The translations under genes and the position numbers were made by a program. Of a stretch of DNA of 64,000 bases, positions 1 to 64,000 are shown one piece after another. This stretch comes from Microbacterium sp. (GTDB lineage Bacteria > Actinomycetota > Actinomycetes > Actinomycetales > Microbacteriaceae). Where the stretch lies: assembly GCF_031180975.1 (NCBI RefSeq), contig NZ_JAPSLI010000009.1, positions 1-64,000 on the forward strand, in the 5' to 3' direction. How positions within the stretch are numbered: position 1 is the first letter of the stretch; every line of letters begins with the position of its first letter. The notes below the pieces were generated by a model. It had not been told where the DNA came from. It saw only the letters and a program-made list of their open reading frames with translations, and did no database searches.

Positions 1-345
1 TCCCGAGAGCGCGCCGGCCCAGGCGCGCGCGAGCCCCGCCCGGCCCGGGGACCCCCGCCCCTGGCATCCACCCCGCCCCAAAGGTGGCGCATGTGGTCAC
101 CCCGCCCCACGCATGTGGCGCAGATGGCCGCCACCCAGGCGCTGAGGCGACCACACGCGCCACATCCCGAGAGCGCGCCGGCTCAGGCGCGCGCGAGCCC
201 CGCCCGGCCCGGGGACCCCCGCCCCTGGCATCCACCCCGCCCCAAAGGTGGCGCACCTGGTCACCCCGCCCCACGCATGTGGCGCAGATGGCCGCCACCC
301 AGGCGCTGAAGCGACCACTTGCGCCACATCCCGAGAGCGCGAGCG
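1..345. repeat. 164-bp tandem repeat, two units plus the start of a third
   Basis: The text starting TCCCGAGAGCGCG at base 1 recurs at 165 and begins again at 329, giving a 164-bp period with few differences. Each unit contains ATGTGGCGCA and ends in GCGCCACAT, which are inverse complements, so each unit can fold. The array may extend left of the window. It lies just past the stop codon of the amidohydrolase. A shorter element with the same ATGTGGCG/CGCCACAT ends lies at 10044-10096. No coding gene is supported here. Confidence 0.85.
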
Positions 346-352
346 CCCACTC

Positions 353-4634
<4,282 letters not shown>

Positions 4635-4717
4635 GCATGGACCTCTCAATGGTGCCGACTTCACCGTCGGCCGTCGTGCGGGGGAATCCGGGGCGGCGAT
4701 CCCGCTCCGGGCAGAAG

Positions 4718-4763
4718 TTATTGGTCGGGTAACCAACTGGATATTGGTCAATGTTCCAATAAC
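4718..4763. promoter_or_regulatory. divergent promoter region with two TTGG/CCAA inverted repeats (likely TetR operators)
   Basis: Two inverted repeats lie in the AT-richest stretch between the permease and the TetR gene: TTGGT-6-ACCAA at 4721-4736 and TATTGG-8-CCAATA at 4742-4761. The second ends three bases before the first ATG of the regulator gene. This placement fits a TetR dimer controlling both itself and the divergent permease unit. That TetR binds here is inference from position and symmetry. Confidence 0.6.
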
Positions 4764-4772
4764 ATGGTGTCC

Positions 4773-5492
4773 ATGTCAAGAGCCGCAGCGCCGCGGATCC
4801 GCAAGCGCCCCGAGGAGCGCCGCGCGGAGATCCTCGAGACCGCTTCCGCGATCGCCCGCGAGGAGGGGCTGGAACGCGTCACCCTGCGCGCGGTCGCCGA
4901 CCGCCTCGGCGTGCGACCCGGGCTGATCAGCCACTACTTCCCCGCCGCCGAGGAGCTCGTCGTCGAGGCGTTCGAGTCCGCCGTCGCCGCCGAGCGCGAG
5001 CATCTCACGTCGACCGTCGGCACGCCGATCGAACGGCTCGCCCGGTTCGTCGCCTGGGCCGACGGAGCGGATGCCGCGCGCATCGCGCGCCTGTGGCTGA
5101 ACGCCCGGCATCTCCGCCGCTTCATCCCCCGCCTGGGCGACATGCTCGAACAGCAGGAGACGCTCGACCGCGATCGCCTGATCGCCCTCATCGACGAGGG
5201 GGTCGCCGCCGGCGAGCTCACCGGCATCGACTCCTTCGACGCCGCGGTGCGGATCTGGATGGCGGTCGACGGCAAGGGCGCGTACGCCAACTCCCCGCCC
5301 TTCTCCAACGACGCCTACGCGCACTTCGTCGCCGACGCCGCCGCGTGGGCGCTGCGGCTGCCGCCCGGCGCGTTGCGGCCCGGCGCCTTGCGGCCCGGCG
5401 GTAGTGCGGATGCCGGGGCGCCGGCGTCCACGCCCGGCGGTGTCGGGGACACCGCTGCGCAGACGGCTACTCCGGACGCTTCTCCCCGGTGA
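4773..5492 (+). CDS. TetR-family transcriptional regulator
   Basis: A 239-residue protein. The N-terminal helix-turn-helix runs through residues 15-60 (RRAEILETASAIAREEGLER, then VTLRAVADRLGVRPGLISHYF). The ligand-binding domain follows, and a low-complexity Ala/Pro/Gly tail (GALRPGALRPGG) closes the protein. The start is uncertain: ATG at 4764 and ATG at 4773 are in frame and neither has a good ribosome site, so the mRNA may be leaderless. The gene diverges from the NCS1 permease unit, with paired inverted repeats between, so repression of that unit is the likely role. Its 3' end overlaps the end of the convergent BCCT transporter gene by 26 bp. Confidence 0.88.
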   Translation: MSRAAAPRIRKRPEERRAEILETASAIAREEGLERVTLRAVADRLGVRPGLISHYFPAAEELVVEAFESAVAAEREHLTSTVGTPIERLARFVAWADGADAARIARLWLNARHLRRFIPRLGDMLEQQETLDRDRLIALIDEGVAAGELTGIDSFDAAVRIWMAVDGKGAYANSPPFSNDAYAHFVADAAAWALRLPPGALRPGALRPGGSADAGAPASTPGGVGDTAAQTATPDASPR

Positions 5493-7551
5493 TCCGCGGC
5501 TCGTCGTCGACGGCGTGCCGTTTGCCTGCGCTCTCCGCGGTCTCCTCGGCGAGGGCCTCGGTGTGCGCGGTCGGCTCGCCCGCGGCATCCGACTGGATCG
5601 GCACCTGCTCCGTCGCCGCCTCGTAGACGACCGCGAGGGTCTCGTCCACCTCGGACTGGTCCACCCAGGCGATGTCGTCGCGGGAGTGGTCGTACTCGAC
5701 GGGGACGAGCGCGAAGTCGTCGCCGTACTCCTCGAGACCGGAGCGCACGCTGTGCCGCACCGCCCTGATCGCGTACTTGTCGCGCAGGATCAGCGGGTCA
5801 CGCTGCAGGTCACGCAGGAAGGCGACCATCATGGCCGCCATGATCAGCGCGAACGGCAACGCGGCGATGATCGTGACGTTCTGCAGCGAGGCGAGCCCGC
5901 TGCCCTCCTCGCCGGAGACCAGCAGAATCGCCGCGATCACGCCGACGAGCGTGCCCCAGGTGATCGCGACCCAGCGCGACGGGTCGGGCCGACCCTGCTG
6001 CGACAGCGTGCCCATCACCAGCGACGCGGAGTCCGCACCGGTGACGAAGAAGATCGCCACGAGCGCCGCCAGCACGACGGTGGTGACTGCCGAGAACGGC
6101 AGGTTGCCGAGCACGCCGAACAGCACCTCTTCGGGCGGATCGATCGACAGGCCGGCGCCGTGCATCTGCTGGTCGATCGCGGTGGTCCCGAAGATCGCGA
6201 ACCAGATCAGTGAGATCAGCGCGGGAACGACGATGACGACCGAGACGAACTGGCGGAGCGTCCGTCCGCGGGAGATCTTCGCGATGAACATGCCGACGAA
6301 GGGCGACCAGGAGATCCACCACGCCCAGTAGAAGATCGTCCACGACGAGAGGAACGTCTGGGTGGCATCCCCGCGCGATGCCGACCTGCCGACCATCTCG
6401 GGCAGGTCGCCGATGAACTGCATCGCGGCGGCCGGGATGACGTTGAGAATCAGCATGGTCGGGCCGACCAAGAACACGAAGATGGCCAGCAGCACGGCGA
6501 CCACGGCGTTGATGTTCGCCAGCGCGCGGATGCCTTTCGAAACGCCCGACACTGCCGAGGCGATGAAGGCGGAGGTCAGCACCGCGATCACGCCGATGAG
6601 GATGCCGTTGCCGACATGCCCGAGTCCGGTGACGACCTCCACGCCGTGGCCGATCTGCAGCGCGCCGAGCCCGAGGGAGGCGGCCGTGCCGAACAGAGTG
6701 ACGATGATCGAGAAGATGTCGATGGTGCGGCCGATGCCGCCGTGGGTGCGGTCCTCGCCGAGCAGCGGGGCGAAGATCGACGAGATCAGCGGCGGGCGGC
6801 CGCGGCGGTACGCGCCGTAGGCGATCGCGCCGCCGACGAGGGCGTAGAACGACCACGCCTGCGGACCCCAGTGGTACAGCACCTGCGCCTGGGCGGTGTG
6901 CATCGCGTCGAGCGTGCCCGCTTCGGCGGTGCCTGGCGGCGGGCTCTCGAAGAAGTTCAGCGGCTCGGCGGCGCCCCAGAACACCAGACCGATGCCCATG
7001 CCGGCGGCGAACAGCATCGAGATCCACGAGAACAGCGAGAACTCCGGTTCCTCGTCGTCTCGGCCGAGCGGGATGCGCCCGTACCGGCTGAACCCGACGA
7101 ACAGCATGAACAGCACCACGGCCGTGGCGATCGTGGTGAAGAACACGCCGAAGTACTCGATCACCCAGTCCAGGACGGTCTTCGTCGTTCCCGCCAGGTT
7201 GTCGCCGGCGAACACGCCCCACCCGACGAAGGCGAGGATGACGGCGATGGACACCCCGAACACCAGCCGGTCGGTGCGGAAGGTGCGGCCGGTCTCTTCG
7301 ACGGAGACTCCGGGGATGAGGGCGGGGTGCACGCTCTGCGGCGGCAGGGCGGAGACGTCGTGGATCACCTTGCGGGCGGTCTCAGAGGCCCGGTGCCGGT
7401 GGTGATCGGGATGCCGCACCGATCCTGTGGCGGTGGCCGGGCCGTGCACAGGCCCGGTGAAGGGGCCGGTCGCGGGGGTTCTGGCGGGGCCGGTCGTGGG
7501 GCTGTTGTCCTGAGGATCGGCACGCCTGTCGTGGTCGTCGTGAGTCTCCAT
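5467..7551 (-). CDS. BCCT-family transporter (betaine/carnitine/choline type)
   Basis: A 694-residue membrane protein. The first 75 residues are hydrophilic and rich in Pro, Thr, His and Asp. Twelve hydrophobic helices follow, including the diagnostic Trp-rich FYWAWWISWSPFVGMFIA segment of BCCT symporters, and then a C-terminal acidic tail of about 100 residues. BCCT proteins take up glycine betaine, choline or carnitine with sodium or protons, often for osmotic protection; long terminal extensions in this family are often osmosensory. The ATG at 7551 follows an AGGATGG-like ribosome site. It lies 62 bp after an ABC1 kinase gene on the same strand and ends convergently with the TetR gene. The substrate cannot be assigned. 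Confidence 0.92.
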   Translation of the reverse strand: METHDDHDRRADPQDNSPTTGPARTPATGPFTGPVHGPATATGSVRHPDHHRHRASETARKVIHDVSALPPQSVHPALIPGVSVEETGRTFRTDRLVFGVSIAVILAFVGWGVFAGDNLAGTTKTVLDWVIEYFGVFFTTIATAVVLFMLFVGFSRYGRIPLGRDDEEPEFSLFSWISMLFAAGMGIGLVFWGAAEPLNFFESPPPGTAEAGTLDAMHTAQAQVLYHWGPQAWSFYALVGGAIAYGAYRRGRPPLISSIFAPLLGEDRTHGGIGRTIDIFSIIVTLFGTAASLGLGALQIGHGVEVVTGLGHVGNGILIGVIAVLTSAFIASAVSGVSKGIRALANINAVVAVLLAIFVFLVGPTMLILNVIPAAAMQFIGDLPEMVGRSASRGDATQTFLSSWTIFYWAWWISWSPFVGMFIAKISRGRTLRQFVSVVIVVPALISLIWFAIFGTTAIDQQMHGAGLSIDPPEEVLFGVLGNLPFSAVTTVVLAALVAIFFVTGADSASLVMGTLSQQGRPDPSRWVAITWGTLVGVIAAILLVSGEEGSGLASLQNVTIIAALPFALIMAAMMVAFLRDLQRDPLILRDKYAIRAVRHSVRSGLEEYGDDFALVPVEYDHSRDDIAWVDQSEVDETLAVVYEAATEQVPIQSDAAGEPTAHTEALAEETAESAGKRHAVDDEPRITGEKRPE

Positions 7552-7613
7552 GACAGCCCATCCTGTCACGACCCCTGTTCTCGGCACCGGGGGTTGCGCG
7601 GCGGCGCTCGACC

Positions 7614-9338
7614 TCAGACGCGGCCGGTGGTGCCGCCGAAAACCGCGTGCAGGAGGGGGATGACGGATGCCGACATGAGCATGATTCCGAGCGGGGGCAG
7701 CGGCACCAGCAGCAGCGCCCCGCCCACCAGGAGGGCGGCGAACAGCACCGCCGAGATGACCTTGCGGCCGATGCGCACCAGCCGGTCGAGGCGCCGCTCG
7801 AGGCGCGACGTGTCGAAGGTGACGGTGCCCTGGTCGACGCGGGTGATGAGGTCGTCGAGACGGCCAGGCAGCCGCCACAGGGTCGCGGCGTTGGCGGCGG
7901 CCTGGCGGCCGAGATCCTGCACGAGGTTGCCGCTCTCGTCGCGCAGCAGCCGGGTGGCGTACGGCTCGACGGCATCCCACACGTTGAAGGCGGGGTCGAG
8001 CGAGCTGCACATGCCGGAGGTGAGCGAGACGGCGCGGATGAGCAGCAGCAGCTTCTCGGGGAGCTGGAAGGGCAGGGTGCGCACCATGTCGCCGAACTCG
8101 TCGGCGAACGCCTGGAACTCGCGCGGGTCGACGTCGCGCAGCTCGTTGAACCCCATCCCGCCGAAGCGGGCGAACAGCGTGGCCATGGCGTACTCGAGCT
8201 CGGCGGTCTGCGCGGTCGGCAGCAGCACCCCGATCTGCTGCGCCGCACGGACGAGTCCGCGGCTGTCGCGGGCCGCGACTGCGATGACGAGCGAACGCAG
8301 CCCGGCGCGGAGAGTGTCGGGGACCTCGGCCATCATCCCGAAGTCCACGAACGTCAGCCGCCAGCCGCGCGACACGGTCGTCGCCTCTCCGGTCGTTGAG
8401 CGAGCGAAGCGAGACGAAACGCCGGTCGTACGCCCCACCGGTGTGACGAAGATGTTCCCCGGATGCGGGTCCGCGTGCACGAACGAGTGTGTGAACACCT
8501 GGTCGAACATCACCTCGGCGAACGCCCCCGCCACGTCGGCGGGGTCGATACCGGCATCCCGCAGCGCGCGCACGTCGTTGATCTTGATGGCGGTGACGTC
8601 GGCGAGCGTCAGCACCCGGCGGGTGGTGCGCTCCCAGACCACCTCGGGGGCGGCCACCCGCGGATCGCCCGCGAAGCAGTCCGCGAAGCGTTCGGCGTTC
8701 GCGGCCTCGTGCAGGTAGTCGATCTCCTCGAGGCTGGTCTGCGCGAACTCCTCCACCAGCGCCGGAGCGTCGATGCGCTCCGAGACGACGCGCGCTCGGG
8801 TCAGCCAGCCCGCGACCCGCCGCAGGGCGGCGAGGTCGATCGCGACGATGTCGTCGATCCCCGGCCGCTGCACCTTGACGACGACCAGCTCGAGCCCGGT
8901 GTCGCTCGCGGTGGGCTCGGTGAGGCGCGCACGGTGCGCCTGCCCGAGGGATGCCGCCGCCACGGGCACCTCGTCGAACGTGGCGTACGCGTGGTCGAGC
9001 GGGACACCCAGTTCGGCTTCGGCGAGCGCGCGGATCTGCTCGAACGGCACCGGCGGGACCTCGTCCTGCAGGCCCTCCAGTTCCGAGGTGATCTCCGGTG
9101 GCAGCACGTCGAGCCGTGACGACAGGAACTGCCCGACCTTGATCATCAGCCCGCCGAGGCTGACGGCGAGGTCGCGGAACCGGCGCGCCAGGCCGACCAT
9201 CCGTCGCTCCCGGGTGCGGTCGGCGACGGATGCCAACCCGAACCGCGGCAGCGCCAACTCGAACCACCAGATCTGCACGAAGGCGCGGGCGGCGAACAGC
9301 AGGATGCGACGGTAGCGCGCGGTTCCGGCATCCGCCAT
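7614..9338 (-). CDS. ABC1/UbiB-family atypical kinase
   Basis: A 574-residue protein with the family's hallmarks: the KxGQ motif (LMIKVGQFLSSR), the Ala-rich loop AAASLGQAH, the VKVQRPG lysine strand, HADPHPGNIF, and the Mg-binding DFG in FVDFGMMAEVP. Two C-terminal hydrophobic segments suggest membrane attachment. UbiB/ABC1 proteins act in quinone or other membrane-lipid metabolism through ATPase activity. Between FVTPVGRTTG and WRLTFVDFG there is about 25 residues of extra low-complexity sequence, encoded by a dispersed GGTCGTTGAGCGAG repeat at 8391-8421. This insert replaces what is normally a short loop next to the active site, so activity may be altered. The ATG at 9338 has a GGGGGAGAG site; PadR lies 26 bp upstream. 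Confidence 0.9.
   Translation of the reverse strand: MADAGTARYRRILLFAARAFVQIWWFELALPRFGLASVADRTRERRMVGLARRFRDLAVSLGGLMIKVGQFLSSRLDVLPPEITSELEGLQDEVPPVPFEQIRALAEAELGVPLDHAYATFDEVPVAAASLGQAHRARLTEPTASDTGLELVVVKVQRPGIDDIVAIDLAALRRVAGWLTRARVVSERIDAPALVEEFAQTSLEEIDYLHEAANAERFADCFAGDPRVAAPEVVWERTTRRVLTLADVTAIKINDVRALRDAGIDPADVAGAFAEVMFDQVFTHSFVHADPHPGNIFVTPVGRTTGVSSRFARSTTGEATTVSRGWRLTFVDFGMMAEVPDTLRAGLRSLVIAVAARDSRGLVRAAQQIGVLLPTAQTAELEYAMATLFARFGGMGFNELRDVDPREFQAFADEFGDMVRTLPFQLPEKLLLLIRAVSLTSGMCSSLDPAFNVWDAVEPYATRLLRDESGNLVQDLGRQAAANAATLWRLPGRLDDLITRVDQGTVTFDTSRLERRLDRLVRIGRKVISAVLFAALLVGGALLLVPLPPLGIMLMSASVIPLLHAVFGGTTGRV
8391..8421. repeat. dispersed GGTCGTTGAGCGAG...GAGACGAAACG repeat inside the ABC1 kinase gene
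   Basis: GGTCGTTGAGCGAG, a GCGAAGC centre and GAGACGAAACG form the same element found between genes at 26901-26964. Here it lies inside a coding region and is read through in frame, adding Ser/Arg/Thr-rich residues just before the DFG motif of the kinase. The reading frame stays open on both sides. Confidence 0.8.
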
Positions 9339-9364
9339 CTCGCCACTCTCCCCCCGCAACGACC

Positions 9365-9931
9365 TCAGCCTTCGGCGAGGATGGAGTACAGCCTACGGCG
9401 AGCGTCCTCCAGCACGTCGATCGCCTTCTGCACCTGCTCCGGGCTGCCGGTGCGGGCGACCTGGGCAGTGGCGCTGGCGAGCTCCATGCCCGCCTTCGGC
9501 AACGCGCTCAGGTGGCCGGAGCGGGAGCCGAACGCCTCCCAGGGGGCGGGCTTGTCGGCCTGCACCTCGGCTTCTTCGCGGCCGGTGCCGGTGAGCGAGT
9601 ACGTCTTGCGGCCGCCCTCCTCTTCGGCGGTGATCAGCCCCTCGTCGGCGAGCAGCTGCAGGGTGGGGTAGACCGAGCCGGCGCTGGGCTTCCAGGCGCC
9701 GCCCGAGCGCTCCTCGATCTCGTGGATGATCTGGTAGCCGTGCATGGGCTGCTCGGCGAGCAGTGTGATGACGGCCGCGCGGACATCACCGCGCGCCATG
9801 CGCGAGCCGCCGGTGCGCTGCTCGAACTGCGAGCGCAGCTGGTCCATGGCTTCCCAGAGACCGCCGCCACCGCCGAAGCCGCCGAAGCCGCGACCGCCGC
9901 CGAAACCACCGGAGGGGAACGAACCGTTCAT
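9365..9931 (-). CDS. PadR-family transcriptional regulator
   Basis: A 188-residue DNA-binding protein. A Gly/Phe-rich N-terminal tail (about residues 1-24) precedes a winged helix with the PadR signatures RAAVITLLAEQPMHGYQIIHEI and GSVYPTLQLLADEGLI. A C-terminal helical dimerisation region follows. PadR proteins are usually repressors that respond to small ligands. The ATG at 9931 has a strong GAGGAGG site. It is the first of three same-strand genes (PadR, ABC1 kinase 26 bp later, BCCT transporter), so it may control them as well as itself. Inverted repeats directly upstream support autoregulation. Confidence 0.92.
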   Translation of the reverse strand: MNGSFPSGGFGGGRGFGGFGGGGGLWEAMDQLRSQFEQRTGGSRMARGDVRAAVITLLAEQPMHGYQIIHEIEERSGGAWKPSAGSVYPTLQLLADEGLITAEEEGGRKTYSLTGTGREEAEVQADKPAPWEAFGSRSGHLSALPKAGMELASATAQVARTGSPEQVQKAIDVLEDARRRLYSILAEG

Positions 9932-9946
9932 GATGACCTCCTCGTT

Positions 9947-9973
9947 GTGAACGATAGTCAACGATATGTCGTT
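9947..9973. promoter_or_regulatory. AACGA/TCGTT inverted repeat upstream of padR-like gene
   Basis: AACGA-TATG-TCGTT (9960-9973) is a perfect inverted repeat, and another AACGA copy sits beside it (9950-9954). It lies just upstream of the ribosome site of the PadR gene in a locally AT-rich patch. The position fits an autoregulatory operator; binding is inferred. Confidence 0.5.
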
Positions 9974-10043
9974 AAGGCTCGCAGGGGAAGAGTGGCCGCG
10001 GCGGCGGGGGTGATGTGGCGCAGTTCGCCGCATCGCTTCGCTG

Positions 10044-10096
10044 ATGTGGCGCGGGTGGCCGCATCGCGTGGCGCGAAGCGGCCATTCACGCCACAT
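10044..10096. repeat. nested palindromic repeat ATGTGGCG...CGCCACAT
   Basis: ATGTGGCG (10044-10051) pairs with CGCCACAT (10089-10096), and inside them GGCCGC (10057-10062) pairs with GCGGCC (10078-10083). A further partial ATGTGGCGC copy lies at 10014. The outer arms match those of the 164-bp tandem repeat at the left edge. It sits 25 bp upstream of the DUF503 gene and could also act as a hairpin in RNA. Confidence 0.7.
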
Positions 10097-10121
10097 CCGG
10101 GGCGGGTGCCAGACTGCCTTC

Positions 10122-10418
10122 ATGTGGATCGGGTGGATCGAGTTCGACATCCTGCTCGGCGACGTGCGCTCGCTGAAGGAGAAGCGCAGCGTCATCAAGC
10201 CGATCGTCGCCGAGCTGAGCCGGCGCACCGAGGCGTCGGCCGCTGAGGTCGGCTCGGCGGATCTGCACCGGCGCACCCAGATCGGTGTCTCGGTCGTGGC
10301 CGCGCACGCCTCGCACGTCCGCGACGTGCTCGATCAGGCCGAGCGGATGCTGGTGGACCAGCATCCGGAGATCACCCTGCTGTCCGCGCGGCGCGGGCTG
10401 CACTCCAGCGACGACTGA
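10122..10418 (+). CDS. DUF503 (YlxP-like) small protein
   Basis: A 98-residue protein starting MWIGWIEFDILLGDVRSLKEKR, the signature start of the DUF503 family. The LKEKRSVIKPI and ISVVAAHA-like segments follow the family pattern throughout, and the length is normal. The family is widespread in Gram-positive bacteria, often near ribosome maturation genes, but its function is not established. Here it stands alone between the PadR gene and a non-coding stretch. No strong ribosome site is visible. The ATG at 10122 is preferred because it matches the family N-terminus; upstream in-frame starts lie in the palindromic repeat. Confidence 0.88.
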   Translation: MWIGWIEFDILLGDVRSLKEKRSVIKPIVAELSRRTEASAAEVGSADLHRRTQIGVSVVAAHASHVRDVLDQAERMLVDQHPEITLLSARRGLHSSDD

Positions 10419-10878
10419 GGGCTCGGGGCGTCAGCCGTCGAGGGCGGTCGGGGGGTTCTCGGGCCGGTGGCCCGTTGTTCGGGGCGCGAGGATCGGGTCA
10501 GTGCCGGATCCATGGGAGCCCAAGTCCGGCAGGGACGCCCGGGAACCGGACTTGCGGTCCCATCGCGGCGGCCTGCGGCGCGGCCGAAACCGGAGTTGTG
10601 AACGTCAGAACAGCGTGTCGTCCGACGAACTCGGGGTGGGGTCATCCGAGGGCGAGAATGCGCATGAATCGCTGGTTGATGAAGAGACGGTCCCGCCCGA
10701 CTTTAAGGTCGACCAGGGCAGAGACATGTAAAAATCCGGGGCGATTTTTTACATGATCTTCGGATGTGTCAAAGCGTTTGGCGTCCGCGCCGTTCACAAC
10801 ACAGGAACGCCGCGGCCCAACACGCGGAAACCGGCCGATGTCCGCGGACACCGACCGGTTTCTCCTGAGTTGTGAACG
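10419..10878. other. 460-bp non-coding stretch with two hairpins and a short direct repeat
   Basis: No convincing gene was found. CATGTAAAAATC (10725-10736) pairs with GATTTTTTACATG (10743-10755), an AT-rich stem unlike its surroundings. GAAACCGG (10827-10834) and CCGGTTTC (10855-10862) enclose a nearly complete stem, 17 nt past the stop of the AHSA1 gene, and could terminate it. GAGTTGTGAACGTCAG occurs at both 10594 and 10867. Confidence 0.6.
10827..10862 (-). terminator. hairpin after the AHSA1 gene, candidate terminator
   Basis: An 8-bp outer stem GAAACCGG/CCGGTTTC is extended inward by TGTCC/GGACA with two mismatches, giving a strong 36-nt hairpin. It begins 17 nt beyond the TGA of the AHSA1-domain gene. 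There is no T-run after it, so a rho-independent role is possible but not certain. Confidence 0.5.
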
Positions 10879-11859
10879 TCAGACGGTGAGCACGCTGCCC
10901 TCGAGCCGGCTGTACGACTGCTCCATGCCCTCGGCCATGCCGGTGGCGAGCACCTCGTCGCGGGTCTGCTCGTCGGGGAACTCCATCAGCACGGTGATGA
11001 GCGTCGCGCCGTCCTCTTCGTAGAAGTTGATGTCGTTCAGCACGTCGGGGCCGTCGGTGCCCTGCATCCGTTCGAGCTGCACCGCCCGCCGCGGGGCGTC
11101 GACCAGCAGCATCTCGCCCTCGAACCCGAACGGCTCGCCGGGGGTGTCGCCGGTCGGCGCCCAGGAGGTGCGGTAGCGGTCGCCGGCGGCGAGGCCGACC
11201 TCGCACTCCGTCATCTCCCAGCCGTCCGGGCCGAGCATCCACCGGCGGATGAGGTCGGGGTCGGTGTGCGCACGCCAGACCAGTTCGCGGGGGCCTTCGA
11301 CGAGCCGGGTGATGCGCACGTGCGTGTCGTCGAGCAGCTCCACGCGGGTGCCCTTGCCCTGGGCGTACTCACGGAGATCGTGCAGCACGGCATCCAGCTG
11401 CGCCATCGCCATCTTGGTGCCTTCGACGACGCCCATCGCGACGACCTGCTCGAGCGCCTCGAGCGACACGAAGTGACTCTCGCCGATCATCCTCGTGCCG
11501 GTCGCCGTCGGCTCGAACGACAGCTTCATGCGCATCGGCGCGAAGCCGTCGAGCGGCTTGCCGTCGTCGTCGACGAACGAGTCGAGCACCTCGAAGCTGT
11601 GCGGGGCGTCGATGGACAGGAACTCCCACGACGCCGACGAGCGCTCACCGCGCGGCCCGGTCAACGAGTAGTAGGCGCGGCCGCCGACGGTGTGGTCCCA
11701 CGAGGTGAAGGTCGCGGGCCAACCGGGAGGGCCCCAGAACCGCTCGAGCTGGCGCGGATCGCTGTACGCGCTCCACACCCGCTCGACGGGCGCGTCGAAC
11801 TCGGCGACGACGGTCATCGTCAGGTTCTCCGGATCGGTGGTGACGTCGGTGACAGGCAT
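10879..11859 (-). CDS. tandem AHSA1/SRPBCC-domain protein
   Basis: A 326-residue cytoplasmic protein with two AHSA1-type (activator of Hsp90 ATPase homologue 1-like, START/SRPBCC fold) domains in a row. The first begins at FDAPVERVWSAYSDPRQLERFWGP (about residues 20-150). The second begins at ITRLVEGPRELVWRAHTDPDLIRRWM (about residues 175-320). Both carry the family's helix-grip start and Trp-containing motif. Such proteins bind hydrophobic ligands in a cavity and are very often paired with an ArsR regulator. Here the ArsR gene ends only 2 bp upstream, making a two-gene operon. The ligand is unknown. A hairpin follows the stop. Confidence 0.9.
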   Translation of the reverse strand: MPVTDVTTDPENLTMTVVAEFDAPVERVWSAYSDPRQLERFWGPPGWPATFTSWDHTVGGRAYYSLTGPRGERSSASWEFLSIDAPHSFEVLDSFVDDDGKPLDGFAPMRMKLSFEPTATGTRMIGESHFVSLEALEQVVAMGVVEGTKMAMAQLDAVLHDLREYAQGKGTRVELLDDTHVRITRLVEGPRELVWRAHTDPDLIRRWMLGPDGWEMTECEVGLAAGDRYRTSWAPTGDTPGEPFGFEGEMLLVDAPRRAVQLERMQGTDGPDVLNDINFYEEDGATLITVLMEFPDEQTRDEVLATGMAEGMEQSYSRLEGSVLTV

Positions 11860-11861
11860 TG

Positions 11862-12257
11862 TCAGTCTCCTTGCGTGGTGTCGTTGTTACGGTCGGATAT
11901 CGGCTGGGTCCCTGAGCTTGTCGAAGGTCCGGCCAGCAGCTCGTCGAGTGCGGCGACGCGGGCGCGCCACAGCTCCTCGTAGCGGGCGAGAAGCGCCCTG
12001 GCGCGGGCGATCATCTCGGGGTTCGCGCGGACGAGCCGCTCGCGTCCCTCGGCGCGCTTGATGATGAGCCGCGCCTCTTCGAGCACGGCCACATGCTTCT
12101 GGACCGCGGCGAACGACATGTCGTAGTCGCGGGCGAGTTCGGAGACGGACTGCTCACGCTCGACGGTCCGGCGCAGGATGTCCCGCCGGGTCGCCGTCGC
12201 CAGCGCGTGGAACACACGGTCGATCTCCGCTTCGCTGAGTTCTGTTTGTACAACCAT
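11862..12257 (-). CDS. ArsR-family winged-helix regulator (AHSA1-associated)
   Basis: A 131-residue regulator with the ArsR winged helix at about residues 10-90: VFHALATATRRDILRRTVERE, SVSELARDYDMSFAAVQKHVAVLEEARLI, then an Arg-rich wing. No metal-binding Cys cluster is seen, which fits the non-metal subgroup paired with AHSA1 proteins. The C-terminal AGPSTSSGTQP is encoded by a dispersed CCTGAGCTTGTCGAAGG repeat, so the tail is probably a late addition. The start ATG (12257) lies inside a perfect 20-bp palindrome, so translation likely begins at or near the 5' end of the mRNA. The next gene begins 2 bp after its stop. Confidence 0.92.
   Translation of the reverse strand: MVVQTELSEAEIDRVFHALATATRRDILRRTVEREQSVSELARDYDMSFAAVQKHVAVLEEARLIIKRAEGRERLVRANPEMIARARALLARYEELWRARVAALDELLAGPSTSSGTQPISDRNNDTTQGD
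11906..11930. repeat. dispersed GGGTCCCTGAGCTTGTCGAAGG repeat within the ArsR gene
   Basis: The CCTGAGCTTGTCGAAGG word is a common dispersed repeat in genomes of this group (general knowledge). It is present here in the last 20 codons of the ArsR gene and is read as the tail GPSTSSGTQ. Only one copy was noticed in the window. Confidence 0.6.
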
Positions 12258-12267
12258 TTGGTTGTAC
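12248..12267. promoter_or_regulatory. perfect operator palindrome over the ArsR start codon
   Basis: GTACAACCA (12248-12256), a TT centre, and TGGTTGTAC (12259-12267) form a perfect 9+9 inverted repeat. The start codon of the ArsR gene lies within it. An ArsR dimer bound here would block both promoter and start, so tight autoregulation of the two-gene operon is expected. Confidence 0.75.
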
Positions 12268-12270
12268 GTT

Positions 12271-12628
12271 AGGCGGGCTCGGGGTGCGTGTCAAGAGGTT
12301 CTCTGGAGCGCGGGCTGCCGATCCGTGCGGCGAACGCGCGGCCGTGGTGGCGGTGGCGGGAGACTCGGCGGGCGCGGGAGACTCGGCGGGCGCGGCGTCA
12401 CTCGCGCAGCTTCGAGCGCCACAAGCCACGCCGAACGAGGCACGCACGCCCCTACGCAAGCACGCCAACCGACGTCACGTCGACCCCTCTGGCGAAATTG
12501 GTCGGCTTACGTACGATTGCGGGACGTTGTCCGCGAAGACCTCGTGAGCGCCCGGCGCAGCCTGCTGGGACAGCTCATGAACTTCGAAGGTGAGTGCACC
12601 GTGGCGGTGCCGGAGATGGAGAGGGCTG
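12271..12628. other. 358-bp intergenic region between divergent genes
   Basis: No gene is supported. A 17-bp unit around GCGGGAGACTCGGCGG occurs twice in direct tandem near 12356-12392. The last 150 bp must hold the promoter for the Ala-rich protein gene, but no confident -35/-10 pair was found. Confidence 0.5.
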
Positions 12629-13270
12629 ATGAGCATGGAGCAGGAACCGAACCCGCTGACCGCTGAGGAGCTCGCGTCGCAGGGCGCAACGGCGTTGCCC
12701 GACAAGGAAGTGGCATCCATCCTCGATCTGAACGCGGATCTGGACCTGGGCATCGACGCGGCAGCGCCGATCGATCTCGCCGTCGCGGCCAACGCGAACG
12801 CGGCAGCCCCGATCGACGCCGCAGCTTCGGCGAACATCCTCTCGGCCGGGTCCGAAGCCCAGGCACTGGCGGACCAGGGCGTCATCATCGACCAGGGCAT
12901 CACCGCGGACGCGACGGCCGAGTCGAACCAGAGCAGCACCATCGACCAGGGCACCGACACTACCGAGACCGAAGCGGCCCCGACGAGCGGGACGGAGGGA
13001 ACCGTGCCAGACGCGACATCCGCCCTGGACGGTGACCTGTTGAACGTGAACGTCGATCTCGCTGCTGACGCCGACATCAGCGCCCCGATCAACGGTGCGG
13101 TCGCGGCCAACGCGAATGTCGCAGCCCCGATCGACGCCGCTGTCGCCGCGAACGTCGGCTCGATCGACAGCGACGCGTTCGCCGTCGCCCAGCAGGATGC
13201 CATCATCAACCAGCAGATCGACGGGGAAGCCACCGCCACCGCGGACCAGGAATCCGACATCGATCAGTAG
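12629..13270 (+). CDS. Ala/Asp-rich duplicated protein, probable partner or substrate of the adjacent M50 peptidase
   Basis: A 213-residue acidic protein with no Cys, no signal peptide and no membrane segment. After a short head (EQEPNPLTAEELASQG) it contains two copies of a unit of about 78 residues. Each copy has APID/APIN followed by AVAANAN, then API-DAA, then a Gln/Asp-rich stretch ending in IDQ. I do not recognise an enzyme fold. ATG at 12629 follows a GGAGAGGG site; a second in-frame ATG is two codons on. It lies 7 bp before a membrane-embedded M50-type metallopeptidase with a PqqD-like head, so co-expression is certain. A role as a peptidase substrate or peptide precursor is inference. 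Confidence 0.75.
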   Translation: MSMEQEPNPLTAEELASQGATALPDKEVASILDLNADLDLGIDAAAPIDLAVAANANAAAPIDAAASANILSAGSEAQALADQGVIIDQGITADATAESNQSSTIDQGTDTTETEAAPTSGTEGTVPDATSALDGDLLNVNVDLAADADISAPINGAVAANANVAAPIDAAVAANVGSIDSDAFAVAQQDAIINQQIDGEATATADQESDIDQ

Positions 13271-13277
13271 GGCACGC

Positions 13278-15632
13278 ATGTCCGCTATTTCTGGTGGGCC
13301 GTCCCCCGCGGGCGGCCCACCGTCATCCTCACCTGCCGGCGATCCGGACACGTCCTGGGTTCCGGTCCGCGCTGCCGGGGTCGAGCTGATCGGCCAGGCC
13401 CAGGGCTCCGGTTACCGCGAACCCCCTTCACTGGTGCGCCGCGCGGACGGCCAGGTGCTCCAGCTCACCCGGCTGCTGTATCAGGTGCTCCAAGCCGTGG
13501 ACGGGCAGCGCAACCTCGACGAGGTCGCGGCGAGCGTGAGCACGGCATCCGGCCGGCTGGTCAGTGCCGACAACGTGCGGACTCTGATCGATTCGCAGTT
13601 GCTGCCCCTGGGGCTTCTGCGACTCGCCGATGGTTCCGAACCTGAGGTCAAGAAGGCGAACCCGCTGCTGGGGATGCGTTTCCGGTACGTCGTGAGCGAT
13701 CCCGAACGGACGCGAAAGATCACCTCCCCGTTCGCCCGCCTGTTCCACCCGGCGATCGTCGCCGCAGTCGTCGTGGCGTTCCTCGCGGTCTGCTGGTGGG
13801 TCCTCATGGTCAAGGGCTTGGGCTCGGCGACCCACGACGCGTTCGAGACCCCGGGCCTGCTGCTGCTGATCTTGGCGGTCACCATCCTCTCGGCCGGCTT
13901 CCACGAGTTCGGCCATGCCGCCGCAGCCCGCCGCGGCGGCGCGACCCCCGGGGCGATGGGCGCCGGTATGTATCTGATCTGGCCCGCCTTCTACACCGAT
14001 GTCACCGACTCCTACCGCCTCGGCCGTGCCGGACGGATCCGCACGGACCTGGGCGGGTTGTACTTCAACGCCATCGTCGCCGTCGCCATCGCCGTCATCT
14101 GGTGGGCGACCGGCTACGACGCGCTGCTGCTCGTCGTCGTCACCCAGATCCTTCAGATGGTCCGCCAACTGCTGCCCCTGGTTCGCTTCGACGGCTATCA
14201 CATCCTCGCCGACGTCACCGGCGTTCCGGACCTGTTCCAGCAGATCAAACCCACCCTCCTCGGCCTGCTGCCATGGCGCTGGGGCGCCCCGGAGAACCGC
14301 GGGTTGAAACCCTGGGCAAGGGCCGTGGTCGGCATCTGGGTGCTGGTCACTGTTCCGCTGCTGCTGTTCAGCGTGGTCATGATGGTCCTGTCCGTTCCCC
14401 GACTGCTGGGCACGGCATGGCACAGCATCCAGAACCAGCAGGCGGTCCTCGCGCACTCCCTCTCGGACGGCGACGTGCTGGACGCAGCAGTCCGCGTTGT
14501 GGCGATCCTCGTCGTGGCGGTCTGCGTCCTGGGCATCGCGTTCCTCCTGCTGCGGCTGATCCACCAGTTCGCTGCCGGGGTCTATCGCAGGACCCGCGGC
14601 CGCCCCGCCCAGCGAGCCACCGCCCTCGTCGTGACCGGCGCGGTTCTCGCCAGCCTGGTCTGGGCCTGGTGGCCCAGCGCCCACACCTACCGCCCGGTCC
14701 AGTCCTATGAACGCGGCACCCTTCTGGACGCCACGTCGTCATTGATCCCGGCGGGGAACACCGACCTGGCGGAAGGCCGGCAGGGACGCATCACAACCGT
14801 CCTGCCCTCCGGCGCCGCCCTGTCGACGCGGGACGAACCGCAACTGGCGATGCTCCTCGTTCCGAACCAGGAGAGCCAGAACGCTGCGACCGGAACCACC
14901 TCCCCAGCGCCCACCTGGGTCTTTCCATTCGAAAAACCATCAGCCCCCGAAGAGGACGGCAATCAGGCCCTCGCGGTCAACACCGAAGACGGCAGCGTCG
15001 TCTACGACGTCGCATTCGCCCTGGTGTGGGCAGAAGAGGGACCCGTCGACACGACCAATGAGGCTTACGCATTCGCCAACTGCACCGGCTGCACCGCGGT
15101 CGCCGTCGGGTTCCAGGTCGTCCTGATCGTCGGACAGGTCAACGTCATCGTCCCCGAGAACCTTTCCGCTGCCGTCACCTACGACTGCGTGCAGTGCCTC
15201 ACCTACGCCCTGGCCAGCCAGCTCGTCCTGACCCTGGACGGCCCTCTCAGCGACGAAGGCATGGCAGAACTCTCCGCTCTCTGGGCCGAGATCGCCGAGT
15301 TCAGCCACACCCTGCAAGACATCAGCTTCTCCGAGATTCAAGACCGGCTCACCGTCTACAAACAACAGATCATGGACCTCATCGCCGAAGATTCCAGCGC
15401 AACCACCGGCGCCTCGACACCGGCCACCCCGTCCCCCGGTGAAAGCACTGCGCCCGCCTCCCCCGCACCGGATGCGACGGAGCCGGGGGCCACGCAACCG
15501 GATCCAGACGGCACACCGGCCCCAGTGGCACCGGCCCCGACAGCGTCCCCGGACACTTCCACACCCGCACCCTCCCCCACTCCGGCAGCACCGACGCCCA
15601 CGCCCACGCCTTCCGCCCCAGCAGCTCCCTGA
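13278..15632 (+). CDS. PqqD-like / M50-family membrane zinc metallopeptidase (putative peptide zinc metalloprotease)
   Basis: A 784-residue membrane protein. Residues 40-115 resemble a PqqD-type winged helix (LTRLLYQVLQAVDGQRNLDE), which in peptide-modification systems binds precursor leaders. Membrane helices follow, with the zinc motif HEFGH at 209-213 and the third-ligand motif RFDGYHIL at 303-310, both typical of M50 intramembrane peptidases of the YydH type. After further helices is an external domain with two paired-cysteine motifs (C602-x2-C605, C637-x2-C640) and a long Pro/Thr/Ala-rich tail. It starts 7 bp after the Ala-rich repeat protein. By inference it cleaves or exports that partner or a derived peptide. 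Confidence 0.85.
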   Translation: MSAISGGPSPAGGPPSSSPAGDPDTSWVPVRAAGVELIGQAQGSGYREPPSLVRRADGQVLQLTRLLYQVLQAVDGQRNLDEVAASVSTASGRLVSADNVRTLIDSQLLPLGLLRLADGSEPEVKKANPLLGMRFRYVVSDPERTRKITSPFARLFHPAIVAAVVVAFLAVCWWVLMVKGLGSATHDAFETPGLLLLILAVTILSAGFHEFGHAAAARRGGATPGAMGAGMYLIWPAFYTDVTDSYRLGRAGRIRTDLGGLYFNAIVAVAIAVIWWATGYDALLLVVVTQILQMVRQLLPLVRFDGYHILADVTGVPDLFQQIKPTLLGLLPWRWGAPENRGLKPWARAVVGIWVLVTVPLLLFSVVMMVLSVPRLLGTAWHSIQNQQAVLAHSLSDGDVLDAAVRVVAILVVAVCVLGIAFLLLRLIHQFAAGVYRRTRGRPAQRATALVVTGAVLASLVWAWWPSAHTYRPVQSYERGTLLDATSSLIPAGNTDLAEGRQGRITTVLPSGAALSTRDEPQLAMLLVPNQESQNAATGTTSPAPTWVFPFEKPSAPEEDGNQALAVNTEDGSVVYDVAFALVWAEEGPVDTTNEAYAFANCTGCTAVAVGFQVVLIVGQVNVIVPENLSAAVTYDCVQCLTYALASQLVLTLDGPLSDEGMAELSALWAEIAEFSHTLQDISFSEIQDRLTVYKQQIMDLIAEDSSATTGASTPATPSPGESTAPASPAPDATEPGATQPDPDGTPAPVAPAPTASPDTSTPAPSPTPAAPTPTPTPSAPAAP

Positions 15633-15642
15633 CGCCGCCACT

Positions 15643-15729
15643 GTGGGAAATCCCGGACGATGCGGATCGCCCGCGGCGTGTCGCGGTCCGACATGCCGAG
15701 CGGATGCCGGATGGTCCGGGATTCCCCAC
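15643..15729. repeat. 87-bp nested palindromic repeat, copy A
   Basis: GTGGGAAATCCCGGAC (15643-15658) pairs with GTCCGGGATTCCCCAC (15714-15729) with one mismatch. The inner arms CGGCGTGTCG and CGACATGCCG also pair. The same 87-bp structure recurs at 19471-19557 with compensating changes. It sits just after the M50 peptidase gene and could double as a transcription stop. Confidence 0.85.
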
Positions 15730-15760
15730 GCCGGACCCAGGACCTCGGGGCGATGCCCGA

Positions 15761-16234
15761 TCAGTCCTCCGGCACCTGCCGCGCTACCCGGGCTGGCGAA
15801 CCGACGACGATGGCGCCGGCGGGCACGTCCTTCGTGACGACGGATGCCGCACCGATCACGGCGTCGTCGCCGATCGTCACGCCGGGAAGGATGGTCGCGT
15901 TCGCGCCGACCCAGACGTTGCTGCGGATGACGACGGGAGCCGGATGCATGTCGGCGCGGCGCCGGGGAGACAGATCGTGGTTGAGCGTGGCGATGACGAC
16001 GTTGTGACCGATGAGGGACCCGTCGCCGATCGTGATGCCGCCGTGGTCCTGAAAGCGGCAGCCCGAGTTGATGAAGACGCGCTTTCCGAGCGTGATGTTC
16101 TTGCCGAAGTCGGCGGTGAACGGCGGGAACAGCGTCACCGATTCATCCACCGCTCACCCGGTCAGTTCGGAGAGCAGTTCGCGTACGCGCTCGGCCGACT
16201 GGTACGACCCGTTGAGCTCACCGGCGATGCGCAC
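15761..16234 (-). pseudogene. left-handed beta-helix acetyltransferase, broken by a stop codon and 5' truncation
   Basis: The intact portion from GTG 16150 reads as hexapeptide repeats of a sugar/maltose O-acetyltransferase-like enzyme (FINSGCRFQDHGGITIGDG, IGHNVVIATLNHD, GVTIGDDAVIGAASVVTKDV). The His of the active site is present. Upstream in the same frame, VRIAGELNGSYQSAERV and ELLSELTG match the usual N-terminal region of this family, but a TGA at 16156-16154 follows. The normal first 20-30 residues are not found before the MFS gene. A 129-residue product from GTG 16150 is possible, but it would lack the acceptor-binding N-terminus. I call it decayed; homology is recognised by motif only. 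Confidence 0.7.
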
Positions 16235-16322
16235 CGGGGCGTTCGGCTGACGATAGCATCCGACCTCACGCAGTGGGCGGGGCAGCGGTTCCGCATCCGC
16301 CGCCCCGCCGTTGGGAGAGGTC

Positions 16323-17714
16323 TCAGACCGTGGGGATCGGCCGGGTGCCGACCTCTCGCTGCTCGTCGACCAGGTCGGTGCGCGTCGTCTCGGCGCTGAG
16401 CAGCAGCCCGACGAGCGACAGCACGCCGACGAGGATCAGGAAGAGGGCCGGCGAGCTCGGGTTGCCGGTCTGGGCGATCAGCCACGTCCCGATGAAGGGC
16501 GCGACACCGCCGAACAGCATCGCCCCGACGTTGAAGGGCAGCGCGAAGCCGAGGTACCGCGAGCGCGTGCCGAACATCTCGGTGAAGTACGACGGGAAGA
16601 CGGCGTCGTTCATCGCGAAGAACACCAGCGAGACGATGAGCACGGCGGATGCGAGCAGCACGCCCCCGAGCGAGAAGAGCGACATGATCGGGTACGCGAG
16701 CACGATGAAGAACAGGCTCGAGATCATCAGCGTGCGCTTTCGTCCGATCCGGTCAGAGAAGTGCGCCGCGATCGGGATCAGCCCGAGGTACACGACCAGG
16801 CCGATCGTGACCACGAGGTTCGCGCTGCCCTCGTCCATGCCGGCCTCCTCGATGAGGAACGTCGGGATGTAGCTCAGCAGCAGGTAGTAGGCGCCGGCGT
16901 TCAGGGACATGACCAGCAGCACCTTGATCATCGAGGGGAGGCTGCGCACCGCCTCGGCCCAGCGCCCGCCCGGCGCGGTGCGGCTGCCGAGCGGGTTCCG
17001 GCGCTCCTCGGCCTCGCGCTCCTGCAGCCGGCGGAACTGCGGGGTGTCCTCGAGCCGCGACCGCAGCCACAGCCCGAGCACACCCAGCGGTCCGGCGACC
17101 AGGAAGGGGATGCGCCATCCCCACTCCTGCATGAACTCCGGACTCATCGTCGAGTAGAAGACCGTCGCCATGAGGGATGCCAGCAGGAACCCGGCCGCGG
17201 CGGCCATCGGCACCACACTGGTGAGCAGCCCGCGCCGATGCGCGGGCGCATACTCGGCGATGAACGTTCCGGCGCCGGCGTACTCGCCAGACGCCGAGAA
17301 GCTCTGCGCGATCCGCAGCACGAGCAGCAGAATCGGCGCGGCCACCCCGATCACCGCGTACCCCGGAATGAAGCCGATCAGGAACGTCGCGCCCGACATG
17401 ATGAGGATGGTCGTGGCGAGCACCGTCTTCCGGCCGAGGCGGTCGCCGAGCGATCCCCAGATCAGCGCGCCGAGCGGGCGCACCAGGAAGGAGAGCGCGA
17501 ACACTGCGAACGTGCTGAGCAGTGCGACGGTGCGGTCCTCGTTCGCCGGGAAGAACACGACGGCGATGGTCGTGGCGAGGTAGCTGTAGCTCGCGTAGTC
17601 GAAGTACTCGAGCAGCGTGCCGAGCCCTCCGGCGATGAGCACGCGCCGCAAGACGGACGCGTTCTCGGGGTCGACGGCGGCATCGGGTCTGCTGGTCGCG
17701 GGTGAGTAGGCCAT
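16323..17714 (-). CDS. MFS transporter, metabolite:H+ symporter (MHS) type
   Basis: A 463-residue, 12-helix transporter. The loop GSLGDRLGRKTVL after helix 2 and its counterpart SDRIGRKRTLM after helix 8 are the MFS signature. FDYASYSYLATTIAVVFF at the first helix and the ASGEYAGAGTFIAEYAP motif are typical of the MHS subfamily (ProP, KgtP, shikimate and citrate permeases), which import organic acids or compatible solutes with protons. The ATG at 17714 has a GAGGAG site. It lies 124 bp downstream of a PucR-type regulator on the same strand, which may control it. The substrate is not determined. Confidence 0.92.
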   Translation of the reverse strand: MAYSPATSRPDAAVDPENASVLRRVLIAGGLGTLLEYFDYASYSYLATTIAVVFFPANEDRTVALLSTFAVFALSFLVRPLGALIWGSLGDRLGRKTVLATTILIMSGATFLIGFIPGYAVIGVAAPILLLVLRIAQSFSASGEYAGAGTFIAEYAPAHRRGLLTSVVPMAAAAGFLLASLMATVFYSTMSPEFMQEWGWRIPFLVAGPLGVLGLWLRSRLEDTPQFRRLQEREAEERRNPLGSRTAPGGRWAEAVRSLPSMIKVLLVMSLNAGAYYLLLSYIPTFLIEEAGMDEGSANLVVTIGLVVYLGLIPIAAHFSDRIGRKRTLMISSLFFIVLAYPIMSLFSLGGVLLASAVLIVSLVFFAMNDAVFPSYFTEMFGTRSRYLGFALPFNVGAMLFGGVAPFIGTWLIAQTGNPSSPALFLILVGVLSLVGLLLSAETTRTDLVDEQREVGTRPIPTV

Positions 17715-17838
17715 GGGGTGCTCCTCGTCGAGTCGGGTATGGCGCTGGAGACTTTCGCTGCGCCGATCGTCGCACCGCACGGCCGCACGGGGAATCGCCG
17801 TCTCGGCCATCCTGTGCAATCCCGTTTGTACGCGACGG

Positions 17839-19002
17839 CTAGTTCTCGGGCTGCTCGAGACCGCGTGCCTTGAGCGCGAGCCACAGCTCGGTCTGGGTGT
17901 CGATGCTGTCCAGATCGTGGCCTGTCAGCTGCGCCGCGCGCTGGATGCGGTTGCGCACGGTGTGCCGGTGCACCTTCATCCGATCGGCGGTCGCCTCGAT
18001 CGAGCGGTGCTCGATCAGCCAGACGTGCAGTGTCGCGAGCAGCGCATCGCCGCCTCTGGCGCGTTCGAGCACGCCCAGGGTGGCGTCCGCGAACGCCTCC
18101 CGGTACTCCGGCGACGCGACCTGCAGCAGGAAGTCGTGCGCTCCCCCATCGCGGTACTCGATCGCACCGCCCACGCGCCGGCTGGCCTCGAGCGCGAGGC
18201 GGGCCTGGCGCATGGAACGGCTCGCGTGGTGCGGAGCGAGCGATGTCCCCACCCCGATCGGTACCGTGAGCCCGTATTCGACGAGCGTCTTCACCGGATC
18301 CACTGCGACGAGACACTCGACGACCCGGCCGCGATGCCGCACGAGCTGCGCCGAGAACAGCGCCGCGAGGTCGTCCACCAGCACCTCTGCGTGGGTCTCG
18401 TCGCGCGCCTCGATGACCAGGCCGCGCAGTGCGAGCGCGTCGATGCCGAGGCTGCGCAGCAGGGCCTTCGCGCCGCCCTCCTCCGTCAGGCCCAGCAGTC
18501 GCCCGAGCTGCCGGTCTCGACGCCGGCGTTCCGGCTCGTCCATCAGCCAGTGTCGCTCGTACTCGAGCGCGAGCAGCGAGCGCAAGGCGGGCGCCGCCAG
18601 TTCGGCGGTAGCGTCGCCGGTGGACAGACGGGCGAGGTAGCCGCGGACGGTGGCGTTGCCGGCGAACGGCGTCAGCTCGACCGCCCCCTCCGGCTGCACG
18701 GTCCCGGCGGGCAGCCGGAGCACCTCCCCGAGCCGGGGCGCGCGGTCATCGAGTGCGTCCTTGACCCGGCCCAGGTCGCCGGCCGGGAACTCGGCCCGAG
18801 CGAGGGGCCGGCCGAGCCGGTCGAACACGGCGACGGGCTCGCCGGTCTGCCGGTGCCAGCCGCGCAGCAGCCGGTCGACGCCCTTCCCGCGCGCGAGGAT
18901 GGCCGTCAGGTCGACCTGAAGGGCGAGCGCGCGCTGCTCGGGCGAGGCCGGACGAGCGTCCTCGCCGTCGGCGGCGGACGGACGGGATGTCCTCGGCGAC
19001 AT
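17839..19002 (-). CDS. PucR-family (CdaR-like) transcriptional regulator
   Basis: A 387-residue protein. The N-terminal and middle regions form a ligand-sensing part (about residues 20-280). The C-terminus carries the helix-turn-helix of the PucR family (LIEHRSIEATADRMKVHRHT, then VRNRIQRAAQLTG) at about 325-375. Known members control purine catabolism, sugar diacid use and amino-acid use. The ATG at 19002 has a GGAGG site. It diverges from a PpnP-like nucleoside phosphorylase gene and precedes an MFS transporter, with a nucleoside hydrolase nearby. A purine or nucleoside signal is therefore plausible but not shown. Confidence 0.88.
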   Translation of the reverse strand: MSPRTSRPSAADGEDARPASPEQRALALQVDLTAILARGKGVDRLLRGWHRQTGEPVAVFDRLGRPLARAEFPAGDLGRVKDALDDRAPRLGEVLRLPAGTVQPEGAVELTPFAGNATVRGYLARLSTGDATAELAAPALRSLLALEYERHWLMDEPERRRRDRQLGRLLGLTEEGGAKALLRSLGIDALALRGLVIEARDETHAEVLVDDLAALFSAQLVRHRGRVVECLVAVDPVKTLVEYGLTVPIGVGTSLAPHHASRSMRQARLALEASRRVGGAIEYRDGGAHDFLLQVASPEYREAFADATLGVLERARGGDALLATLHVWLIEHRSIEATADRMKVHRHTVRNRIQRAAQLTGHDLDSIDTQTELWLALKARGLEQPEN

Positions 19003-19146
19003 GGTGCCTCCGGGTCGGGTGGACGCCGCGGCGTCATTGGGGTCGCTCGATTGTACGCGGCGGAGATTGTCGATCGCACGCACCGTTCCTAGCGTGTGTC
19101 CGTGACGTGCGCAGACACGTCCGTTTCGACGCAAGGGAGTCACCGC

Positions 19147-19461
19147 ATGATCGGCCAGAACGAGTACTACCAGGGCAGGGTGCGCAGCCTCGAGTTCCAG
19201 AACCGGCAGGGCAACTTCACCGTCGGCGTCATGGAGCCCGGCGAATGGACCTTCGAGGCGCCGGTCAAGGAGTGGATGCTGCTGGTCCGCGGCAGCTGGG
19301 ACGTACAGCAGCCGGCGGGCCAGGGCGAATGGAAGACGTACAGCGAGGGCGAACAGTTCGAGGTGCCTGGCGGCACCGACTTCACGGTGCGCGTGACCGA
19401 CACCGTCGCCTACCTGTGCCCCTATACCGGCGAGTTCCTGGGCTGGAAGGACTCCGAGTAA
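19147..19461 (+). CDS. ppnP: pyrimidine/purine nucleoside phosphorylase PpnP-like (DUF1255)
   Basis: A 104-residue cupin-fold protein. Its pattern, with NFTVGVMEPGEWTFEAPVKEW followed by FEVPGGTDFTVRVTDTVAYL, matches the PpnP/YaiE family. That family splits various nucleosides with phosphate to base and ribose-1-phosphate. It is about ten residues longer than the E. coli protein. The ATG at 19147 has an AGGGAG site. It diverges from a PucR regulator and is followed, beyond a palindromic repeat, by a convergent nucleoside hydrolase, which strengthens a nucleoside-salvage role. Confidence 0.85.
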   Translation: MIGQNEYYQGRVRSLEFQNRQGNFTVGVMEPGEWTFEAPVKEWMLLVRGSWDVQQPAGQGEWKTYSEGEQFEVPGGTDFTVRVTDTVAYLCPYTGEFLGWKDSE

Positions 19462-19470
19462 TCGGCACCC

Positions 19471-19557
19471 GTGGGGAATCCCGGACGACCCGTACCGCCC
19501 GCGGCGTGTCGCGGTTCGACACGCCGAGCGGATGCCGGATGGTCCGGGATTCCCTAC
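19471..19557. repeat. 87-bp nested palindromic repeat, copy B
   Basis: GTGGGGAATCCCGGAC (19471-19486) pairs with GTCCGGGATTCCCTAC (19542-19557). CGGCGTGTCG and CGACACGCCG pair perfectly inside. It is the second copy of the element at 15643-15729 and sits between the 3' ends of ppnP and the nucleoside hydrolase gene, where it could stop transcription from both sides. Confidence 0.85.
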
Positions 19558-19612
19558 GCCGGGCCGGTGCGGCCCGGCCCCGAAGCGCGCGCCGCGCCCG
19601 GCCCCGGAGACC

Positions 19613-20584
19613 TCAGAGCCCGGCGGTCAGCCGCGCGACGGCATCCACGATCTGGTCCGCGAAGCGGTCCCAGTCCAGGGTCAGGGCGACGTTGGCGCGG
19701 AAGTCGGTCTGCCGCTCGGCGGAGCCGTTGGAGTGGTGCATCCCGGGCACATCCTGGAAGTTCACCACCGTGGCGCCCTTGGTCCACTCCCCGTGCAGCT
19801 CGACGCGCACATCGGCCTTCGCGGTGGTGAACACCGCCGGGTCGATGAGGGCCGCGACGCAGCACGCGTCGTGCACGGGAGGCGAGTCGAACTCGTACTG
19901 CCGACGGTAGGCGTCGCCGACGAAGCCCCACACCCCGAGCACGAACTCACTGACCGGGCCGCCGATCGCGCGCACCCGGTCCTGCAGCTCGGGCGTCGCC
20001 AACGCCTGGTGCGTGAGGTCGAGCCCGACCATCGTCACGTCCCAGTCCGCGCGGAACACGACGTCCGCCGCCTCCGGGTCGACGGCGATGTTGAACTCGG
20101 CGTGGGGGGTGACGTTGCCGCGGGTGTGCGCGCCGCCCATCAGTACGACCGAGCGCACCCGTTCGACGATGCGCGGCTCCTTCCGCATCGCCAGCGCGAT
20201 GTTGGTCAGCGGCCCGACCGGCACCAGGTTCACGGTGTTCGGCTCGTGCGCCATCACCGTGTCGATGATGAAGTCCACCGCGTGCCGCGGGTCGAGCGCG
20301 AACTGCGGCTCGGGCAGCACCGGCCCGTCGAGTCCGGTGTCGCCGTGGATGTCCTCCGCCACCATCTGCGGCGCGACGAGCGGACGGTCGGCCCCCTTCG
20401 CGACCGGGACGCGGATGCCGGCGGCTGCGCAAACCGACAGCGCGTTGCGCGTGACCTTCTCGAGCGTCTGATTGCCGGCGACCGTGGTGATGCCGAGCAG
20501 CTCGATCGCCGGGTTGCCGGCGGCGAGCATGATCGCGATCGCGTCGTCGTGTCCGGGATCGCAGTCCAGGATGACCTTCTGCAT
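19613..20584 (-). CDS. inosine-uridine-preferring type nucleoside hydrolase
   Basis: A 323-residue enzyme that hydrolyses the N-glycosidic bond of ribonucleosides to base and ribose. The calcium/ribose-binding signature DCDPGHDDA is at residues 7-15 (Asp 7, 9, 13 and 14). MGGAHTRGNVTPHAEFNIAVDPEAA carries the conserved Asn/Glu ribose contacts, and the late SPPVHDACCV contains the His-Asp pair. The length is normal for the IUNH family. The ATG at 20584 follows a GGAGGT site at ideal distance; an ATG six codons upstream is less likely. With ppnP and the PucR regulator it forms a nucleoside-use neighbourhood. Confidence 0.93.
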   Translation of the reverse strand: MQKVILDCDPGHDDAIAIMLAAGNPAIELLGITTVAGNQTLEKVTRNALSVCAAAGIRVPVAKGADRPLVAPQMVAEDIHGDTGLDGPVLPEPQFALDPRHAVDFIIDTVMAHEPNTVNLVPVGPLTNIALAMRKEPRIVERVRSVVLMGGAHTRGNVTPHAEFNIAVDPEAADVVFRADWDVTMVGLDLTHQALATPELQDRVRAIGGPVSEFVLGVWGFVGDAYRRQYEFDSPPVHDACCVAALIDPAVFTTAKADVRVELHGEWTKGATVVNFQDVPGMHHSNGSAERQTDFRANVALTLDWDRFADQIVDAVARLTAGL

Positions 20585-20909
20585 GGTGACCTCCGCGTCC
20601 ATCCTGGCAGGCACGGCCCCGGCATCCCGTCCCTTCGCTCGGAGATGTGCGCTTCGTTCGGACCGGCATCCGGCATCCGCTCCGAGGCAAGCGCACAAAT
20701 CCGCGCGAGCGAACCGGCCAAACCGACCAAACGCAGCCACCAACCCCGAGCGAACAGTTCACCTCCCCGTGCCCCGCTGTTCAACCACGCGGCCTATCTT
20801 GGTTGCGGCCGCGCGACCGCGACGAGACACACAAGCTTTCTTTGTGCGTTGGCCACAAACCGCAGGGTAGTGTCGATTCGACACCCCTCGAAGGCGAGAA
20901 AGGAACACC
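20585..20909 (+). promoter_or_regulatory. divergent intergenic region with a 15-bp palindrome before the ABC operon
   Basis: GTGTCGA-T-TCGACAC at 20870-20884 is a perfect 15-bp inverted repeat, 25 bp upstream of the ABC substrate-binding protein start. A second weaker repeat, CACAA...TTTGTG, lies at 20830-20846. The LacI regulator encoded at the end of the same operon is the natural candidate to bind the palindrome. No confident -10/-35 was assigned. Confidence 0.55.
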
Positions 20910-21992
20910 ATGGTCCACATGCGGAAGAGGCGCTGGCCCCTCATCGGGATCGCCGCGCTCACGGCCCTCACCCTCACCGGCTGCTCCGGCGCAGCGGAAC
21001 CCGCGGCCGAGAACGCCGAGGAGGGCCCGACGGATGCCGGCGGCACCCTCATCGTCTACACGAACTCCAACAGCGACGGCCGCGGCGAGTGGATCATCGA
21101 GAAGGCCAAGGAGGCCGGCTTCGAGATCGAGATCGTCGGCCTGGGCGGCGCCGACCTCACCAACCGCATCATCGCCGAGAAGAACAACCCGGTCGGCGAC
21201 GTGGTCTTCGGGCTCAACAACATGTTCTTCGAGCAGCTCAAGGCCGAAGAGGCCATCACCGGCTACGAGCCGGAGTGGAGCGGCGAGGTGCCCGAGGAGG
21301 CCGGCGACGCGAAGGACGGCGCCTACTGGCCGCTGGTCGAGCAGGCCATCGTCACTGTCTACGACGAGAAGCGCGTCGACAGCCCGCCCGCAGACCTCGA
21401 GGAGCTCTACACCGACGACGCCTACAAGGGCCGCTTCGAGGTGAACCCGGCTCTCGGCCAGGCGACCCCGCAGCTGGTGCTCGCCAGCATCCTCACCGAG
21501 CACCTCGACGAGGACGGCGACCTGGGCGTGAGCGACAAGGGCTGGAAGCTCGTCGAGTCGTACTACGCCAACGGCTCCCCCGCCGTCGAGGGCACCGACC
21601 TGTACGCCCGCATCGCCCGCGACGAGGTCGACTTCGGCGTGCTGCCGTCCAGCGGCATCGAGGCCCGCGACGCGGAGTACGGCACCGAGACCGGCGTCAT
21701 CGTGCCGGAGTACGGCGTGCCGTACGTCACCGAGCAGATCGCCCCGATCGCCGGCACCGACAACGAGAAGCAGGCACAGGAGTTCATCGACTGGTTCGGC
21801 AGCGCCGAAGTGCAGGGCGAGTTCGCCGCCGAGTTCAACGCCATGCCGGTCAACGAGAACGCGATCGAGCAGGCCAACCCCGAGGTCGTCGAGCTGATGG
21901 AGTCGCTGCCGCGTCAGGACATCGACTTCGGCTTCGTGAGCGAGCACCTCGGCGAGTGGGTCGAGAAGGTCACGCTCGAGTACATCGGCTGA
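20910..21992 (+). CDS. ABC transporter extracellular substrate-binding lipoprotein (type 2, Fe3+/phospho-compound-like)
   Basis: A 360-residue lipoprotein. The signal peptide has a charged start, a hydrophobic core and the lipobox LTGC with Cys 25 as lipid anchor. The mature domain starts GGTLIVYTNSN and has GGADLTNRIIAEKNNPVGDVVFGLNN, the pattern of AfuA/PhnS/potD-like binding proteins. These capture ferric ions, phosphonates, phosphorylated sugars or polyamines. The ATG at 20910 follows AAAGGA. It opens an operon with an ATPase, a fused double permease and a LacI regulator. A metallophosphoesterase gene follows, which tips the inference to a phosphate-ester ligand. Confidence 0.9.
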   Translation: MVHMRKRRWPLIGIAALTALTLTGCSGAAEPAAENAEEGPTDAGGTLIVYTNSNSDGRGEWIIEKAKEAGFEIEIVGLGGADLTNRIIAEKNNPVGDVVFGLNNMFFEQLKAEEAITGYEPEWSGEVPEEAGDAKDGAYWPLVEQAIVTVYDEKRVDSPPADLEELYTDDAYKGRFEVNPALGQATPQLVLASILTEHLDEDGDLGVSDKGWKLVESYYANGSPAVEGTDLYARIARDEVDFGVLPSSGIEARDAEYGTETGVIVPEYGVPYVTEQIAPIAGTDNEKQAQEFIDWFGSAEVQGEFAAEFNAMPVNENAIEQANPEVVELMESLPRQDIDFGFVSEHLGEWVEKVTLEYIG

Positions 21993-22004
21993 TCGAGCCG
22001 GACG

Positions 22005-23033
22005 ATGATCAGGTTCGAAGACGTCGACGTCGCCTTCGGCGACCACACGGCCGTCTCGCATCTCGATCTGGAGATCCAGGAGGGTGAGTTCTTCACCCTC
22101 CTGGGTCCCTCCGGATGTGGGAAGACGACGGCCCTCCGTTCGCTCGCCGGGTTCGTCGAGCCCACCGGCGGCCGCATCCACATCGCCGGCCGCGACGTCA
22201 CGCGCGTGCCGAGCGAGCAGCGCGGCGTGGGGATGGTGTTCCAGAACTACGCGCTGTTCCCGAGCATGAACGTGCGCGACAACATCGCGTTCGGTCTCAC
22301 CGTGCAGAAGCAGAAGGTCTCCAAGGTCGAGCAGAACCGACGCGTCGACGAGATCGCCGAGCGCACCGGCCTCGCGGCGAGCCAGCTCGACAAGAACGTG
22401 TCCGAGCTGTCGGGCGGGCAACAGCAGCGCGTGGCGATCGCCCGCGCCCTGGTGCTGACGCCGCGCATCCTGCTGCTGGACGAGCCGCTGTCGAACCTCG
22501 ACGCGAAGCTGCGCGTGCAGCTGCGCGAGCAGCTCAAGGAGCTGCAGCACGAGGTCGGCGTCACCACCGTGTACGTCACGCACGACCAGGAGGAGGCGCT
22601 CACCCTCAGCGACCGCATCGCCGTGCTCGACGCCGGACGGCTGCAGCAGGTGGGCACCCCCGAGGAGATCTACGATCGCAGCGCCACGGCGTTCGTCTGC
22701 CGGTTCATCGGCGAGAGCAATCGCCTCAGCCCCGGCATCCTCTCCCGCATCGCGGGTGCGGCAGGGCTGGATGCCGGCGCCGAGAGCTACGTGCGGCCCG
22801 AGAAACTCCGGCTCAGCGACGCCGCCGACGCCGCCCCGGCGCCGGCCGTGCTGGACGGGACGGTCACCGGCCGCACCTACCACGGCAGCCACAGCGTCTA
22901 CACGGTGGCGGTCGAGGACGCCACGCTGCGCGTGAGCGTGCCGGCCGCGGCGAGCGCGCGCCGGTGGGATGCCGGAGACGCGGTGCAGGTCGGGATCGAT
23001 CCGCGCTGGGTGCTGCAGTATCCGGCGGTGTGA
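22005..23033 (+). CDS. ABC transporter ATPase (PotA/FbpC-like)
   Basis: A 342-residue nucleotide-binding subunit. Walker A GPSGCGKT is at 34-41, the Q-loop at VFQNYALFP, the signature LSGGQ at 135-139, Walker B ILLLDEP at about 157-163, and the switch His in VTHDQ. A C-terminal TOBE-like domain (about 265-342) is characteristic of importers of the PotA/FbpC/MalK branch and often senses regulation. The gene starts 12 bp after the binding-protein stop and ends one base before the permease start, so the three form one transcript. Confidence 0.94.
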   Translation: MIRFEDVDVAFGDHTAVSHLDLEIQEGEFFTLLGPSGCGKTTALRSLAGFVEPTGGRIHIAGRDVTRVPSEQRGVGMVFQNYALFPSMNVRDNIAFGLTVQKQKVSKVEQNRRVDEIAERTGLAASQLDKNVSELSGGQQQRVAIARALVLTPRILLLDEPLSNLDAKLRVQLREQLKELQHEVGVTTVYVTHDQEEALTLSDRIAVLDAGRLQQVGTPEEIYDRSATAFVCRFIGESNRLSPGILSRIAGAAGLDAGAESYVRPEKLRLSDAADAAPAPAVLDGTVTGRTYHGSHSVYTVAVEDATLRVSVPAAASARRWDAGDAVQVGIDPRWVLQYPAV

Positions 23034-23034
23034 C

Positions 23035-24906
23035 ATGAGCGACCCCACAACCCCCGGCCCCTTCCCGCCTCCCGAGGCCGCGCTGCCCGGCGAAGCCGGC
23101 GTACTCACTGCGACCGCGGCATCCGATCGCCCGGCGAAGCGCGCCCGCCGGGGTCGACCCGGCAGCATCCGGGCGATGCTGCGCTCCCCGCTCGCGTGGG
23201 TCACCGGCCTCGTCGTGATCTGGTTCGCGGCGGCCTTCCTCGTGCTGCCGAACGCGGCCCTGCTCGGCACCACGTTCTTCCCCGACGGGCAGTTCAGTGT
23301 GCGCGCGATCGAGAAGCTGCTCGGCAGCGAGCGCGCGCTGAAGACCCTCGGCAACAGCTTCCTGCTCGCGGTCACGCTGTCGGTCACGGTGAACGTGGTC
23401 GGCGTGTTCATCGTGCTGGTGACGCAGTACTTCAAGGTCCGCGGCGCCAAGCTGCTGTGGCTGGGGTACGCGACCACCCTGATCTACGGCGGCATCGTGC
23501 TGGCCGCGGGGTACAACTTCATCTACGGGCGGTTCGGGTTCGTCACCAACCTGATGACGAACGTGAACCCCGACATCGACCGCGACTGGTTCTCGGGGTA
23601 CTTCGCCGTGGTGTTCGTGATGACGTTCGCGACGACCACGAACCACATGCTGTTCCTGTCGTCGTCGCTCGCGAAGGTGGACTACGCGTCGATCGAGGCG
23701 GCCAAGCTGATGGGCGCGTCGACCTGGACGATCCTGCGCCGCATCGTGCTGCCGGTGATGAAGCCCATGCTGTTCGCCGTCACGGTGCTGACGTTCCTGA
23801 TCGGCCTCGGCGCGCTGACCGCGCCGCTGGTGCTCGGCGGGCCGGACTTCCAGACCGTCGCGCCGCTCATCATCGACCTGTCGCGCAGCCCGATCACCCG
23901 CGACATCGCCGCGCTGCTGGCCATCGTGCTGGGCGTGGCGACGATCATCCTGCTGGCGATCATGAACCGCGCCGAGAAGTCGGGCGTGTACTTCTCGGTC
24001 GCGAAGGTGGCGACGCCGATCCAGAAGCAACAGATCCGCAACCCGCTCGCGAACGCGATCGTGCACATCGTCGCGTACGTGCTGTGGGTGATCTACCTGA
24101 TCCCGGTGGTGCTGATCGTGATCTTCTCGTTCGTCGACGCCCGCAGCATCCTGGCCGGGTCGATCACGCCCGACAGTTTCACGCTCGACAACTACATCAC
24201 CGTGTTCAGCAGCGCGGCGGCGCTGCGGCCGTTCATCGTCAGCGTCGTCTACAGCGCGCTCGCCTCGGTGATCGTCGTGGTCGGGTTGCTGTTCGTCGCC
24301 CGGATGCTGCAGAAGCATCGCAACGGGATCACCGCGGCGCTGGAGTACGTGCTGCACATCCCGTGGATCCTGCCGATCGTGCTGATCGCGCTGGCCCTGG
24401 TGATGGCGTTCGATCGGCCGCAGGCTCTGTTGGCGAACGTCGTGCTCACCGGCACGCCGGTGCTGCTGCTGATCGCGTACATCAGCGTCAAGATCCCGTT
24501 CACGCTGCGGCTGCTGAAGGCGGCGTTCGCGTCGGTGCCCGATTCGCTCGAGGACGCGTCGCGCATCCTCGGGGCCCGGTCGCTGACCACGTTCCGGCGG
24601 GTGCTGATCCCGCTGGTGCTGCCGACGGCGGCGGCGATCACCGCGTTGAACTTCAACAGCCTGCTCGACGATTACGACGCGGCCATCTTCCTGTACCACC
24701 CGCTGTATCAGCCGCTGGGTGTGGCGATCCAGGAGAGCACGCGCGGCGAGAACAACCTCGACGCGATGCCGATCACGTTCGTGTACACGGTGCTGCTGAT
24801 GGTGATCATGGGTGTCACCATGTATCTCGTGTATGGACGTGGTTCGCGCGCCGGAGCGCCCCGCCGCCGGTCGCGCACGCGTGCCGGGAGGACGCGGTCC
24901 GCATGA
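23035..24906 (+). CDS. ABC transporter permease, fused double-domain (FbpB-like)
   Basis: A 623-residue protein with two permease halves in one chain. After a hydrophilic Pro/Ala/Arg-rich head of about 60 residues there is a first set of six helices. Its EAA loop is near EAAKLMGASTWTILRRIVLPVM. A second set follows, with the corresponding loop SLEDASRILGARSLTTFRRVLIPL. This two-in-one architecture is typical of ferric-iron/FbpB and phosphonate-type importers. The tail is Arg-rich. The start follows the ATPase TGA by one base, and the stop overlaps the LacI start (ATGA). Confidence 0.92.
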   Translation: MSDPTTPGPFPPPEAALPGEAGVLTATAASDRPAKRARRGRPGSIRAMLRSPLAWVTGLVVIWFAAAFLVLPNAALLGTTFFPDGQFSVRAIEKLLGSERALKTLGNSFLLAVTLSVTVNVVGVFIVLVTQYFKVRGAKLLWLGYATTLIYGGIVLAAGYNFIYGRFGFVTNLMTNVNPDIDRDWFSGYFAVVFVMTFATTTNHMLFLSSSLAKVDYASIEAAKLMGASTWTILRRIVLPVMKPMLFAVTVLTFLIGLGALTAPLVLGGPDFQTVAPLIIDLSRSPITRDIAALLAIVLGVATIILLAIMNRAEKSGVYFSVAKVATPIQKQQIRNPLANAIVHIVAYVLWVIYLIPVVLIVIFSFVDARSILAGSITPDSFTLDNYITVFSSAAALRPFIVSVVYSALASVIVVVGLLFVARMLQKHRNGITAALEYVLHIPWILPIVLIALALVMAFDRPQALLANVVLTGTPVLLLIAYISVKIPFTLRLLKAAFASVPDSLEDASRILGARSLTTFRRVLIPLVLPTAAAITALNFNSLLDDYDAAIFLYHPLYQPLGVAIQESTRGENNLDAMPITFVYTVLLMVIMGVTMYLVYGRGSRAGAPRRRSRTRAGRTRSA

Positions 24907-25925
24907 GCGCCGACTCACGCCTGAACGTCACGATCAACGACGTCGCCGCGGCCGCCGGGGTCTCTCGGGCGACGGCCACGCGCGCGTTGAAGGGCGAGGG
25001 CCGGATCGCCGAGCAGACCCGGCAGCGCATCCTCGAGGCGGCCGAGCGGCTCGGGTACGTGCCGAACACGATCGCCGCCGAGCTCGCCGCCGGCCGCACC
25101 GGCACCGTCGGGCTGATGCTGCGCGACGCGAGCAACCCGGCGTACGGCCGGTTGTTCGCCCGGCTGCAGGATGAGGCGCATCGCCGCGGCCTGGACCTGG
25201 TCACCGTGACGGTCGGGATCGGCGCCGACCGGCAGGGCGCCAAGCAGGTCGACGCCCTGCACCGGCTGCTCGGCATGCGGGTCGCCGGCCTGATCGTCGC
25301 CACCGGCGGTGTGAGCACCGCGCAGCTGGAGCCGTTCGCCGACCAGGTGCCGATCCTGCGCGCGGGGCGGATGGAGGCCGAGGGCCGGATCCACGCCGTC
25401 TACTACGACGAGTCGGCGCACGGCCGGATGCTGGCAGCGCACGTGCTGGGTCTCGGGCACCGCCGGGTGGCGGTGCTGGCCGGTGGCCCCGACGTGTCGT
25501 TCACCGAGCAGCTGCGCGCGTCGGCGATGCGGGACGCGCTGACGGATGCCGGGGCCGAGGTCACCATGATCGCCGCGGGCGCCCTGCCCGAGGACAACGT
25601 GGCGGATGCTCTCGAGGCGGTGCGGGCCGGCGCGACGGCGGTGATGTGCGCGTCGGACGCACGTCAGCTCGCGGTGCTGCGGGCGGCGCGGGATGCCGGC
25701 ATCGCCGTGCCCGGCGCGCTGAGCGTGACCGGCTGCGACGGCCTCCTCCCCGGCGGCGACCTGCTCGGGCTCACGACCGTGCGGATCCCGGTGGAGCAGG
25801 TCGCGGCGGCCGCGGTCGAGGCGATGCAGCGGCTGCTGGCGGGCGAGGCCGGCGCAGAGCCTATGCGCCAGGGGTTCGCCGGCGAGCTCGTGAACGGTTC
25901 GACCGCCGGGCCGCCGGGGCGCTGA
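24903..25925 (+). CDS. LacI-family transcriptional regulator
   Basis: A 340-residue repressor. The N-terminal helix-turn-helix and hinge are clear: TINDVAAAAGVSRATATRAL, then RQRILEAAERLGYVPNTIAAELA (residues 10-60). A periplasmic-binding-protein-like ligand domain fills the rest (TGTVGLMLRDASNPAYGRLF onward). The gene overlaps the permease stop by 4 bp (ATGA), so it is co-translated with the importer and probably senses its substrate or a metabolite. The palindrome at 20870-20884 is the likely operator. Confidence 0.93.
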   Translation: MSADSRLNVTINDVAAAAGVSRATATRALKGEGRIAEQTRQRILEAAERLGYVPNTIAAELAAGRTGTVGLMLRDASNPAYGRLFARLQDEAHRRGLDLVTVTVGIGADRQGAKQVDALHRLLGMRVAGLIVATGGVSTAQLEPFADQVPILRAGRMEAEGRIHAVYYDESAHGRMLAAHVLGLGHRRVAVLAGGPDVSFTEQLRASAMRDALTDAGAEVTMIAAGALPEDNVADALEAVRAGATAVMCASDARQLAVLRAARDAGIAVPGALSVTGCDGLLPGGDLLGLTTVRIPVEQVAAAAVEAMQRLLAGEAGAEPMRQGFAGELVNGSTAGPPGR

Positions 25926-25994
25926 CGCGGCGCCTTCGCCGTGGCGCCGACAGAACGGCATCCGAAATCCTTTCGTTCGCAACCAGGAAAGAGC

Positions 25995-26870
25995 ATGATC
26001 CTCACCGAGCACCCCCGTCCTTCGCACACGTTCGTGCATCTGTCGGACACGCACCTGCCCGCGGAGCGGGCGCCGCTGTACGGCGGCGCGGACGCCGACG
26101 GCAACCTGGAACTGCTGCTGCGCCGGCTCACCGAGAGCGGGTCGCGCCCGGAGGCGCTGCTGCTGACCGGTGATCTCACCGACAAGGGCGACCGCAGCGC
26201 GTACCGGCGGTTGAAGGCGCTCGTCGACGAGACCGCGCAGGCGCTGGACTGCCAGGTGGTGTGGGCGATGGGCAACCACGACCACCGTGACGCGTTCCGC
26301 GAGGTGCTGCTGGGATCGGAGGGTGACGGCCCCGTCGTGTCGGTGAACTGGTTCGGCGGGCTGCGGGTGATCGCGCTCGACTCGACCGTGCCGGGCGAGC
26401 ACTGGGGTCAGGTCGACGACGAGCAACTCGCGTGGCTGCGGGGTGAGCTGGCGACGCCGGCGCCCGCCGGCAGCATCCTGCTGATCCACCACCCGCCCCT
26501 GCCCACCGTGCTCGACCTGGCCGTGACGGTCGAGTTGCGCGGGCAGGCCCGGCTGGCGGATGTGCTCCGCGGATCGGACGTGCGGGCGATCCTGTCGGGA
26601 CACGTGCATCACCCGTCGTTCGGCACGTTCGCCGGCATCCCGGTGTCGGTCGCGTCGTCGAGCGCATACGGCCAGGACCTCTCGCAGCCGCCGGGCGCGA
26701 CGCGCGGCCAGGACGCGACGCAGGGCTACAACCTCGTGCACGTCTATCGCGACACGATCGTGCACTCTGCGGTCGGGCTGGAGCGGGGATCGGATGTCGG
26801 GGAGCCGGTGCCCCCGGACGAGGCGCACCGCCGAATCACCGGCGCCGGGATCGGGTGGCGGGAGCACTGA
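25995..26870 (+). CDS. calcineurin-like metallophosphoesterase (CpdA-like)
   Basis: A 291-residue dimetal phosphoesterase. All metal motifs are in order: SDTHLP near residue 17, GDLTDKG, GNHDHR, LIHHPPL and GHVHH. The family splits phosphodiesters or monoesters, with cyclic-AMP phosphodiesterase CpdA as the best-known relative. There is no signal peptide, so it acts in the cytoplasm. The ATG at 25995 has an AGGAAAGAG site and lies 69 bp after the LacI gene of the ABC operon. By inference it hydrolyses the phosphate ester brought in by that importer, though a general cyclic-nucleotide role is not excluded. Confidence 0.9.
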   Translation: MILTEHPRPSHTFVHLSDTHLPAERAPLYGGADADGNLELLLRRLTESGSRPEALLLTGDLTDKGDRSAYRRLKALVDETAQALDCQVVWAMGNHDHRDAFREVLLGSEGDGPVVSVNWFGGLRVIALDSTVPGEHWGQVDDEQLAWLRGELATPAPAGSILLIHHPPLPTVLDLAVTVELRGQARLADVLRGSDVRAILSGHVHHPSFGTFAGIPVSVASSSAYGQDLSQPPGATRGQDATQGYNLVHVYRDTIVHSAVGLERGSDVGEPVPPDEAHRRITGAGIGWREH

Positions 26871-26900
26871 GCCCCCGGTCGCGCCCCTGGTTCGCGCCCT

Positions 26901-26964
26901 CGGTCGTTGAGCGAGCCGCCCCGGTCGTTGAGCGAGGGCGCCGCAGGCGACCGAGACGAAACGC
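26901..26964. repeat. dispersed GGTCGTTGAGCGAG...CCGAGACGAAACG repeat, one partial and one full copy
   Basis: A truncated GGTCGTTGAGCGAG copy (26901-26915) precedes a fuller one (26922-26964) ending GAGACGAAACGCC. It is the same element that interrupts the ABC1 kinase gene at 8391. It lies between the metallophosphoesterase and a membrane-protein gene. Confidence 0.75.
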
Positions 26965-27045
26965 CCCAGGTCGCGTCGAGATGGCGCCGGAGGAGTGAGG
27001 CGTCCGTCCTCCGCCTGCGCTCGCAGCGCTCAGTAGGGTGCTGGC

Positions 27046-27972
27046 ATGGCATTCAAGACCCGCTCGGAGCACACGGCTGCGGTCGGCCACATCACCATGA
27101 GGGCGAGCCTCGCGCTGTGGTGGATGATCCTCATCCAGCTGACCTTGATCCTCGTGGTGATGGTCGTCGGCGCGTGGAGTGCCTGGGCATCGGGAGGATC
27201 GCCGCTCGAAGGTGATTTCGTCGTATCGAGCGAGACGGCGGCGGAACTCGCCAACCTCGCGCTGATGACGCATCTTCCGGTTTTCGCTCTCGCCCTGGGC
27301 TCCTTCATCGGTCCCGCGAACAGGCTCCGCGATCACGCGGTGGCGGCGATGCGGTCCCACACCGGGCGCTGGTTCCTGCTCAGCGCGGCTCTCACGGTGG
27401 CGCTCATCCTCACCTTGAAGACCGAGCCGAGCGTGGTACAGGCTCTCGTGGAGATGGCGTTGCTGGCAGGTCTGATCGCGGTCTGGTGCTTCGTGTTGCG
27501 CGGAGTGCGGAGCATTGCGAGAAGCGATGACGCCGTTCCGTACTTCGAGTGCATGGAAGAGGCCGAGAAGGAGGCCGCCGACAGCCCGTGGCCCTCGCGT
27601 CCGATCCAGGGCTTTCCTGACCCCGCTGAGATGATGAGCACCGCGGATGCGGACCGCTACGCCCGACGCGCCGCAGACATCGCGCGCCTGCATGACTGGC
27701 TGGGACAAGGGCTGTTCGTCGTGTCGACGGCCTTCCTCGGGGCGGCGGTCGCGCAGGTCTTCGAGGCCGGCCACCTCGTTCCGTGGATTTGGGCGGGCCT
27801 CTCGCTCATGGGCGCTGCCGCCGGCTACGCAGTCCAGCGTCGGGGCCGTGCGTACCACCGTATTCAGGAAGAGTTCGAGAAGACGAGCGCAGAACTGGCC
27901 CGCGCCGTCCGCGCCGAGGCGACAGAACGCGCGACGTTCGCGACCTGGGCGCGAGAGCTCTTCCGCAGGTAG
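27046..27972 (+). CDS. membrane protein of unknown function
   Basis: A 308-residue protein I do not recognise. Six or so hydrophobic helices are visible: LALWWMILIQLTLILVVMVV, LMTHLPVFALALGSFIG, WFLLSAALTVALIL, MALLAGLIAVWCFVL, then LFVVSTAFLGAAVAQV and WIWAGLSLMGAAAGYAV. An acidic loop lies between helices 4 and 5, and a charged helical tail of about 45 residues may form a coiled coil. ATG at 27046 has no strong ribosome site. It is a single gene, convergent with the NAD(P)HX epimerase gene 34 bp away. Codon use is like its neighbours. Confidence 0.75.
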   Translation: MAFKTRSEHTAAVGHITMRASLALWWMILIQLTLILVVMVVGAWSAWASGGSPLEGDFVVSSETAAELANLALMTHLPVFALALGSFIGPANRLRDHAVAAMRSHTGRWFLLSAALTVALILTLKTEPSVVQALVEMALLAGLIAVWCFVLRGVRSIARSDDAVPYFECMEEAEKEAADSPWPSRPIQGFPDPAEMMSTADADRYARRAADIARLHDWLGQGLFVVSTAFLGAAVAQVFEAGHLVPWIWAGLSLMGAAAGYAVQRRGRAYHRIQEEFEKTSAELARAVRAEATERATFATWARELFRR

Positions 27973-28006
27973 CAGCTCCACACTCGAAGGCTCGCCTCAT
28001 GCCGCA

Positions 28007-28666
28007 TCAGGGCTGGTCGTGAGCCACCCGTATCCGATCGACGACTGCTTCGCCAACAGGATCGGCGAGTTCGAGTCCGAGTCGAACCAGTTCGATGCGA
28101 CCTGCAAGACGCGGCCCATCCGCGCGCGTCAGCCCGACTTTGACCCCACCGAATGTCACGGTCGTGTCGGCATGCAGCACTGCTGAGTTTGCTTCCCCTG
28201 TGTCCGGGTCTAGTCCGCTCGGCAGGTCGACGGCGATCACGCGCGGCCCATGAGGCAGCAGCGCCTCGACGGCCTCTCGCGCCGTGCCGCGCAACCCGCC
28301 CCGCGCGCCGATTCCCAGGATGCCGTCGACGACGAGGTTATATGCCGCGGGGTCGAGCTCATCGAGCGGCACGACGCGCGCGCCGGCATCGATGGCGGCG
28401 GCGAGCGCCTCCTCGTGGATGCGTGTGGATGTGCGAAGCACGTCGACCTGCACGCCGCGGGAGGCAAGCTCCGCCGCAGCGAACAGCGCATCGCCTCCGT
28501 TATCCCCGGCACCCGCGAGCACAAGAATGTTCTTCGGCTCGTACTCGCCGATCACCTCGGCGAGCGCATGCGCGGCTCGGCGCATAAGCGGGACGCCGGC
28601 CGCTAGCAGCGGCGCCTCGGCGGCGCGGACCTGCTCGGCGCTGAAGGTGGGGACCGTGAGGGGCAT
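28007..28666 (-). CDS. nnrE: NAD(P)H-hydrate epimerase (NnrE domain only)
   Basis: A 219-residue enzyme that interconverts the R and S forms of hydrated NAD(P)H so that the dehydratase can repair them. The YjeF N-domain is recognised by MRRAAHALAEVI, the glycine-rich LAGAGDNGGDALFAAAELASRG, VDGILGIGARGGLRG and VIAVDLPSGLDPDTG. Many bacteria fuse this domain to the NnrD dehydratase; here it stands alone and no dehydratase is in the window. The ATG at 28666 follows GGGAG. It is divergent from mcrB. Confidence 0.92.
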   Translation of the reverse strand: MPLTVPTFSAEQVRAAEAPLLAAGVPLMRRAAHALAEVIGEYEPKNILVLAGAGDNGGDALFAAAELASRGVQVDVLRTSTRIHEEALAAAIDAGARVVPLDELDPAAYNLVVDGILGIGARGGLRGTAREAVEALLPHGPRVIAVDLPSGLDPDTGEANSAVLHADTTVTFGGVKVGLTRADGPRLAGRIELVRLGLELADPVGEAVVDRIRVAHDQP

Positions 28667-28831
28667 GACATGACTCCCGTCGGAAGACACCGCTTTTCGA
28701 CATTGCCAATCTCCCGATCGTATCGGGGTGCACCGGCTGTTCGCGTCCACAGGAGCTTGGTCGCCACGGCCTATCAACCGCAGAGGCCTCCCCACCCTAG
28801 ACTCGCACCGAGCGCAACGCGGAGGAGCACG

Positions 28832-30967
28832 ATGGAGAAGGACCTCAAGACCTGGGAGCGGGCGCGTTGTGCCCTCGAGATCCTCGCTGAAACGGCGCCC
28901 GATGGGCGCTACGTTCCGATTGCGGACATTTGGAGCGAAGCCCTGCTCCGAGTGCCACTGACCGCATACGAATCTGAACCGAATACCAAGAACCGTCCGC
29001 GCGGTGAGACGAACTGGCGCTTCGCTAGCTCCGATTTCGTCGCGGCCGGCTGGCTGCAGAAGAACCCGTCCCTGGCGGGCGAGTGGGCGATCACTCCGAG
29101 CGGGATCGCCGCCCTTGGCGCGCACCCCGGGCAGGATCTCGTTCTTGAAGCGCAGCGGCTCAGTGCCGCCGAGCGAGACCGGAGACGGAATGAAGTCGAA
29201 CGAGCGCTGCCCGAACGATGGGTGAGCGTCGACAACAACCAGCGGAGGCTTCTCGCGGCGGCCGAGGTGATCGTCGACGAGGGCCTTCGCAAAGGGCTTT
29301 CCGCATTCGCACCAGGTCGTGAAGTGTGGACCGCGAAGAACATTCGCGACCTGCACTCCCTATGGACAGCGGCCGCAAAAGAAGACGGCAAGGGCTTCAA
29401 CGCCAACCTCATCCAGCAGCTCGCCGGCGCCTCGGACGACCAGAAGCTCCTCATGGCTGAAGTGCTCGCCTTCCAACTACTGCCGATTGCGAAAGTGATG
29501 GGGCACGCGAAGAAGCGCGAACGTGTCGAGGCGGCGTTGAACATCATGCGGCATCCCGTGGAGATCCCACGCGTGTTCGACATCGCCTTCGCGGGCGGTG
29601 CGTTCAATCCGGGCGTAGGCATGCAGTCGCACGTCAACCATGCGATCACGGTGATCCTCGATGTCCTCCTCGCTTGGACAGAACTGAGCGATGAGGAGCA
29701 ATACCTGGTGCTCGATGATCCGCGAGAGTGGCGAAATCTGGTGTTCGGCACGGATCGCGGATTCCCCACACAGCGCTATGCCTTGATGTACCTCGTTCAT
29801 CCGGGGTTCTTCGGCCCGGTTGTCTCACCCGAACACCGCGACCAGATCCGTACCGCGTTCATCGGCGAGATAGGCGGGGAGTTCTCCGAGGATCCAGATG
29901 CTGATCTGCAAGCAATCGTGATCGCCCTCCAGAAGAAAGAAGGCAAACCGGTTGATCTCTATGGCGACCTCGAGGTTCGCTGGAAGAACAGACCGATTGC
30001 GGTCGCTTCGGAAGACGGTCCAGCCCCGTCACCGCCGACGCTGGACGAGTTCGATCCGCGAGGATTCCTGCCCGAGCACGTCGATCTGGCCGGACTGGCT
30101 GCAGCCACGCACCTCGACCAATCATGGCTCGCCAAAGTCACGAGCGCCCTGCACCGCCGCGGCCAGGTGATTCTCTACGGCCCGCCAGGAACGGGGAAAA
30201 CGTATCTGGCACGCGCCCTGGCCGACCGCCTCGCTAAGCCGGGTAGCGTCGTCAAGCGCATCCAGTTCCATCCGTCGTACACGTACGAGGACTTCTTCGC
30301 GGGATACCGTCCGGTGACGGATGCGGCTGGTCAATTGACGTTCTCCTTGACTCGAGGGCCGTTGCGCGAGATTGCCGACGAAGCGCGCAAGAATCCGGAC
30401 GTGCCGCACGTCCTGATGATCGACGAGATCAATCGGGCGAACCTCAGCAAGGTGTTCGGAGAGCTGTACTACCTGCTCGAGTACCGTAACGACGCGATCG
30501 ACGTCCTGTACGCCGGGTCCGGCGACGACGGTGGAAAGTCCTTTACCTTGCCAGCGAACGTGTTGATCGTCGGGACGATGAACACCGCAGACCGTTCGAT
30601 CGCTCTTCTCGATTCGGCCATGCGTCGACGGTTCTCGTTCTTCGAGTTGCACCCGGATGTCGAGCCACTGAGGGGCATCCTCGACCGATGGACGGCGCAA
30701 CACCACCAGTCTCTGCCGGTCGCCGCGCTGTTCGAACTCTTGAACGCGAGTATTCGTGATCGCGAGGATCGCATCGGACCGAGCCATTTGCTGCGCCAGG
30801 ACGATCTGAGTGAAAACGACCTGCGAGCAGTGTGGGACGAGAGCATCCTTCCGCTCCTAGAGGAACGCCACATCGGGACTGGAGTCGATGTGCATCTGAA
30901 GTACGGACTGGACACACTTCTCGGCCGCATCTCCGCTGTCCCCTCCTCCCGCCCCGCGGAGTCATGA
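28832..30967 (+). CDS. mcrB: McrB-like AAA+ GTPase of a McrBC restriction system
   Basis: A 711-residue protein. The first 400 residues are a variable recognition region with an N-terminal winged-helix-like start (WERARCALEILAETAPDGRY). The motor follows, with Walker A GPPGTGKT near residue 450 and Walker B LMIDEIN near 528. The MNTADRS motif (VGTMNTADRSIALLDSAMRRRF) is diagnostic of McrB. McrB assembles on modified DNA, translocates using GTP and calls in the McrC nuclease. The ATG at 28832 has a GGAGGAG site. Its TGA overlaps the McrC start (ATGA). The target specificity is not predictable; 5-methylcytosine is only the best-known case. Confidence 0.92.
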   Translation: MEKDLKTWERARCALEILAETAPDGRYVPIADIWSEALLRVPLTAYESEPNTKNRPRGETNWRFASSDFVAAGWLQKNPSLAGEWAITPSGIAALGAHPGQDLVLEAQRLSAAERDRRRNEVERALPERWVSVDNNQRRLLAAAEVIVDEGLRKGLSAFAPGREVWTAKNIRDLHSLWTAAAKEDGKGFNANLIQQLAGASDDQKLLMAEVLAFQLLPIAKVMGHAKKRERVEAALNIMRHPVEIPRVFDIAFAGGAFNPGVGMQSHVNHAITVILDVLLAWTELSDEEQYLVLDDPREWRNLVFGTDRGFPTQRYALMYLVHPGFFGPVVSPEHRDQIRTAFIGEIGGEFSEDPDADLQAIVIALQKKEGKPVDLYGDLEVRWKNRPIAVASEDGPAPSPPTLDEFDPRGFLPEHVDLAGLAAATHLDQSWLAKVTSALHRRGQVILYGPPGTGKTYLARALADRLAKPGSVVKRIQFHPSYTYEDFFAGYRPVTDAAGQLTFSLTRGPLREIADEARKNPDVPHVLMIDEINRANLSKVFGELYYLLEYRNDAIDVLYAGSGDDGGKSFTLPANVLIVGTMNTADRSIALLDSAMRRRFSFFELHPDVEPLRGILDRWTAQHHQSLPVAALFELLNASIRDREDRIGPSHLLRQDDLSENDLRAVWDESILPLLEERHIGTGVDVHLKYGLDTLLGRISAVPSSRPAES

Positions 30968-32169
30968 ACGGCCAGTCAGTCGGCGCACGCGTCACGGAGG
31001 TTTCTGAGAAGGGCGAATCCATTGTCGCGCTCACCCCGTCGCAGGCGGCCAGGCTGCAGGAACTGAGGTTCTGTCGCGTTTCGCCGACATCCGATGCGGG
31101 GGTTTGGCGCGTCTCCGACGTGAACCGGGTCGGCGTAGTCGCGATCGACGATGTCCGAGTCGTCGTTCGTCCGAAGACACCGCTACGCAGTCTCATCTTC
31201 ATGGCTTCGTACGCTGGGCTGCAGGCGAACGTGCAGGATGCGGCGTTCGATTTCGACACGGATCACCATCTGCCGTCTGCGCTGGCGACGGCGCTCGTCC
31301 ACGCAGCGATGGCAGCCACCAGCCGAGGTCTACTCAAGGGGTACGTACCCGTCGAGGAGACGGGCACCGTGATCCGCGGTCGGTGGGACATCGCACGGCA
31401 GCTCAAAACGCGCCCGGGCCTGCCCGTGCCCGTCGAACTCCTCTACGACGACTTCACCGAGGATGTTCCCGAGAACCGCATTCTGAAGTCGGCGCTGCTC
31501 GCGCTCATGCGTTTGGAGCAGCTTCCCGAACGGATCGCGGGTGACGTAGGCACCGCGCTGGCACAGTTCTCCGACATCACAGCGCTGCCTGCGGGGCTCA
31601 CGATTACGATGCCTCCGGTTACCAGGCTGAACATTCATTACCGGCCGGCGCTGCACTTGGCGCGATGGATTCTTGAAGCCACGTCGTGGGCGCACGCGGA
31701 GGGGGCGAACTCGGGTTCCGCTTTTCTGCTGAACGTCGCCAAGGTGTACGAGGACTTCGTCGGGTGCGTCCTCCGGGAGACCCTGAAGCCGAGCGGATTC
31801 GATGTCGATCTCCAAAAGTCGGATTGGCGCCTCGATGCGGATGGACGGATCCGCATGCGTCCTGACATCGTGATCTCGCGTGCAGGCCGCGTCCTCACAG
31901 TCGCCGACACGAAGTACAAGGTGTGGGGCAGCGACGACGGTTCTCCGCCCAACGCAGATGTCTACCAATCGTTGGCGTACGCAGTGACCGCGGATGTACG
32001 AGAAGTACATCTTCTGTATGTGTCCGGTGACGTGGCGCCGAGGCGCTACGACATCCCACCGACGGGAACGACAGTCATCGCGCATGCTGTCGACTTGAGT
32101 GGCGAACCAGCCGAGCTGGTCGAGCGGGTCAGAGCGTTGGGCGCCTCCCTCGCGCCCGTCGAGGAGTGA
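30964..32169 (+). CDS. mcrC: McrC-like nuclease subunit of a McrBC restriction system
   Basis: A 401-residue partner of McrB. The N-terminal region contains the McrC pattern VRPKTPLRSLIFMASYA, and the middle has YVPVEETGTVIRGRWDI and FTEDVPENRILKSALL. The C-terminal PD-(D/E)xK nuclease is seen as RPDIVI followed by VADTKYK (about residues 299-320). Its catalytic pair is Asp...Asp-Thr-Lys. The start overlaps mcrB by 4 bp, so the subunits are made together. This is a complete two-gene type IV-like restriction module at the edge of a defence cluster. Confidence 0.92.
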   Translation: MNGQSVGARVTEVSEKGESIVALTPSQAARLQELRFCRVSPTSDAGVWRVSDVNRVGVVAIDDVRVVVRPKTPLRSLIFMASYAGLQANVQDAAFDFDTDHHLPSALATALVHAAMAATSRGLLKGYVPVEETGTVIRGRWDIARQLKTRPGLPVPVELLYDDFTEDVPENRILKSALLALMRLEQLPERIAGDVGTALAQFSDITALPAGLTITMPPVTRLNIHYRPALHLARWILEATSWAHAEGANSGSAFLLNVAKVYEDFVGCVLRETLKPSGFDVDLQKSDWRLDADGRIRMRPDIVISRAGRVLTVADTKYKVWGSDDGSPPNADVYQSLAYAVTADVREVHLLYVSGDVAPRRYDIPPTGTTVIAHAVDLSGEPAELVERVRALGASLAPVEE

Positions 32170-32270
32170 TGCTCGACATCGGTCGCTCGGCATCACGCCA
32201 CATGCCGTGAGTCAGCGCTTGCCGAATCGGGGGCCCTCAGATGGAGGCTCGCGCTGGTACCGTCGGCGTC

Positions 32271-32609
32271 ATGCCGTCGCCCGACACCGTCGCCGCTCTC
32301 CGCACCTTCGTCGCCGAGCGCGATTGGGACCAATTCCACACTCCCGAGAACCTCGCGAAGAGCATCTCGATCGAGGCCGGCGAGCTGCTCGAGTGCTTTC
32401 AGTGGACTCCGACGCCGGACCCGCAGCGAGTCGAGGAGGAGCTCGCGGACGTCCTCACTTACTGCATCCACCTGGCGAACAAGCTCGGGGTGGATCTGGA
32501 CGAGATCGTGATGCGGAAGCTTGACCAGACCCGCGTGAAGTATCCAGCCGACCGTTCCCGGGGGACGAGCGCGAAGTACACCGAGCTGTCGGACGGGCGT
32601 GAGCCATGA
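32271..32609 (+). CDS. MazG-like nucleotide pyrophosphohydrolase
   Basis: A 112-residue all-helical NTP pyrophosphatase. The motif SIEAGELLECFQW with its Glu pair, then EEELADVLTYCIHLANKLGVDLDEI, gives the EExxE...ExxD metal site of MazG-type enzymes. KYPADRSRGTSAKY is the usual C-terminal end of the small iMazG group. Such enzymes hydrolyse nucleoside triphosphates, including damaged ones or alarmone. ATG 32271 is chosen; an in-frame ATG ten codons upstream (32241) is less like the family. The stop overlaps the start of the GIY-YIG/DUF2075 gene (ATGA), so the two are a coupled pair inside the defence cluster. Confidence 0.88.
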   Translation: MPSPDTVAALRTFVAERDWDQFHTPENLAKSISIEAGELLECFQWTPTPDPQRVEEELADVLTYCIHLANKLGVDLDEIVMRKLDQTRVKYPADRSRGTSAKYTELSDGREP

Positions 32610-34357
32610 GTTTCCGCGTCCGGCACATCGCCTTCGACCGCGCCCGCGTCGACGACTGGGCGAGAAATGATGAGCAGCACACGAACTGGCCCGTCGTCTA
32701 CGTGATCGACGGTGCGCGCCGGCGCCGCACGCCGGCACTCTACGTGGGTGAGACCACCAGCGCCCATAAGCGGCTCCGTCAGCATCTGGCGAGCTCGAAG
32801 ACGCAAGAGGGTCTGGAGAGCATCCGAGTCGTCATCGACGACACTTACAACAAGTCGGTCTGCCTGGACCTCGAGTCGCACCTGATCCGCTGGTTCCACG
32901 GCGATGGCCGTTTCCATATCCTCAATGGCAACGACGGCCTGACCGATGCTCGCTACTACGACCGCGAGATCTACCGCGAGTCCTTCCGGGATGTGTTCGA
33001 AGCCTTGCGCGCTGAGGGGCTCTTCTCGCGCAGCATCCCGCAGATCGAGAACACCGACCTGTTCAAGCTCTCGCCTTTCAAAGCGCTCACCGATGATCAG
33101 GCGATCGCCGTTGAAGACATCATCGACGGCCTGCTCACCGATCTGCAGAATCCCGAGGCCCGTTCGACTCTTGTCGTGCAGGGTGATCCCGGAACCGGCA
33201 AGACGATCATCGCGATCTTCCTGATGAAGCTTCTTGTCGACATCCGCGACTTCGACGACCACGACGACATCGAACCGAACTCGATGTTCGCTGAGCTCTT
33301 CACCCCGGAGAACCGCGACCTGCTGAGCGAACTGAAGATGGCGCTCGTCATCCCGCAGCAATCCCTGCGGGAATCGGTGAGGAAAGTCTTCAAGAAGACA
33401 CCGAGACTCGACCCGAAGATGGTGCTCACGCCGTTCCAGGTCGGCGAATCGGATGCCGTGTACGACCTCATCCTCGTCGACGAGACTCACCGGCTGAACC
33501 AGCGCGCGAACCAGGCTTCGGGCGTGCAGAACAAGAAGTTCGGCGTGATAAATGAGCGGCTGTTCGGTACGGACGACCCTCGCTACACCCAGCTCGACTG
33601 GGTCAAGGCACGCAGCCGTCACCGGCTTCTGCTCGTGGACGGCGCGCAGAGCGTGCGTCCACACGATCTCTCGCCCGTTGTCCTGGCGGCCGAACTGGCC
33701 GCCGCCCGGAACTCGCACCGGCACTACCCGCTCACAACGCAGATGCGCGTTAAAGCGGGGTCGGACTACGTCGAGTACATTCGGGGTCTTCTGCGCGGCG
33801 AAAGCCCGCAGCGACCCGACCTCGGAGATTACGATCTGCGCTTCTTCGACGATCTCAGCGAGATGCGACGCGCCATTCGTGAGCGTGACGCGGAGGTGGG
33901 TCTCTCGCGCCTCGTCGCCGGATACGCCTGGGACTGGAAATCGCATCCGAAGCGGGATCCTTCGGCATTCGACATCGAGATCGATGGCGAGCGGTTGCGG
34001 TGGAACAGCACCGACAAGGACTGGATCAATTCAGCCGGCTCGCTCGAAGAGGTCGGAAGCATCCACACCGTCCAGGGCTACGACCTCAATTACGCCGGCG
34101 TGATCATCGGCCCGGACCTGCGCCTGTCCGAATCCGGCGAGATCGTCGCCGATCGGGAGGCGTACCGCGACAAGAAGGGCAAAGAGGACACGGGGCATCT
34201 CAAAGGTGCGTTCAGTGACGACGATCTCCTCGTGTTCATCCGCAACATCTACGGCGTGCTGCTCACGCGAGGGATGCTCGGCACCTACGTGTACGTCTGC
34301 GATTCACGATTGCGAATCGTGTTCCGCGAACTGCTCGCTCACCCCGGCCGCATCTAG
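32606..34357 (+). CDS. GIY-YIG nuclease domain fused to DUF2075 P-loop helicase-like protein
   Basis: A 583-residue two-part protein. Residues 28-100 form a GIY-YIG-type nuclease: VVYVIDG and LYVGETTSAHKRLRQHL, then the conserved Glu in LDLESHLI. From residue 160 on it is a superfamily-1-like P-loop protein (DUF2075). Walker A GDPGTGKT is near 193, Walker B LILVDETH near 289, and GSIHTVQGYDLNYAGVIIG is the helicase motif near the end. It is translationally coupled to the MazG-like gene and follows McrBC on the same strand. By inference it is a defence or RNA/DNA-processing effector; its target is unknown. Confidence 0.85.
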   Translation: MSFRVRHIAFDRARVDDWARNDEQHTNWPVVYVIDGARRRRTPALYVGETTSAHKRLRQHLASSKTQEGLESIRVVIDDTYNKSVCLDLESHLIRWFHGDGRFHILNGNDGLTDARYYDREIYRESFRDVFEALRAEGLFSRSIPQIENTDLFKLSPFKALTDDQAIAVEDIIDGLLTDLQNPEARSTLVVQGDPGTGKTIIAIFLMKLLVDIRDFDDHDDIEPNSMFAELFTPENRDLLSELKMALVIPQQSLRESVRKVFKKTPRLDPKMVLTPFQVGESDAVYDLILVDETHRLNQRANQASGVQNKKFGVINERLFGTDDPRYTQLDWVKARSRHRLLLVDGAQSVRPHDLSPVVLAAELAAARNSHRHYPLTTQMRVKAGSDYVEYIRGLLRGESPQRPDLGDYDLRFFDDLSEMRRAIRERDAEVGLSRLVAGYAWDWKSHPKRDPSAFDIEIDGERLRWNSTDKDWINSAGSLEEVGSIHTVQGYDLNYAGVIIGPDLRLSESGEIVADREAYRDKKGKEDTGHLKGAFSDDDLLVFIRNIYGVLLTRGMLGTYVYVCDSRLRIVFRELLAHPGRI

Positions 34358-34469
34358 GCGGCGCCCCCGCTCCCGCCCGGCCGGGACTGCAGATGTCGAT
34401 CTTCCGCCGAACATCGGCCCGAACGTCCGTGCTCCAGGGCATCATGTCTCTCGACGAGAGGAGCGCGCG

Positions 34470-35126
34470 ATGGAGCAGCCGTTTCAAGGGGCGAGCATGC
34501 CCGGGCCCTCGCCTGAATCAGTGAGACGTGCGCTCAGGCGATGGCAACTGCACGACTGGCATGTTCGCAAGACTCCTCTGGTCGCACAGGATGACGGCAC
34601 CCATATCGACGTACCGAAGCACTCCGCTGTGATCCGCGACGTCCCCGGTGGCCTCCCCATCGCACTCGGCACGATCGGTCGCCGGAACACTCCCATCCAA
34701 AATGAAGAACTCGCCGATCTCATCATGCGGATCCTCAGCCTCATTAGCGTGGACTTCGTCGATGCTGGATACACGGGCCTGGGTGAGCAGGTGTTTCTGG
34801 TCTGCGACATTCCGTCAGGGTTCGTCGTCATCTCCGACCAGCCCACGAAGCCACCCACTCGTGGCGACTTCGAAGTGGTAGCTGTGAACCGTCACGACGG
34901 CGGTGCTCTGTGGTTCCACGTGGTCCCCCGGGGCACGTGGAAGACTGCGCTGCGTCCGCTCTTCGACCCGCGCAGCGCTGACCCTCCCGCCACGCGCGCG
35001 CTCAAGGAGCATGCACTGTCGAGCACTCGCCTCAGACACAACGCGTCGCGCGCGGGCATCGCCACGAAGCTGCGTGCTGACCTTCGGTTGGATCGGGAAG
35101 GCGGTGGACCGTTGCGGGACCTGTGA
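34470..35126 (+). CDS. protein of unknown function in the defence cluster
   Basis: A 218-residue soluble protein with no recognised domain. It is basic at the N-terminus (VRRALRRWQLHDWHVRK) and has a beta-rich middle (IPSGFVVISDQPTKPPTRGDFEVVAVN). The Arg/Lys-rich tail suggests nucleic-acid contact. ATG 34470 has a GAGAGGAG site 5-12 bases upstream. It follows the GIY-YIG/DUF2075 gene by 112 bp on the same strand and may belong to that unit. No signal peptide or membrane segment is present. Confidence 0.65.
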   Translation: MEQPFQGASMPGPSPESVRRALRRWQLHDWHVRKTPLVAQDDGTHIDVPKHSAVIRDVPGGLPIALGTIGRRNTPIQNEELADLIMRILSLISVDFVDAGYTGLGEQVFLVCDIPSGFVVISDQPTKPPTRGDFEVVAVNRHDGGALWFHVVPRGTWKTALRPLFDPRSADPPATRALKEHALSSTRLRHNASRAGIATKLRADLRLDREGGGPLRDL

Positions 35127-35168
35127 TGGCTGAACCGTAGCCTCCATCAGGCCACGTCCGCCCATGCT

Positions 35169-35573
35169 CTACGTGATACCCCTCCTCGTACTCGCCGCCT
35201 CGATCCCCTTCAGCTTCTTCGCATCCCCGCGCGACTGCACCGCCCGCCGGTAGGCGCGGCGGATCTCCCGCACGACCAGTTCCGTCAGGTACTCCCACGG
35301 ATCGGCGGTGACCATCATCCAGGTGTGCCGTGCACCCCAGGCGTGGTCTTCGACGACCTCGAGCGCGACAGCGGCAATCCCCTGCGGGTCGAGCACAGTG
35401 CCGATGTCGGCGAGCAGACGGCGCTCGACCTCGGGCGCGACCCGGCGCAGGGCCTGTTCGCGGAAACGCTCGCGCGCATCGTCATCGACCTCACGACCCC
35501 CAAAGAGGCCGCCGGCGCGCAGCGAGGAGAGGAAGTTGCGGAGCTCGTCATTGCTCCAGATGTGTTCGGGCAT
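35169..35573 (-). CDS. small protein of unknown function
   Basis: A 134-residue, largely helical charged protein (MPEHIWSNDELRNFLSSLRA at the start). The centre, EVERRLLADIGTVLDPQGIA, and the C-terminal basic region (RRAYRRAVQSRGDAKK) do not match a family I know. The ATG at 35573 has an AGGAG site 11 bases upstream. It is convergent with the preceding unknown gene and divergent from the DUF2786 gene. Its reading frame has strong GC bias at third positions, supporting a real gene. Confidence 0.65.
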   Translation of the reverse strand: MPEHIWSNDELRNFLSSLRAGGLFGGREVDDDARERFREQALRRVAPEVERRLLADIGTVLDPQGIAAVALEVVEDHAWGARHTWMMVTADPWEYLTELVVREIRRAYRRAVQSRGDAKKLKGIEAASTRRGIT

Positions 35574-35901
35574 GGCAGTGCACTCCTGTCGTAGGCAAAA
35601 GAAAAGAAGAGAGGAACGGCTCGCAACTACAGCTGCGTGTCTTCTTGCTCCAATAGCCCGCGACGGGTGTCGACCGCAGTCCCGGCACGTCGATCGGCGC
35701 CGCTTAGGGCGCGGATGCGAAGACGGATGCCGGACACGAGACTCGACGGTAGACCCGGGGCGCCGAAGGTGTCAACAGTGTCACCGGATCCCCCTGCACA
35801 ACCACCACCCGCACTCGAGTTCTCCACCGTCCCCGGCGCCTGCCCCTTCCCATGGGGGTGCCCCCTCCGAGGATGAACGCATCCCGACCGGAGGAGGAGT
35901 C
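35574..35901. other. 328-bp intergenic region, no feature identified
   Basis: The stretch between the divergent unknown gene and the DUF2786 gene includes an A/G-rich patch (GCAAAAGAAAAGAAGAGAGG) next to the unknown gene. No RNA gene, palindrome or convincing ORF was recognised. Confidence 0.4.
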
Positions 35902-36609
35902 ATGACCGAGAGCAAGGTAGACCTGATCGCGAAACTGCTGGCCAAGGCGGAGAGCACCACGCCTGAAGAGGCTGAGGCCCTGACCGAGCACGCCGAGCGC
36001 CTGATGGTGAAGTACGGCATCGAGCAGGCGCGCCTCGACGAGCGACGCGCGCGGCTGGGCCGCGAGCAGGAGGAGATCAAGACCGAGCGGATGCTGTTCA
36101 GCGGCGCGTACGCCCGCGACATCCGCGAGCTCGGCGCAGGGATCGCCGCCGCACTCGGCACGCTCCGCGCGCTGTACGGCAGGCACTCCGACGGCGAGTC
36201 GGTGCTGTATCTCGTCGGGCACGCGTCCGACGTGGCGCAGGCTCGACTGCTCACCACCAGCCTGCAGGTGCAGGCCATGGTCGCCATGCGCGCCTGGTGG
36301 TCAGTCGAGCGTCACCGCTACCACTGGTTCCCCGAGAGCGACAAGCGTCGCGCGCGCAGCGGATTCGTCCGCGGATTCGGCGCGGGCGCCGCGGAACGCA
36401 TCCGGCAGAACCGACGGGCGATCGTCGAGGAGGCCGGGAACGGCACCGAACTCGTGCTCGCCGCCCGTCGTGATCGCGTCGATGCCGCCGTCGCCGCCAT
36501 GTCGACCAGGCGGGCACGGTCACGCGAAGGAGCCGACCCCGCCGCGTACTACAGCGGCCGTCAGGTCGGGCTTGATGCGAACACCGGCGAGAGCACCCTC
36601 CCGCGGTGA
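35902..36609 (+). CDS. DUF2786 domain protein
   Basis: A 235-residue protein. The start KVDLIAKLLAKAESTTPEEA, followed by EALTEHAERLMVKYGIE, is the DUF2786 signature (residues 4-45). A second helical region with WWSVERHRYHWFPESDKRRA and an Arg-rich stretch follows. The family is found in actinobacteria and phages, with no established function. The ATG at 35902 has a strong GGAGGAGG site. It lies alone and is not in an obvious operon. Confidence 0.85.
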   Translation: MTESKVDLIAKLLAKAESTTPEEAEALTEHAERLMVKYGIEQARLDERRARLGREQEEIKTERMLFSGAYARDIRELGAGIAAALGTLRALYGRHSDGESVLYLVGHASDVAQARLLTTSLQVQAMVAMRAWWSVERHRYHWFPESDKRRARSGFVRGFGAGAAERIRQNRRAIVEEAGNGTELVLAARRDRVDAAVAAMSTRRARSREGADPAAYYSGRQVGLDANTGESTLPR

Positions 36610-37090
36610 ACCCCGGTTCGCCCCAGCGGCGCGACGTGTAGGCGAGCGCGGCCTGCGCACCCACGGCGATCTCATCTGGCAGTCAGAACACCAGGCGCCG
36701 ATACTCGGCGCGGGCCTTCATCCCATCGATGATCTCCACTTCGCCGTCATCCACATCAGCAGGACGCTCCAGCAACCGTCCTGCGATATTCAGTCCGATC
36801 CGCAGCTCCCGTATTACGTACTACGTAAGTAATCAACCCTGAGTGTGACGTCTACCGGAACCCGAGCGTGACTGCCGCGAGACTTGCCTTCGAGCATGAG
36901 ACATGCCACCATCCGTCCCGTCTCACGCTGGAAGGCAAGTCTCACGCCCAGGTCGCACGCCCCCCAACCCGCGCGACCGCTAGTCTCACGCCCCCAACTC
37001 TCACGCCCGCCAAGCCACGCGCCACCGCACATCCGGAACCGCCCCCACCGCACCCCGGCGCCGTCGCACGCCTCGCCTACACTCGCACCC
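36610..37090. other. 481-bp intergenic region with palindromes
   Basis: Besides the possible gene remnant, it holds the perfect palindrome TTACGTA-C-TACGTAA (36814-36828). GAGACTTGCCTTC (36879-36891) is inverted at 36931-36943 as GAAGGCAAGTCTC, and TGAGAC/GTCTCA nests inside. The word TCTCACGCC recurs three times to 37010. This looks like another repeat family; the promoter of the next gene must lie in the last 80 bp. Confidence 0.55.
36683..36812 (-). pseudogene. possible 3' remnant of an unknown gene
   Basis: About 43 codons are open on the minus strand, reading ELRIGLNIAGRLLERPADVD then DGEVEIIDGMKARAEYRRLV before a TGA at 36685-36683. No ATG, GTG or TTG start lies between the upstream TAG and the body of the sequence, so the 5' part is missing. 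It ends abruptly at the palindrome TTACGTA-C-TACGTAA (36814-36828). The family is not recognised, and chance is possible. Confidence 0.3.
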
Positions 37091-38767
37091 ATGACTTCCG
37101 CGGACGTGACCACCCCGGCCGACGCTGAGGCGCTCGCCACCCGCATCCTGCAGCCGCGAGAGCGGCCCCTGCTGTTGGTGTCGACCGACCACGACGGCGC
37201 GTACGCGTTCGACGTCGATGAGTTGCGGGCCGAGCTCGACGGCATCGCCGACGTGGTCACCATCGCGACCGGCATCCCGACCAAACACCTCGAGTCGCTG
37301 CTGCCCGAGAAGACGCAGGTGTTCAACGGTGCGGCCCGCTCGTACCCGCCCGACTTCGGCGACGACCCCGACTGGGAGCGATCGCACCTGCGCTTCCCCG
37401 GGCAGGCGCGCACCCGCGATCTCATCCACGACGCCATGGCGCAGACCGGCCGGCGCACCGTGCAGTCCGCGCCGGCCGCCGGCATCCACCGCGTCAGCGG
37501 AGTCGTGCAGGGGTTCGTCGCCGACGGCACCCGCGCAATGGTGCGGCTCGACGACGGCACCACCGTCACCGCGAGCGCCACCCTGCTGCCGCCCGACCTG
37601 CCGCTCATGGCCGCGCTCATCGTCGGCGAGCCGGTCAGCGGCATCCTCGACGGCGCCGAACTGCACCCCGAGCCGCTCGCGCCCGATCTGGGCGCGTTCC
37701 CCGACGGATGCCACACCCTCGCGCTGGTCGTGAAAGTCACCGACCTGCGGGCGACCGCACAGCTGCATCCGCGCATCTCGGTCGTGCTGCGCCGCCGCGA
37801 CGTCGACCCGGATGAGCGCCCGGTCAGCGACCTGCTCGCCGTCGGCGATGTCATCCGCGCCCGCGTGCACCGCAAGCCGGGCGGCGAGATCGCCCTCAGC
37901 CTCGTCGACGTCGACCCCGACGCGCCCGTCCTGCCGCCGCTCGCGCTCGTCGAGGGCGGTGCGCCCTGGCTCAGCGAGGACCGCCCCCGCCCCACGGATG
38001 CCGAACCGACGCGGGATGCCGACCACGCCGCATCCCCGGCGAGCGCCGCCCCTGCCGTCGCCGCGACCGCCGATGTCGCCACCCGGCATGATGTCGCCGC
38101 CCTCGCGCACGAGATCACCGCGCTGCGCAGCGAACTGCTCGCCCTCACCAACCTCGTGGCCCGCTCGAACGGCGACCGGCCGCCCCGCGCCGGGGACGAC
38201 GCCGAGCGACTGCGCGCCGAGAACGAGCGGCTGCGCGCCGAGCTCAGCCGGGAGCGCGCCGAACGGGCCGGCGCCGAGGCCAAGCTCGCCGAGGTCACGG
38301 AAGACCGCCGGGAGGCTGGTCGCGCATTGAAGGACGCCCGCCGCGCGGCCGAACGCGCCCACGTGGATCCCACGGCCGACGGCATCCGTCTCGAGATCGA
38401 ACGCACCTGGGGCATCCGCACCGCACCCGGCGAGCGCGCCCGCTGGCCGCTGCGCGAGTACTCCCTCGGCGCGGGGTTCATCGAGTCGCTCGCGTCGCTC
38501 GACGAGACGCAGCTGAGCAAGGCGGTGCGGGCGTGCGTGGATGCCATCACCGGGCGCGACCGCGAGATTCCGGCACGCGAGCTGCACCGCCTGCGCACCG
38601 GCGAGGGCGGCGACGACTCGTACGTGGTGCGCGCCGACGGCGCCCGCTGCTGGCGGTCGTCGATCGAGCAGAACGCGCCAGGCGCGCGCCGGCTGCACTA
38701 CTGGGAGTTGCCCGGCGGGGTGATCGAGCTCAGCCGCGTGGTGCACCACGACGACACCAGGCCGTGA
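37091..38767 (+). CDS. large coiled-coil protein of unknown function
   Basis: A 558-residue soluble protein. Residues 1-110 form an alpha/beta region (RPLLLVSTDHDGAYAFDVDE). A beta-rich middle (about 125-285) includes VGDVIRARVHRKPGGEIALS, which resembles an S1/OB-type fold. A Pro/Ala linker follows, then a long coiled coil (about 335-425, RLRAENERLRAELSRERAER). The end has a conserved-looking domain with the motif ELHRLRTGEGGDD. I do not recognise the family. ATG at 37091 has no ribosome site, suggesting a leaderless mRNA. The gene stands alone before dodecin. Confidence 0.72.
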   Translation: MTSADVTTPADAEALATRILQPRERPLLLVSTDHDGAYAFDVDELRAELDGIADVVTIATGIPTKHLESLLPEKTQVFNGAARSYPPDFGDDPDWERSHLRFPGQARTRDLIHDAMAQTGRRTVQSAPAAGIHRVSGVVQGFVADGTRAMVRLDDGTTVTASATLLPPDLPLMAALIVGEPVSGILDGAELHPEPLAPDLGAFPDGCHTLALVVKVTDLRATAQLHPRISVVLRRRDVDPDERPVSDLLAVGDVIRARVHRKPGGEIALSLVDVDPDAPVLPPLALVEGGAPWLSEDRPRPTDAEPTRDADHAASPASAAPAVAATADVATRHDVAALAHEITALRSELLALTNLVARSNGDRPPRAGDDAERLRAENERLRAELSRERAERAGAEAKLAEVTEDRREAGRALKDARRAAERAHVDPTADGIRLEIERTWGIRTAPGERARWPLREYSLGAGFIESLASLDETQLSKAVRACVDAITGRDREIPARELHRLRTGEGGDDSYVVRADGARCWRSSIEQNAPGARRLHYWELPGGVIELSRVVHHDDTRP

Positions 38768-38844
38768 CCGCGCCAGAACGGTCTTGTGGCGGCGGCGCGG
38801 AAGGCGTTGCATGGGGAGCGTTCCGTCACGAAGGAGGACCACCC

Positions 38845-39045
38845 ATGTCGGTCGCACGCGTCACCACCATCACCGCCCGCTCCAACGAGAGCTTCGAGGC
38901 CGCAATCCGGCACGGCGTGGAGAGGGCGAACGACACCCTCCGCAACGTCAGCGGCGCCTGGGTGAAGGAGCAGCAGGTCATCGTCGTCGACGGCGGGATC
39001 ACCGAGTGGCAGGTGACCCTCGAGGTCACCTTCGTCCTCGACTGA
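38845..39045 (+). CDS. dodecin (flavin-binding small protein)
   Basis: A 66-residue protein with the complete dodecin pattern. VARVTTITARSNESFEAAIR is followed by GVERANDTLRNVSGAWVKEQ, with the stacking Trp, and a final beta strand ITEWQVTLEVTFVLD. Dodecins form hollow dodecamers that store and buffer FMN or related flavins. The ATG at 38845 follows a strong AGGAGG site. It is a single gene. Confidence 0.93.
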   Translation: MSVARVTTITARSNESFEAAIRHGVERANDTLRNVSGAWVKEQQVIVVDGGITEWQVTLEVTFVLD

Positions 39046-39104
39046 GTCGGCTGCTGAGTCGGATGCCGTGAGCCGGGAGCCGCATCTGCGGTGCCCGGTG
39101 TCCG

Positions 39105-39735
39105 TCATGCCCGCTGGGCCTCTGCGAACTCGTCGGCCTCGTCCGCGGCATCCGGTCGCGTGCCGAAACCGCCGCGCGACACCTTGTTGATGATCACCGC
39201 GATCGCGCCTTTACCGGTGATATTGGGTCGCGGTGCCGAAGCTTTCCAGGGCGACGTAGGCGGCGAACATGCACCCGACCTCGGCCTCGCCGAAGCCGAG
39301 CATCTGTACCAGCCAGCAGACCGGCGGCGCCGCTGTCGCGTCACGCCGGGGGGCGGCGATCATCATCACGGCGAGCATGAAGAGGAACGGCAGAAAGCTG
39401 CCGACCGTCAGTCACCGCCGGTGAGCAGCAGCACGGCGAGGGAGAAGCAGGTGGTGATCTCCACCATCGACCCCGACAGGTAGATCGTCGCGCACAGCGG
39501 GCTGACGAACCCGGCGACGGCATCCGAGACGCCATTGCGCTTGGTCGAGGCGAGGGTGCCGGGGATCATCGCTGACGACGACGAGGTGCCGAGGGTATGG
39601 CGAAGGCATCACGCATGCCTCAGAGCGCCTTCAGCGGGTTGAGGCCCGCGAGGGCACCGGCACCGAGTACTGGATCAACAAAAACCACCACTGTCTGCGC
39701 GAACGACACGAGCAGCATAAAACTGAACGCCTGAC
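39105..39735 (-). pseudogene. dicarboxylate/amino-acid:cation symporter (DAACS) remnant
   Basis: Pieces of the C-terminal half of a DAACS transporter can be read in different frames on the minus strand. LAGLNPLKAL is followed by an in-frame TGA and then GMRDAF. Next comes LGTSSSSAMIPGTLASTKRN (the serine-rich hairpin), GVSDAVAGFVSPLCATIYLS, and GSMVEITTCF. Last is TGKGAIAVIINKVSRGGFGT before the stop at 39105. At least one nonsense change and several frameshifts are needed. The N-terminal half is absent: the CRISPR leader begins where it should be. The gene was probably cut when the array region was established. Confidence 0.8.
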
Positions 39736-39770
39736 AGTGGGTCCGTGAGATAAAGTCCTGATCATGCAGT
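39640..39770 (+). promoter_or_regulatory. CRISPR leader (putative)
   Basis: The 130 bp left of the first repeat are clearly richer in A/T than the rest of the window, including AACAAAAACC, GCATAAAACTG and GAGATAAAGTCC. The first repeats are perfect copies here, while decayed repeats cluster at the other end, so this is the leader side. The repeat strand also matches the usual type I-E reading direction. GATAAAGT (39749-39756) could be a -10 element, but no clear -35 is at the right distance. The leader partly overlaps the decayed symporter. Confidence 0.65.
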
Positions 39771-42700
39771 GTGCTCCCCGCATCGCGGGGATGATCCCGT
39801 GGATGCTGTGGTGGCGCCGTGGAACCGTAAGTGCTCCCCGCATCGCGGGGATGATCCCCACATTCACCACATCCGCGGGCAGCACGGAGCGTGCTCCCCG
39901 CATCGCGGGGATGATCCCGGACCCGCCGTTCTCGATGATCGCCTGCGCCGGTGCTCCCCGCATCGCGGGGATGATCCCCACGCCGGGTCAGGTCGGGCGT
40001 CGGCAGGCCCGTGCTCCCCGCATCGCGGGGATGATCCCCGGATGCCGACGCCGTGGGAACGCTTCTTTCGGTGCTCCCCGCATCGCGGGGATGATCCGCA
40101 ATGACCGAGCTGCTCGACGCTGTGGATGACGTGCTCCCCGCATCGCGGGGATGATCCTACCCCTCGCCCTCGGGCCAGCAGACGACGAGGGTGCTCCCCG
40201 CATCGCGGGGATGATCCGTAGTCAGGGACCGTAGGTCCCAGTGCGAGACAGTGCTCCCCGCATCGCGGGGATGATCCGCCCACCGTGCACGCCCGCACCG
40301 ACCGCAACGGGTGCTCCCCGCATCGCGGGGATGATCCCAGCTCGGCTTCCCTCTTCGTCTTGAACCCGCGGTGCTCCCCGCATCGCGGGGATGATCCGAC
40401 CGCGATCACGGACTGGACCGTCGTCGCCGAGTGCTCCCCGCATCGCGGGGATGATCCCAACGCCCGCTATGTGGGTGAGGGTTCCGAGGTGTGCTCCCCG
40501 CATCGCGGGGATGATCCCTCGATCCCCGCGGCGGTCTCGTCGTTCACCCTGTGCTCCCCGCATCGCGGGGATGATCCCCGGTCCGGGAAACCGGAGGCGG
40601 TGTTGACGCAGTGCTCCCCGCATCGCGGGGATGATCCCGCATGGCGATGTCGTTCACGTTCGACACGGACGTGCTCCCCGCATCGCGGGGATGATCCCAG
40701 CCTGTACGGGTACTCGTTCACCCTCACGGAGTGCTCCCCGCATCGCGGGGATGATCCCTTGCACCGGCGGGTGACTTCGACTGTTGCACCGTGCTCCCCG
40801 CATCGCGGGGATGATCCCAACTCGGAGGGTTTCGAGAAGGAGCACGAGGGGTGCTCCCCGCATCGCGGGGATGATCCGCCCTCCCCGGACGTGTCGTTCG
40901 TGGACGCCGGGTGCTCCCCGCATCGCGGGGATGATCCCACTCATGACCGGCACCGCCCACATTCTCGCCAGTGCTCCCCGCATCGCGGGGATGATCCGTA
41001 TCGGTAGCCATGTCATCCCCTAGTGATGAGGTGCTCCCCGCATCGCGGGGATGATCCCTTGTCAGCGGCGGCGCTCATTGCCTGGGCGCGGTGCTCCCCG
41101 CATCGCGGGGATGATCCCGACCAGCACCGGCACGAGCAGACCACACCCGCGTGCTCCCCGCATCGCGGGGATGATCCCCATGCCGAGCAGCGCGTCGGAG
41201 TAGGCGCGCGGTGCTCCCCGCATCGCGGGGATGATCCGTGGTACCTGGCGCTGAAGTACAACACCGACGCGTGCTCCCCGCATCGCGGGGATGATCCGCT
41301 CGACGCGAAGATCGCCCTTGCGGGCACGCAGTGCTCCCCGCATCGCGGGGATGATCCCGATACGGGCAGGTCAATCCAGGTGTAGTTGCGGTGCTCCCCG
41401 CATCGCGGGGATGATCCGGCCGCGACCGAGTGCCCGCACCGATGCCCGAGGTGCTCCCCGCATCGCGGGGATGATCCCCGCTCTGCCGTCAGGCGCACGC
41501 CGGAGCGTCTGTGCTCCCCGCATCGCGGGGATGATCCCACTTTCAGGGTGCCGGCGTGCATGTCGAGGTCGTGCTCCCCGCATCGCGGGGATGATCCCAT
41601 CGACATCTGGTCAGATGCCGACTTCCGTGAGTGCTCCCCGCATCGCGGGGATGATCCCGTCTGCGGGAGTGAGTACCAGAGCACAGCGGAGTGCTCCCCG
41701 CATCGCGGGGATGATCCCCGAGCGGAAGGAGCCGCAGGGCGAACCGACCGGTGCTCCCCGCATCGCGGGGATGATCCCCCCGCGCCTACCGTTTACAAGA
41801 CGGTTGCTCTGTGCTCCCCGCATCGCGGGGATGATCCCCGCTCTGCGCATCGGCCCGCTGAAGCGGTCCTGTGCTCCCCGCATCGCGGGGATGATCCCCA
41901 GTCGAAGACCCAGCAGAAGGCGCGTGAAGACGTGCTCCCCGCATCGCGGGGATGATCCCCCAGAACTTGGGCTTCTGCTCTCGTTCGTAGGGTGCTCCCC
42001 GCATCGCGGGGATGATCCCGACCTGAGCCTGCCCGACCAGCTCGACTGCTAGTGCTCCCCGCATCGCGGGGATGATCCCAACATCGCCGCGGTCGCTTCA
42101 CTGGTGGACTTGTGCTCCCCGCATCGCGGGGATGATCCCGCCGAGTTGCTGGCTTGCGCGTCCTGCACGGCGTGCTCCCCGCATCGCGGGGATGATCCCC
42201 GATGGTCGTCCGGAACATCCGCATCGCGAAGGTGCTCCCCGCATCGCGGGGATGATCCCTCACGTCTCCTCGTCGCAGCGCACGCCGACCGGTGCTCCCC
42301 GCATCGCGGGGATGATCCCCAGGCTGATCGCCCCATCGACGAGCAACGGCACGTGCTCCCCGCATCGCGGGGATGATCCCTTCGCTCCCGTCGATGAGAG
42401 AGCCGGGTGCGCGTGCTCCCCGCATCGCGGGGATGATCCACAGCCTGCTTGCGCTCCGCAGTCTTGCCATGGTGTGCTCCCCGCATCGCGGGGATGATCC
42501 TGCAGCAGCAGATCCCGCAACGCCGCCTTCGAAGTGCTCCCCGCATCGCGGGGATGATCCCGACGGCACCGAACATCCCGGACGCTACAACTGGTGCTCC
42601 CCGCATCGCGGGGATGATCCCCCATGACGACGGATCGCAGACGCGTCACCGAGGTGCTCCCCGCATCGCGGGGATGATCCCTCGACCGGTTCCAGGTGAA

Positions 42701-45700
42701 ACAGGGCCCGGTAGTGCTCCCCGCATCGCGGGGATGATCCCACCGAGCACCGTCGTGGACGAGCTCGCCGGATGTGCTCCCCGCATCGCGGGGATGATCC
42801 CGTGGAGAAGTGGAAGACGACCGTCACGGGGTCGTGCTCCCCGCATCGCGGGGATGATCCCACCCGTGACCGAAGTCGGACGCACTCACGCCGGGTGCTC
42901 CCCGCATCGCGGGGATGATCCCTGCCGAACCCCGTTGATGTACAGGCCACCCTTGTGCTCCCCGCATCGCGGGGATGATCCCTGGACAGTGACGGGGCCG
43001 CCCGGTTCCATCGTGTGCTCCCCGCATCGCGGGGATGATCCCCGTGGGAAGTGGACATGTACACGGACGCCGCCGTGCTCCCCGCATCGCGGGGATGATC
43101 CGGATCAACGCGTCACGCTCCAAAGTCAGCCGACGTGCTCCCCGCATCGCGGGGATGATCCGAGCAGCTGACGCCACGCGACGGGTTTGACGACGTGCTC
43201 CCCGCATCGCGGGGATGATCCGGCGCGCAAGGATGCCCGCCTCGATCAGACGGAGTGCTCCCCGCATCGCGGGGATGATCCGCAGACGGGACCCGCATCA
43301 TGACCACGACCAGCGTGCTCCCCGCATCGCGGGGATGATCCCGCCGAGTTGCTGGCTTGCGCGTCCTGCACGGCGTGCTCCCCGCATCGCGGGGATGATC
43401 CCCGATGGTCGTCCGGAACATCCGCATCGCGAAGGTGCTCCCCGCATCGCGGGGATGATCCCCTCGCGCCGGCGATCGTCGGGTAGCAGTGCAGGTGCTC
43501 CCCGCATCGCGGGGATGATCCCGCGCACCGTTCACCGTTCGACCGCTCACAGACGTGCTCCCCGCATCGCGGGGATGATCCCTCCAACCCATCTCGTACG
43601 TCCACCCGGCCTCCGTGCTCCCCGCATCGCGGGGATGATCCGTTCACCGGTGAGGAGTATGTGCCGTGGTTGCTGTGCTCCCCGCATCGCGGGGATGATC
43701 CCACAGCCCGGTTGTGGTTGGTGCGGATCAAGCCGTGCTCCCCGCATCGCGGGGATGATCCCGCGACCACATTCGGCGTAGCGATGCCGAGCTGGTGCTC
43801 CCCGCATCGCGGGGATGATCCGTCGCGCGAGACGAGCAGGCTGATACGCATCGGGTGCTCCCCGCATCGCGGGGATGATCCTTCACCCGTGACAACGGGG
43901 CGGTCGTTGACGCGGTGCTCCCCGCATCGCGGGGATGATCCCCCCGGCCAAGCGTGGGGTGTTGAGTCGGACCTGGTGCTCCCCGCATCGCGGGGATGAT
44001 CCCCGCCTGAGAGCACCCTCATGTCTCCGGTCAGAGTGCTCCCCGCATCGCGGGGATGATCCCCGTCGGCGCTGCCGCGGGTATCGCGCTCACCGGTGCT
44101 CCCCGCATCGCGGGGATGATCCAAGTCGACCCACGGGGCCGGCAGCTTGTCGACCGGCGTGCTCCCCGCATCGCGGGGATGATCCCCTGACCGACTTCGC
44201 GCTGAGCGCGGACCTGTCGTGCTCCCCGCATCGCGGGGATGATCCCCTTTCGCGCTTGTATCCGCCGATGATGCCGCGGTGCTCCCCGCATCGCGGGGAT
44301 GATCCCGAGTAGTCGGTGCCCACGTCCACGAACATCCGGTGCTCCCCGCATCGCGGGGATGATCCCGCGCCTCGCGCGACCTGGGCTGCGGCGGCGAGGT
44401 GCTCCCCGCATCGCGGGGATGATCCGTATGGCAACGCCGCCGCTGTCACCCGCGCCGGGTGCTCCCCGCATCGCGGGGATGATCCCACGCCGCGCATGTC
44501 TCGGACGCCGCAGCCGGTGTGCTCCCCGCATCGCGGGGATGATCCGTGGTATCTGGCGCTGAAGTACAACACCGACGCGTGCTCCCCGCATCGCGGGGAT
44601 GATCCCCTGGCCACGAACCCTCGCTTCCGCACCACCGCGTGCTCCCCGCATCGCGGGGATGATCCCTATCGCAAGGGAACAACGGGTTCCCGATCATTGT
44701 GCTCCCCGCATCGCGGGGATGATCCGGTGACGGATTGTGCGCCAGCCGGGGGCGTGGAGTGCTCCCCGCATCGCGGGGATGATCCCCCCACCGGTTGAAC
44801 GCGGACCCCGGGTCGGTCGTGCTCCCCGCATCGCGGGGATGATCCACCCGACCCGCCCCTTCTGCTGCTTCCATGTCGCGTGCTCCCCGCATCGCGGGGA
44901 TGATCCGCTCGAACCGAAGAGCGTGGGTGATGCGTGGCGGTGCTCCCCGCATCGCGGGGATGATCCCATGATCGGTGCGGGTCCGTTCCCGAACGGGTCG
45001 TGCTCCCCGCATCGCGGGGATGATCCCACCACCGGCGGCAGGTTCTTCATCGAAGACAAGTGCTCCCCGCATCGCGGGGATGATCCCTGGGCGATGTCCT
45101 CCGGGCCAAGAGACCCAGCGTGCTCCCCGCATCGCGGGGATGATCCCCCTCCCTGCGGACGATGCTGCTGCGGCTGGCGAGTGCTCCCCGCATCGCGGGG
45201 ATGATCCCACGAATGAGATCCGCAGACATGGCGTTGGCAGGTGCTCCCCGCATCGCGGGGATGATCCGCCGCTCGCCGGGACAGTCGCAGCGAACGTGCT
45301 GTGCTCCCCGCATCGCGGGGATGATCCCCCGGGGCCGACGAGCAGGTTCCGCCATGACGCGTGCTCCCCGCATCGCGGGGATGATCCCCGGCACCCGTAC
45401 TTCGAGGAAGGCGCGGACGAGTGCTCCCCGCATCGCGGGGATGATCCGGTCTGCTCGTCGGGCTCCGGGACTATCGTCCAGTGCTCCCCGCATCGCGGGG
45501 ATGATCCGGGCACGGCGGGGATGGGTTGGCAGGCGATGTGGTGCTCCCCGCATCGCGGGGATGATCCCACGTGCCCTCGGCGAGCGGGCCGGCGGAACAC
45601 GTGCTCCCCGCATCGCGGGGATGATCCCCCGAGCCGGTCGAGCACGTACCGGGACAGGTTGTGCTCCCCGCATCGCGGGGATGATCCCCGCAGCGCGAGC

Positions 45701-48700
45701 GCGGCTGCCTCGAGCGGGGTGTGCTCCCCGCATCGCGGGGATGATCCTTCGTCGTCAACCCGGCGGTGCGCATGCCGGCGAGTGCTCCCCGCATCGCGGG
45801 GATGATCCCCCTTGATCGCAAGAGTCCACACACCCCACGCGGTGCTCCCCGCATCGCGGGGATGATCCCGGGACGATACCGCCCTTGGCAGCGGTCATTT
45901 GGTGCTCCCCGCATCGCGGGGATGATCCCGGGCGGGTCGAGGTGCCGATGGTTGCGGCGCCGTGCTCCCCGCATCGCGGGGATGATCCCATGTCGTCATC
46001 CCTAGGTCAGTGCCAGGGGCGGTGCTCCCCGCATCGCGGGGATGATCCCTCTTCGGGCCGTACGTGAGTCCGCCCGGAAACGTGCTCCCCGCATCGCGGG
46101 GATGATCCCAGTCCATGTGGTTGGACGTGGTGCGTGCGGGCGTGCTCCCCGCATCGCGGGGATGATCCCCGGGACCGCCTCATACCAGTCACCGACAGCG
46201 AGTGCTCCCCGCATCGCGGGGATGATCCCCCACCCGGATTCGTGAGCGTCATACGCGCACCGTGCTCCCCGCATCGCGGGGATGATCCCGAGTTTCCCGA
46301 CGCGACGCGCCTGCAGCGGATGTGCTCCCCGCATCGCGGGGATGATCCCGAGTCCGAGCCGGTGGACGAGTGGGATGCCGCGTGCTCCCCGCATCGCGGG
46401 GATGATCCCATCACCGATCAGGCGCAGCACACCGGGGCCGGGTGCTCCCCGCATCGCGGGGATGATCCCACGGTGCAGTTGATCAGCCCACCGAACGCAC
46501 CGTGCTCCCCGCATCGCGGGGATGATCCGGTGGGTGTCGCATCGCGGCGGCTGGAGGTTCCGTGCTCCCCGCATCGCGGGGATGATCCCATCAACCAGGT
46601 CACAAAGGAAAACCAGCAGGCCGTGCTCCCCGCATCGCGGGGATGATCCGGCGAGACGTGGACAGCGATCGCTGAAGCCCTGGTGCTCCCCGCATCGCGG
46701 GGATGATCCCCAACCTCGAAGCGCCCGCGTGTCAGACTCCACGTGCTCCCCGCATCGCGGGGATGATCCCCACGTCGCACTGCTGCGTCCCGGTCACGTC
46801 GTGTGCTCCCCGCATCGCGGGGATGATCCCAGGTCGGCGTCCAGCAGGAGGATGACGTACAGGTGCTCCCCGCATCGCGGGGATGATCCACACCCGCCCG
46901 GCACTCAAAACAAGCACTTGATTGTGCTCCCCGCATCGCGGGGATGATCCCCCGCCGTCCATGCGAGCGATGATCGGTTCGGCGTGCTCCCCGCATCGCG
47001 GGGATGATCCCTCGGCCGTCACCTGCTCCGCAGTCGGGAACGCGTGCTCCCCGCATCGCGGGGATGATCCCGGGAGCACGGCAAGCTGCGACCTGTGTGT
47101 CCAGTGCTCCCCGCATCGCGGGGATGATCCGACGTGGCGGGTCACGTCCAGCAACCCTCGCGCCGTGCTCCCCGCATCGCGGGGATGATCCCATGTCGTC
47201 ATCCCCTTGAATGATTGGGAACCCGTGCTCCCCGCATCGCGGGATGATCCCGCTCCGGGCAGCGGCATCCCTGCCGGATTCATGTGCTCCCCGCATCGCG
47301 GGGATGATCCCCCGTTCGGGACGGCCCCGGAGGTGAACGTGCCGTGCTCCCCGCATCGCGGGGATGATCCTGGCAGAGCAGATCGCACGCGAGGCGTGGC
47401 GACGTGCTCCCCGCATCGCGGGGATGATCCGGCGCCCGTGCCGCTCATCATGCTGATTGTGCGGTGCTCCCCGCATCGCGGGGATGATCCCGCCCGTCCC
47501 GATGGCCTACTGTGACCGATGCGGTGCTCCCCGCATCGCGGGGATGATCCGGATCGTGCGTGCCTCACGGCGGGCCGAGTAGCGTGCTCCCCGCATCGCG
47601 GGGATGATCCCCGGGAGGTCTACTGCCGGCTGAGCATGGCTAAGTGCTCCCCGCATCGCGGGGATGATCCCACAACCCGACGCGTACCCATCGAGGGCGG
47701 CGTGCTCCCCGCATCGCGGGGATGATCCGTGGATCTCTTTGCCGTTGTTCCGGATGAAGAAGTGCTCCCCGCATCGCGGGGATGATCCAGAAGGCCCCAC
47801 GCTTGCGCGTACGCGTTCGCGGTGCTCCCCGCATCGCGGGGATGATCCGTCCTTCAAGCCCTCACGGAGGCTCTCTGAGTCGTGCTCCCCGCATCGCGGG
47901 GATGATCCCCACGTCGTACTGCTGCGTCCCGGTCACGTCGTGTGCTCCCCGCATCGCGGGGATGATCCGTCGTATCTGCGGTTGATGTCGGTTCGGGTGA
48001 GGTGCTCCCCGCATCGCGGGGATGATCCCGAACCGGGACGGCGTGTGGAAGCACCAGCTGTGTGCTCCCCGCATCGCGGGGATGATCCGCGCGCGCATCA
48101 CAGCCCACCCCAAACGGCCAGGTGCTCCCCGCATCGCGGGGATGATCCGAAGTCGCCGATGATCTGCGCGCCGCCGATCGCGTGCTCCCCGCATCGCGGG
48201 GATGATCCGTCGATCGCGTACTTCGCGCCGACGAGCACGGCGTGCTCCCCGCATCGCGGGGATGATCCCGCCTTGGTCTCGCTGGCGATCCCGACCTGGT
48301 AGTGCTCCCCGCATCGCGGGGATAATCCCGCCGGCGCGTGCGGGTCGACGTTGCGCGTCTGGTGCTCCCCGCATCGCGGGGATGATCCCGCTCGTGCGCG
48401 TTCTGTCGCCGTCGGCAGGTTGTGCTCCCCGCATCGCGGGGATGATCCCCGCTGAGCAGGTTCGCGTACACCTTGTCCGACGTGCTCCCCGCATCGCGGG
48501 GATGATCCCCAGCAGATGCGCGACCAGCTCGTCGCGTCGCAGTGCTCCCCGCATCGCGGGGATGATCCCGAGTCGGCGAACGCCGTCAAGGTGTCCTACG
48601 GGGTGCTCGCCGCATCGCGGGGATGATCCAGTAGTCCCACCGGACGATGAACGGCGAGTCGGCGTGCTCCCCACATCGCGGGGATGATCCGGAGTCGATG

Positions 48701-51155
48701 CAGGGAGCGATGAACCGGGCACGCAGTGCTCCCCGCATCGCGGGGATGATCCCCGGTACGCGTAGTCGTGGAGTTCGAACATCAGGTGCTCCCCGCATCG
48801 CGGGGATGATCCCTCACAGAAGAGACCGTTCGGGAGATCCGTGCGGTGCTCCCCGCATCGCGGGGATGATCCCTCGCCGCGCGACTGCTCCGTGGTCACA
48901 AGCTCGTGCTCCCCGCATCGCGGGGATGATCCCTATGCAGATGCGCGAGAGTCCACCGCTCGTAGGTGCTCCCCGCATCGCGGGGATGATCCCATCGCCC
49001 TGCCCTCCCCGTTCAACGACCGAACGTGCTCCCCGCATCGCGGGGATGATCCCGTGGGCGCCGGGTTCCATGTCGGGTCCGCGACGTGCTCCCCGCATCG
49101 CGGGGATCATCCCGGCGCGGCGATCATGTACCTGCCGTTGAAGGCGTGCTCCCCGCATCGCGGGGATGATCCCCGTTTCATCGCGATCGGACAGGGGGAC
49201 GAAGAGTGCTCCCCGCATCGCGGGGATGATCCTACGCACAGCACGGTGCGCCCGTCGTCCAGGTGGTGCTCCCCGCATCGCGGGGATGATCCCCCCGACG
49301 TCGCGTCGATCGTGGGGAAGTTCGTGTGCTCCCCGCATCGCGGGGATGATCCCGCCTACCGTGACGCCGTAGAGGCGCGCACATTGTGCTCCCCGCATCG
49401 CGGGGATGATCCCCGCGACGGGGAACGCTACGGGTCCCTGCACACGTGCTCCCCGCATCGCGGGGATGATCCCCACAACCGCACAACGTCACCGACATCG
49501 ATCGGGTGTGCTCCCCGCATCGCGGGGATGATCCGGTGCCCGCTGCATCCGGTGGACGGCCGCCGCCGTGCTCCCGCATCGCGGGGATGATCCCCTCGAT
49601 GGTGTCACGGGTGGGTCCGCGGATGTGTGCTCCCCGCATCGCGGGGATGATCCCCGGCGGAGACGTGGGATGCGTCGATCCTGGTGGTGCTCCCCGCATC
49701 GCGGGGATGATCCCAACGCAGCCGCCCGTCAGCAGACCATCGCCCGGTGCTCCCCGCATCGCGGGGATGATCCCGAGGTCGTCGGCACGTTCCAGGACGA
49801 CAACGGGTGCTCCCCGCATCGCGGGGATGATCCTCGATCGCGGCGCGGCCCTCGTCGTCTTCTTCCGTGCTCCCCGCATCGCGGGGATGATCCCGGATCG
49901 CTGACGTGATCCTCACCCAGTTCGACGTGCTCCCCGCATCGCGGGGATGATCCGTAGGCGATCGTGCCTGCGGTCTCATCCAGTGAGTGCTCCCCGCATC
50001 GCGGGGATGATCCCGAACCGTGCGCCGCCAGTCGGCGAGTCAGGTCGTGCTCCCCGCATCGCGGGGATGATCCCCCGACGACGCCCTGACGGTCAGTGCG
50101 TGCGTCGTGCTCCCCGCATCGCGGGGATGATCCCCTCCGCGGCGCACAATCCGTCACCGGCCCGACGTGCTCCCCGCATCGCGGGGATGATCCCCGCTCA
50201 GCGAGCGCATACTCGGATTGACGAGGCTGCTCCCCGCATCGCGGGGATGATCCCGATCTTCGTCATGGCGAGCATGACAGCGTCACGTGCTCCCCGCATC
50301 GCGGGGATGATCCCGGCACGACGCCGCCCTTGGCAGCGGTCATCTGGTGCTCCCCGCATCGCGGGGATGATCCCGGGTCTGGGTGGAGGTGACGGTCGTC
50401 TTCAGGGTGCTCCCCGCATCGCGGGGATGATCCCCCCTCGACTCCGTCGCGCACGTTCTTGATCTGGTGCTCCCCGCATCGCGGGGATGATCCCTCGACC
50501 GCCTGCGGTCCGGTCAGCCAGGTCTCGTGCTCCCCGCATCGCGGGGATGATCCCGTGTGGTGTGTATCAGCGTGAATCGCTACCCCATGCTCCCCGCATC
50601 GCGGGGATGATCCCGGGTTGCCGCCGCCCGTCGCGCCGGCCGCGCCGTGCTCCCCGCATCGCGGGGATGATCCGTCGCGCGAGACGAGCAGGCTGATACG
50701 CATCGGGTGCTCCCCGCATCGCGGGGATGATCCACGGGTCGTTCGAGCTGACACCATCCCAGTGGGGGTGCTCCCCGCATCGCGGGGATGATCCCAGAAG
50801 AAGGTCTCAGCCAAAACGGTGCGGAACGTGCTCCCCGCATCGCGGGGATGATCCCCCGCCGGGACGTTGGTAATCCGCCAGCGCCCAGTGCTCCCCGCAT
50901 CGCGGGGATGATCCCCCTCCGAACGCGTTGGCCGCGACTTCCTGGAAGTGCTCCCCGCATCGCGGCGATGATCCCAGCAGCGCCTCGTGCGCCGAAAGGT
51001 CGTAGTTGTGCTCCCCGCATCGCGGGGATGATCCCCCAAGCACCTTGTAGTCGCGGAAGATCGACTTGTGCTCCCCGCATCGCGGGGATGATCCCCCGAC
51101 CGTGATGCCGGCATGGATCAGCCACGGGTGCTCCCCGCATCGCGGGGATGATCCC
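39771..51155 (+). CRISPR. type I-E CRISPR array, 190 repeats and 189 spacers
   Basis: A 28-nt repeat, GTGCTCCCCGCATCGC then GGGGATGATCCC, recurs with a period of 60 (sometimes 61) from 39771 to the last copy at 51128. The stem CCCCGC/GCGGGG has an ATC loop, one base shorter than the common 29-nt I-E repeat. The last base varies: mostly C, often G, rarely T or A, as expected if it derives from the protospacer-adjacent motif. Spacers are about 32 nt; the one after 44098 is about 35. Changed repeats appear only in the right half, for example near 47225, 48302, 48603, 48664, 49086, 49568, 50227, 50587 and 50948. This marks the right end as old. Some spacers are duplicated. Confidence 0.97.
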
Positions 51156-51223
51156 GGTGTCAACGTCGGCTGAATTCTGACCCCTTATCGACGGTCGAAT
51201 ATTGACCCCCTCGGGGTTGGTTG

Positions 51224-52009
51224 TTACTGGTTTCCGCCCGGGGTGGGCGGGGTCTTGAGGAGCTCGCGGCGGGCGCGGGTCCGGTAGGAATCGCCGCCGA
51301 GGGTGAGGACTTCGGCGTGGTGGACGAGGCGGTCGATCATCGCGGACGCGACGATGTCATCGGAGAGGATCTCGCCCCAGCGGCCGAAGGGCATGTTGCT
51401 GGTGACGAGGATCGAGCCTTGCTCGTAGCGGGACGCGATGAGCTGGAAGAACAGGTTTGCGGCGTCGGCGTCGAAGGGCAGGTAGCCGACTTCGTCGATG
51501 ATGAGGAGCCGGTAGCGGCGCAGACGTTTCAGTTCGTGCTCGAGGCGGCCTGCCTGGTGTGCGGTCTGCAGGCGGGTGACCCAGCCGGTCGCGGTGTCGA
51601 ACAGTACCGGGTAGCCGGCGTGCGCGGCTTTGATGCCGAGCCCGATCCCGAGGTGGGTCTTGCCGACGCCGGGCGGGCCGAGCAGGATCACGTTCTCCGC
51701 TTTCGGGATCCAGGTCGTCGTCGCGAGGTGCGCGAGGACGTCTCGGCGCAACGAGGGCTGGTGGTCGACGTTGAAGTCCTCGAGGGTCTTCATCGCGGGG
51801 AAGTGTGCCCCGGCGATCCGCAGCGCCGTGCCGTTCGCTTCGCGGTCCGCGACCTGGCGTTGCAGCACGGCGGTGAGATACTCCTGGTGCGACCAGCCCT
51901 GGTCCCTCGCGGTGCTCGCGAGCTGTTCCCAGACCCACCCGACTCGTGGGGGTCTTCAAAGCCCGCACCAGGTAGCCCATCGTCGCCGCAGTATCGGTGG
52001 TGCGCCCAT
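51224..52009 (-). pseudogene. istB: IS21 istB ATPase, frameshifted
   Basis: IstB is the AAA+ helper that loads IS21 transposase on target DNA. Walker A LLGPPGVGKTH and Walker B LLIIDEVGYLPFDADAANLF are intact in the main frame. The N-terminus is broken in two places. After MGAP one base is missing, so the next part, MGYLVRALKTPTS, is in another frame. A 4-base insertion near RVxW then shifts into the frame of SHQEYLTAVLQRQVADREAN. The ATG at 52009 overlaps the istA TGA, as usual in IS21. A 214-residue product from an internal GTG (51868) is possible but would lack the N-terminus. Confidence 0.82.
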
Positions 52010-53051
52010 CAGAGCACCTCCCCGGTCGCGGGGTCGAACCGGACGCCGAACAGGGCGTCGTAGTCGGACGTGTCGCGGAACATCACCCGCTGCTCCGGTC
52101 CGACCCCCCCTGCGCGTTCCCGCTCGCGTTTCGCGGCGGAGAACTGGGACCGTAGCCCTTTCGCGGTGACCACGTGGCCGGGGTCGGTGACCGTCGCCGC
52201 GGTCGCCCAGCAGCGTTCGTGGTCAGCGACCGCGGTCCCGTCGCAGACCACGATCACCCGGGTCAGCGTCGCGGTGACGTCGACGAGCCGGCCGGTCACC
52301 CGCGGGTCGACGGAGTAGTCGTTCCCGTCGACGCGGACGTAGTAGTCGCGTCCGAGGCGGACGCGCGCTTGCAGGCCCGTGGCCGGAGGGTGCGGCGGCA
52401 GCACCGTCATCGCCGCGAGATCACGATCGAGGACATCGACCGGACGCCCGCCGAGCGAGCGCACCCTCCTGTTGTTCGCTTTCGGCAACCAGCCGGCCAG
52501 CTGGCCGTTGATGTCCGTCGGAGACGCGAACTGCCGGCCGGGCAGGAACGACGTCTCCAGGAACCCGTTGTTGCGTTCCGTCATGCCCTTGAACTCCGGA
52601 TCCCGCGGCGGGGCGAGGACGATCCGCGTGGCGAGGGTCCCCGCGAACGCGGCCGCGGCCTGCGTCACGACGCCTTCCCGCCGATCGCGGCCTCTCGATC
52701 CCAGACCAGCGTCTTCGACACCGCGCCGACCTGCGAGATCAGCTGCCACATGCCCGCCAGCAGATCGCCTGCCTGACGCGAGGGGAGCATCACCGCGGTC
52801 AGGAACCTCGAGAACGTGAGCGTCATCACCAGCACCGGCAGCATCGCGGCCTGCCCGAACCCGACCGGGATCCGCGGCTCGGGGAACCACAGATCCATCT
52901 GCGCCGCCTGTCCCGCCTCATGCACCAGCCGGTCCGCGGGATCGACGCCGGTGTTCCGCGCGACCCCGAGATGCCGGACGATCGCCTTGATCGGCATGCC
53001 CTCGGCCCTATGCAAACGGCGAATCTCCGCCCAATCTTCCACTGAAATCAC
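52009..53051 (-). pseudogene. istA: IS21 istA transposase, deleted and frameshifted
   Basis: The N-terminal helix-turn-helix part is present (ISVEDWAEIRRLHRAEGMPI, then KAIVRHLGVARNT) and jumps directly to PADRLVHEAGQAAQMDLWFP of the DDE catalytic domain. About 80-100 codons are missing. Then TLVWDREAAIGG runs into a stop because of a one-base loss. The rest of the core continues in another frame: FAGTLATRIVLAPPRDPEFK, with GMTERNNGFLETSFLPGR after it, and a C-terminal domain ending DYDALFGVRFDPATGEVL. A functional transposase cannot be made. Confidence 0.85.
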
Positions 53052-53194
53052 CCTCCAAGAGCGTCGGAGGGGGTCAAGATTCACCCGTCGCCTCGGGGTC
53101 AGTATTCACCTGTCGTCGACACCCGCCTGGTCAGTGTCCAGGAATCGGGGGCAACCTCAATCCCACAGTCGCCGCAGAAGGGGCGGGAGGGGGC

Positions 53195-53613
53195 GTGCTC
53201 CCCGCATCGCGGGAAGTGACACCACGCTACGGACTCACCCACCGGTCGATCTGCTCACCCGTTCGTCAACGTGATCACGCCCTGGTGCTCCCCTCATCGA
53301 GGGGATGATCCCAGCCACCCGCACGAGCAACGCGGCTGGTGGTAGTGCTCCCCGCATCGCCGGGATGATCCCGGCGCCGACCTCTCCGTTCTCATCTGCC
53401 TGGCGTGCTTCCCCGCATCGCGGGGATGGTCCCCACGCCTGCATGCGCTCCTGATCAGCCGTATGGTGCTCCCCGCATCGCGCGGATGATCCCGGGGGTT
53501 CGGTCTCCACTACGAGGAACAACATGTGCTCCCCGCCTCGCGGAGACGATCCCAGGCCTACGTGAGCAAGCCGGGAGCCGGCCCGGTGCTACCCGCATCG
53601 CGGGGATGGCACT
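53195..53613 (+). CRISPR. decayed trailer end of the CRISPR array, seven degenerate repeats
   Basis: Repeat-like copies start at 53195, 53285, 53345, 53405, 53466, 53526 and 53586. All carry changes: GGGAAGTGAC instead of the handle at 53195, CCTCATCGAGG at 53285 (a compensated stem change), an extra T at 53405, CGCGCGG at 53466, CGCCTCGCGGAGAC at 53526, and GATGGCACT at 53586. The spacing of 60-61 is kept from 53285 on. They were cut off from the main array by the IS21 element and lie 42 bp from the cas2 stop codon. Confidence 0.88.
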
Positions 53614-53654
53614 CGTGCTCGGTGTGAATCAGGATGCTGCATAGCGGTGCCCAC

Positions 53655-54011
53655 TCAGTACCCCTTGCGCCGCCGCGCAGCCTTGCTCCATCCGGTCGCG
53701 GGCGCCGATTCCCTCTGACTGGCGGGAACGGGTTGGGAATCCGCGGGGCGCAACATCAGTGTGAGCCCGTCGACGTCGATGGGCTCCCAATGATGTCCAT
53801 GCACGAGAACCGACATCCCCTGCTCATTCCGCGCCGAGAAAACAAGGATCGCGCGCCCAGTCCGCACCATGCTGATAGTGCGTTCCCAGAGCAGTTCACG
53901 CACTCTCTTACTCACTTTTCCGACGAACACGCCGGCAGAGATCTCAAGAAGCCAGCGGGTGAGAAACCCCCGCAAGCCCGGCGGAACCGCGGTCAGCACG
54001 AGGACGATCAT
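53655..54011 (-). CDS. cas2: Cas2 (type I-E), CRISPR adaptation subunit
   Basis: A 118-residue protein matching Cas2e: MIVLVLTAVPPGLRGFLTRW, LLEISAGVFVGKVSKRVREL and LWERT, with the PIDVDGLTL strand near residue 80. Cas2 dimers bridge two Cas1 dimers during spacer integration. The tail after residue 90 is an extra basic Ser/Ala/Arg-rich stretch compared with E. coli. The ATG at 54011 overlaps the cas1 TGA. It is the last gene of the cas operon; its stop is 42 bp from the final decayed repeat, which comes from the opposite direction. Confidence 0.95.
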   Translation of the reverse strand: MIVLVLTAVPPGLRGFLTRWLLEISAGVFVGKVSKRVRELLWERTISMVRTGRAILVFSARNEQGMSVLVHGHHWEPIDVDGLTLMLRPADSQPVPASQRESAPATGWSKAARRRKGY

Positions 54012-54964
54012 CAGAACGGGACCTCACCGTAGTTGGCTCCACCCGCGACTGCTCGACGGGATCCATCCCAGAGCTGCACGACGTTGTCGGAAAGGTCGAG
54101 GTCGGAGGCTCCCGCGTCATCTGGTTCATCCGGGAGGAGAAGGTGGCGGATATCTCGCACGCATCGTTCCAGGAACGAGCCGCCGTGGAAATGGTCCCGA
54201 AGGCGCCGACGTGCTTCCCCTCCGATGTCGAATGGCTGTTCCGCGGCCAGCTCGAACGCCAGAGGGATCGTCAGCTCGGCCTTATACAGATCAGCGATGT
54301 CGTAGACGAATGAGCGGATGTGACCGGTGTGCACGAACCCCAGACCTGGGGAGCAACCGAGCGCGACGATCACCGAGTGAACAACGCCGTACATGCTCGT
54401 GTTCGCCGCCGAGAGAGCCTGATTGACCGGATCGCTGTCCTCGAAAGCCTCGACGTCGTATGACCTGCCGTTCCACGGCACCCTGTAGCGTTTCGAGCTC
54501 TCCCGATACGCCTTCCGCACACGAGCACCCTCGCGGCCTCGCAGTTGCTGCATAGTGAGACCGCTCGTCTCCTCTCCCGGGAATCGCATCGCATACATCT
54601 CTCGCGCGACGCGCAGGCGGGCACTCTGATTGGTCATGAGTGCAGCTTGAGCTTCGAGGAGTTTGGAGCTGTGCGCCAACGATCTGCCGTGCGCGTAGTA
54701 CCGCACGCCCTCCTCACCGACCCAGACCACCGTCGACCCGCTCTCCGCCATCAAGACCATGGCCTGCTGCGTAACCGTCGTCCCGGGCCCCAGCAGCAAC
54801 GCCCCCACCGCGGCCGCTGGGATGTGAATGGTCCCGCGTTCGTCCGTTGCCGTGATCGCGTTGGCGTCGCGATGAATCCGACAGCGTTCCAGGTAGATGA
54901 AGGTCATGCGATCCTGGGCGCGCACGAGTTCCGGCAGCGAAGGCGGCTTCGCCCCGGCGACCAT
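54011..54964 (-). CDS. cas1: Cas1 (type I-E), CRISPR integrase
   Basis: A 317-residue integrase. The N-terminal beta domain includes MTFIYLERCRIHRDANAITA and the helical domain carries the metal site: Glu in the SAANTSMYGV region, His in FVHTGHIRSFVYDIADLYK, and Asp of the same DIADLYK motif. It cuts and joins new spacers at the leader-proximal repeat together with Cas2. The ATG at 54964 lies two bases after the cas6e stop; a longer reading from 55000 would overlap cas6e. All expected residues are present, so adaptation should work. Confidence 0.96.
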   Translation of the reverse strand: MVAGAKPPSLPELVRAQDRMTFIYLERCRIHRDANAITATDERGTIHIPAAAVGALLLGPGTTVTQQAMVLMAESGSTVVWVGEEGVRYYAHGRSLAHSSKLLEAQAALMTNQSARLRVAREMYAMRFPGEETSGLTMQQLRGREGARVRKAYRESSKRYRVPWNGRSYDVEAFEDSDPVNQALSAANTSMYGVVHSVIVALGCSPGLGFVHTGHIRSFVYDIADLYKAELTIPLAFELAAEQPFDIGGEARRRLRDHFHGGSFLERCVRDIRHLLLPDEPDDAGASDLDLSDNVVQLWDGSRRAVAGGANYGEVPF

Positions 54965-54966
54965 AT

Positions 54967-55620
54967 CTAACTCACCGCCGCGATCGTCATCAACCCGCAA
55001 CCGTAGCCTTTGGCGCGACCCAGTCCATGGGTAAGCGTGGCGACGAATGCGTCTCGATCGATCACTTCCAGCAAGCCCTCATACGTGACGACCCGCAGCG
55101 TCACCGAGTCCTCCCGCCTTCGAAAAGTGATGAGCTTGCGGTCTCTGATGAGCACTGCCTTCTGATCGTCATCCCCGTCGACACGAAAGCCACCCCGATG
55201 CTGCCGGTTGAGAAGCCACTCTTCCTGCTGCGACACGGTGACGTGCCCGAACGGTTTACCACGCCCGCCGGGAACAGGGCGCGTGCTGCGCGTCGGATTC
55301 GCGGTCAGACGGAAGGCGTATCGGTGCCCGACCTCGATTCGACCGAGCACCCGCTGGTACGGCCGCGTCCGCCATCCGTCCTCGAGACTCGGCCATCCCG
55401 CCTGTTCCGCCAGATGGGTGAGGTCCGGCTGACCGGGTGAGACGATCAGCAGCTTCGCCTGATTGCGGGCGCTGTCGAGTCGCCACAGCACCCGTCCCTC
55501 ATCCGTAGCGGACGGATCAGGAAAGCCCGCCAGTACGGCCGCGTGAAGCGCATGCGGTGATGACAGGAGCTTCTGGGCGCCACGCCGCACCGGGTTGAAC
55601 ATGAACTGCGTGAGGTACAT
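54967..55620 (-). CDS. cas6e: Cas6e (CasE), crRNA-processing endoribonuclease
   Basis: A 217-residue RAMP protein with two ferredoxin-like folds. The N-terminus MYLTQFMFNPVRRGAQKLLS carries the family's catalytic Tyr/His region (HALHAAVLAGFP). The C-terminal Gly-rich loop HGLGRAKGYGCGLMTI is diagnostic. It cuts pre-crRNA at the base of the repeat hairpin and stays bound to the 3' end of the guide. The ATG at 55620 overlaps the cas5e stop (ATGA). It should also cut the two repeat-like hairpins upstream of cas3, whose stems keep the CCCCGC/GCGGGG core. Confidence 0.95.
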   Translation of the reverse strand: MYLTQFMFNPVRRGAQKLLSSPHALHAAVLAGFPDPSATDEGRVLWRLDSARNQAKLLIVSPGQPDLTHLAEQAGWPSLEDGWRTRPYQRVLGRIEVGHRYAFRLTANPTRSTRPVPGGRGKPFGHVTVSQQEEWLLNRQHRGGFRVDGDDDQKAVLIRDRKLITFRRREDSVTLRVVTYEGLLEVIDRDAFVATLTHGLGRAKGYGCGLMTIAAVS

Positions 55621-56378
55621 CAGATCTCCTCATCGTCCAGAAGAAGAAACGGGTCGTGCTGCGTCGGCGAACCCAGAAGTCGTTCAGCCCGGGGATCACC
55701 GCCCACGTTCCCGGGAATGGGCCGCCGCCCAGGAAGCGACAGCATCACGCGCTCGATCACGACGTCGCGAGTGCCGTGCTTCCGCCTCCTCGGATCGAAG
55801 CTCTCCGGGACATCACTGCGCGATTCGCCCGGCGGGTCACCTTCGACCGCATCGGTGATGAGGTGCAAGGAGATACTCTCGGCGCGGGCGGCACTCGCGT
55901 GGTGAGCCTTTGCTCTCCAGGGCGCTTCCCTCAACGCCGCACGAAGGGGCGCGTCCACCAGTTCCGCTCTGATCGGTCCGTCCGGTGGGAAGGCTCGTCG
56001 TCCTAAGAAGAGTGGGAAGTACGGCCGCGCGAGCGCCTCCTTGAACTCGACGAGCTCCTCGCGCGGGCCCGAGATCCCCACCAGGAACACCGCGTCCGCC
56101 AGATAGTACCGCTGGGACAACGGAAACGCCCTCGAACCGTCCAGCGACCGCGTGGTCTGGAAATCACGCTCGAGGTGTCCTGGCTGATCTATCCGCACCC
56201 CGAAGCCAAGGTCGCGGAATCGATCCAGAGGTTCGGTCCGCGCCATCCCCAGTGCCGCGGCCAAGAGCCCGATCACTCCGCTCCGCGTCGGAGCAAGCTC
56301 TGTTGCGCGTGTGGAGAATCGGCTGCGTGAACCCCAGGCCTGCTGGGGTCCGCGGAGTTCGATCAGAAGTGTCGTCAT
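55620..56378 (-). CDS. cas5e: Cas5e (CasD), Cascade subunit
   Basis: A 252-residue RAMP protein that caps the 5' handle of the crRNA. MTTLLIELRGPQQAWGSRSR and FSTRATELAPTRSGVIGLLA are the typical Cas5e start, and KHGTRDVVIERVMLSLPGRR lies in the C-terminal half. The start overlaps the cas7e stop and the stop overlaps the cas6e start (both ATGA). The length is normal. Confidence 0.94.
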   Translation of the reverse strand: MTTLLIELRGPQQAWGSRSRFSTRATELAPTRSGVIGLLAAALGMARTEPLDRFRDLGFGVRIDQPGHLERDFQTTRSLDGSRAFPLSQRYYLADAVFLVGISGPREELVEFKEALARPYFPLFLGRRAFPPDGPIRAELVDAPLRAALREAPWRAKAHHASAARAESISLHLITDAVEGDPPGESRSDVPESFDPRRRKHGTRDVVIERVMLSLPGRRPIPGNVGGDPRAERLLGSPTQHDPFLLLDDEEI

Positions 56379-57529
56379 CGGTCATCCTGGAGACGCTGCG
56401 CGGTGAGCTCACCGGCGCGCTTGACAGCTGCATCGAGCGTCACGCTCTCGCCGAGTCGGTCAAGCGGCGCGGCGGCCGGTGCAGCCCGAACGACCCATGT
56501 TGCGACCGGCGTCGTGCCGTATGCCGCGTCCACGCTGGCTGCGTGCTCGGCGAGCGCAGCGCTCGCCTTCCCGATTCGCGAGCCCTCTCGAATGGGCTCT
56601 TCGAAAGCGCCCACAAGGTTCACAGGCTGCGAATCCCGCACTGTGATCACAATGGCATCCGGAAGCGTGCGGTTGGCGAACGTGTTCTGCTTGCCGGTGG
56701 GCATGCTCCGACTGAATGCCTGGAGAAACGCTTCCACCGCGCGACGTGTCGCATCAGCGCCTCCTCCATCGCCGTGTCCGAGGTTGTCGTGCAACCTGTT
56801 CACATCGATGGTCGCGTATCGGTAGAGCGTCGATGACGAGAACTCGACCGTTCCGATCATCCCGGCTCCGGCGTCTTCCTCTGTGTCCGCAGCCTTGTGA
56901 TCGTCGACGGCAGTGAAGTAGTCAAACTCAGTCTCGACGGGATGGACGCTGATCGCATGCGCCACCTGAGCCGACGCATCCACGTTGAGGTCGCTGGAGT
57001 CAGCGACCATGCGCCCAAACAGCGCCAGGTCGACGGAGTGTTCCACATCGAGGGATCTCTTGAGCCCGGCGCCCTTCAACGAGGCCTCCGGGTCCTGGGC
57101 GGCGTTCGCTGCGATCGCGGCTTCGGCGAGGTGATCGATCTGACGCGCACTGAGGAACAGAAGGTACCCGGACTCCGCGGGAAGAGGGTTCTCTTTCGTG
57201 GACTTCCGCGATTCGGTCAACTTGATCCCCGCCGCTCCGAAGGCGAGTGTCGCCAGCTCGAGTGCCCGCGCGGGGGGAATGCTGTCATCCTTCTGGTGGA
57301 TGCGCTCAGCGAGCAGCTCGACGACCCGCTTGGTGCGTGTGCCGAGATCCTCTTGATCCAGCAGGCTCGCGAACGCGACACGGGTGGCGCGCTTCCATGC
57401 TTGGCTGGACACGCGTGAGCGCCGGACTCCGCCGTAGACCGCGGTCTTCGGGCTGCCGGTGTCATCGCGGTTGATGTTCGACGGCGGAACCGTCTGGAGG
57501 ATGTTGATGTCGATGATGGTGCGGGTCAT
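56375..57529 (-). CDS. cas7e: Cas7e (CasC), Cascade backbone subunit
   Basis: A 384-residue RAMP protein, six copies of which form the helical backbone along the spacer. The start IIDINILQTVPPSNINRDDT, with GSPKTAVYGGVRRSRVSSQAWKR after it, is characteristic. Cas7e thumbs force every sixth crRNA base out of pairing, which matters for the crRNA-like element upstream of cas3. The ATG at 57529 has an AAGGAGC site; the gap to cse2 is 19 bp, the only real gap inside the operon. The extra site may help higher production of this multi-copy subunit. Confidence 0.95.
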   Translation of the reverse strand: MTRTIIDINILQTVPPSNINRDDTGSPKTAVYGGVRRSRVSSQAWKRATRVAFASLLDQEDLGTRTKRVVELLAERIHQKDDSIPPARALELATLAFGAAGIKLTESRKSTKENPLPAESGYLLFLSARQIDHLAEAAIAANAAQDPEASLKGAGLKRSLDVEHSVDLALFGRMVADSSDLNVDASAQVAHAISVHPVETEFDYFTAVDDHKAADTEEDAGAGMIGTVEFSSSTLYRYATIDVNRLHDNLGHGDGGGADATRRAVEAFLQAFSRSMPTGKQNTFANRTLPDAIVITVRDSQPVNLVGAFEEPIREGSRIGKASAALAEHAASVDAAYGTTPVATWVVRAAPAAAPLDRLGESVTLDAAVKRAGELTAQRLQDDR

Positions 57530-57548
57530 GGCTGCTCCTTGAGTTCGT

Positions 57549-58214
57549 TCAGTGGTCGTTGGCCGTGATTGCGTCGGACTCAGGCGATCCCTCGTCAGGT
57601 GCGTCGTCCTTGGGGTGGTGCGTGCGGTAGAAGTCGCGCCCCCACGAGGTGCGCACGCGCTCGGCGCGGTCGCCCCGCAGGTCGAAGAGGTCCCTGGCGA
57701 ACTGGCCGTAATCGAGCGGGATCTTGTGCTGCCGGAACTGCTGGATCAGCCCCCGAGCGTGATGCACGGTCTCGTCCCACGTCGTGGCGGTTCCGAGCGC
57801 GGTGAATCGCCGGCGCACCGCGTCGCGATTTCCGCTGTGACGGCCGAGGAGACGCGCTGAGCGCCCGAACGAGTATCCGCCGCGATGCATCGATGCCTCC
57901 CGGCGCGACTGCTGATGCATCGCAAACAGCGTGATCGCGGTGAACGCCGCTTCCTCCTCTCGCGTGATCCCGTCCCCGCGCAGCGACAGTTCGTCGAAGA
58001 GCGATCCGGCGTCTCCGTCCTCAGTCCGAGGGTTCTCGAAGGCCAGTCCGAACAGCTCGATATCCTCGCCGGGGCGCCGTCCGATCCCGCGGCGCAACCG
58101 CGCCAGAGCGGCCACCGCATCGCTCCGATCCGCACGGTACCCCGCCTGCAGCCGGCCGACGCGGCTGGCGACGTATTCCGCCATCCTGTCGGCGCGTCCC
58201 TGATCCATAGTCAT
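57549..58214 (-). CDS. casB: Cse2 (CasB, Cas11e), Cascade small subunit
   Basis: A 221-residue all-helical small subunit. The pattern DAVAALARLRRGIGRRPGED near the start and QQSRREASMHRGGYSFGRSA in the middle is typical of Cse2. Two copies line the displaced strand in Cascade. The ATG at 58214 overlaps the cse1 TGA and has a GAGAAGGA site. A longer reading to 58352 would overlap cse1 and is not supported. The final 20 residues are acidic. Confidence 0.93.
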   Translation of the reverse strand: MTMDQGRADRMAEYVASRVGRLQAGYRADRSDAVAALARLRRGIGRRPGEDIELFGLAFENPRTEDGDAGSLFDELSLRGDGITREEEAAFTAITLFAMHQQSRREASMHRGGYSFGRSARLLGRHSGNRDAVRRRFTALGTATTWDETVHHARGLIQQFRQHKIPLDYGQFARDLFDLRGDRAERVRTSWGRDFYRTHHPKDDAPDEGSPESDAITANDH

Positions 58215-59872
58215 GCGTCCTTCTCCTCTCCATCGATCGTCTGTTCCTGGGCCTCCACGTGCAACGCGAAGATGCTGCGCAGGGACCTGAGGAACCTGCT
58301 TTCCGCTCGCGGAGTGTTCATGAGGTCCCCTTGGATCTCGCGTCCCGCCCATGCAGCCGGACCTGAGCCCCGGACCAGGTCGGTCCCGAGTTCACGCAAC
58401 ACCCCGTGGGCCGTGTCACGCCAGCCGGTGATCGCCTCGTCCGGGTCAGTGTCGCTGTCGAGGCCCGCAAGCCACTCGCGGTACAGCACGTCCAGGCGCG
58501 CATAGGCGGCTGCCTCGGCACGGCCCTTCTCCCCCTCGCCATCGCCGCCGGCGGCACGCGAGAGGTTCTCGGCCAGATAGCGCAGGGCGCGCACCCCCTG
58601 ATCAGCTAGCGACACCGCATTCTCAGCGATCGCGGCGAGCGCCGTGTCGTCCCTGCTCAGAAGCGCCATGGCCACTGTCACTCTGTCGTCGATGATCTCA
58701 TCGACGACAGAGTTGTTGCTCCCGTAGAGCACCCCGACCGCCCGGAGGTTGACTCGTCGGTTCGCTCCAATCTCTTGCATCCGCTCCGCTGCAGCCTCCG
58801 CCACCGCAGGACTGATGAAGCGCTGATGCTCGACCTTCTTCGCATCCCTCAGCTTCTGCGAGTTGGCCACTCCAGGGAGAATCGCGCCGATGCCCCGCCA
58901 GAACGCTCGACCTGGCTGGTGCTCGCGGGGCATGAAGGTCGGCGCACCCGCCCTTTTCGACTGCGGTTCGCTGTAGCGCCATCCGCTGAGCGGCTCGTGG
59001 TTCTGCTGGTTCTGAGGGGTGAGCGCATCGCCGTTAGCCAGCACGCAGCCCACGATCCGGTCGTGCTCCGAGACGAGCCGGATCCGACGCGACTGCCAGG
59101 TGAAGAGCCGAACCGGGCCGCTGGGGACCAGACCGCTTCTGTCCGCGGCGGTGTCGGGGCTCTCGTCCTCCCAGGGCGGCACGTCGGTGCGGCCGTCCGC
59201 ATCGATACCCCGGCCCGGGGACACGAAGTTGAGCAGCAGGGTCTCACGCAGATCCGCACCTTCAGCGAAGACACCGCCGAGAAGACCTGCCCACGCGACT
59301 CCGATGGGGTAGCCCTTCCCGCCCTTGACGCGATTGTCCCCCACCGCGCCGGATTTGATGCCGGATGCATCGAACGCCTGCACGTTCACGAGCCAGCGTG
59401 CCGCTTCAGCGAACGACAGGCGCATCGACTCGAGACCCGCTCGTGTCGTGAACAGCCTGTTGTTGCTCGGAAGATCGAAGATCAGCGGGGCCGTGTTCTT
59501 CACCTCGCCCTTCGCGGTGTGCAGGTCCGCCACCTGGAAGAACGGACGCTCTGGGTGCAGCAGATCGAAGCGATCGGCGAATTCGTCGAGGTAGTCACCG
59601 ATGTCGTCCAGCGGGAGCCCCTCTTCCCACCAGGAGGTCCAGTCGTCATGCCAGGTGTCGCGTTGCTCGTCGTAGGAGGCGCGATAAAGGATCGCGAGCA
59701 GGAGCCGGAGGATGGCGAATGTCTGCGTGGGCAGTTCACCGCTCAGTTCACGGATGCGCGCGGCATCCGTGAACGCCGCCCTCAGCGACACGTCGGTCGT
59801 CGACCCATCGAGATAACGCACGGTGATCCACGGCTCTGTGAGCAGGTCGAAATGGGGCCGCACCGATTTCAT
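58211..59872 (-). CDS. casA: Cse1 (CasA, Cas8e), Cascade large subunit
   Basis: A 553-residue protein that reads the protospacer-adjacent motif and recruits Cas3. FDLLTEPWITVRYLDGSTTD is the family start. PLIFDLPSNNRLFTT, FDASGIKSGAVGDNRVKGGK and YPIGVAWAGLLGGV are conserved Cse1 segments. A four-helix bundle forms the C-terminal third. The start overlaps the cas3 stop and the stop overlaps cse2 (ATGA at both ends). The length is normal. Confidence 0.94.
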   Translation of the reverse strand: MKSVRPHFDLLTEPWITVRYLDGSTTDVSLRAAFTDAARIRELSGELPTQTFAILRLLLAILYRASYDEQRDTWHDDWTSWWEEGLPLDDIGDYLDEFADRFDLLHPERPFFQVADLHTAKGEVKNTAPLIFDLPSNNRLFTTRAGLESMRLSFAEAARWLVNVQAFDASGIKSGAVGDNRVKGGKGYPIGVAWAGLLGGVFAEGADLRETLLLNFVSPGRGIDADGRTDVPPWEDESPDTAADRSGLVPSGPVRLFTWQSRRIRLVSEHDRIVGCVLANGDALTPQNQQNHEPLSGWRYSEPQSKRAGAPTFMPREHQPGRAFWRGIGAILPGVANSQKLRDAKKVEHQRFISPAVAEAAAERMQEIGANRRVNLRAVGVLYGSNNSVVDEIIDDRVTVAMALLSRDDTALAAIAENAVSLADQGVRALRYLAENLSRAAGGDGEGEKGRAEAAAYARLDVLYREWLAGLDSDTDPDEAITGWRDTAHGVLRELGTDLVRGSGPAAWAGREIQGDLMNTPRAESRFLRSLRSIFALHVEAQEQTIDGEEKDA

Positions 59873-62769
59873 ACAGGGATCTCACTTTCAGGCATGGTCT
59901 TGCGGGGCGAGAACGAGAGGCCGTCTTCGGCCGTGTACTGCAGATCGAAGGGGTCCAGGACGGCGCCTCCTCCGGCGTCGAGAACCAGCACCAGCTCACC
60001 CCGCAGAGCGTGACTGCCATGCCATGCCGGAGCCGGGTAGCGATCCTCGAGCGTGCGGATGTGGCGATCGATGAGCGCCCCGCGGCAGACAGCCGCGGGG
60101 AGACGCAACGAACAGCCGAGCATGACGGTCGTCAAGCGATGATCCGGGCGGACCTCAGTCGGGATCGGGATGCCGCCCTTGCCATCGCCCAGCCAGGACG
60201 GGGTCTGCAACCTGCCGTCTGTTGCCTGTTGAAGGACGAGCACTTCCAGCGTCTCGTCCGTGTCGCGGACGGCTCCCTGCGCGAGCGGGTCACGATCGGG
60301 GTCACCGGCGTCGTACCTGATCCAGTTGATGAGGTTCGCCCTTGGTTCCCGGAACACCTCGTCGAGCAGGAAGGTCGTCGCCTTCGCCCTGGATCGTGCC
60401 GCCGCCTCTGCGGAGCGGATTCGCGCACTCTCGATCACCTCGTCCCAGAGCCCGAGCGGCGTATCGCTGTACACGGCCTGCACGAGCGAAGGGGTGTCAT
60501 CCGGCAAGGTGATCTGCGCCCTTCCATCGAGAACGGCGAAGGTGCGCAACAGCACGGCGCGGTCGTAGACCATGGTGTTGCCCCTGTAGGTCTCCGGTGG
60601 AGACTCGTTCCACTGCGTCCCCGCGATGACGAGTCGCGGCGTCTTAACCCGCTCCGGCCTGCCGGAACGCGCATGGCGATGCAGCCGGCCTGCGCGTTGA
60701 ATGAGCAAGTCGATAGGCGCGATGTCGGTGACGAGCAGATCGAAGTCGAGGTCGAGGGACTGCTCGACCACCTGCGTCGCCACGACGATGTGCATCTGCG
60801 GGCGGTCGCCGTTCGGTCCGAACCTGGCGAGCAGCCAGCGATCCCTCGCTGCGCGATCCAAACCGAGAAAGCGAGAATGCGCGACGGTCACGTTATCAGG
60901 GCCGAAGACATGGCGAAGCGAGGAGGCCGTGTGCTGCGCACGAGCGACAGTGTTGCGGATGACAACCGCGCAGCCGCCTTCGTGTAGAGCCTCCGCCAAC
61001 AGTGAGCAGAGCGTCGCATCATCGTCGGTGATCCGCTCGATCCGCGAAGAGCGCGCGCGCCCCGTGGCACCTGGCATCACGATCTCTGGTGCGTTGCCCG
61101 GTCGAGAGATCACGATGGACGGGTAGCCGATGTCGCCCGTGAGCGAGGGGAGAGGATCGGATGCCAGGGGAGCTCTGCCTTCTTCACGTGCCGCTCGCCG
61201 TTCGGCCCTGCCGAGCCGCGCGCCGGCCTGCGCCTTCGGGCGCCCGCTCTCGTACGCCGCAACGAACGCCTTCCGCCGCTCGGCGGGAAGCGTGGCCGAA
61301 AGCATGATGACCGGCACCTCGTACGACCCGAGCCAGTGCAGGATGCGCTCCAGGTACTGACTCATGTAGGCGTCGTACGCGTGGACTTCGTCGAGCACGA
61401 CCACTTTGCCGGCAAGGGCGAGATGACGCAGCGCGACATGGCGCGTGCGCAGTGCGCCGGAGAGCGCCTGATCGATGGTCCCGACGACGAGACTCGACAA
61501 CGGACCCCGCTTGGCATCCGCCAACCACTCATGCGCGCGAACCAGTTCGTCGTCACTGCTTCTCCGGCCGGGATCGCCGATGGCGCGGAAGCGAGCGTCC
61601 TGACGCTTCCTGGCGTTCTGCTCATTCAGAGCTGACTTGCCGTGGGCGAGGAAGACGTTCACCGGCGCTTCGAGGTCGAGGTGCTCCGCCCAACGCAGCA
61701 GGCGGGCGAACATTCCGTCGGCCGTCGCTTGCGTCGGCAGGCCTAGAAAGACCCCACTGCGTTCGAATCGAGCAGCGAGGATCTCCGCCGCGGCGAGGGC
61801 CGCCTCCGTCTTACCTATCCCGGTGTCCGCTTCGAGGATCATGAGGGTAGGGGACGGCACCTCACGCGCGAGACGCATCATCTCCCGCTGCACAGGGCGC
61901 GGGTCGCCGTCGATGCCGAAACGATCGCGGAAGAGCACGGTGTCGTCCTCCGGAGGACGAGCGGTCCAGGGGGCGGGGAGATCCAAGTCGTCCCACGCGC
62001 GCACAGCGCGCTGCTCGGCACTTTCGCGTGGCTGCTCCCTGAGATCGACGAGCGGAAATCGCTCGCTGCTGGCGATCCAGTCGGCGACGATCACAATCGC
62101 GCTGAGGAGCACGAGCACGGGTTGAGAAAGGGATGCCGTGCGCCAGGCCTCGATGTGCGAACCCAGTTCGGAAGTGATCGACTCGATCATCTCGAACCGC
62201 GTTTCGGCCCAGAGGCCGGTGCCATGCAGTCGCGTGTCTGATGCGGTGAGGTGGATGGCGAGCGGCCCGGGCGGTCGCCCGTGGTGTGCCGCGAGGACGC
62301 TGCCGAGCTTCGCCGCCTGCATGCGTTCGAATCCGTGCCGCATCTCAAGCCACTGGGAGACCGCCAGATGACTGACGATCTCGTGCCGAGCGACCTGACG
62401 CTCAGGCGTGCCCTCGATCGTGCCCGAGAAGCTCAGACCGGCGTCACGCATCGGATGGGTGAGCTGTCGCACCTGGATCGCGAAGGCGGGACTGATCTTG
62501 CCGACGTCATGCTGGCCGGCGAGCCACACCGCGAGTGAACGCGCTGCCGGCTCGCTCCCGAGGTCGGCACTGATGATGTGCCGCACAGCCGGCGACAGCC
62601 AGCGGTCCCACAGCAGTCCGGCGACCGCGGCGGTGTCGGCCAGGTGCTGGTGCACGGGAAGCCACCCGATGATCTCACCCGTCACCGGGTCCGCATCGGA
62701 CTTGGCCCAGGCCCAGAGGGCTGCGGGGGACAGCCCCCTAGGCGGCTCGACGTCGATGTCGGTGGCCAT
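59869..62769 (-). CDS. cas3: Cas3 helicase-nuclease (type I-E)
   Basis: A 966-residue effector. The N-terminal HD nuclease has GQHDVGKISP (His 87, Asp 88) and AAHHGRPPG near 161. The superfamily-2 helicase has Walker A ADTGIGKT at 314-321, DEVH at 460-463, SATLP, and late motifs QVVEQSLDLDFDLLVTD and QRAGRLHRH. Cas3 is recruited by Cascade and degrades DNA. I chose ATG 62769 because a GGAG site precedes it and a promoter lies upstream; an in-frame reading to 62826 would run through the -10 and -35. It is the first gene of the operon. Confidence 0.95.
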   Translation of the reverse strand: MATDIDVEPPRGLSPAALWAWAKSDADPVTGEIIGWLPVHQHLADTAAVAGLLWDRWLSPAVRHIISADLGSEPAARSLAVWLAGQHDVGKISPAFAIQVRQLTHPMRDAGLSFSGTIEGTPERQVARHEIVSHLAVSQWLEMRHGFERMQAAKLGSVLAAHHGRPPGPLAIHLTASDTRLHGTGLWAETRFEMIESITSELGSHIEAWRTASLSQPVLVLLSAIVIVADWIASSERFPLVDLREQPRESAEQRAVRAWDDLDLPAPWTARPPEDDTVLFRDRFGIDGDPRPVQREMMRLAREVPSPTLMILEADTGIGKTEAALAAAEILAARFERSGVFLGLPTQATADGMFARLLRWAEHLDLEAPVNVFLAHGKSALNEQNARKRQDARFRAIGDPGRRSSDDELVRAHEWLADAKRGPLSSLVVGTIDQALSGALRTRHVALRHLALAGKVVVLDEVHAYDAYMSQYLERILHWLGSYEVPVIMLSATLPAERRKAFVAAYESGRPKAQAGARLGRAERRAAREEGRAPLASDPLPSLTGDIGYPSIVISRPGNAPEIVMPGATGRARSSRIERITDDDATLCSLLAEALHEGGCAVVIRNTVARAQHTASSLRHVFGPDNVTVAHSRFLGLDRAARDRWLLARFGPNGDRPQMHIVVATQVVEQSLDLDFDLLVTDIAPIDLLIQRAGRLHRHARSGRPERVKTPRLVIAGTQWNESPPETYRGNTMVYDRAVLLRTFAVLDGRAQITLPDDTPSLVQAVYSDTPLGLWDEVIESARIRSAEAAARSRAKATTFLLDEVFREPRANLINWIRYDAGDPDRDPLAQGAVRDTDETLEVLVLQQATDGRLQTPSWLGDGKGGIPIPTEVRPDHRLTTVMLGCSLRLPAAVCRGALIDRHIRTLEDRYPAPAWHGSHALRGELVLVLDAGGGAVLDPFDLQYTAEDGLSFSPRKTMPESEIPV

Positions 62770-62797
62770 CGCAATACTCCAGTCATCAGATGAACCG

Positions 62798-62826
62798 AAG
62801 CTACACGCCGAACCAGCAACCGTCAA
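62798..62826 (-). promoter_or_regulatory. promoter of the cas operon
   Basis: TTGACG (62826-62821), a 17-base spacer, and TAGCTT (62803-62798) form a good housekeeping-type promoter reading toward cas3. Transcription would start near 62790, leaving a leader of about 20 bases with the GGAG site. The AT-rich segment ATTTATAAAG lies directly upstream of the -35. Confidence 0.7.
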
Positions 62827-62839
62827 TACCCTTTATAAA

Positions 62840-62860
62840 TCCCAACACAAAATCTCGTTG
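62840..62860 (-). promoter_or_regulatory. protospacer-like site next to the cas promoter
   Basis: CAAC (62860-62857) followed by GAGATTTTGTGTTGGGA (62856-62840) repeats, with one change, the segment between the two repeat-like hairpins 80 bp upstream. The AAC flank fits a type I-E PAM. A full 32-nt protospacer counted from 62856 would reach 62825, covering the first bases of the -35 box. Confidence 0.7.
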
Positions 62861-62888
62861 CTGTAATAACGGACGGGGAAAGTAGCCG

Positions 62889-62966
62889 GGATGGACCCCC
62901 GCGATGGCGGGGAGCAACTGTCCCAACACAAGATCTCTGGATCACCCCCGCGTTCGCGGGGAACGT
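62889..62966 (-). ncRNA. putative crRNA-like regulatory RNA (CreR-like) upstream of cas3
   Basis: Read on the minus strand, a repeat-like unit GTTCCCCGCGAACGC then GGGGGTGATCC (to 62939) is followed by 20 bases, AGAGATCTTGTGTTGGGACA (62938-62919). A second repeat-like unit follows, GTTGCTCCCCGCC then ATCGCGGGGG (62918-62896), with a decayed handle. Both hairpins keep the stem cut by Cas6e. GAGATCTTGTGTTGGGA matches 16 of 17 bases beside the cas3 promoter. The only mismatch is at position 6, a base that type I-E Cascade flips out. Single crRNA-like RNAs that lead Cascade to its own promoter are known as CreR/CreA in other type I systems. A promoter for this RNA was not identified. Confidence 0.65.
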
Positions 62967-63117
62967 GCCAACTGTATGCACTGATCCTTGGGGTCGTCCC
63001 AGAGTCGAGCTTCAGCGGCCGGTGGCCATTCGCTCAACCTCGACTCCCCGGGAGTAGCCATCCACCCGCCGCCGGTAGACTGGCCGTGCCCCGCCTCCCT
63101 CTCCTCCAGGAGCCCGC

Positions 63118-64000
63118 GTGACCGCCGCCCCCGAAGCATCCACCACTCACGTCCCCGACTCCGTCGAGAACGCGCTCGCGACGCCCGAGAAGGAGCAGCC
63201 GTACGCGGCGCTCGGCCTCAAGGACGACGAGTACGCCCGCATCAAGGAGATCCTCGGCCGCCGCCCCACCTCGGGCGAGCTCGCCATGTACTCGGTGATG
63301 TGGTCGGAGCACTGCTCCTACAAGTCGTCGAAGAACTATCTGCGCCGGTTCGGGCAGAAGGTCTCCGACGAGATGAAGAAGCGTCTCATGGTCGGCATGG
63401 GCCAGAACGCGGGCGTCATCGACGTGGGTGAGGGCTGGGCCGTCACCTTCAAGGCCGAGTCGCACAACCACCCGTCGTTCATCGAGCCGTTCCAGGGCGC
63501 CGCGACCGGCGTCGGCGGCATCGTCCGCGACATCATCTCCATGGGCGCGCGCCCCGTCGCCGTCATGGACGCCCTCCGCTTCGGCGCGATCGACCACCCC
63601 GACACCCCGCGCGTCGTGCACGGCGTCACCGCCGGCATCAGCTTCTACGGCAACTGCCTCGGCCTGCCCAACATCGGGGGCGAGACGGTGTTCGACGCCG
63701 TCTACCAGGCCAACCCGCTCGTCAACGCCCTCGCCGTGGGCGTCCTGCGCCACGAGGACCTCAAGCTCGCGAACGCCACCGGCGTCGGCAACAAGGTCGT
63801 GCTGTTCGGCGCCCGCACGGGCGGCGACGGGATCGGCGGTGCCAGCATCCTGGCATCCGATTCCTTCGACTCGACCGGCCCGACCAAGCGACCCGCCGTG
63901 CAGGTCGGCGACCCGTTCGCCGAGAAGGTGCTCATCGAGTGCTGCCTCGAGCTCTACAAGAAGGAACTCGTCGAGGCCATCCAGGACCTCGGCGCCGCCG
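63118..64000 (+). CDS. purL: phosphoribosylformylglycinamidine synthase II PurL (5' part, cut by window end)
   Basis: The first 294 residues of PurL, which makes FGAM from FGAR, glutamine and ATP in purine synthesis. [20 protein letters not shown] is the signature of the actinobacterial and B. subtilis small PurL. The ATP-binding motifs [20 protein letters not shown] and [20 protein letters not shown] follow. The GTG at 63118 has an AGGAG site; the gene continues past base 64000. A TAGACT (63077-63082) could be its -10. It is divergent from the cas operon and marks the end of the CRISPR locus. Confidence 0.95.

Follow-up and report, generated by a model that had tools for sequence, protein, structure and literature searches.

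A candidate CreR-type autoregulatory guide upstream of the type I-E cas operon in Microbacterium sp.

A degenerate mini-CRISPR between purL and cas3

The window, a 64,000-nucleotide stretch of a Microbacterium sp. contig, carries a complete type I-E operon, which presumably is what the element regulates and also supplies Cascade and Cas6e. Its cas3 gene, with the ATG at 62769, is divergent from purL, and the intergenic space between the two holds a mini-CRISPR element (Table 1). The type I-E CRISPR array near cas2 is very long, and its orientation runs against the cas operon. An IS21-type element (IstB and transposase pieces, at about 51155-53284) splits it between the repeats at 51128 and 53285. 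The array spacers are mostly 32-33 nt long. Two of them, at 46771 and 47910 and thus about 1.1 kb apart, differ in one base, and a similar pair lies near 45870 and 50315; these near-identical pairs reflect either repeated acquisition from related targets or duplication of the array. A phage-match search covering part of the array (45100-51200) returned two spacers with matches at E below 0.1: spacer 46050-46081 matched the minor capsid gene of Microbacterium phages Wyvern and Isperia (86% over 43 bases, Wyvern), and spacer 48150-48181 the tape measure gene of phage Isperia (94% over 34 bases).

Table 1 Features of the cas locus and of the mini-CRISPR element in the window
Feature	Position	Strand	Remarks
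CRISPR array, 193 repeats	39771..53612	+	opposite to the operon; ends about 40 bases from cas2
Type I-E operon cas3-cas8e(cse1)-cse2-cas7-cas5-cas6e-cas1-cas2	53655..62769	-	NCBIfam matches
Candidate -10 box of the cas promoter, TAGCTT	62798..62803	-	17-nt spacing; consensus scoring, too weak for the strict scan
Candidate -35 box of the cas promoter, TTGACG	62821..62826	-	starts 30 nt after the first target base; consensus scoring
Target site GAGATTTTGTGTTGGGA	62840..62856	-	16/17 match to the guide, mismatch at position 6
PAM-like flank 5'-AAC	62857..62859	-	
Second degenerate repeat	62889..62917	-	hairpin CCCCGCCATCGCGGGG (62912-62897) kept, handle lost (GTCCATCC)
Predicted mature guide RNA, 49 nt	62897..62945	-	8 handle + 20 guide + 21 of the 3' repeat; putative Cas6e cleavage
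Pseudo-spacer (guide), 20 nt, GAGATCTTGTGTTGGGACAG	62918..62937	-	
First degenerate repeat	62938..62966	-	hairpin CCCCGCGAACGCGGGG (62961-62946) and 8-nt 5' handle GTGATCCA (62945-62938)
Candidate -10 box for the guide RNA, TACAGT	62971..62976	-	25 nt before the handle; putative, consensus scoring

The element consists of two repeat-like hairpins around a 20-base pseudo-spacer on the cas strand, an anatomy already proposed by an earlier sequence-only reading and confirmed here by the sequence and by direct-repeat analysis. The handle of the first repeat resembles the ATGATCC(C) of the 193 array repeats, and this repeat was the sole zero-mismatch match genome-wide to a hairpin-plus-handle pattern with a 4-nt loop, the array repeats having a 3-nt loop. 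Both hairpins were present in the RNA fold of the element, whose overall stability was not unusual (z -1.62; 15 of 200 shuffles equally stable), and an Rfam search of 62700-63120 gave zero matches up to E 1. The predicted mature RNA follows the rules by which Cas6e processes type I-E crRNAs. We rejected an ordinary CRISPR array or self-targeting spacer, for which conserved repeats and a full-length spacer of 32-33 nt are expected; here the repeats are degenerate, the spacer has 20 nt and the match covers 17. Two CRISPR-like repeats outside the array that enclose a pseudo-spacer near the cas operon, as in a CreR, are found at 62889-62966.

The sequence-only reading had also matched the first 17 guide bases, position 6 excepted, to a site upstream of cas3, and alignment of 62921-62937 with 62840-62856 bore this out (16/17). 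With up to three mismatches allowed, a pattern search for the 17-mer found two places only in the 3.23-Mb genome, the guide and the target. When 236 handle-defined guides were compared with about 25 foreign cas3-upstream regions each (5,860 comparisons), the best 17-mer match reached at least 16 once. Given this uniqueness and rarity, the guide-target match is not a product of chance. The flank AAC had been proposed as a plausible PAM. In type I-E systems the last repeat base comes from the PAM, and the base after ATGATCC in the 193 array repeats was C in 141, G in 37, T in 8 and A in 7. AAC is plausible as a PAM because C is the commonest of these, but it is not proven as a functional one at the target: the two phage protospacers that were followed had the flanks AAG and AGC, neither of them AAC, and the same AGC site occurred in a second phage.

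A strict promoter and terminator scan of 62700-63130 found nothing, and the promoter boxes in Table 1 come from softer consensus scoring and are guesses. The paired -35 candidate for the guide RNA was poor by this scoring, and the guide's own candidate promoter weak. The protospacer had been thought to reach the -35 box of the cas promoter. This holds for a 32-nt protospacer, which would reach TTGACG, but the actual guide has 20 nt, and its pairing would stop near 62837-62840, which leaves about 10 bp to the -35 candidate. For this reason a block of polymerase by direct occlusion at the cas promoter would be likely but not certain. Limited seed-type complementarity to a candidate cas promoter beside a putative PAM, the targeting mode of CreRs, is present at the sequence level (16/17, AAC).

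Guide/site pairs in related cas3 loci

We collected cas3-upstream regions from cas3 searches of overlapping samples, whatever the CRISPR subtype of the relatives: matches came from the family (20 of 398 genomes, E 1e-30), the genus (6 of 366), the order (40 of 248) and the class (23 of 148, E 1e-60), and 61 named contigs were added. The resulting 148 regions exclude loci without an N-terminal cas3 match; 16 were dropped as repeat or shorter fetches, for upstream sequence below 300 bases, for a contig start inside the gene or as duplicate sequences, which left 132. A first rule required a hairpin, an 8-nt handle like ATGATCCN and a guide, with a site at most 450 nt from cas3 and no more than 3 mismatches over positions 1-14, all of which counted alike. 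The handle rule and a repeat filter were applied since array repeats matching each other had inflated an earlier pair scan.

In the 132 regions the first rule yielded 236 guide-like elements and 51 matches in 24 regions. Fifteen of these matches, in 13 regions, had AA at -3/-2, where region swaps would lead one to expect 0.30 (15 in 89,714 own-region comparisons; 14 in 4,186,173 swapped ones), and 119 regions were without an AA match. The other 36 were array repeat self-matches, chance matches and a pair at L014 (flank TAC) that looks genuine. Repeat self-matches persist among the 51, and only the 15 AA-flanked matches enter the statistics; one of them, at the AT-rich, low-complexity L077, is probably due to chance.

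Because the first rule had been set after inspection of examples by eye, 16 previously unused genomes were examined. With the rule frozen, one of their 16 regions gave an AA match (L170), and the other three pair-bearing regions needed a seed rule: identity at positions 1-5, 7 and 8, at least 3 of 7 later positions matching, an AA flank and a site within 600 nt. Under the seed rule 4 of the 16 regions held a pair, against 9 of 240 swapped pairs (0.6 expected); all four had an [AG]TGANCC handle, and position 6 was mismatched in five of five pairs. Applied to the first set, it picked out 29 of the 132 regions, compared with 84 among 2,566 swapped pairs; repeat self-matches (L016, L148) and chance matches are part of this count. 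Sixteen of 18 listed guides ranked their own region first among the 132, and those of the close relatives L125 and L127 tied with each other; these guides had been chosen for having a match, and the ranking is an illustration and no test.

Pairs were found at 22 loci in total. Within the genus, four of the six cas3-bearing genomes have one, with four unrelated guide sequences: guide GAGATCTTGTGTTGGGA with site AAC-GAGATTTTGTGTTGGGA in the window (L002), GCTAATGCTCGAGGAGT with AAT-GCTAAAGCTTGGGGAGT (L003), GTTGAACTCTTCAGGG with AAC-GTTGAACTTTAAAGGG (L024) and GCTGGCGGATACGCATC with AAC-GCTGGCGGTTACGCATC (L025). By eye, no pair was seen in the remaining two, L026 (with a TGA in the cas3 frame) and L027. 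Other genera of the family contribute L011, L014 and L019; other families of the order L089, L094, L095, L096, L102, L110, L125, L127, L165, L166, L168 and L170; the class elsewhere L137; and named contigs beyond those searches L055 (a Prevotellaceae MAG) and L074 (Secundilactobacillus kimchicus, two sites). L014, L019, L055, L094, L127 and L137 came from looser scans and stand outside the 15 AA matches; the pairs of L137 and L095 are weaker than the rest. Guide sequences are unrelated between most loci, the exception being L125 and L127. The sequence-only reading had named independent divergence of guide and site in related loci as an outcome that would refute it. The comparison gave the opposite: the guide differed between species, and the site upstream of cas3 had changed along with it. 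At L074 and L165 a single guide faces two nearby target sites, both AA-flanked.

The seed of type I-E guides comprises positions 1-5 and 7-8, and every sixth base is flipped out. Among the 33 mismatches of the 15 AA matches, 1 fell at positions 1-5, 7 and 8, against 548 of 1,047 in the swap control (Fisher p 1.6e-9), and 19 at positions 6 and 12, against 120 of 1,047 (Fisher p 6.5e-10); of the rest, position 9 accounted for 7 and positions 10, 11 and 13 together for 6. Without L077, 17 of 29 mismatches lay at 6 and 12 and zero at 1-5, 7 and 8. Mismatches thus spare the seed and gather at 6 and 12, the pattern to be expected from a Cascade R-loop, and this indicates that the sites carry the Cascade pairing rule, left there by evolution. 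The available portion of a CreA study gives a similar rule, with positions 1-5 and 7-11 needed and 6 and 12 free (PMC8501985). Position 9 was mismatched in 7 of the 15 AA pairs, above its neighbours.

Guide length and target position

The distance to the next hairpin, as measured by program at 18 loci, was 19-22 nt in 11 and 30-34 nt in 5. At L095 and L110 the program (33 and 53 nt) had picked a different hairpin, and inspection by eye gave 20 and 32. With this correction 12 of the 18 guides are short, two of them from close relatives, and 6 are long; the guides of L166 and L168 also have 20 nt by eye. TGATCC follows the second hairpin in none of the 18 tabulated loci (L095 and L110 by eye), and in L003 the second repeat is part of an array with repeats ending in TTGGTTC. 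A second repeat lacking the handle would be tolerable, because the 3' end alone needs none.

One Cas7 module covers 6 nt, so the 12-nt shortfall relative to the array spacers equals two modules. E. coli Cascade with shortened spacers is said, in the title of one report, to be still capable of interference, which speaks against a simple reading of the short guides. The short guides resemble engineered short-spacer crRNAs used with active Cas3 in Haloarcula, where spacers of 20-24 nt repressed while interference and priming were lost; unlike the elements described here, those were designed and belong to type I-B, and 20 nt was weaker than 21-24 nt (PMC10989794, in the part available). A second type I-B study, again as far as its accessible text goes, has spacer length switch between repression and cleavage (PMC10551041). 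We consider it possible, at slightly less than even odds, that a short-guide CreR class is widespread in the type I-E systems of this group. With about 20 nt, two 6-nt modules short of the normal 32, these guides would then build a Cascade with two fewer Cas7 subunits, dedicated to gene control; guide length would separate regulation from cutting, and guide and site would have been replaced pairwise and repeatedly, giving each species a private key. If the short guides prove real, guide length would be nature's means of preventing an active Cascade-Cas3 system from cutting the host chromosome, which would be of direct use for gene control by native type I systems.

According to consensus scoring, the start of the best -35 candidate follows the first target base by 29-34 nt in the four genus loci and L170, by 14-24 nt in L011, L014, L074, L110, L125, L127 and L165, and by 5-7 nt in L102, L166 and L168; in L055 it precedes that base by 10 nt. 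The same scoring found no cas-side -35 candidate in 6 of the 22 loci (L019, L089, L094, L095, L096, L137) and no guide-side promoter candidate in 4 (L024, L089, L110, L165). The target lies 85-116 nt before cas3 in the four genus loci and 366-557 nt upstream of it in L019, L074, L137 and L165, for which the regulated transcript could be another one.

Proposed autoregulation and competing explanations

CreRs, cas-regulating RNAs from mini-CRISPRs, were reportedly described by Liu et al. (2023, Cell Host Microbe). In the accessible portions of three papers they autorepress the cas genes of types I-B, I-E and V-A by pairing partially with the promoter, and both the abundance of crRNAs and anti-CRISPRs elicit a response from them (PMC13131331, PMC12737573, PMC12948488). 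The element in the window shares with them a mini-CRISPR RNA, here predicted, and partial complementarity to the candidate cas promoter; its guide has 20 nt against mostly 32-33 nt in the array. Its anatomy and targeting strongly support its classification as a CreR, a new example with similar ones in related bacteria. The sequence-only reading knew of no such element in this group of bacteria. The kind itself is known; we found no account in the literature that places CreRs in this group or describes guides as short as about 20 nt, although the primary CreR work might contain one, and for the recurring guide of this length we could not find a description.

The anatomy, the plausible PAM, the seed-type complementarity, the partner-specific co-divergence and the position of the target just upstream of cas3 are features of the DNA itself. 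They point to a CreR-type autoregulatory guide of the type I-E system that damps its own cas operon through Cascade, a reading to which we assign a probability of about 0.87. The feedback brake proposed earlier thus gains support from the co-diverging pairs and the seed-type mismatch pattern; we infer repression itself, as well as transcription, processing, binding without cutting and the logic of release. The two-repeat mini-CRISPR would be transcribed towards cas3, and Cas6e cleavage of the transcript would yield a crRNA-like RNA, about 49 nt long, that contains the 20-nt guide. At 62859-62840, immediately before the -35 candidate of cas3, guide-loaded Cascade would recognise AAC and the seed and open a short R-loop, about 17 bp in length. 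A guide this short, with an unpaired far end, would not recruit Cas3 productively, so that the DNA would stay uncut, and the bound Cascade would hinder RNA polymerase at the cas promoter. A shortage of Cascade, its sequestration by other crRNAs or its block by an anti-CRISPR would release the cas promoter, a logic drawn from the CreR literature.

A guide with the role of an antitoxin, as CreA has in the CreTA/CrePA logic, is improbable here. The target promoter would then drive a small toxin RNA or protein, and cas3 would stand behind it by position only. As far as the available text of the CreA papers goes (PMC8501985, PMC9458426), CreA does share the degenerate repeats, a similar seed rule with 6 and 12 free, a PAM, a promoter target and the location at a cas locus, and the distant targets of some relatives (366-557 nt from cas3) fit such a role. 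Those cases are nevertheless haloarchaeal and of type I-B, CreA represses a toxin RNA, and its first repeat is the more diverged one, whereas in the window the second repeat lost its handle. In the window, moreover, the 70 nt from the target to the cas3 start are filled by the candidate promoter and leader, and cas3 is the only frame of at least 90 aa starting there on the minus strand; a very short toxin RNA or peptide would escape this length limit. The short target-to-cas3 distances in all four genus loci also argue against a toxin.

It is very improbable that Cascade, placed just upstream of the -35 box (at about -65 to -46, provided that the candidate -10 is correct), activates the promoter, alters local topology or primes spacer acquisition instead of repressing. 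A 20-nt R-loop would indeed fall short of the -35 candidate by about 10 bp, but the CreR and CreA cases are repressors in the portions of the papers available (PMC13131331, PMC12737573, PMC12948488, PMC8501985), and the best -35 candidate, a consensus guess, lies inside the target at an offset of +5 to +17 in L166, L168, L102, L074, L110, L165 and L011. Most improbable is a decayed CRISPR remnant, a spacer once taken from the cas promoter and now degenerating with no regulatory function, even though self-acquired spacers exist (PMC8501985, available part), both repeats are degenerate and a full array lies in the same locus. Spacers like those of the array would match over their full length of mostly 32-33 nt, not over 17 of 20 nt. 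Nor would decay limit mismatches to positions 6 and 9-13 across species (without L077), leave the flank and the handle in place, or show up again in four genus loci, each time in an unrelated sequence.

An autoregulatory CreR guide at this locus would offer a bacterial type I-E case, open to clean tests, in which CRISPR directs the repression of itself, and the roughly twenty natural guide/site pairs let the Cascade seed rule be read from evolution. It also predicts that anti-CRISPRs against Cascade should turn the cas genes on in these bacteria. A T run follows the second mini-repeat hairpin in L074, L166 and L168, so that this hairpin may double as a terminator of the guide RNA. The mini-CRISPR of L055 has the target site on one side and cas3 on the other, and guide and cas mRNA may therefore share the repressed promoter.
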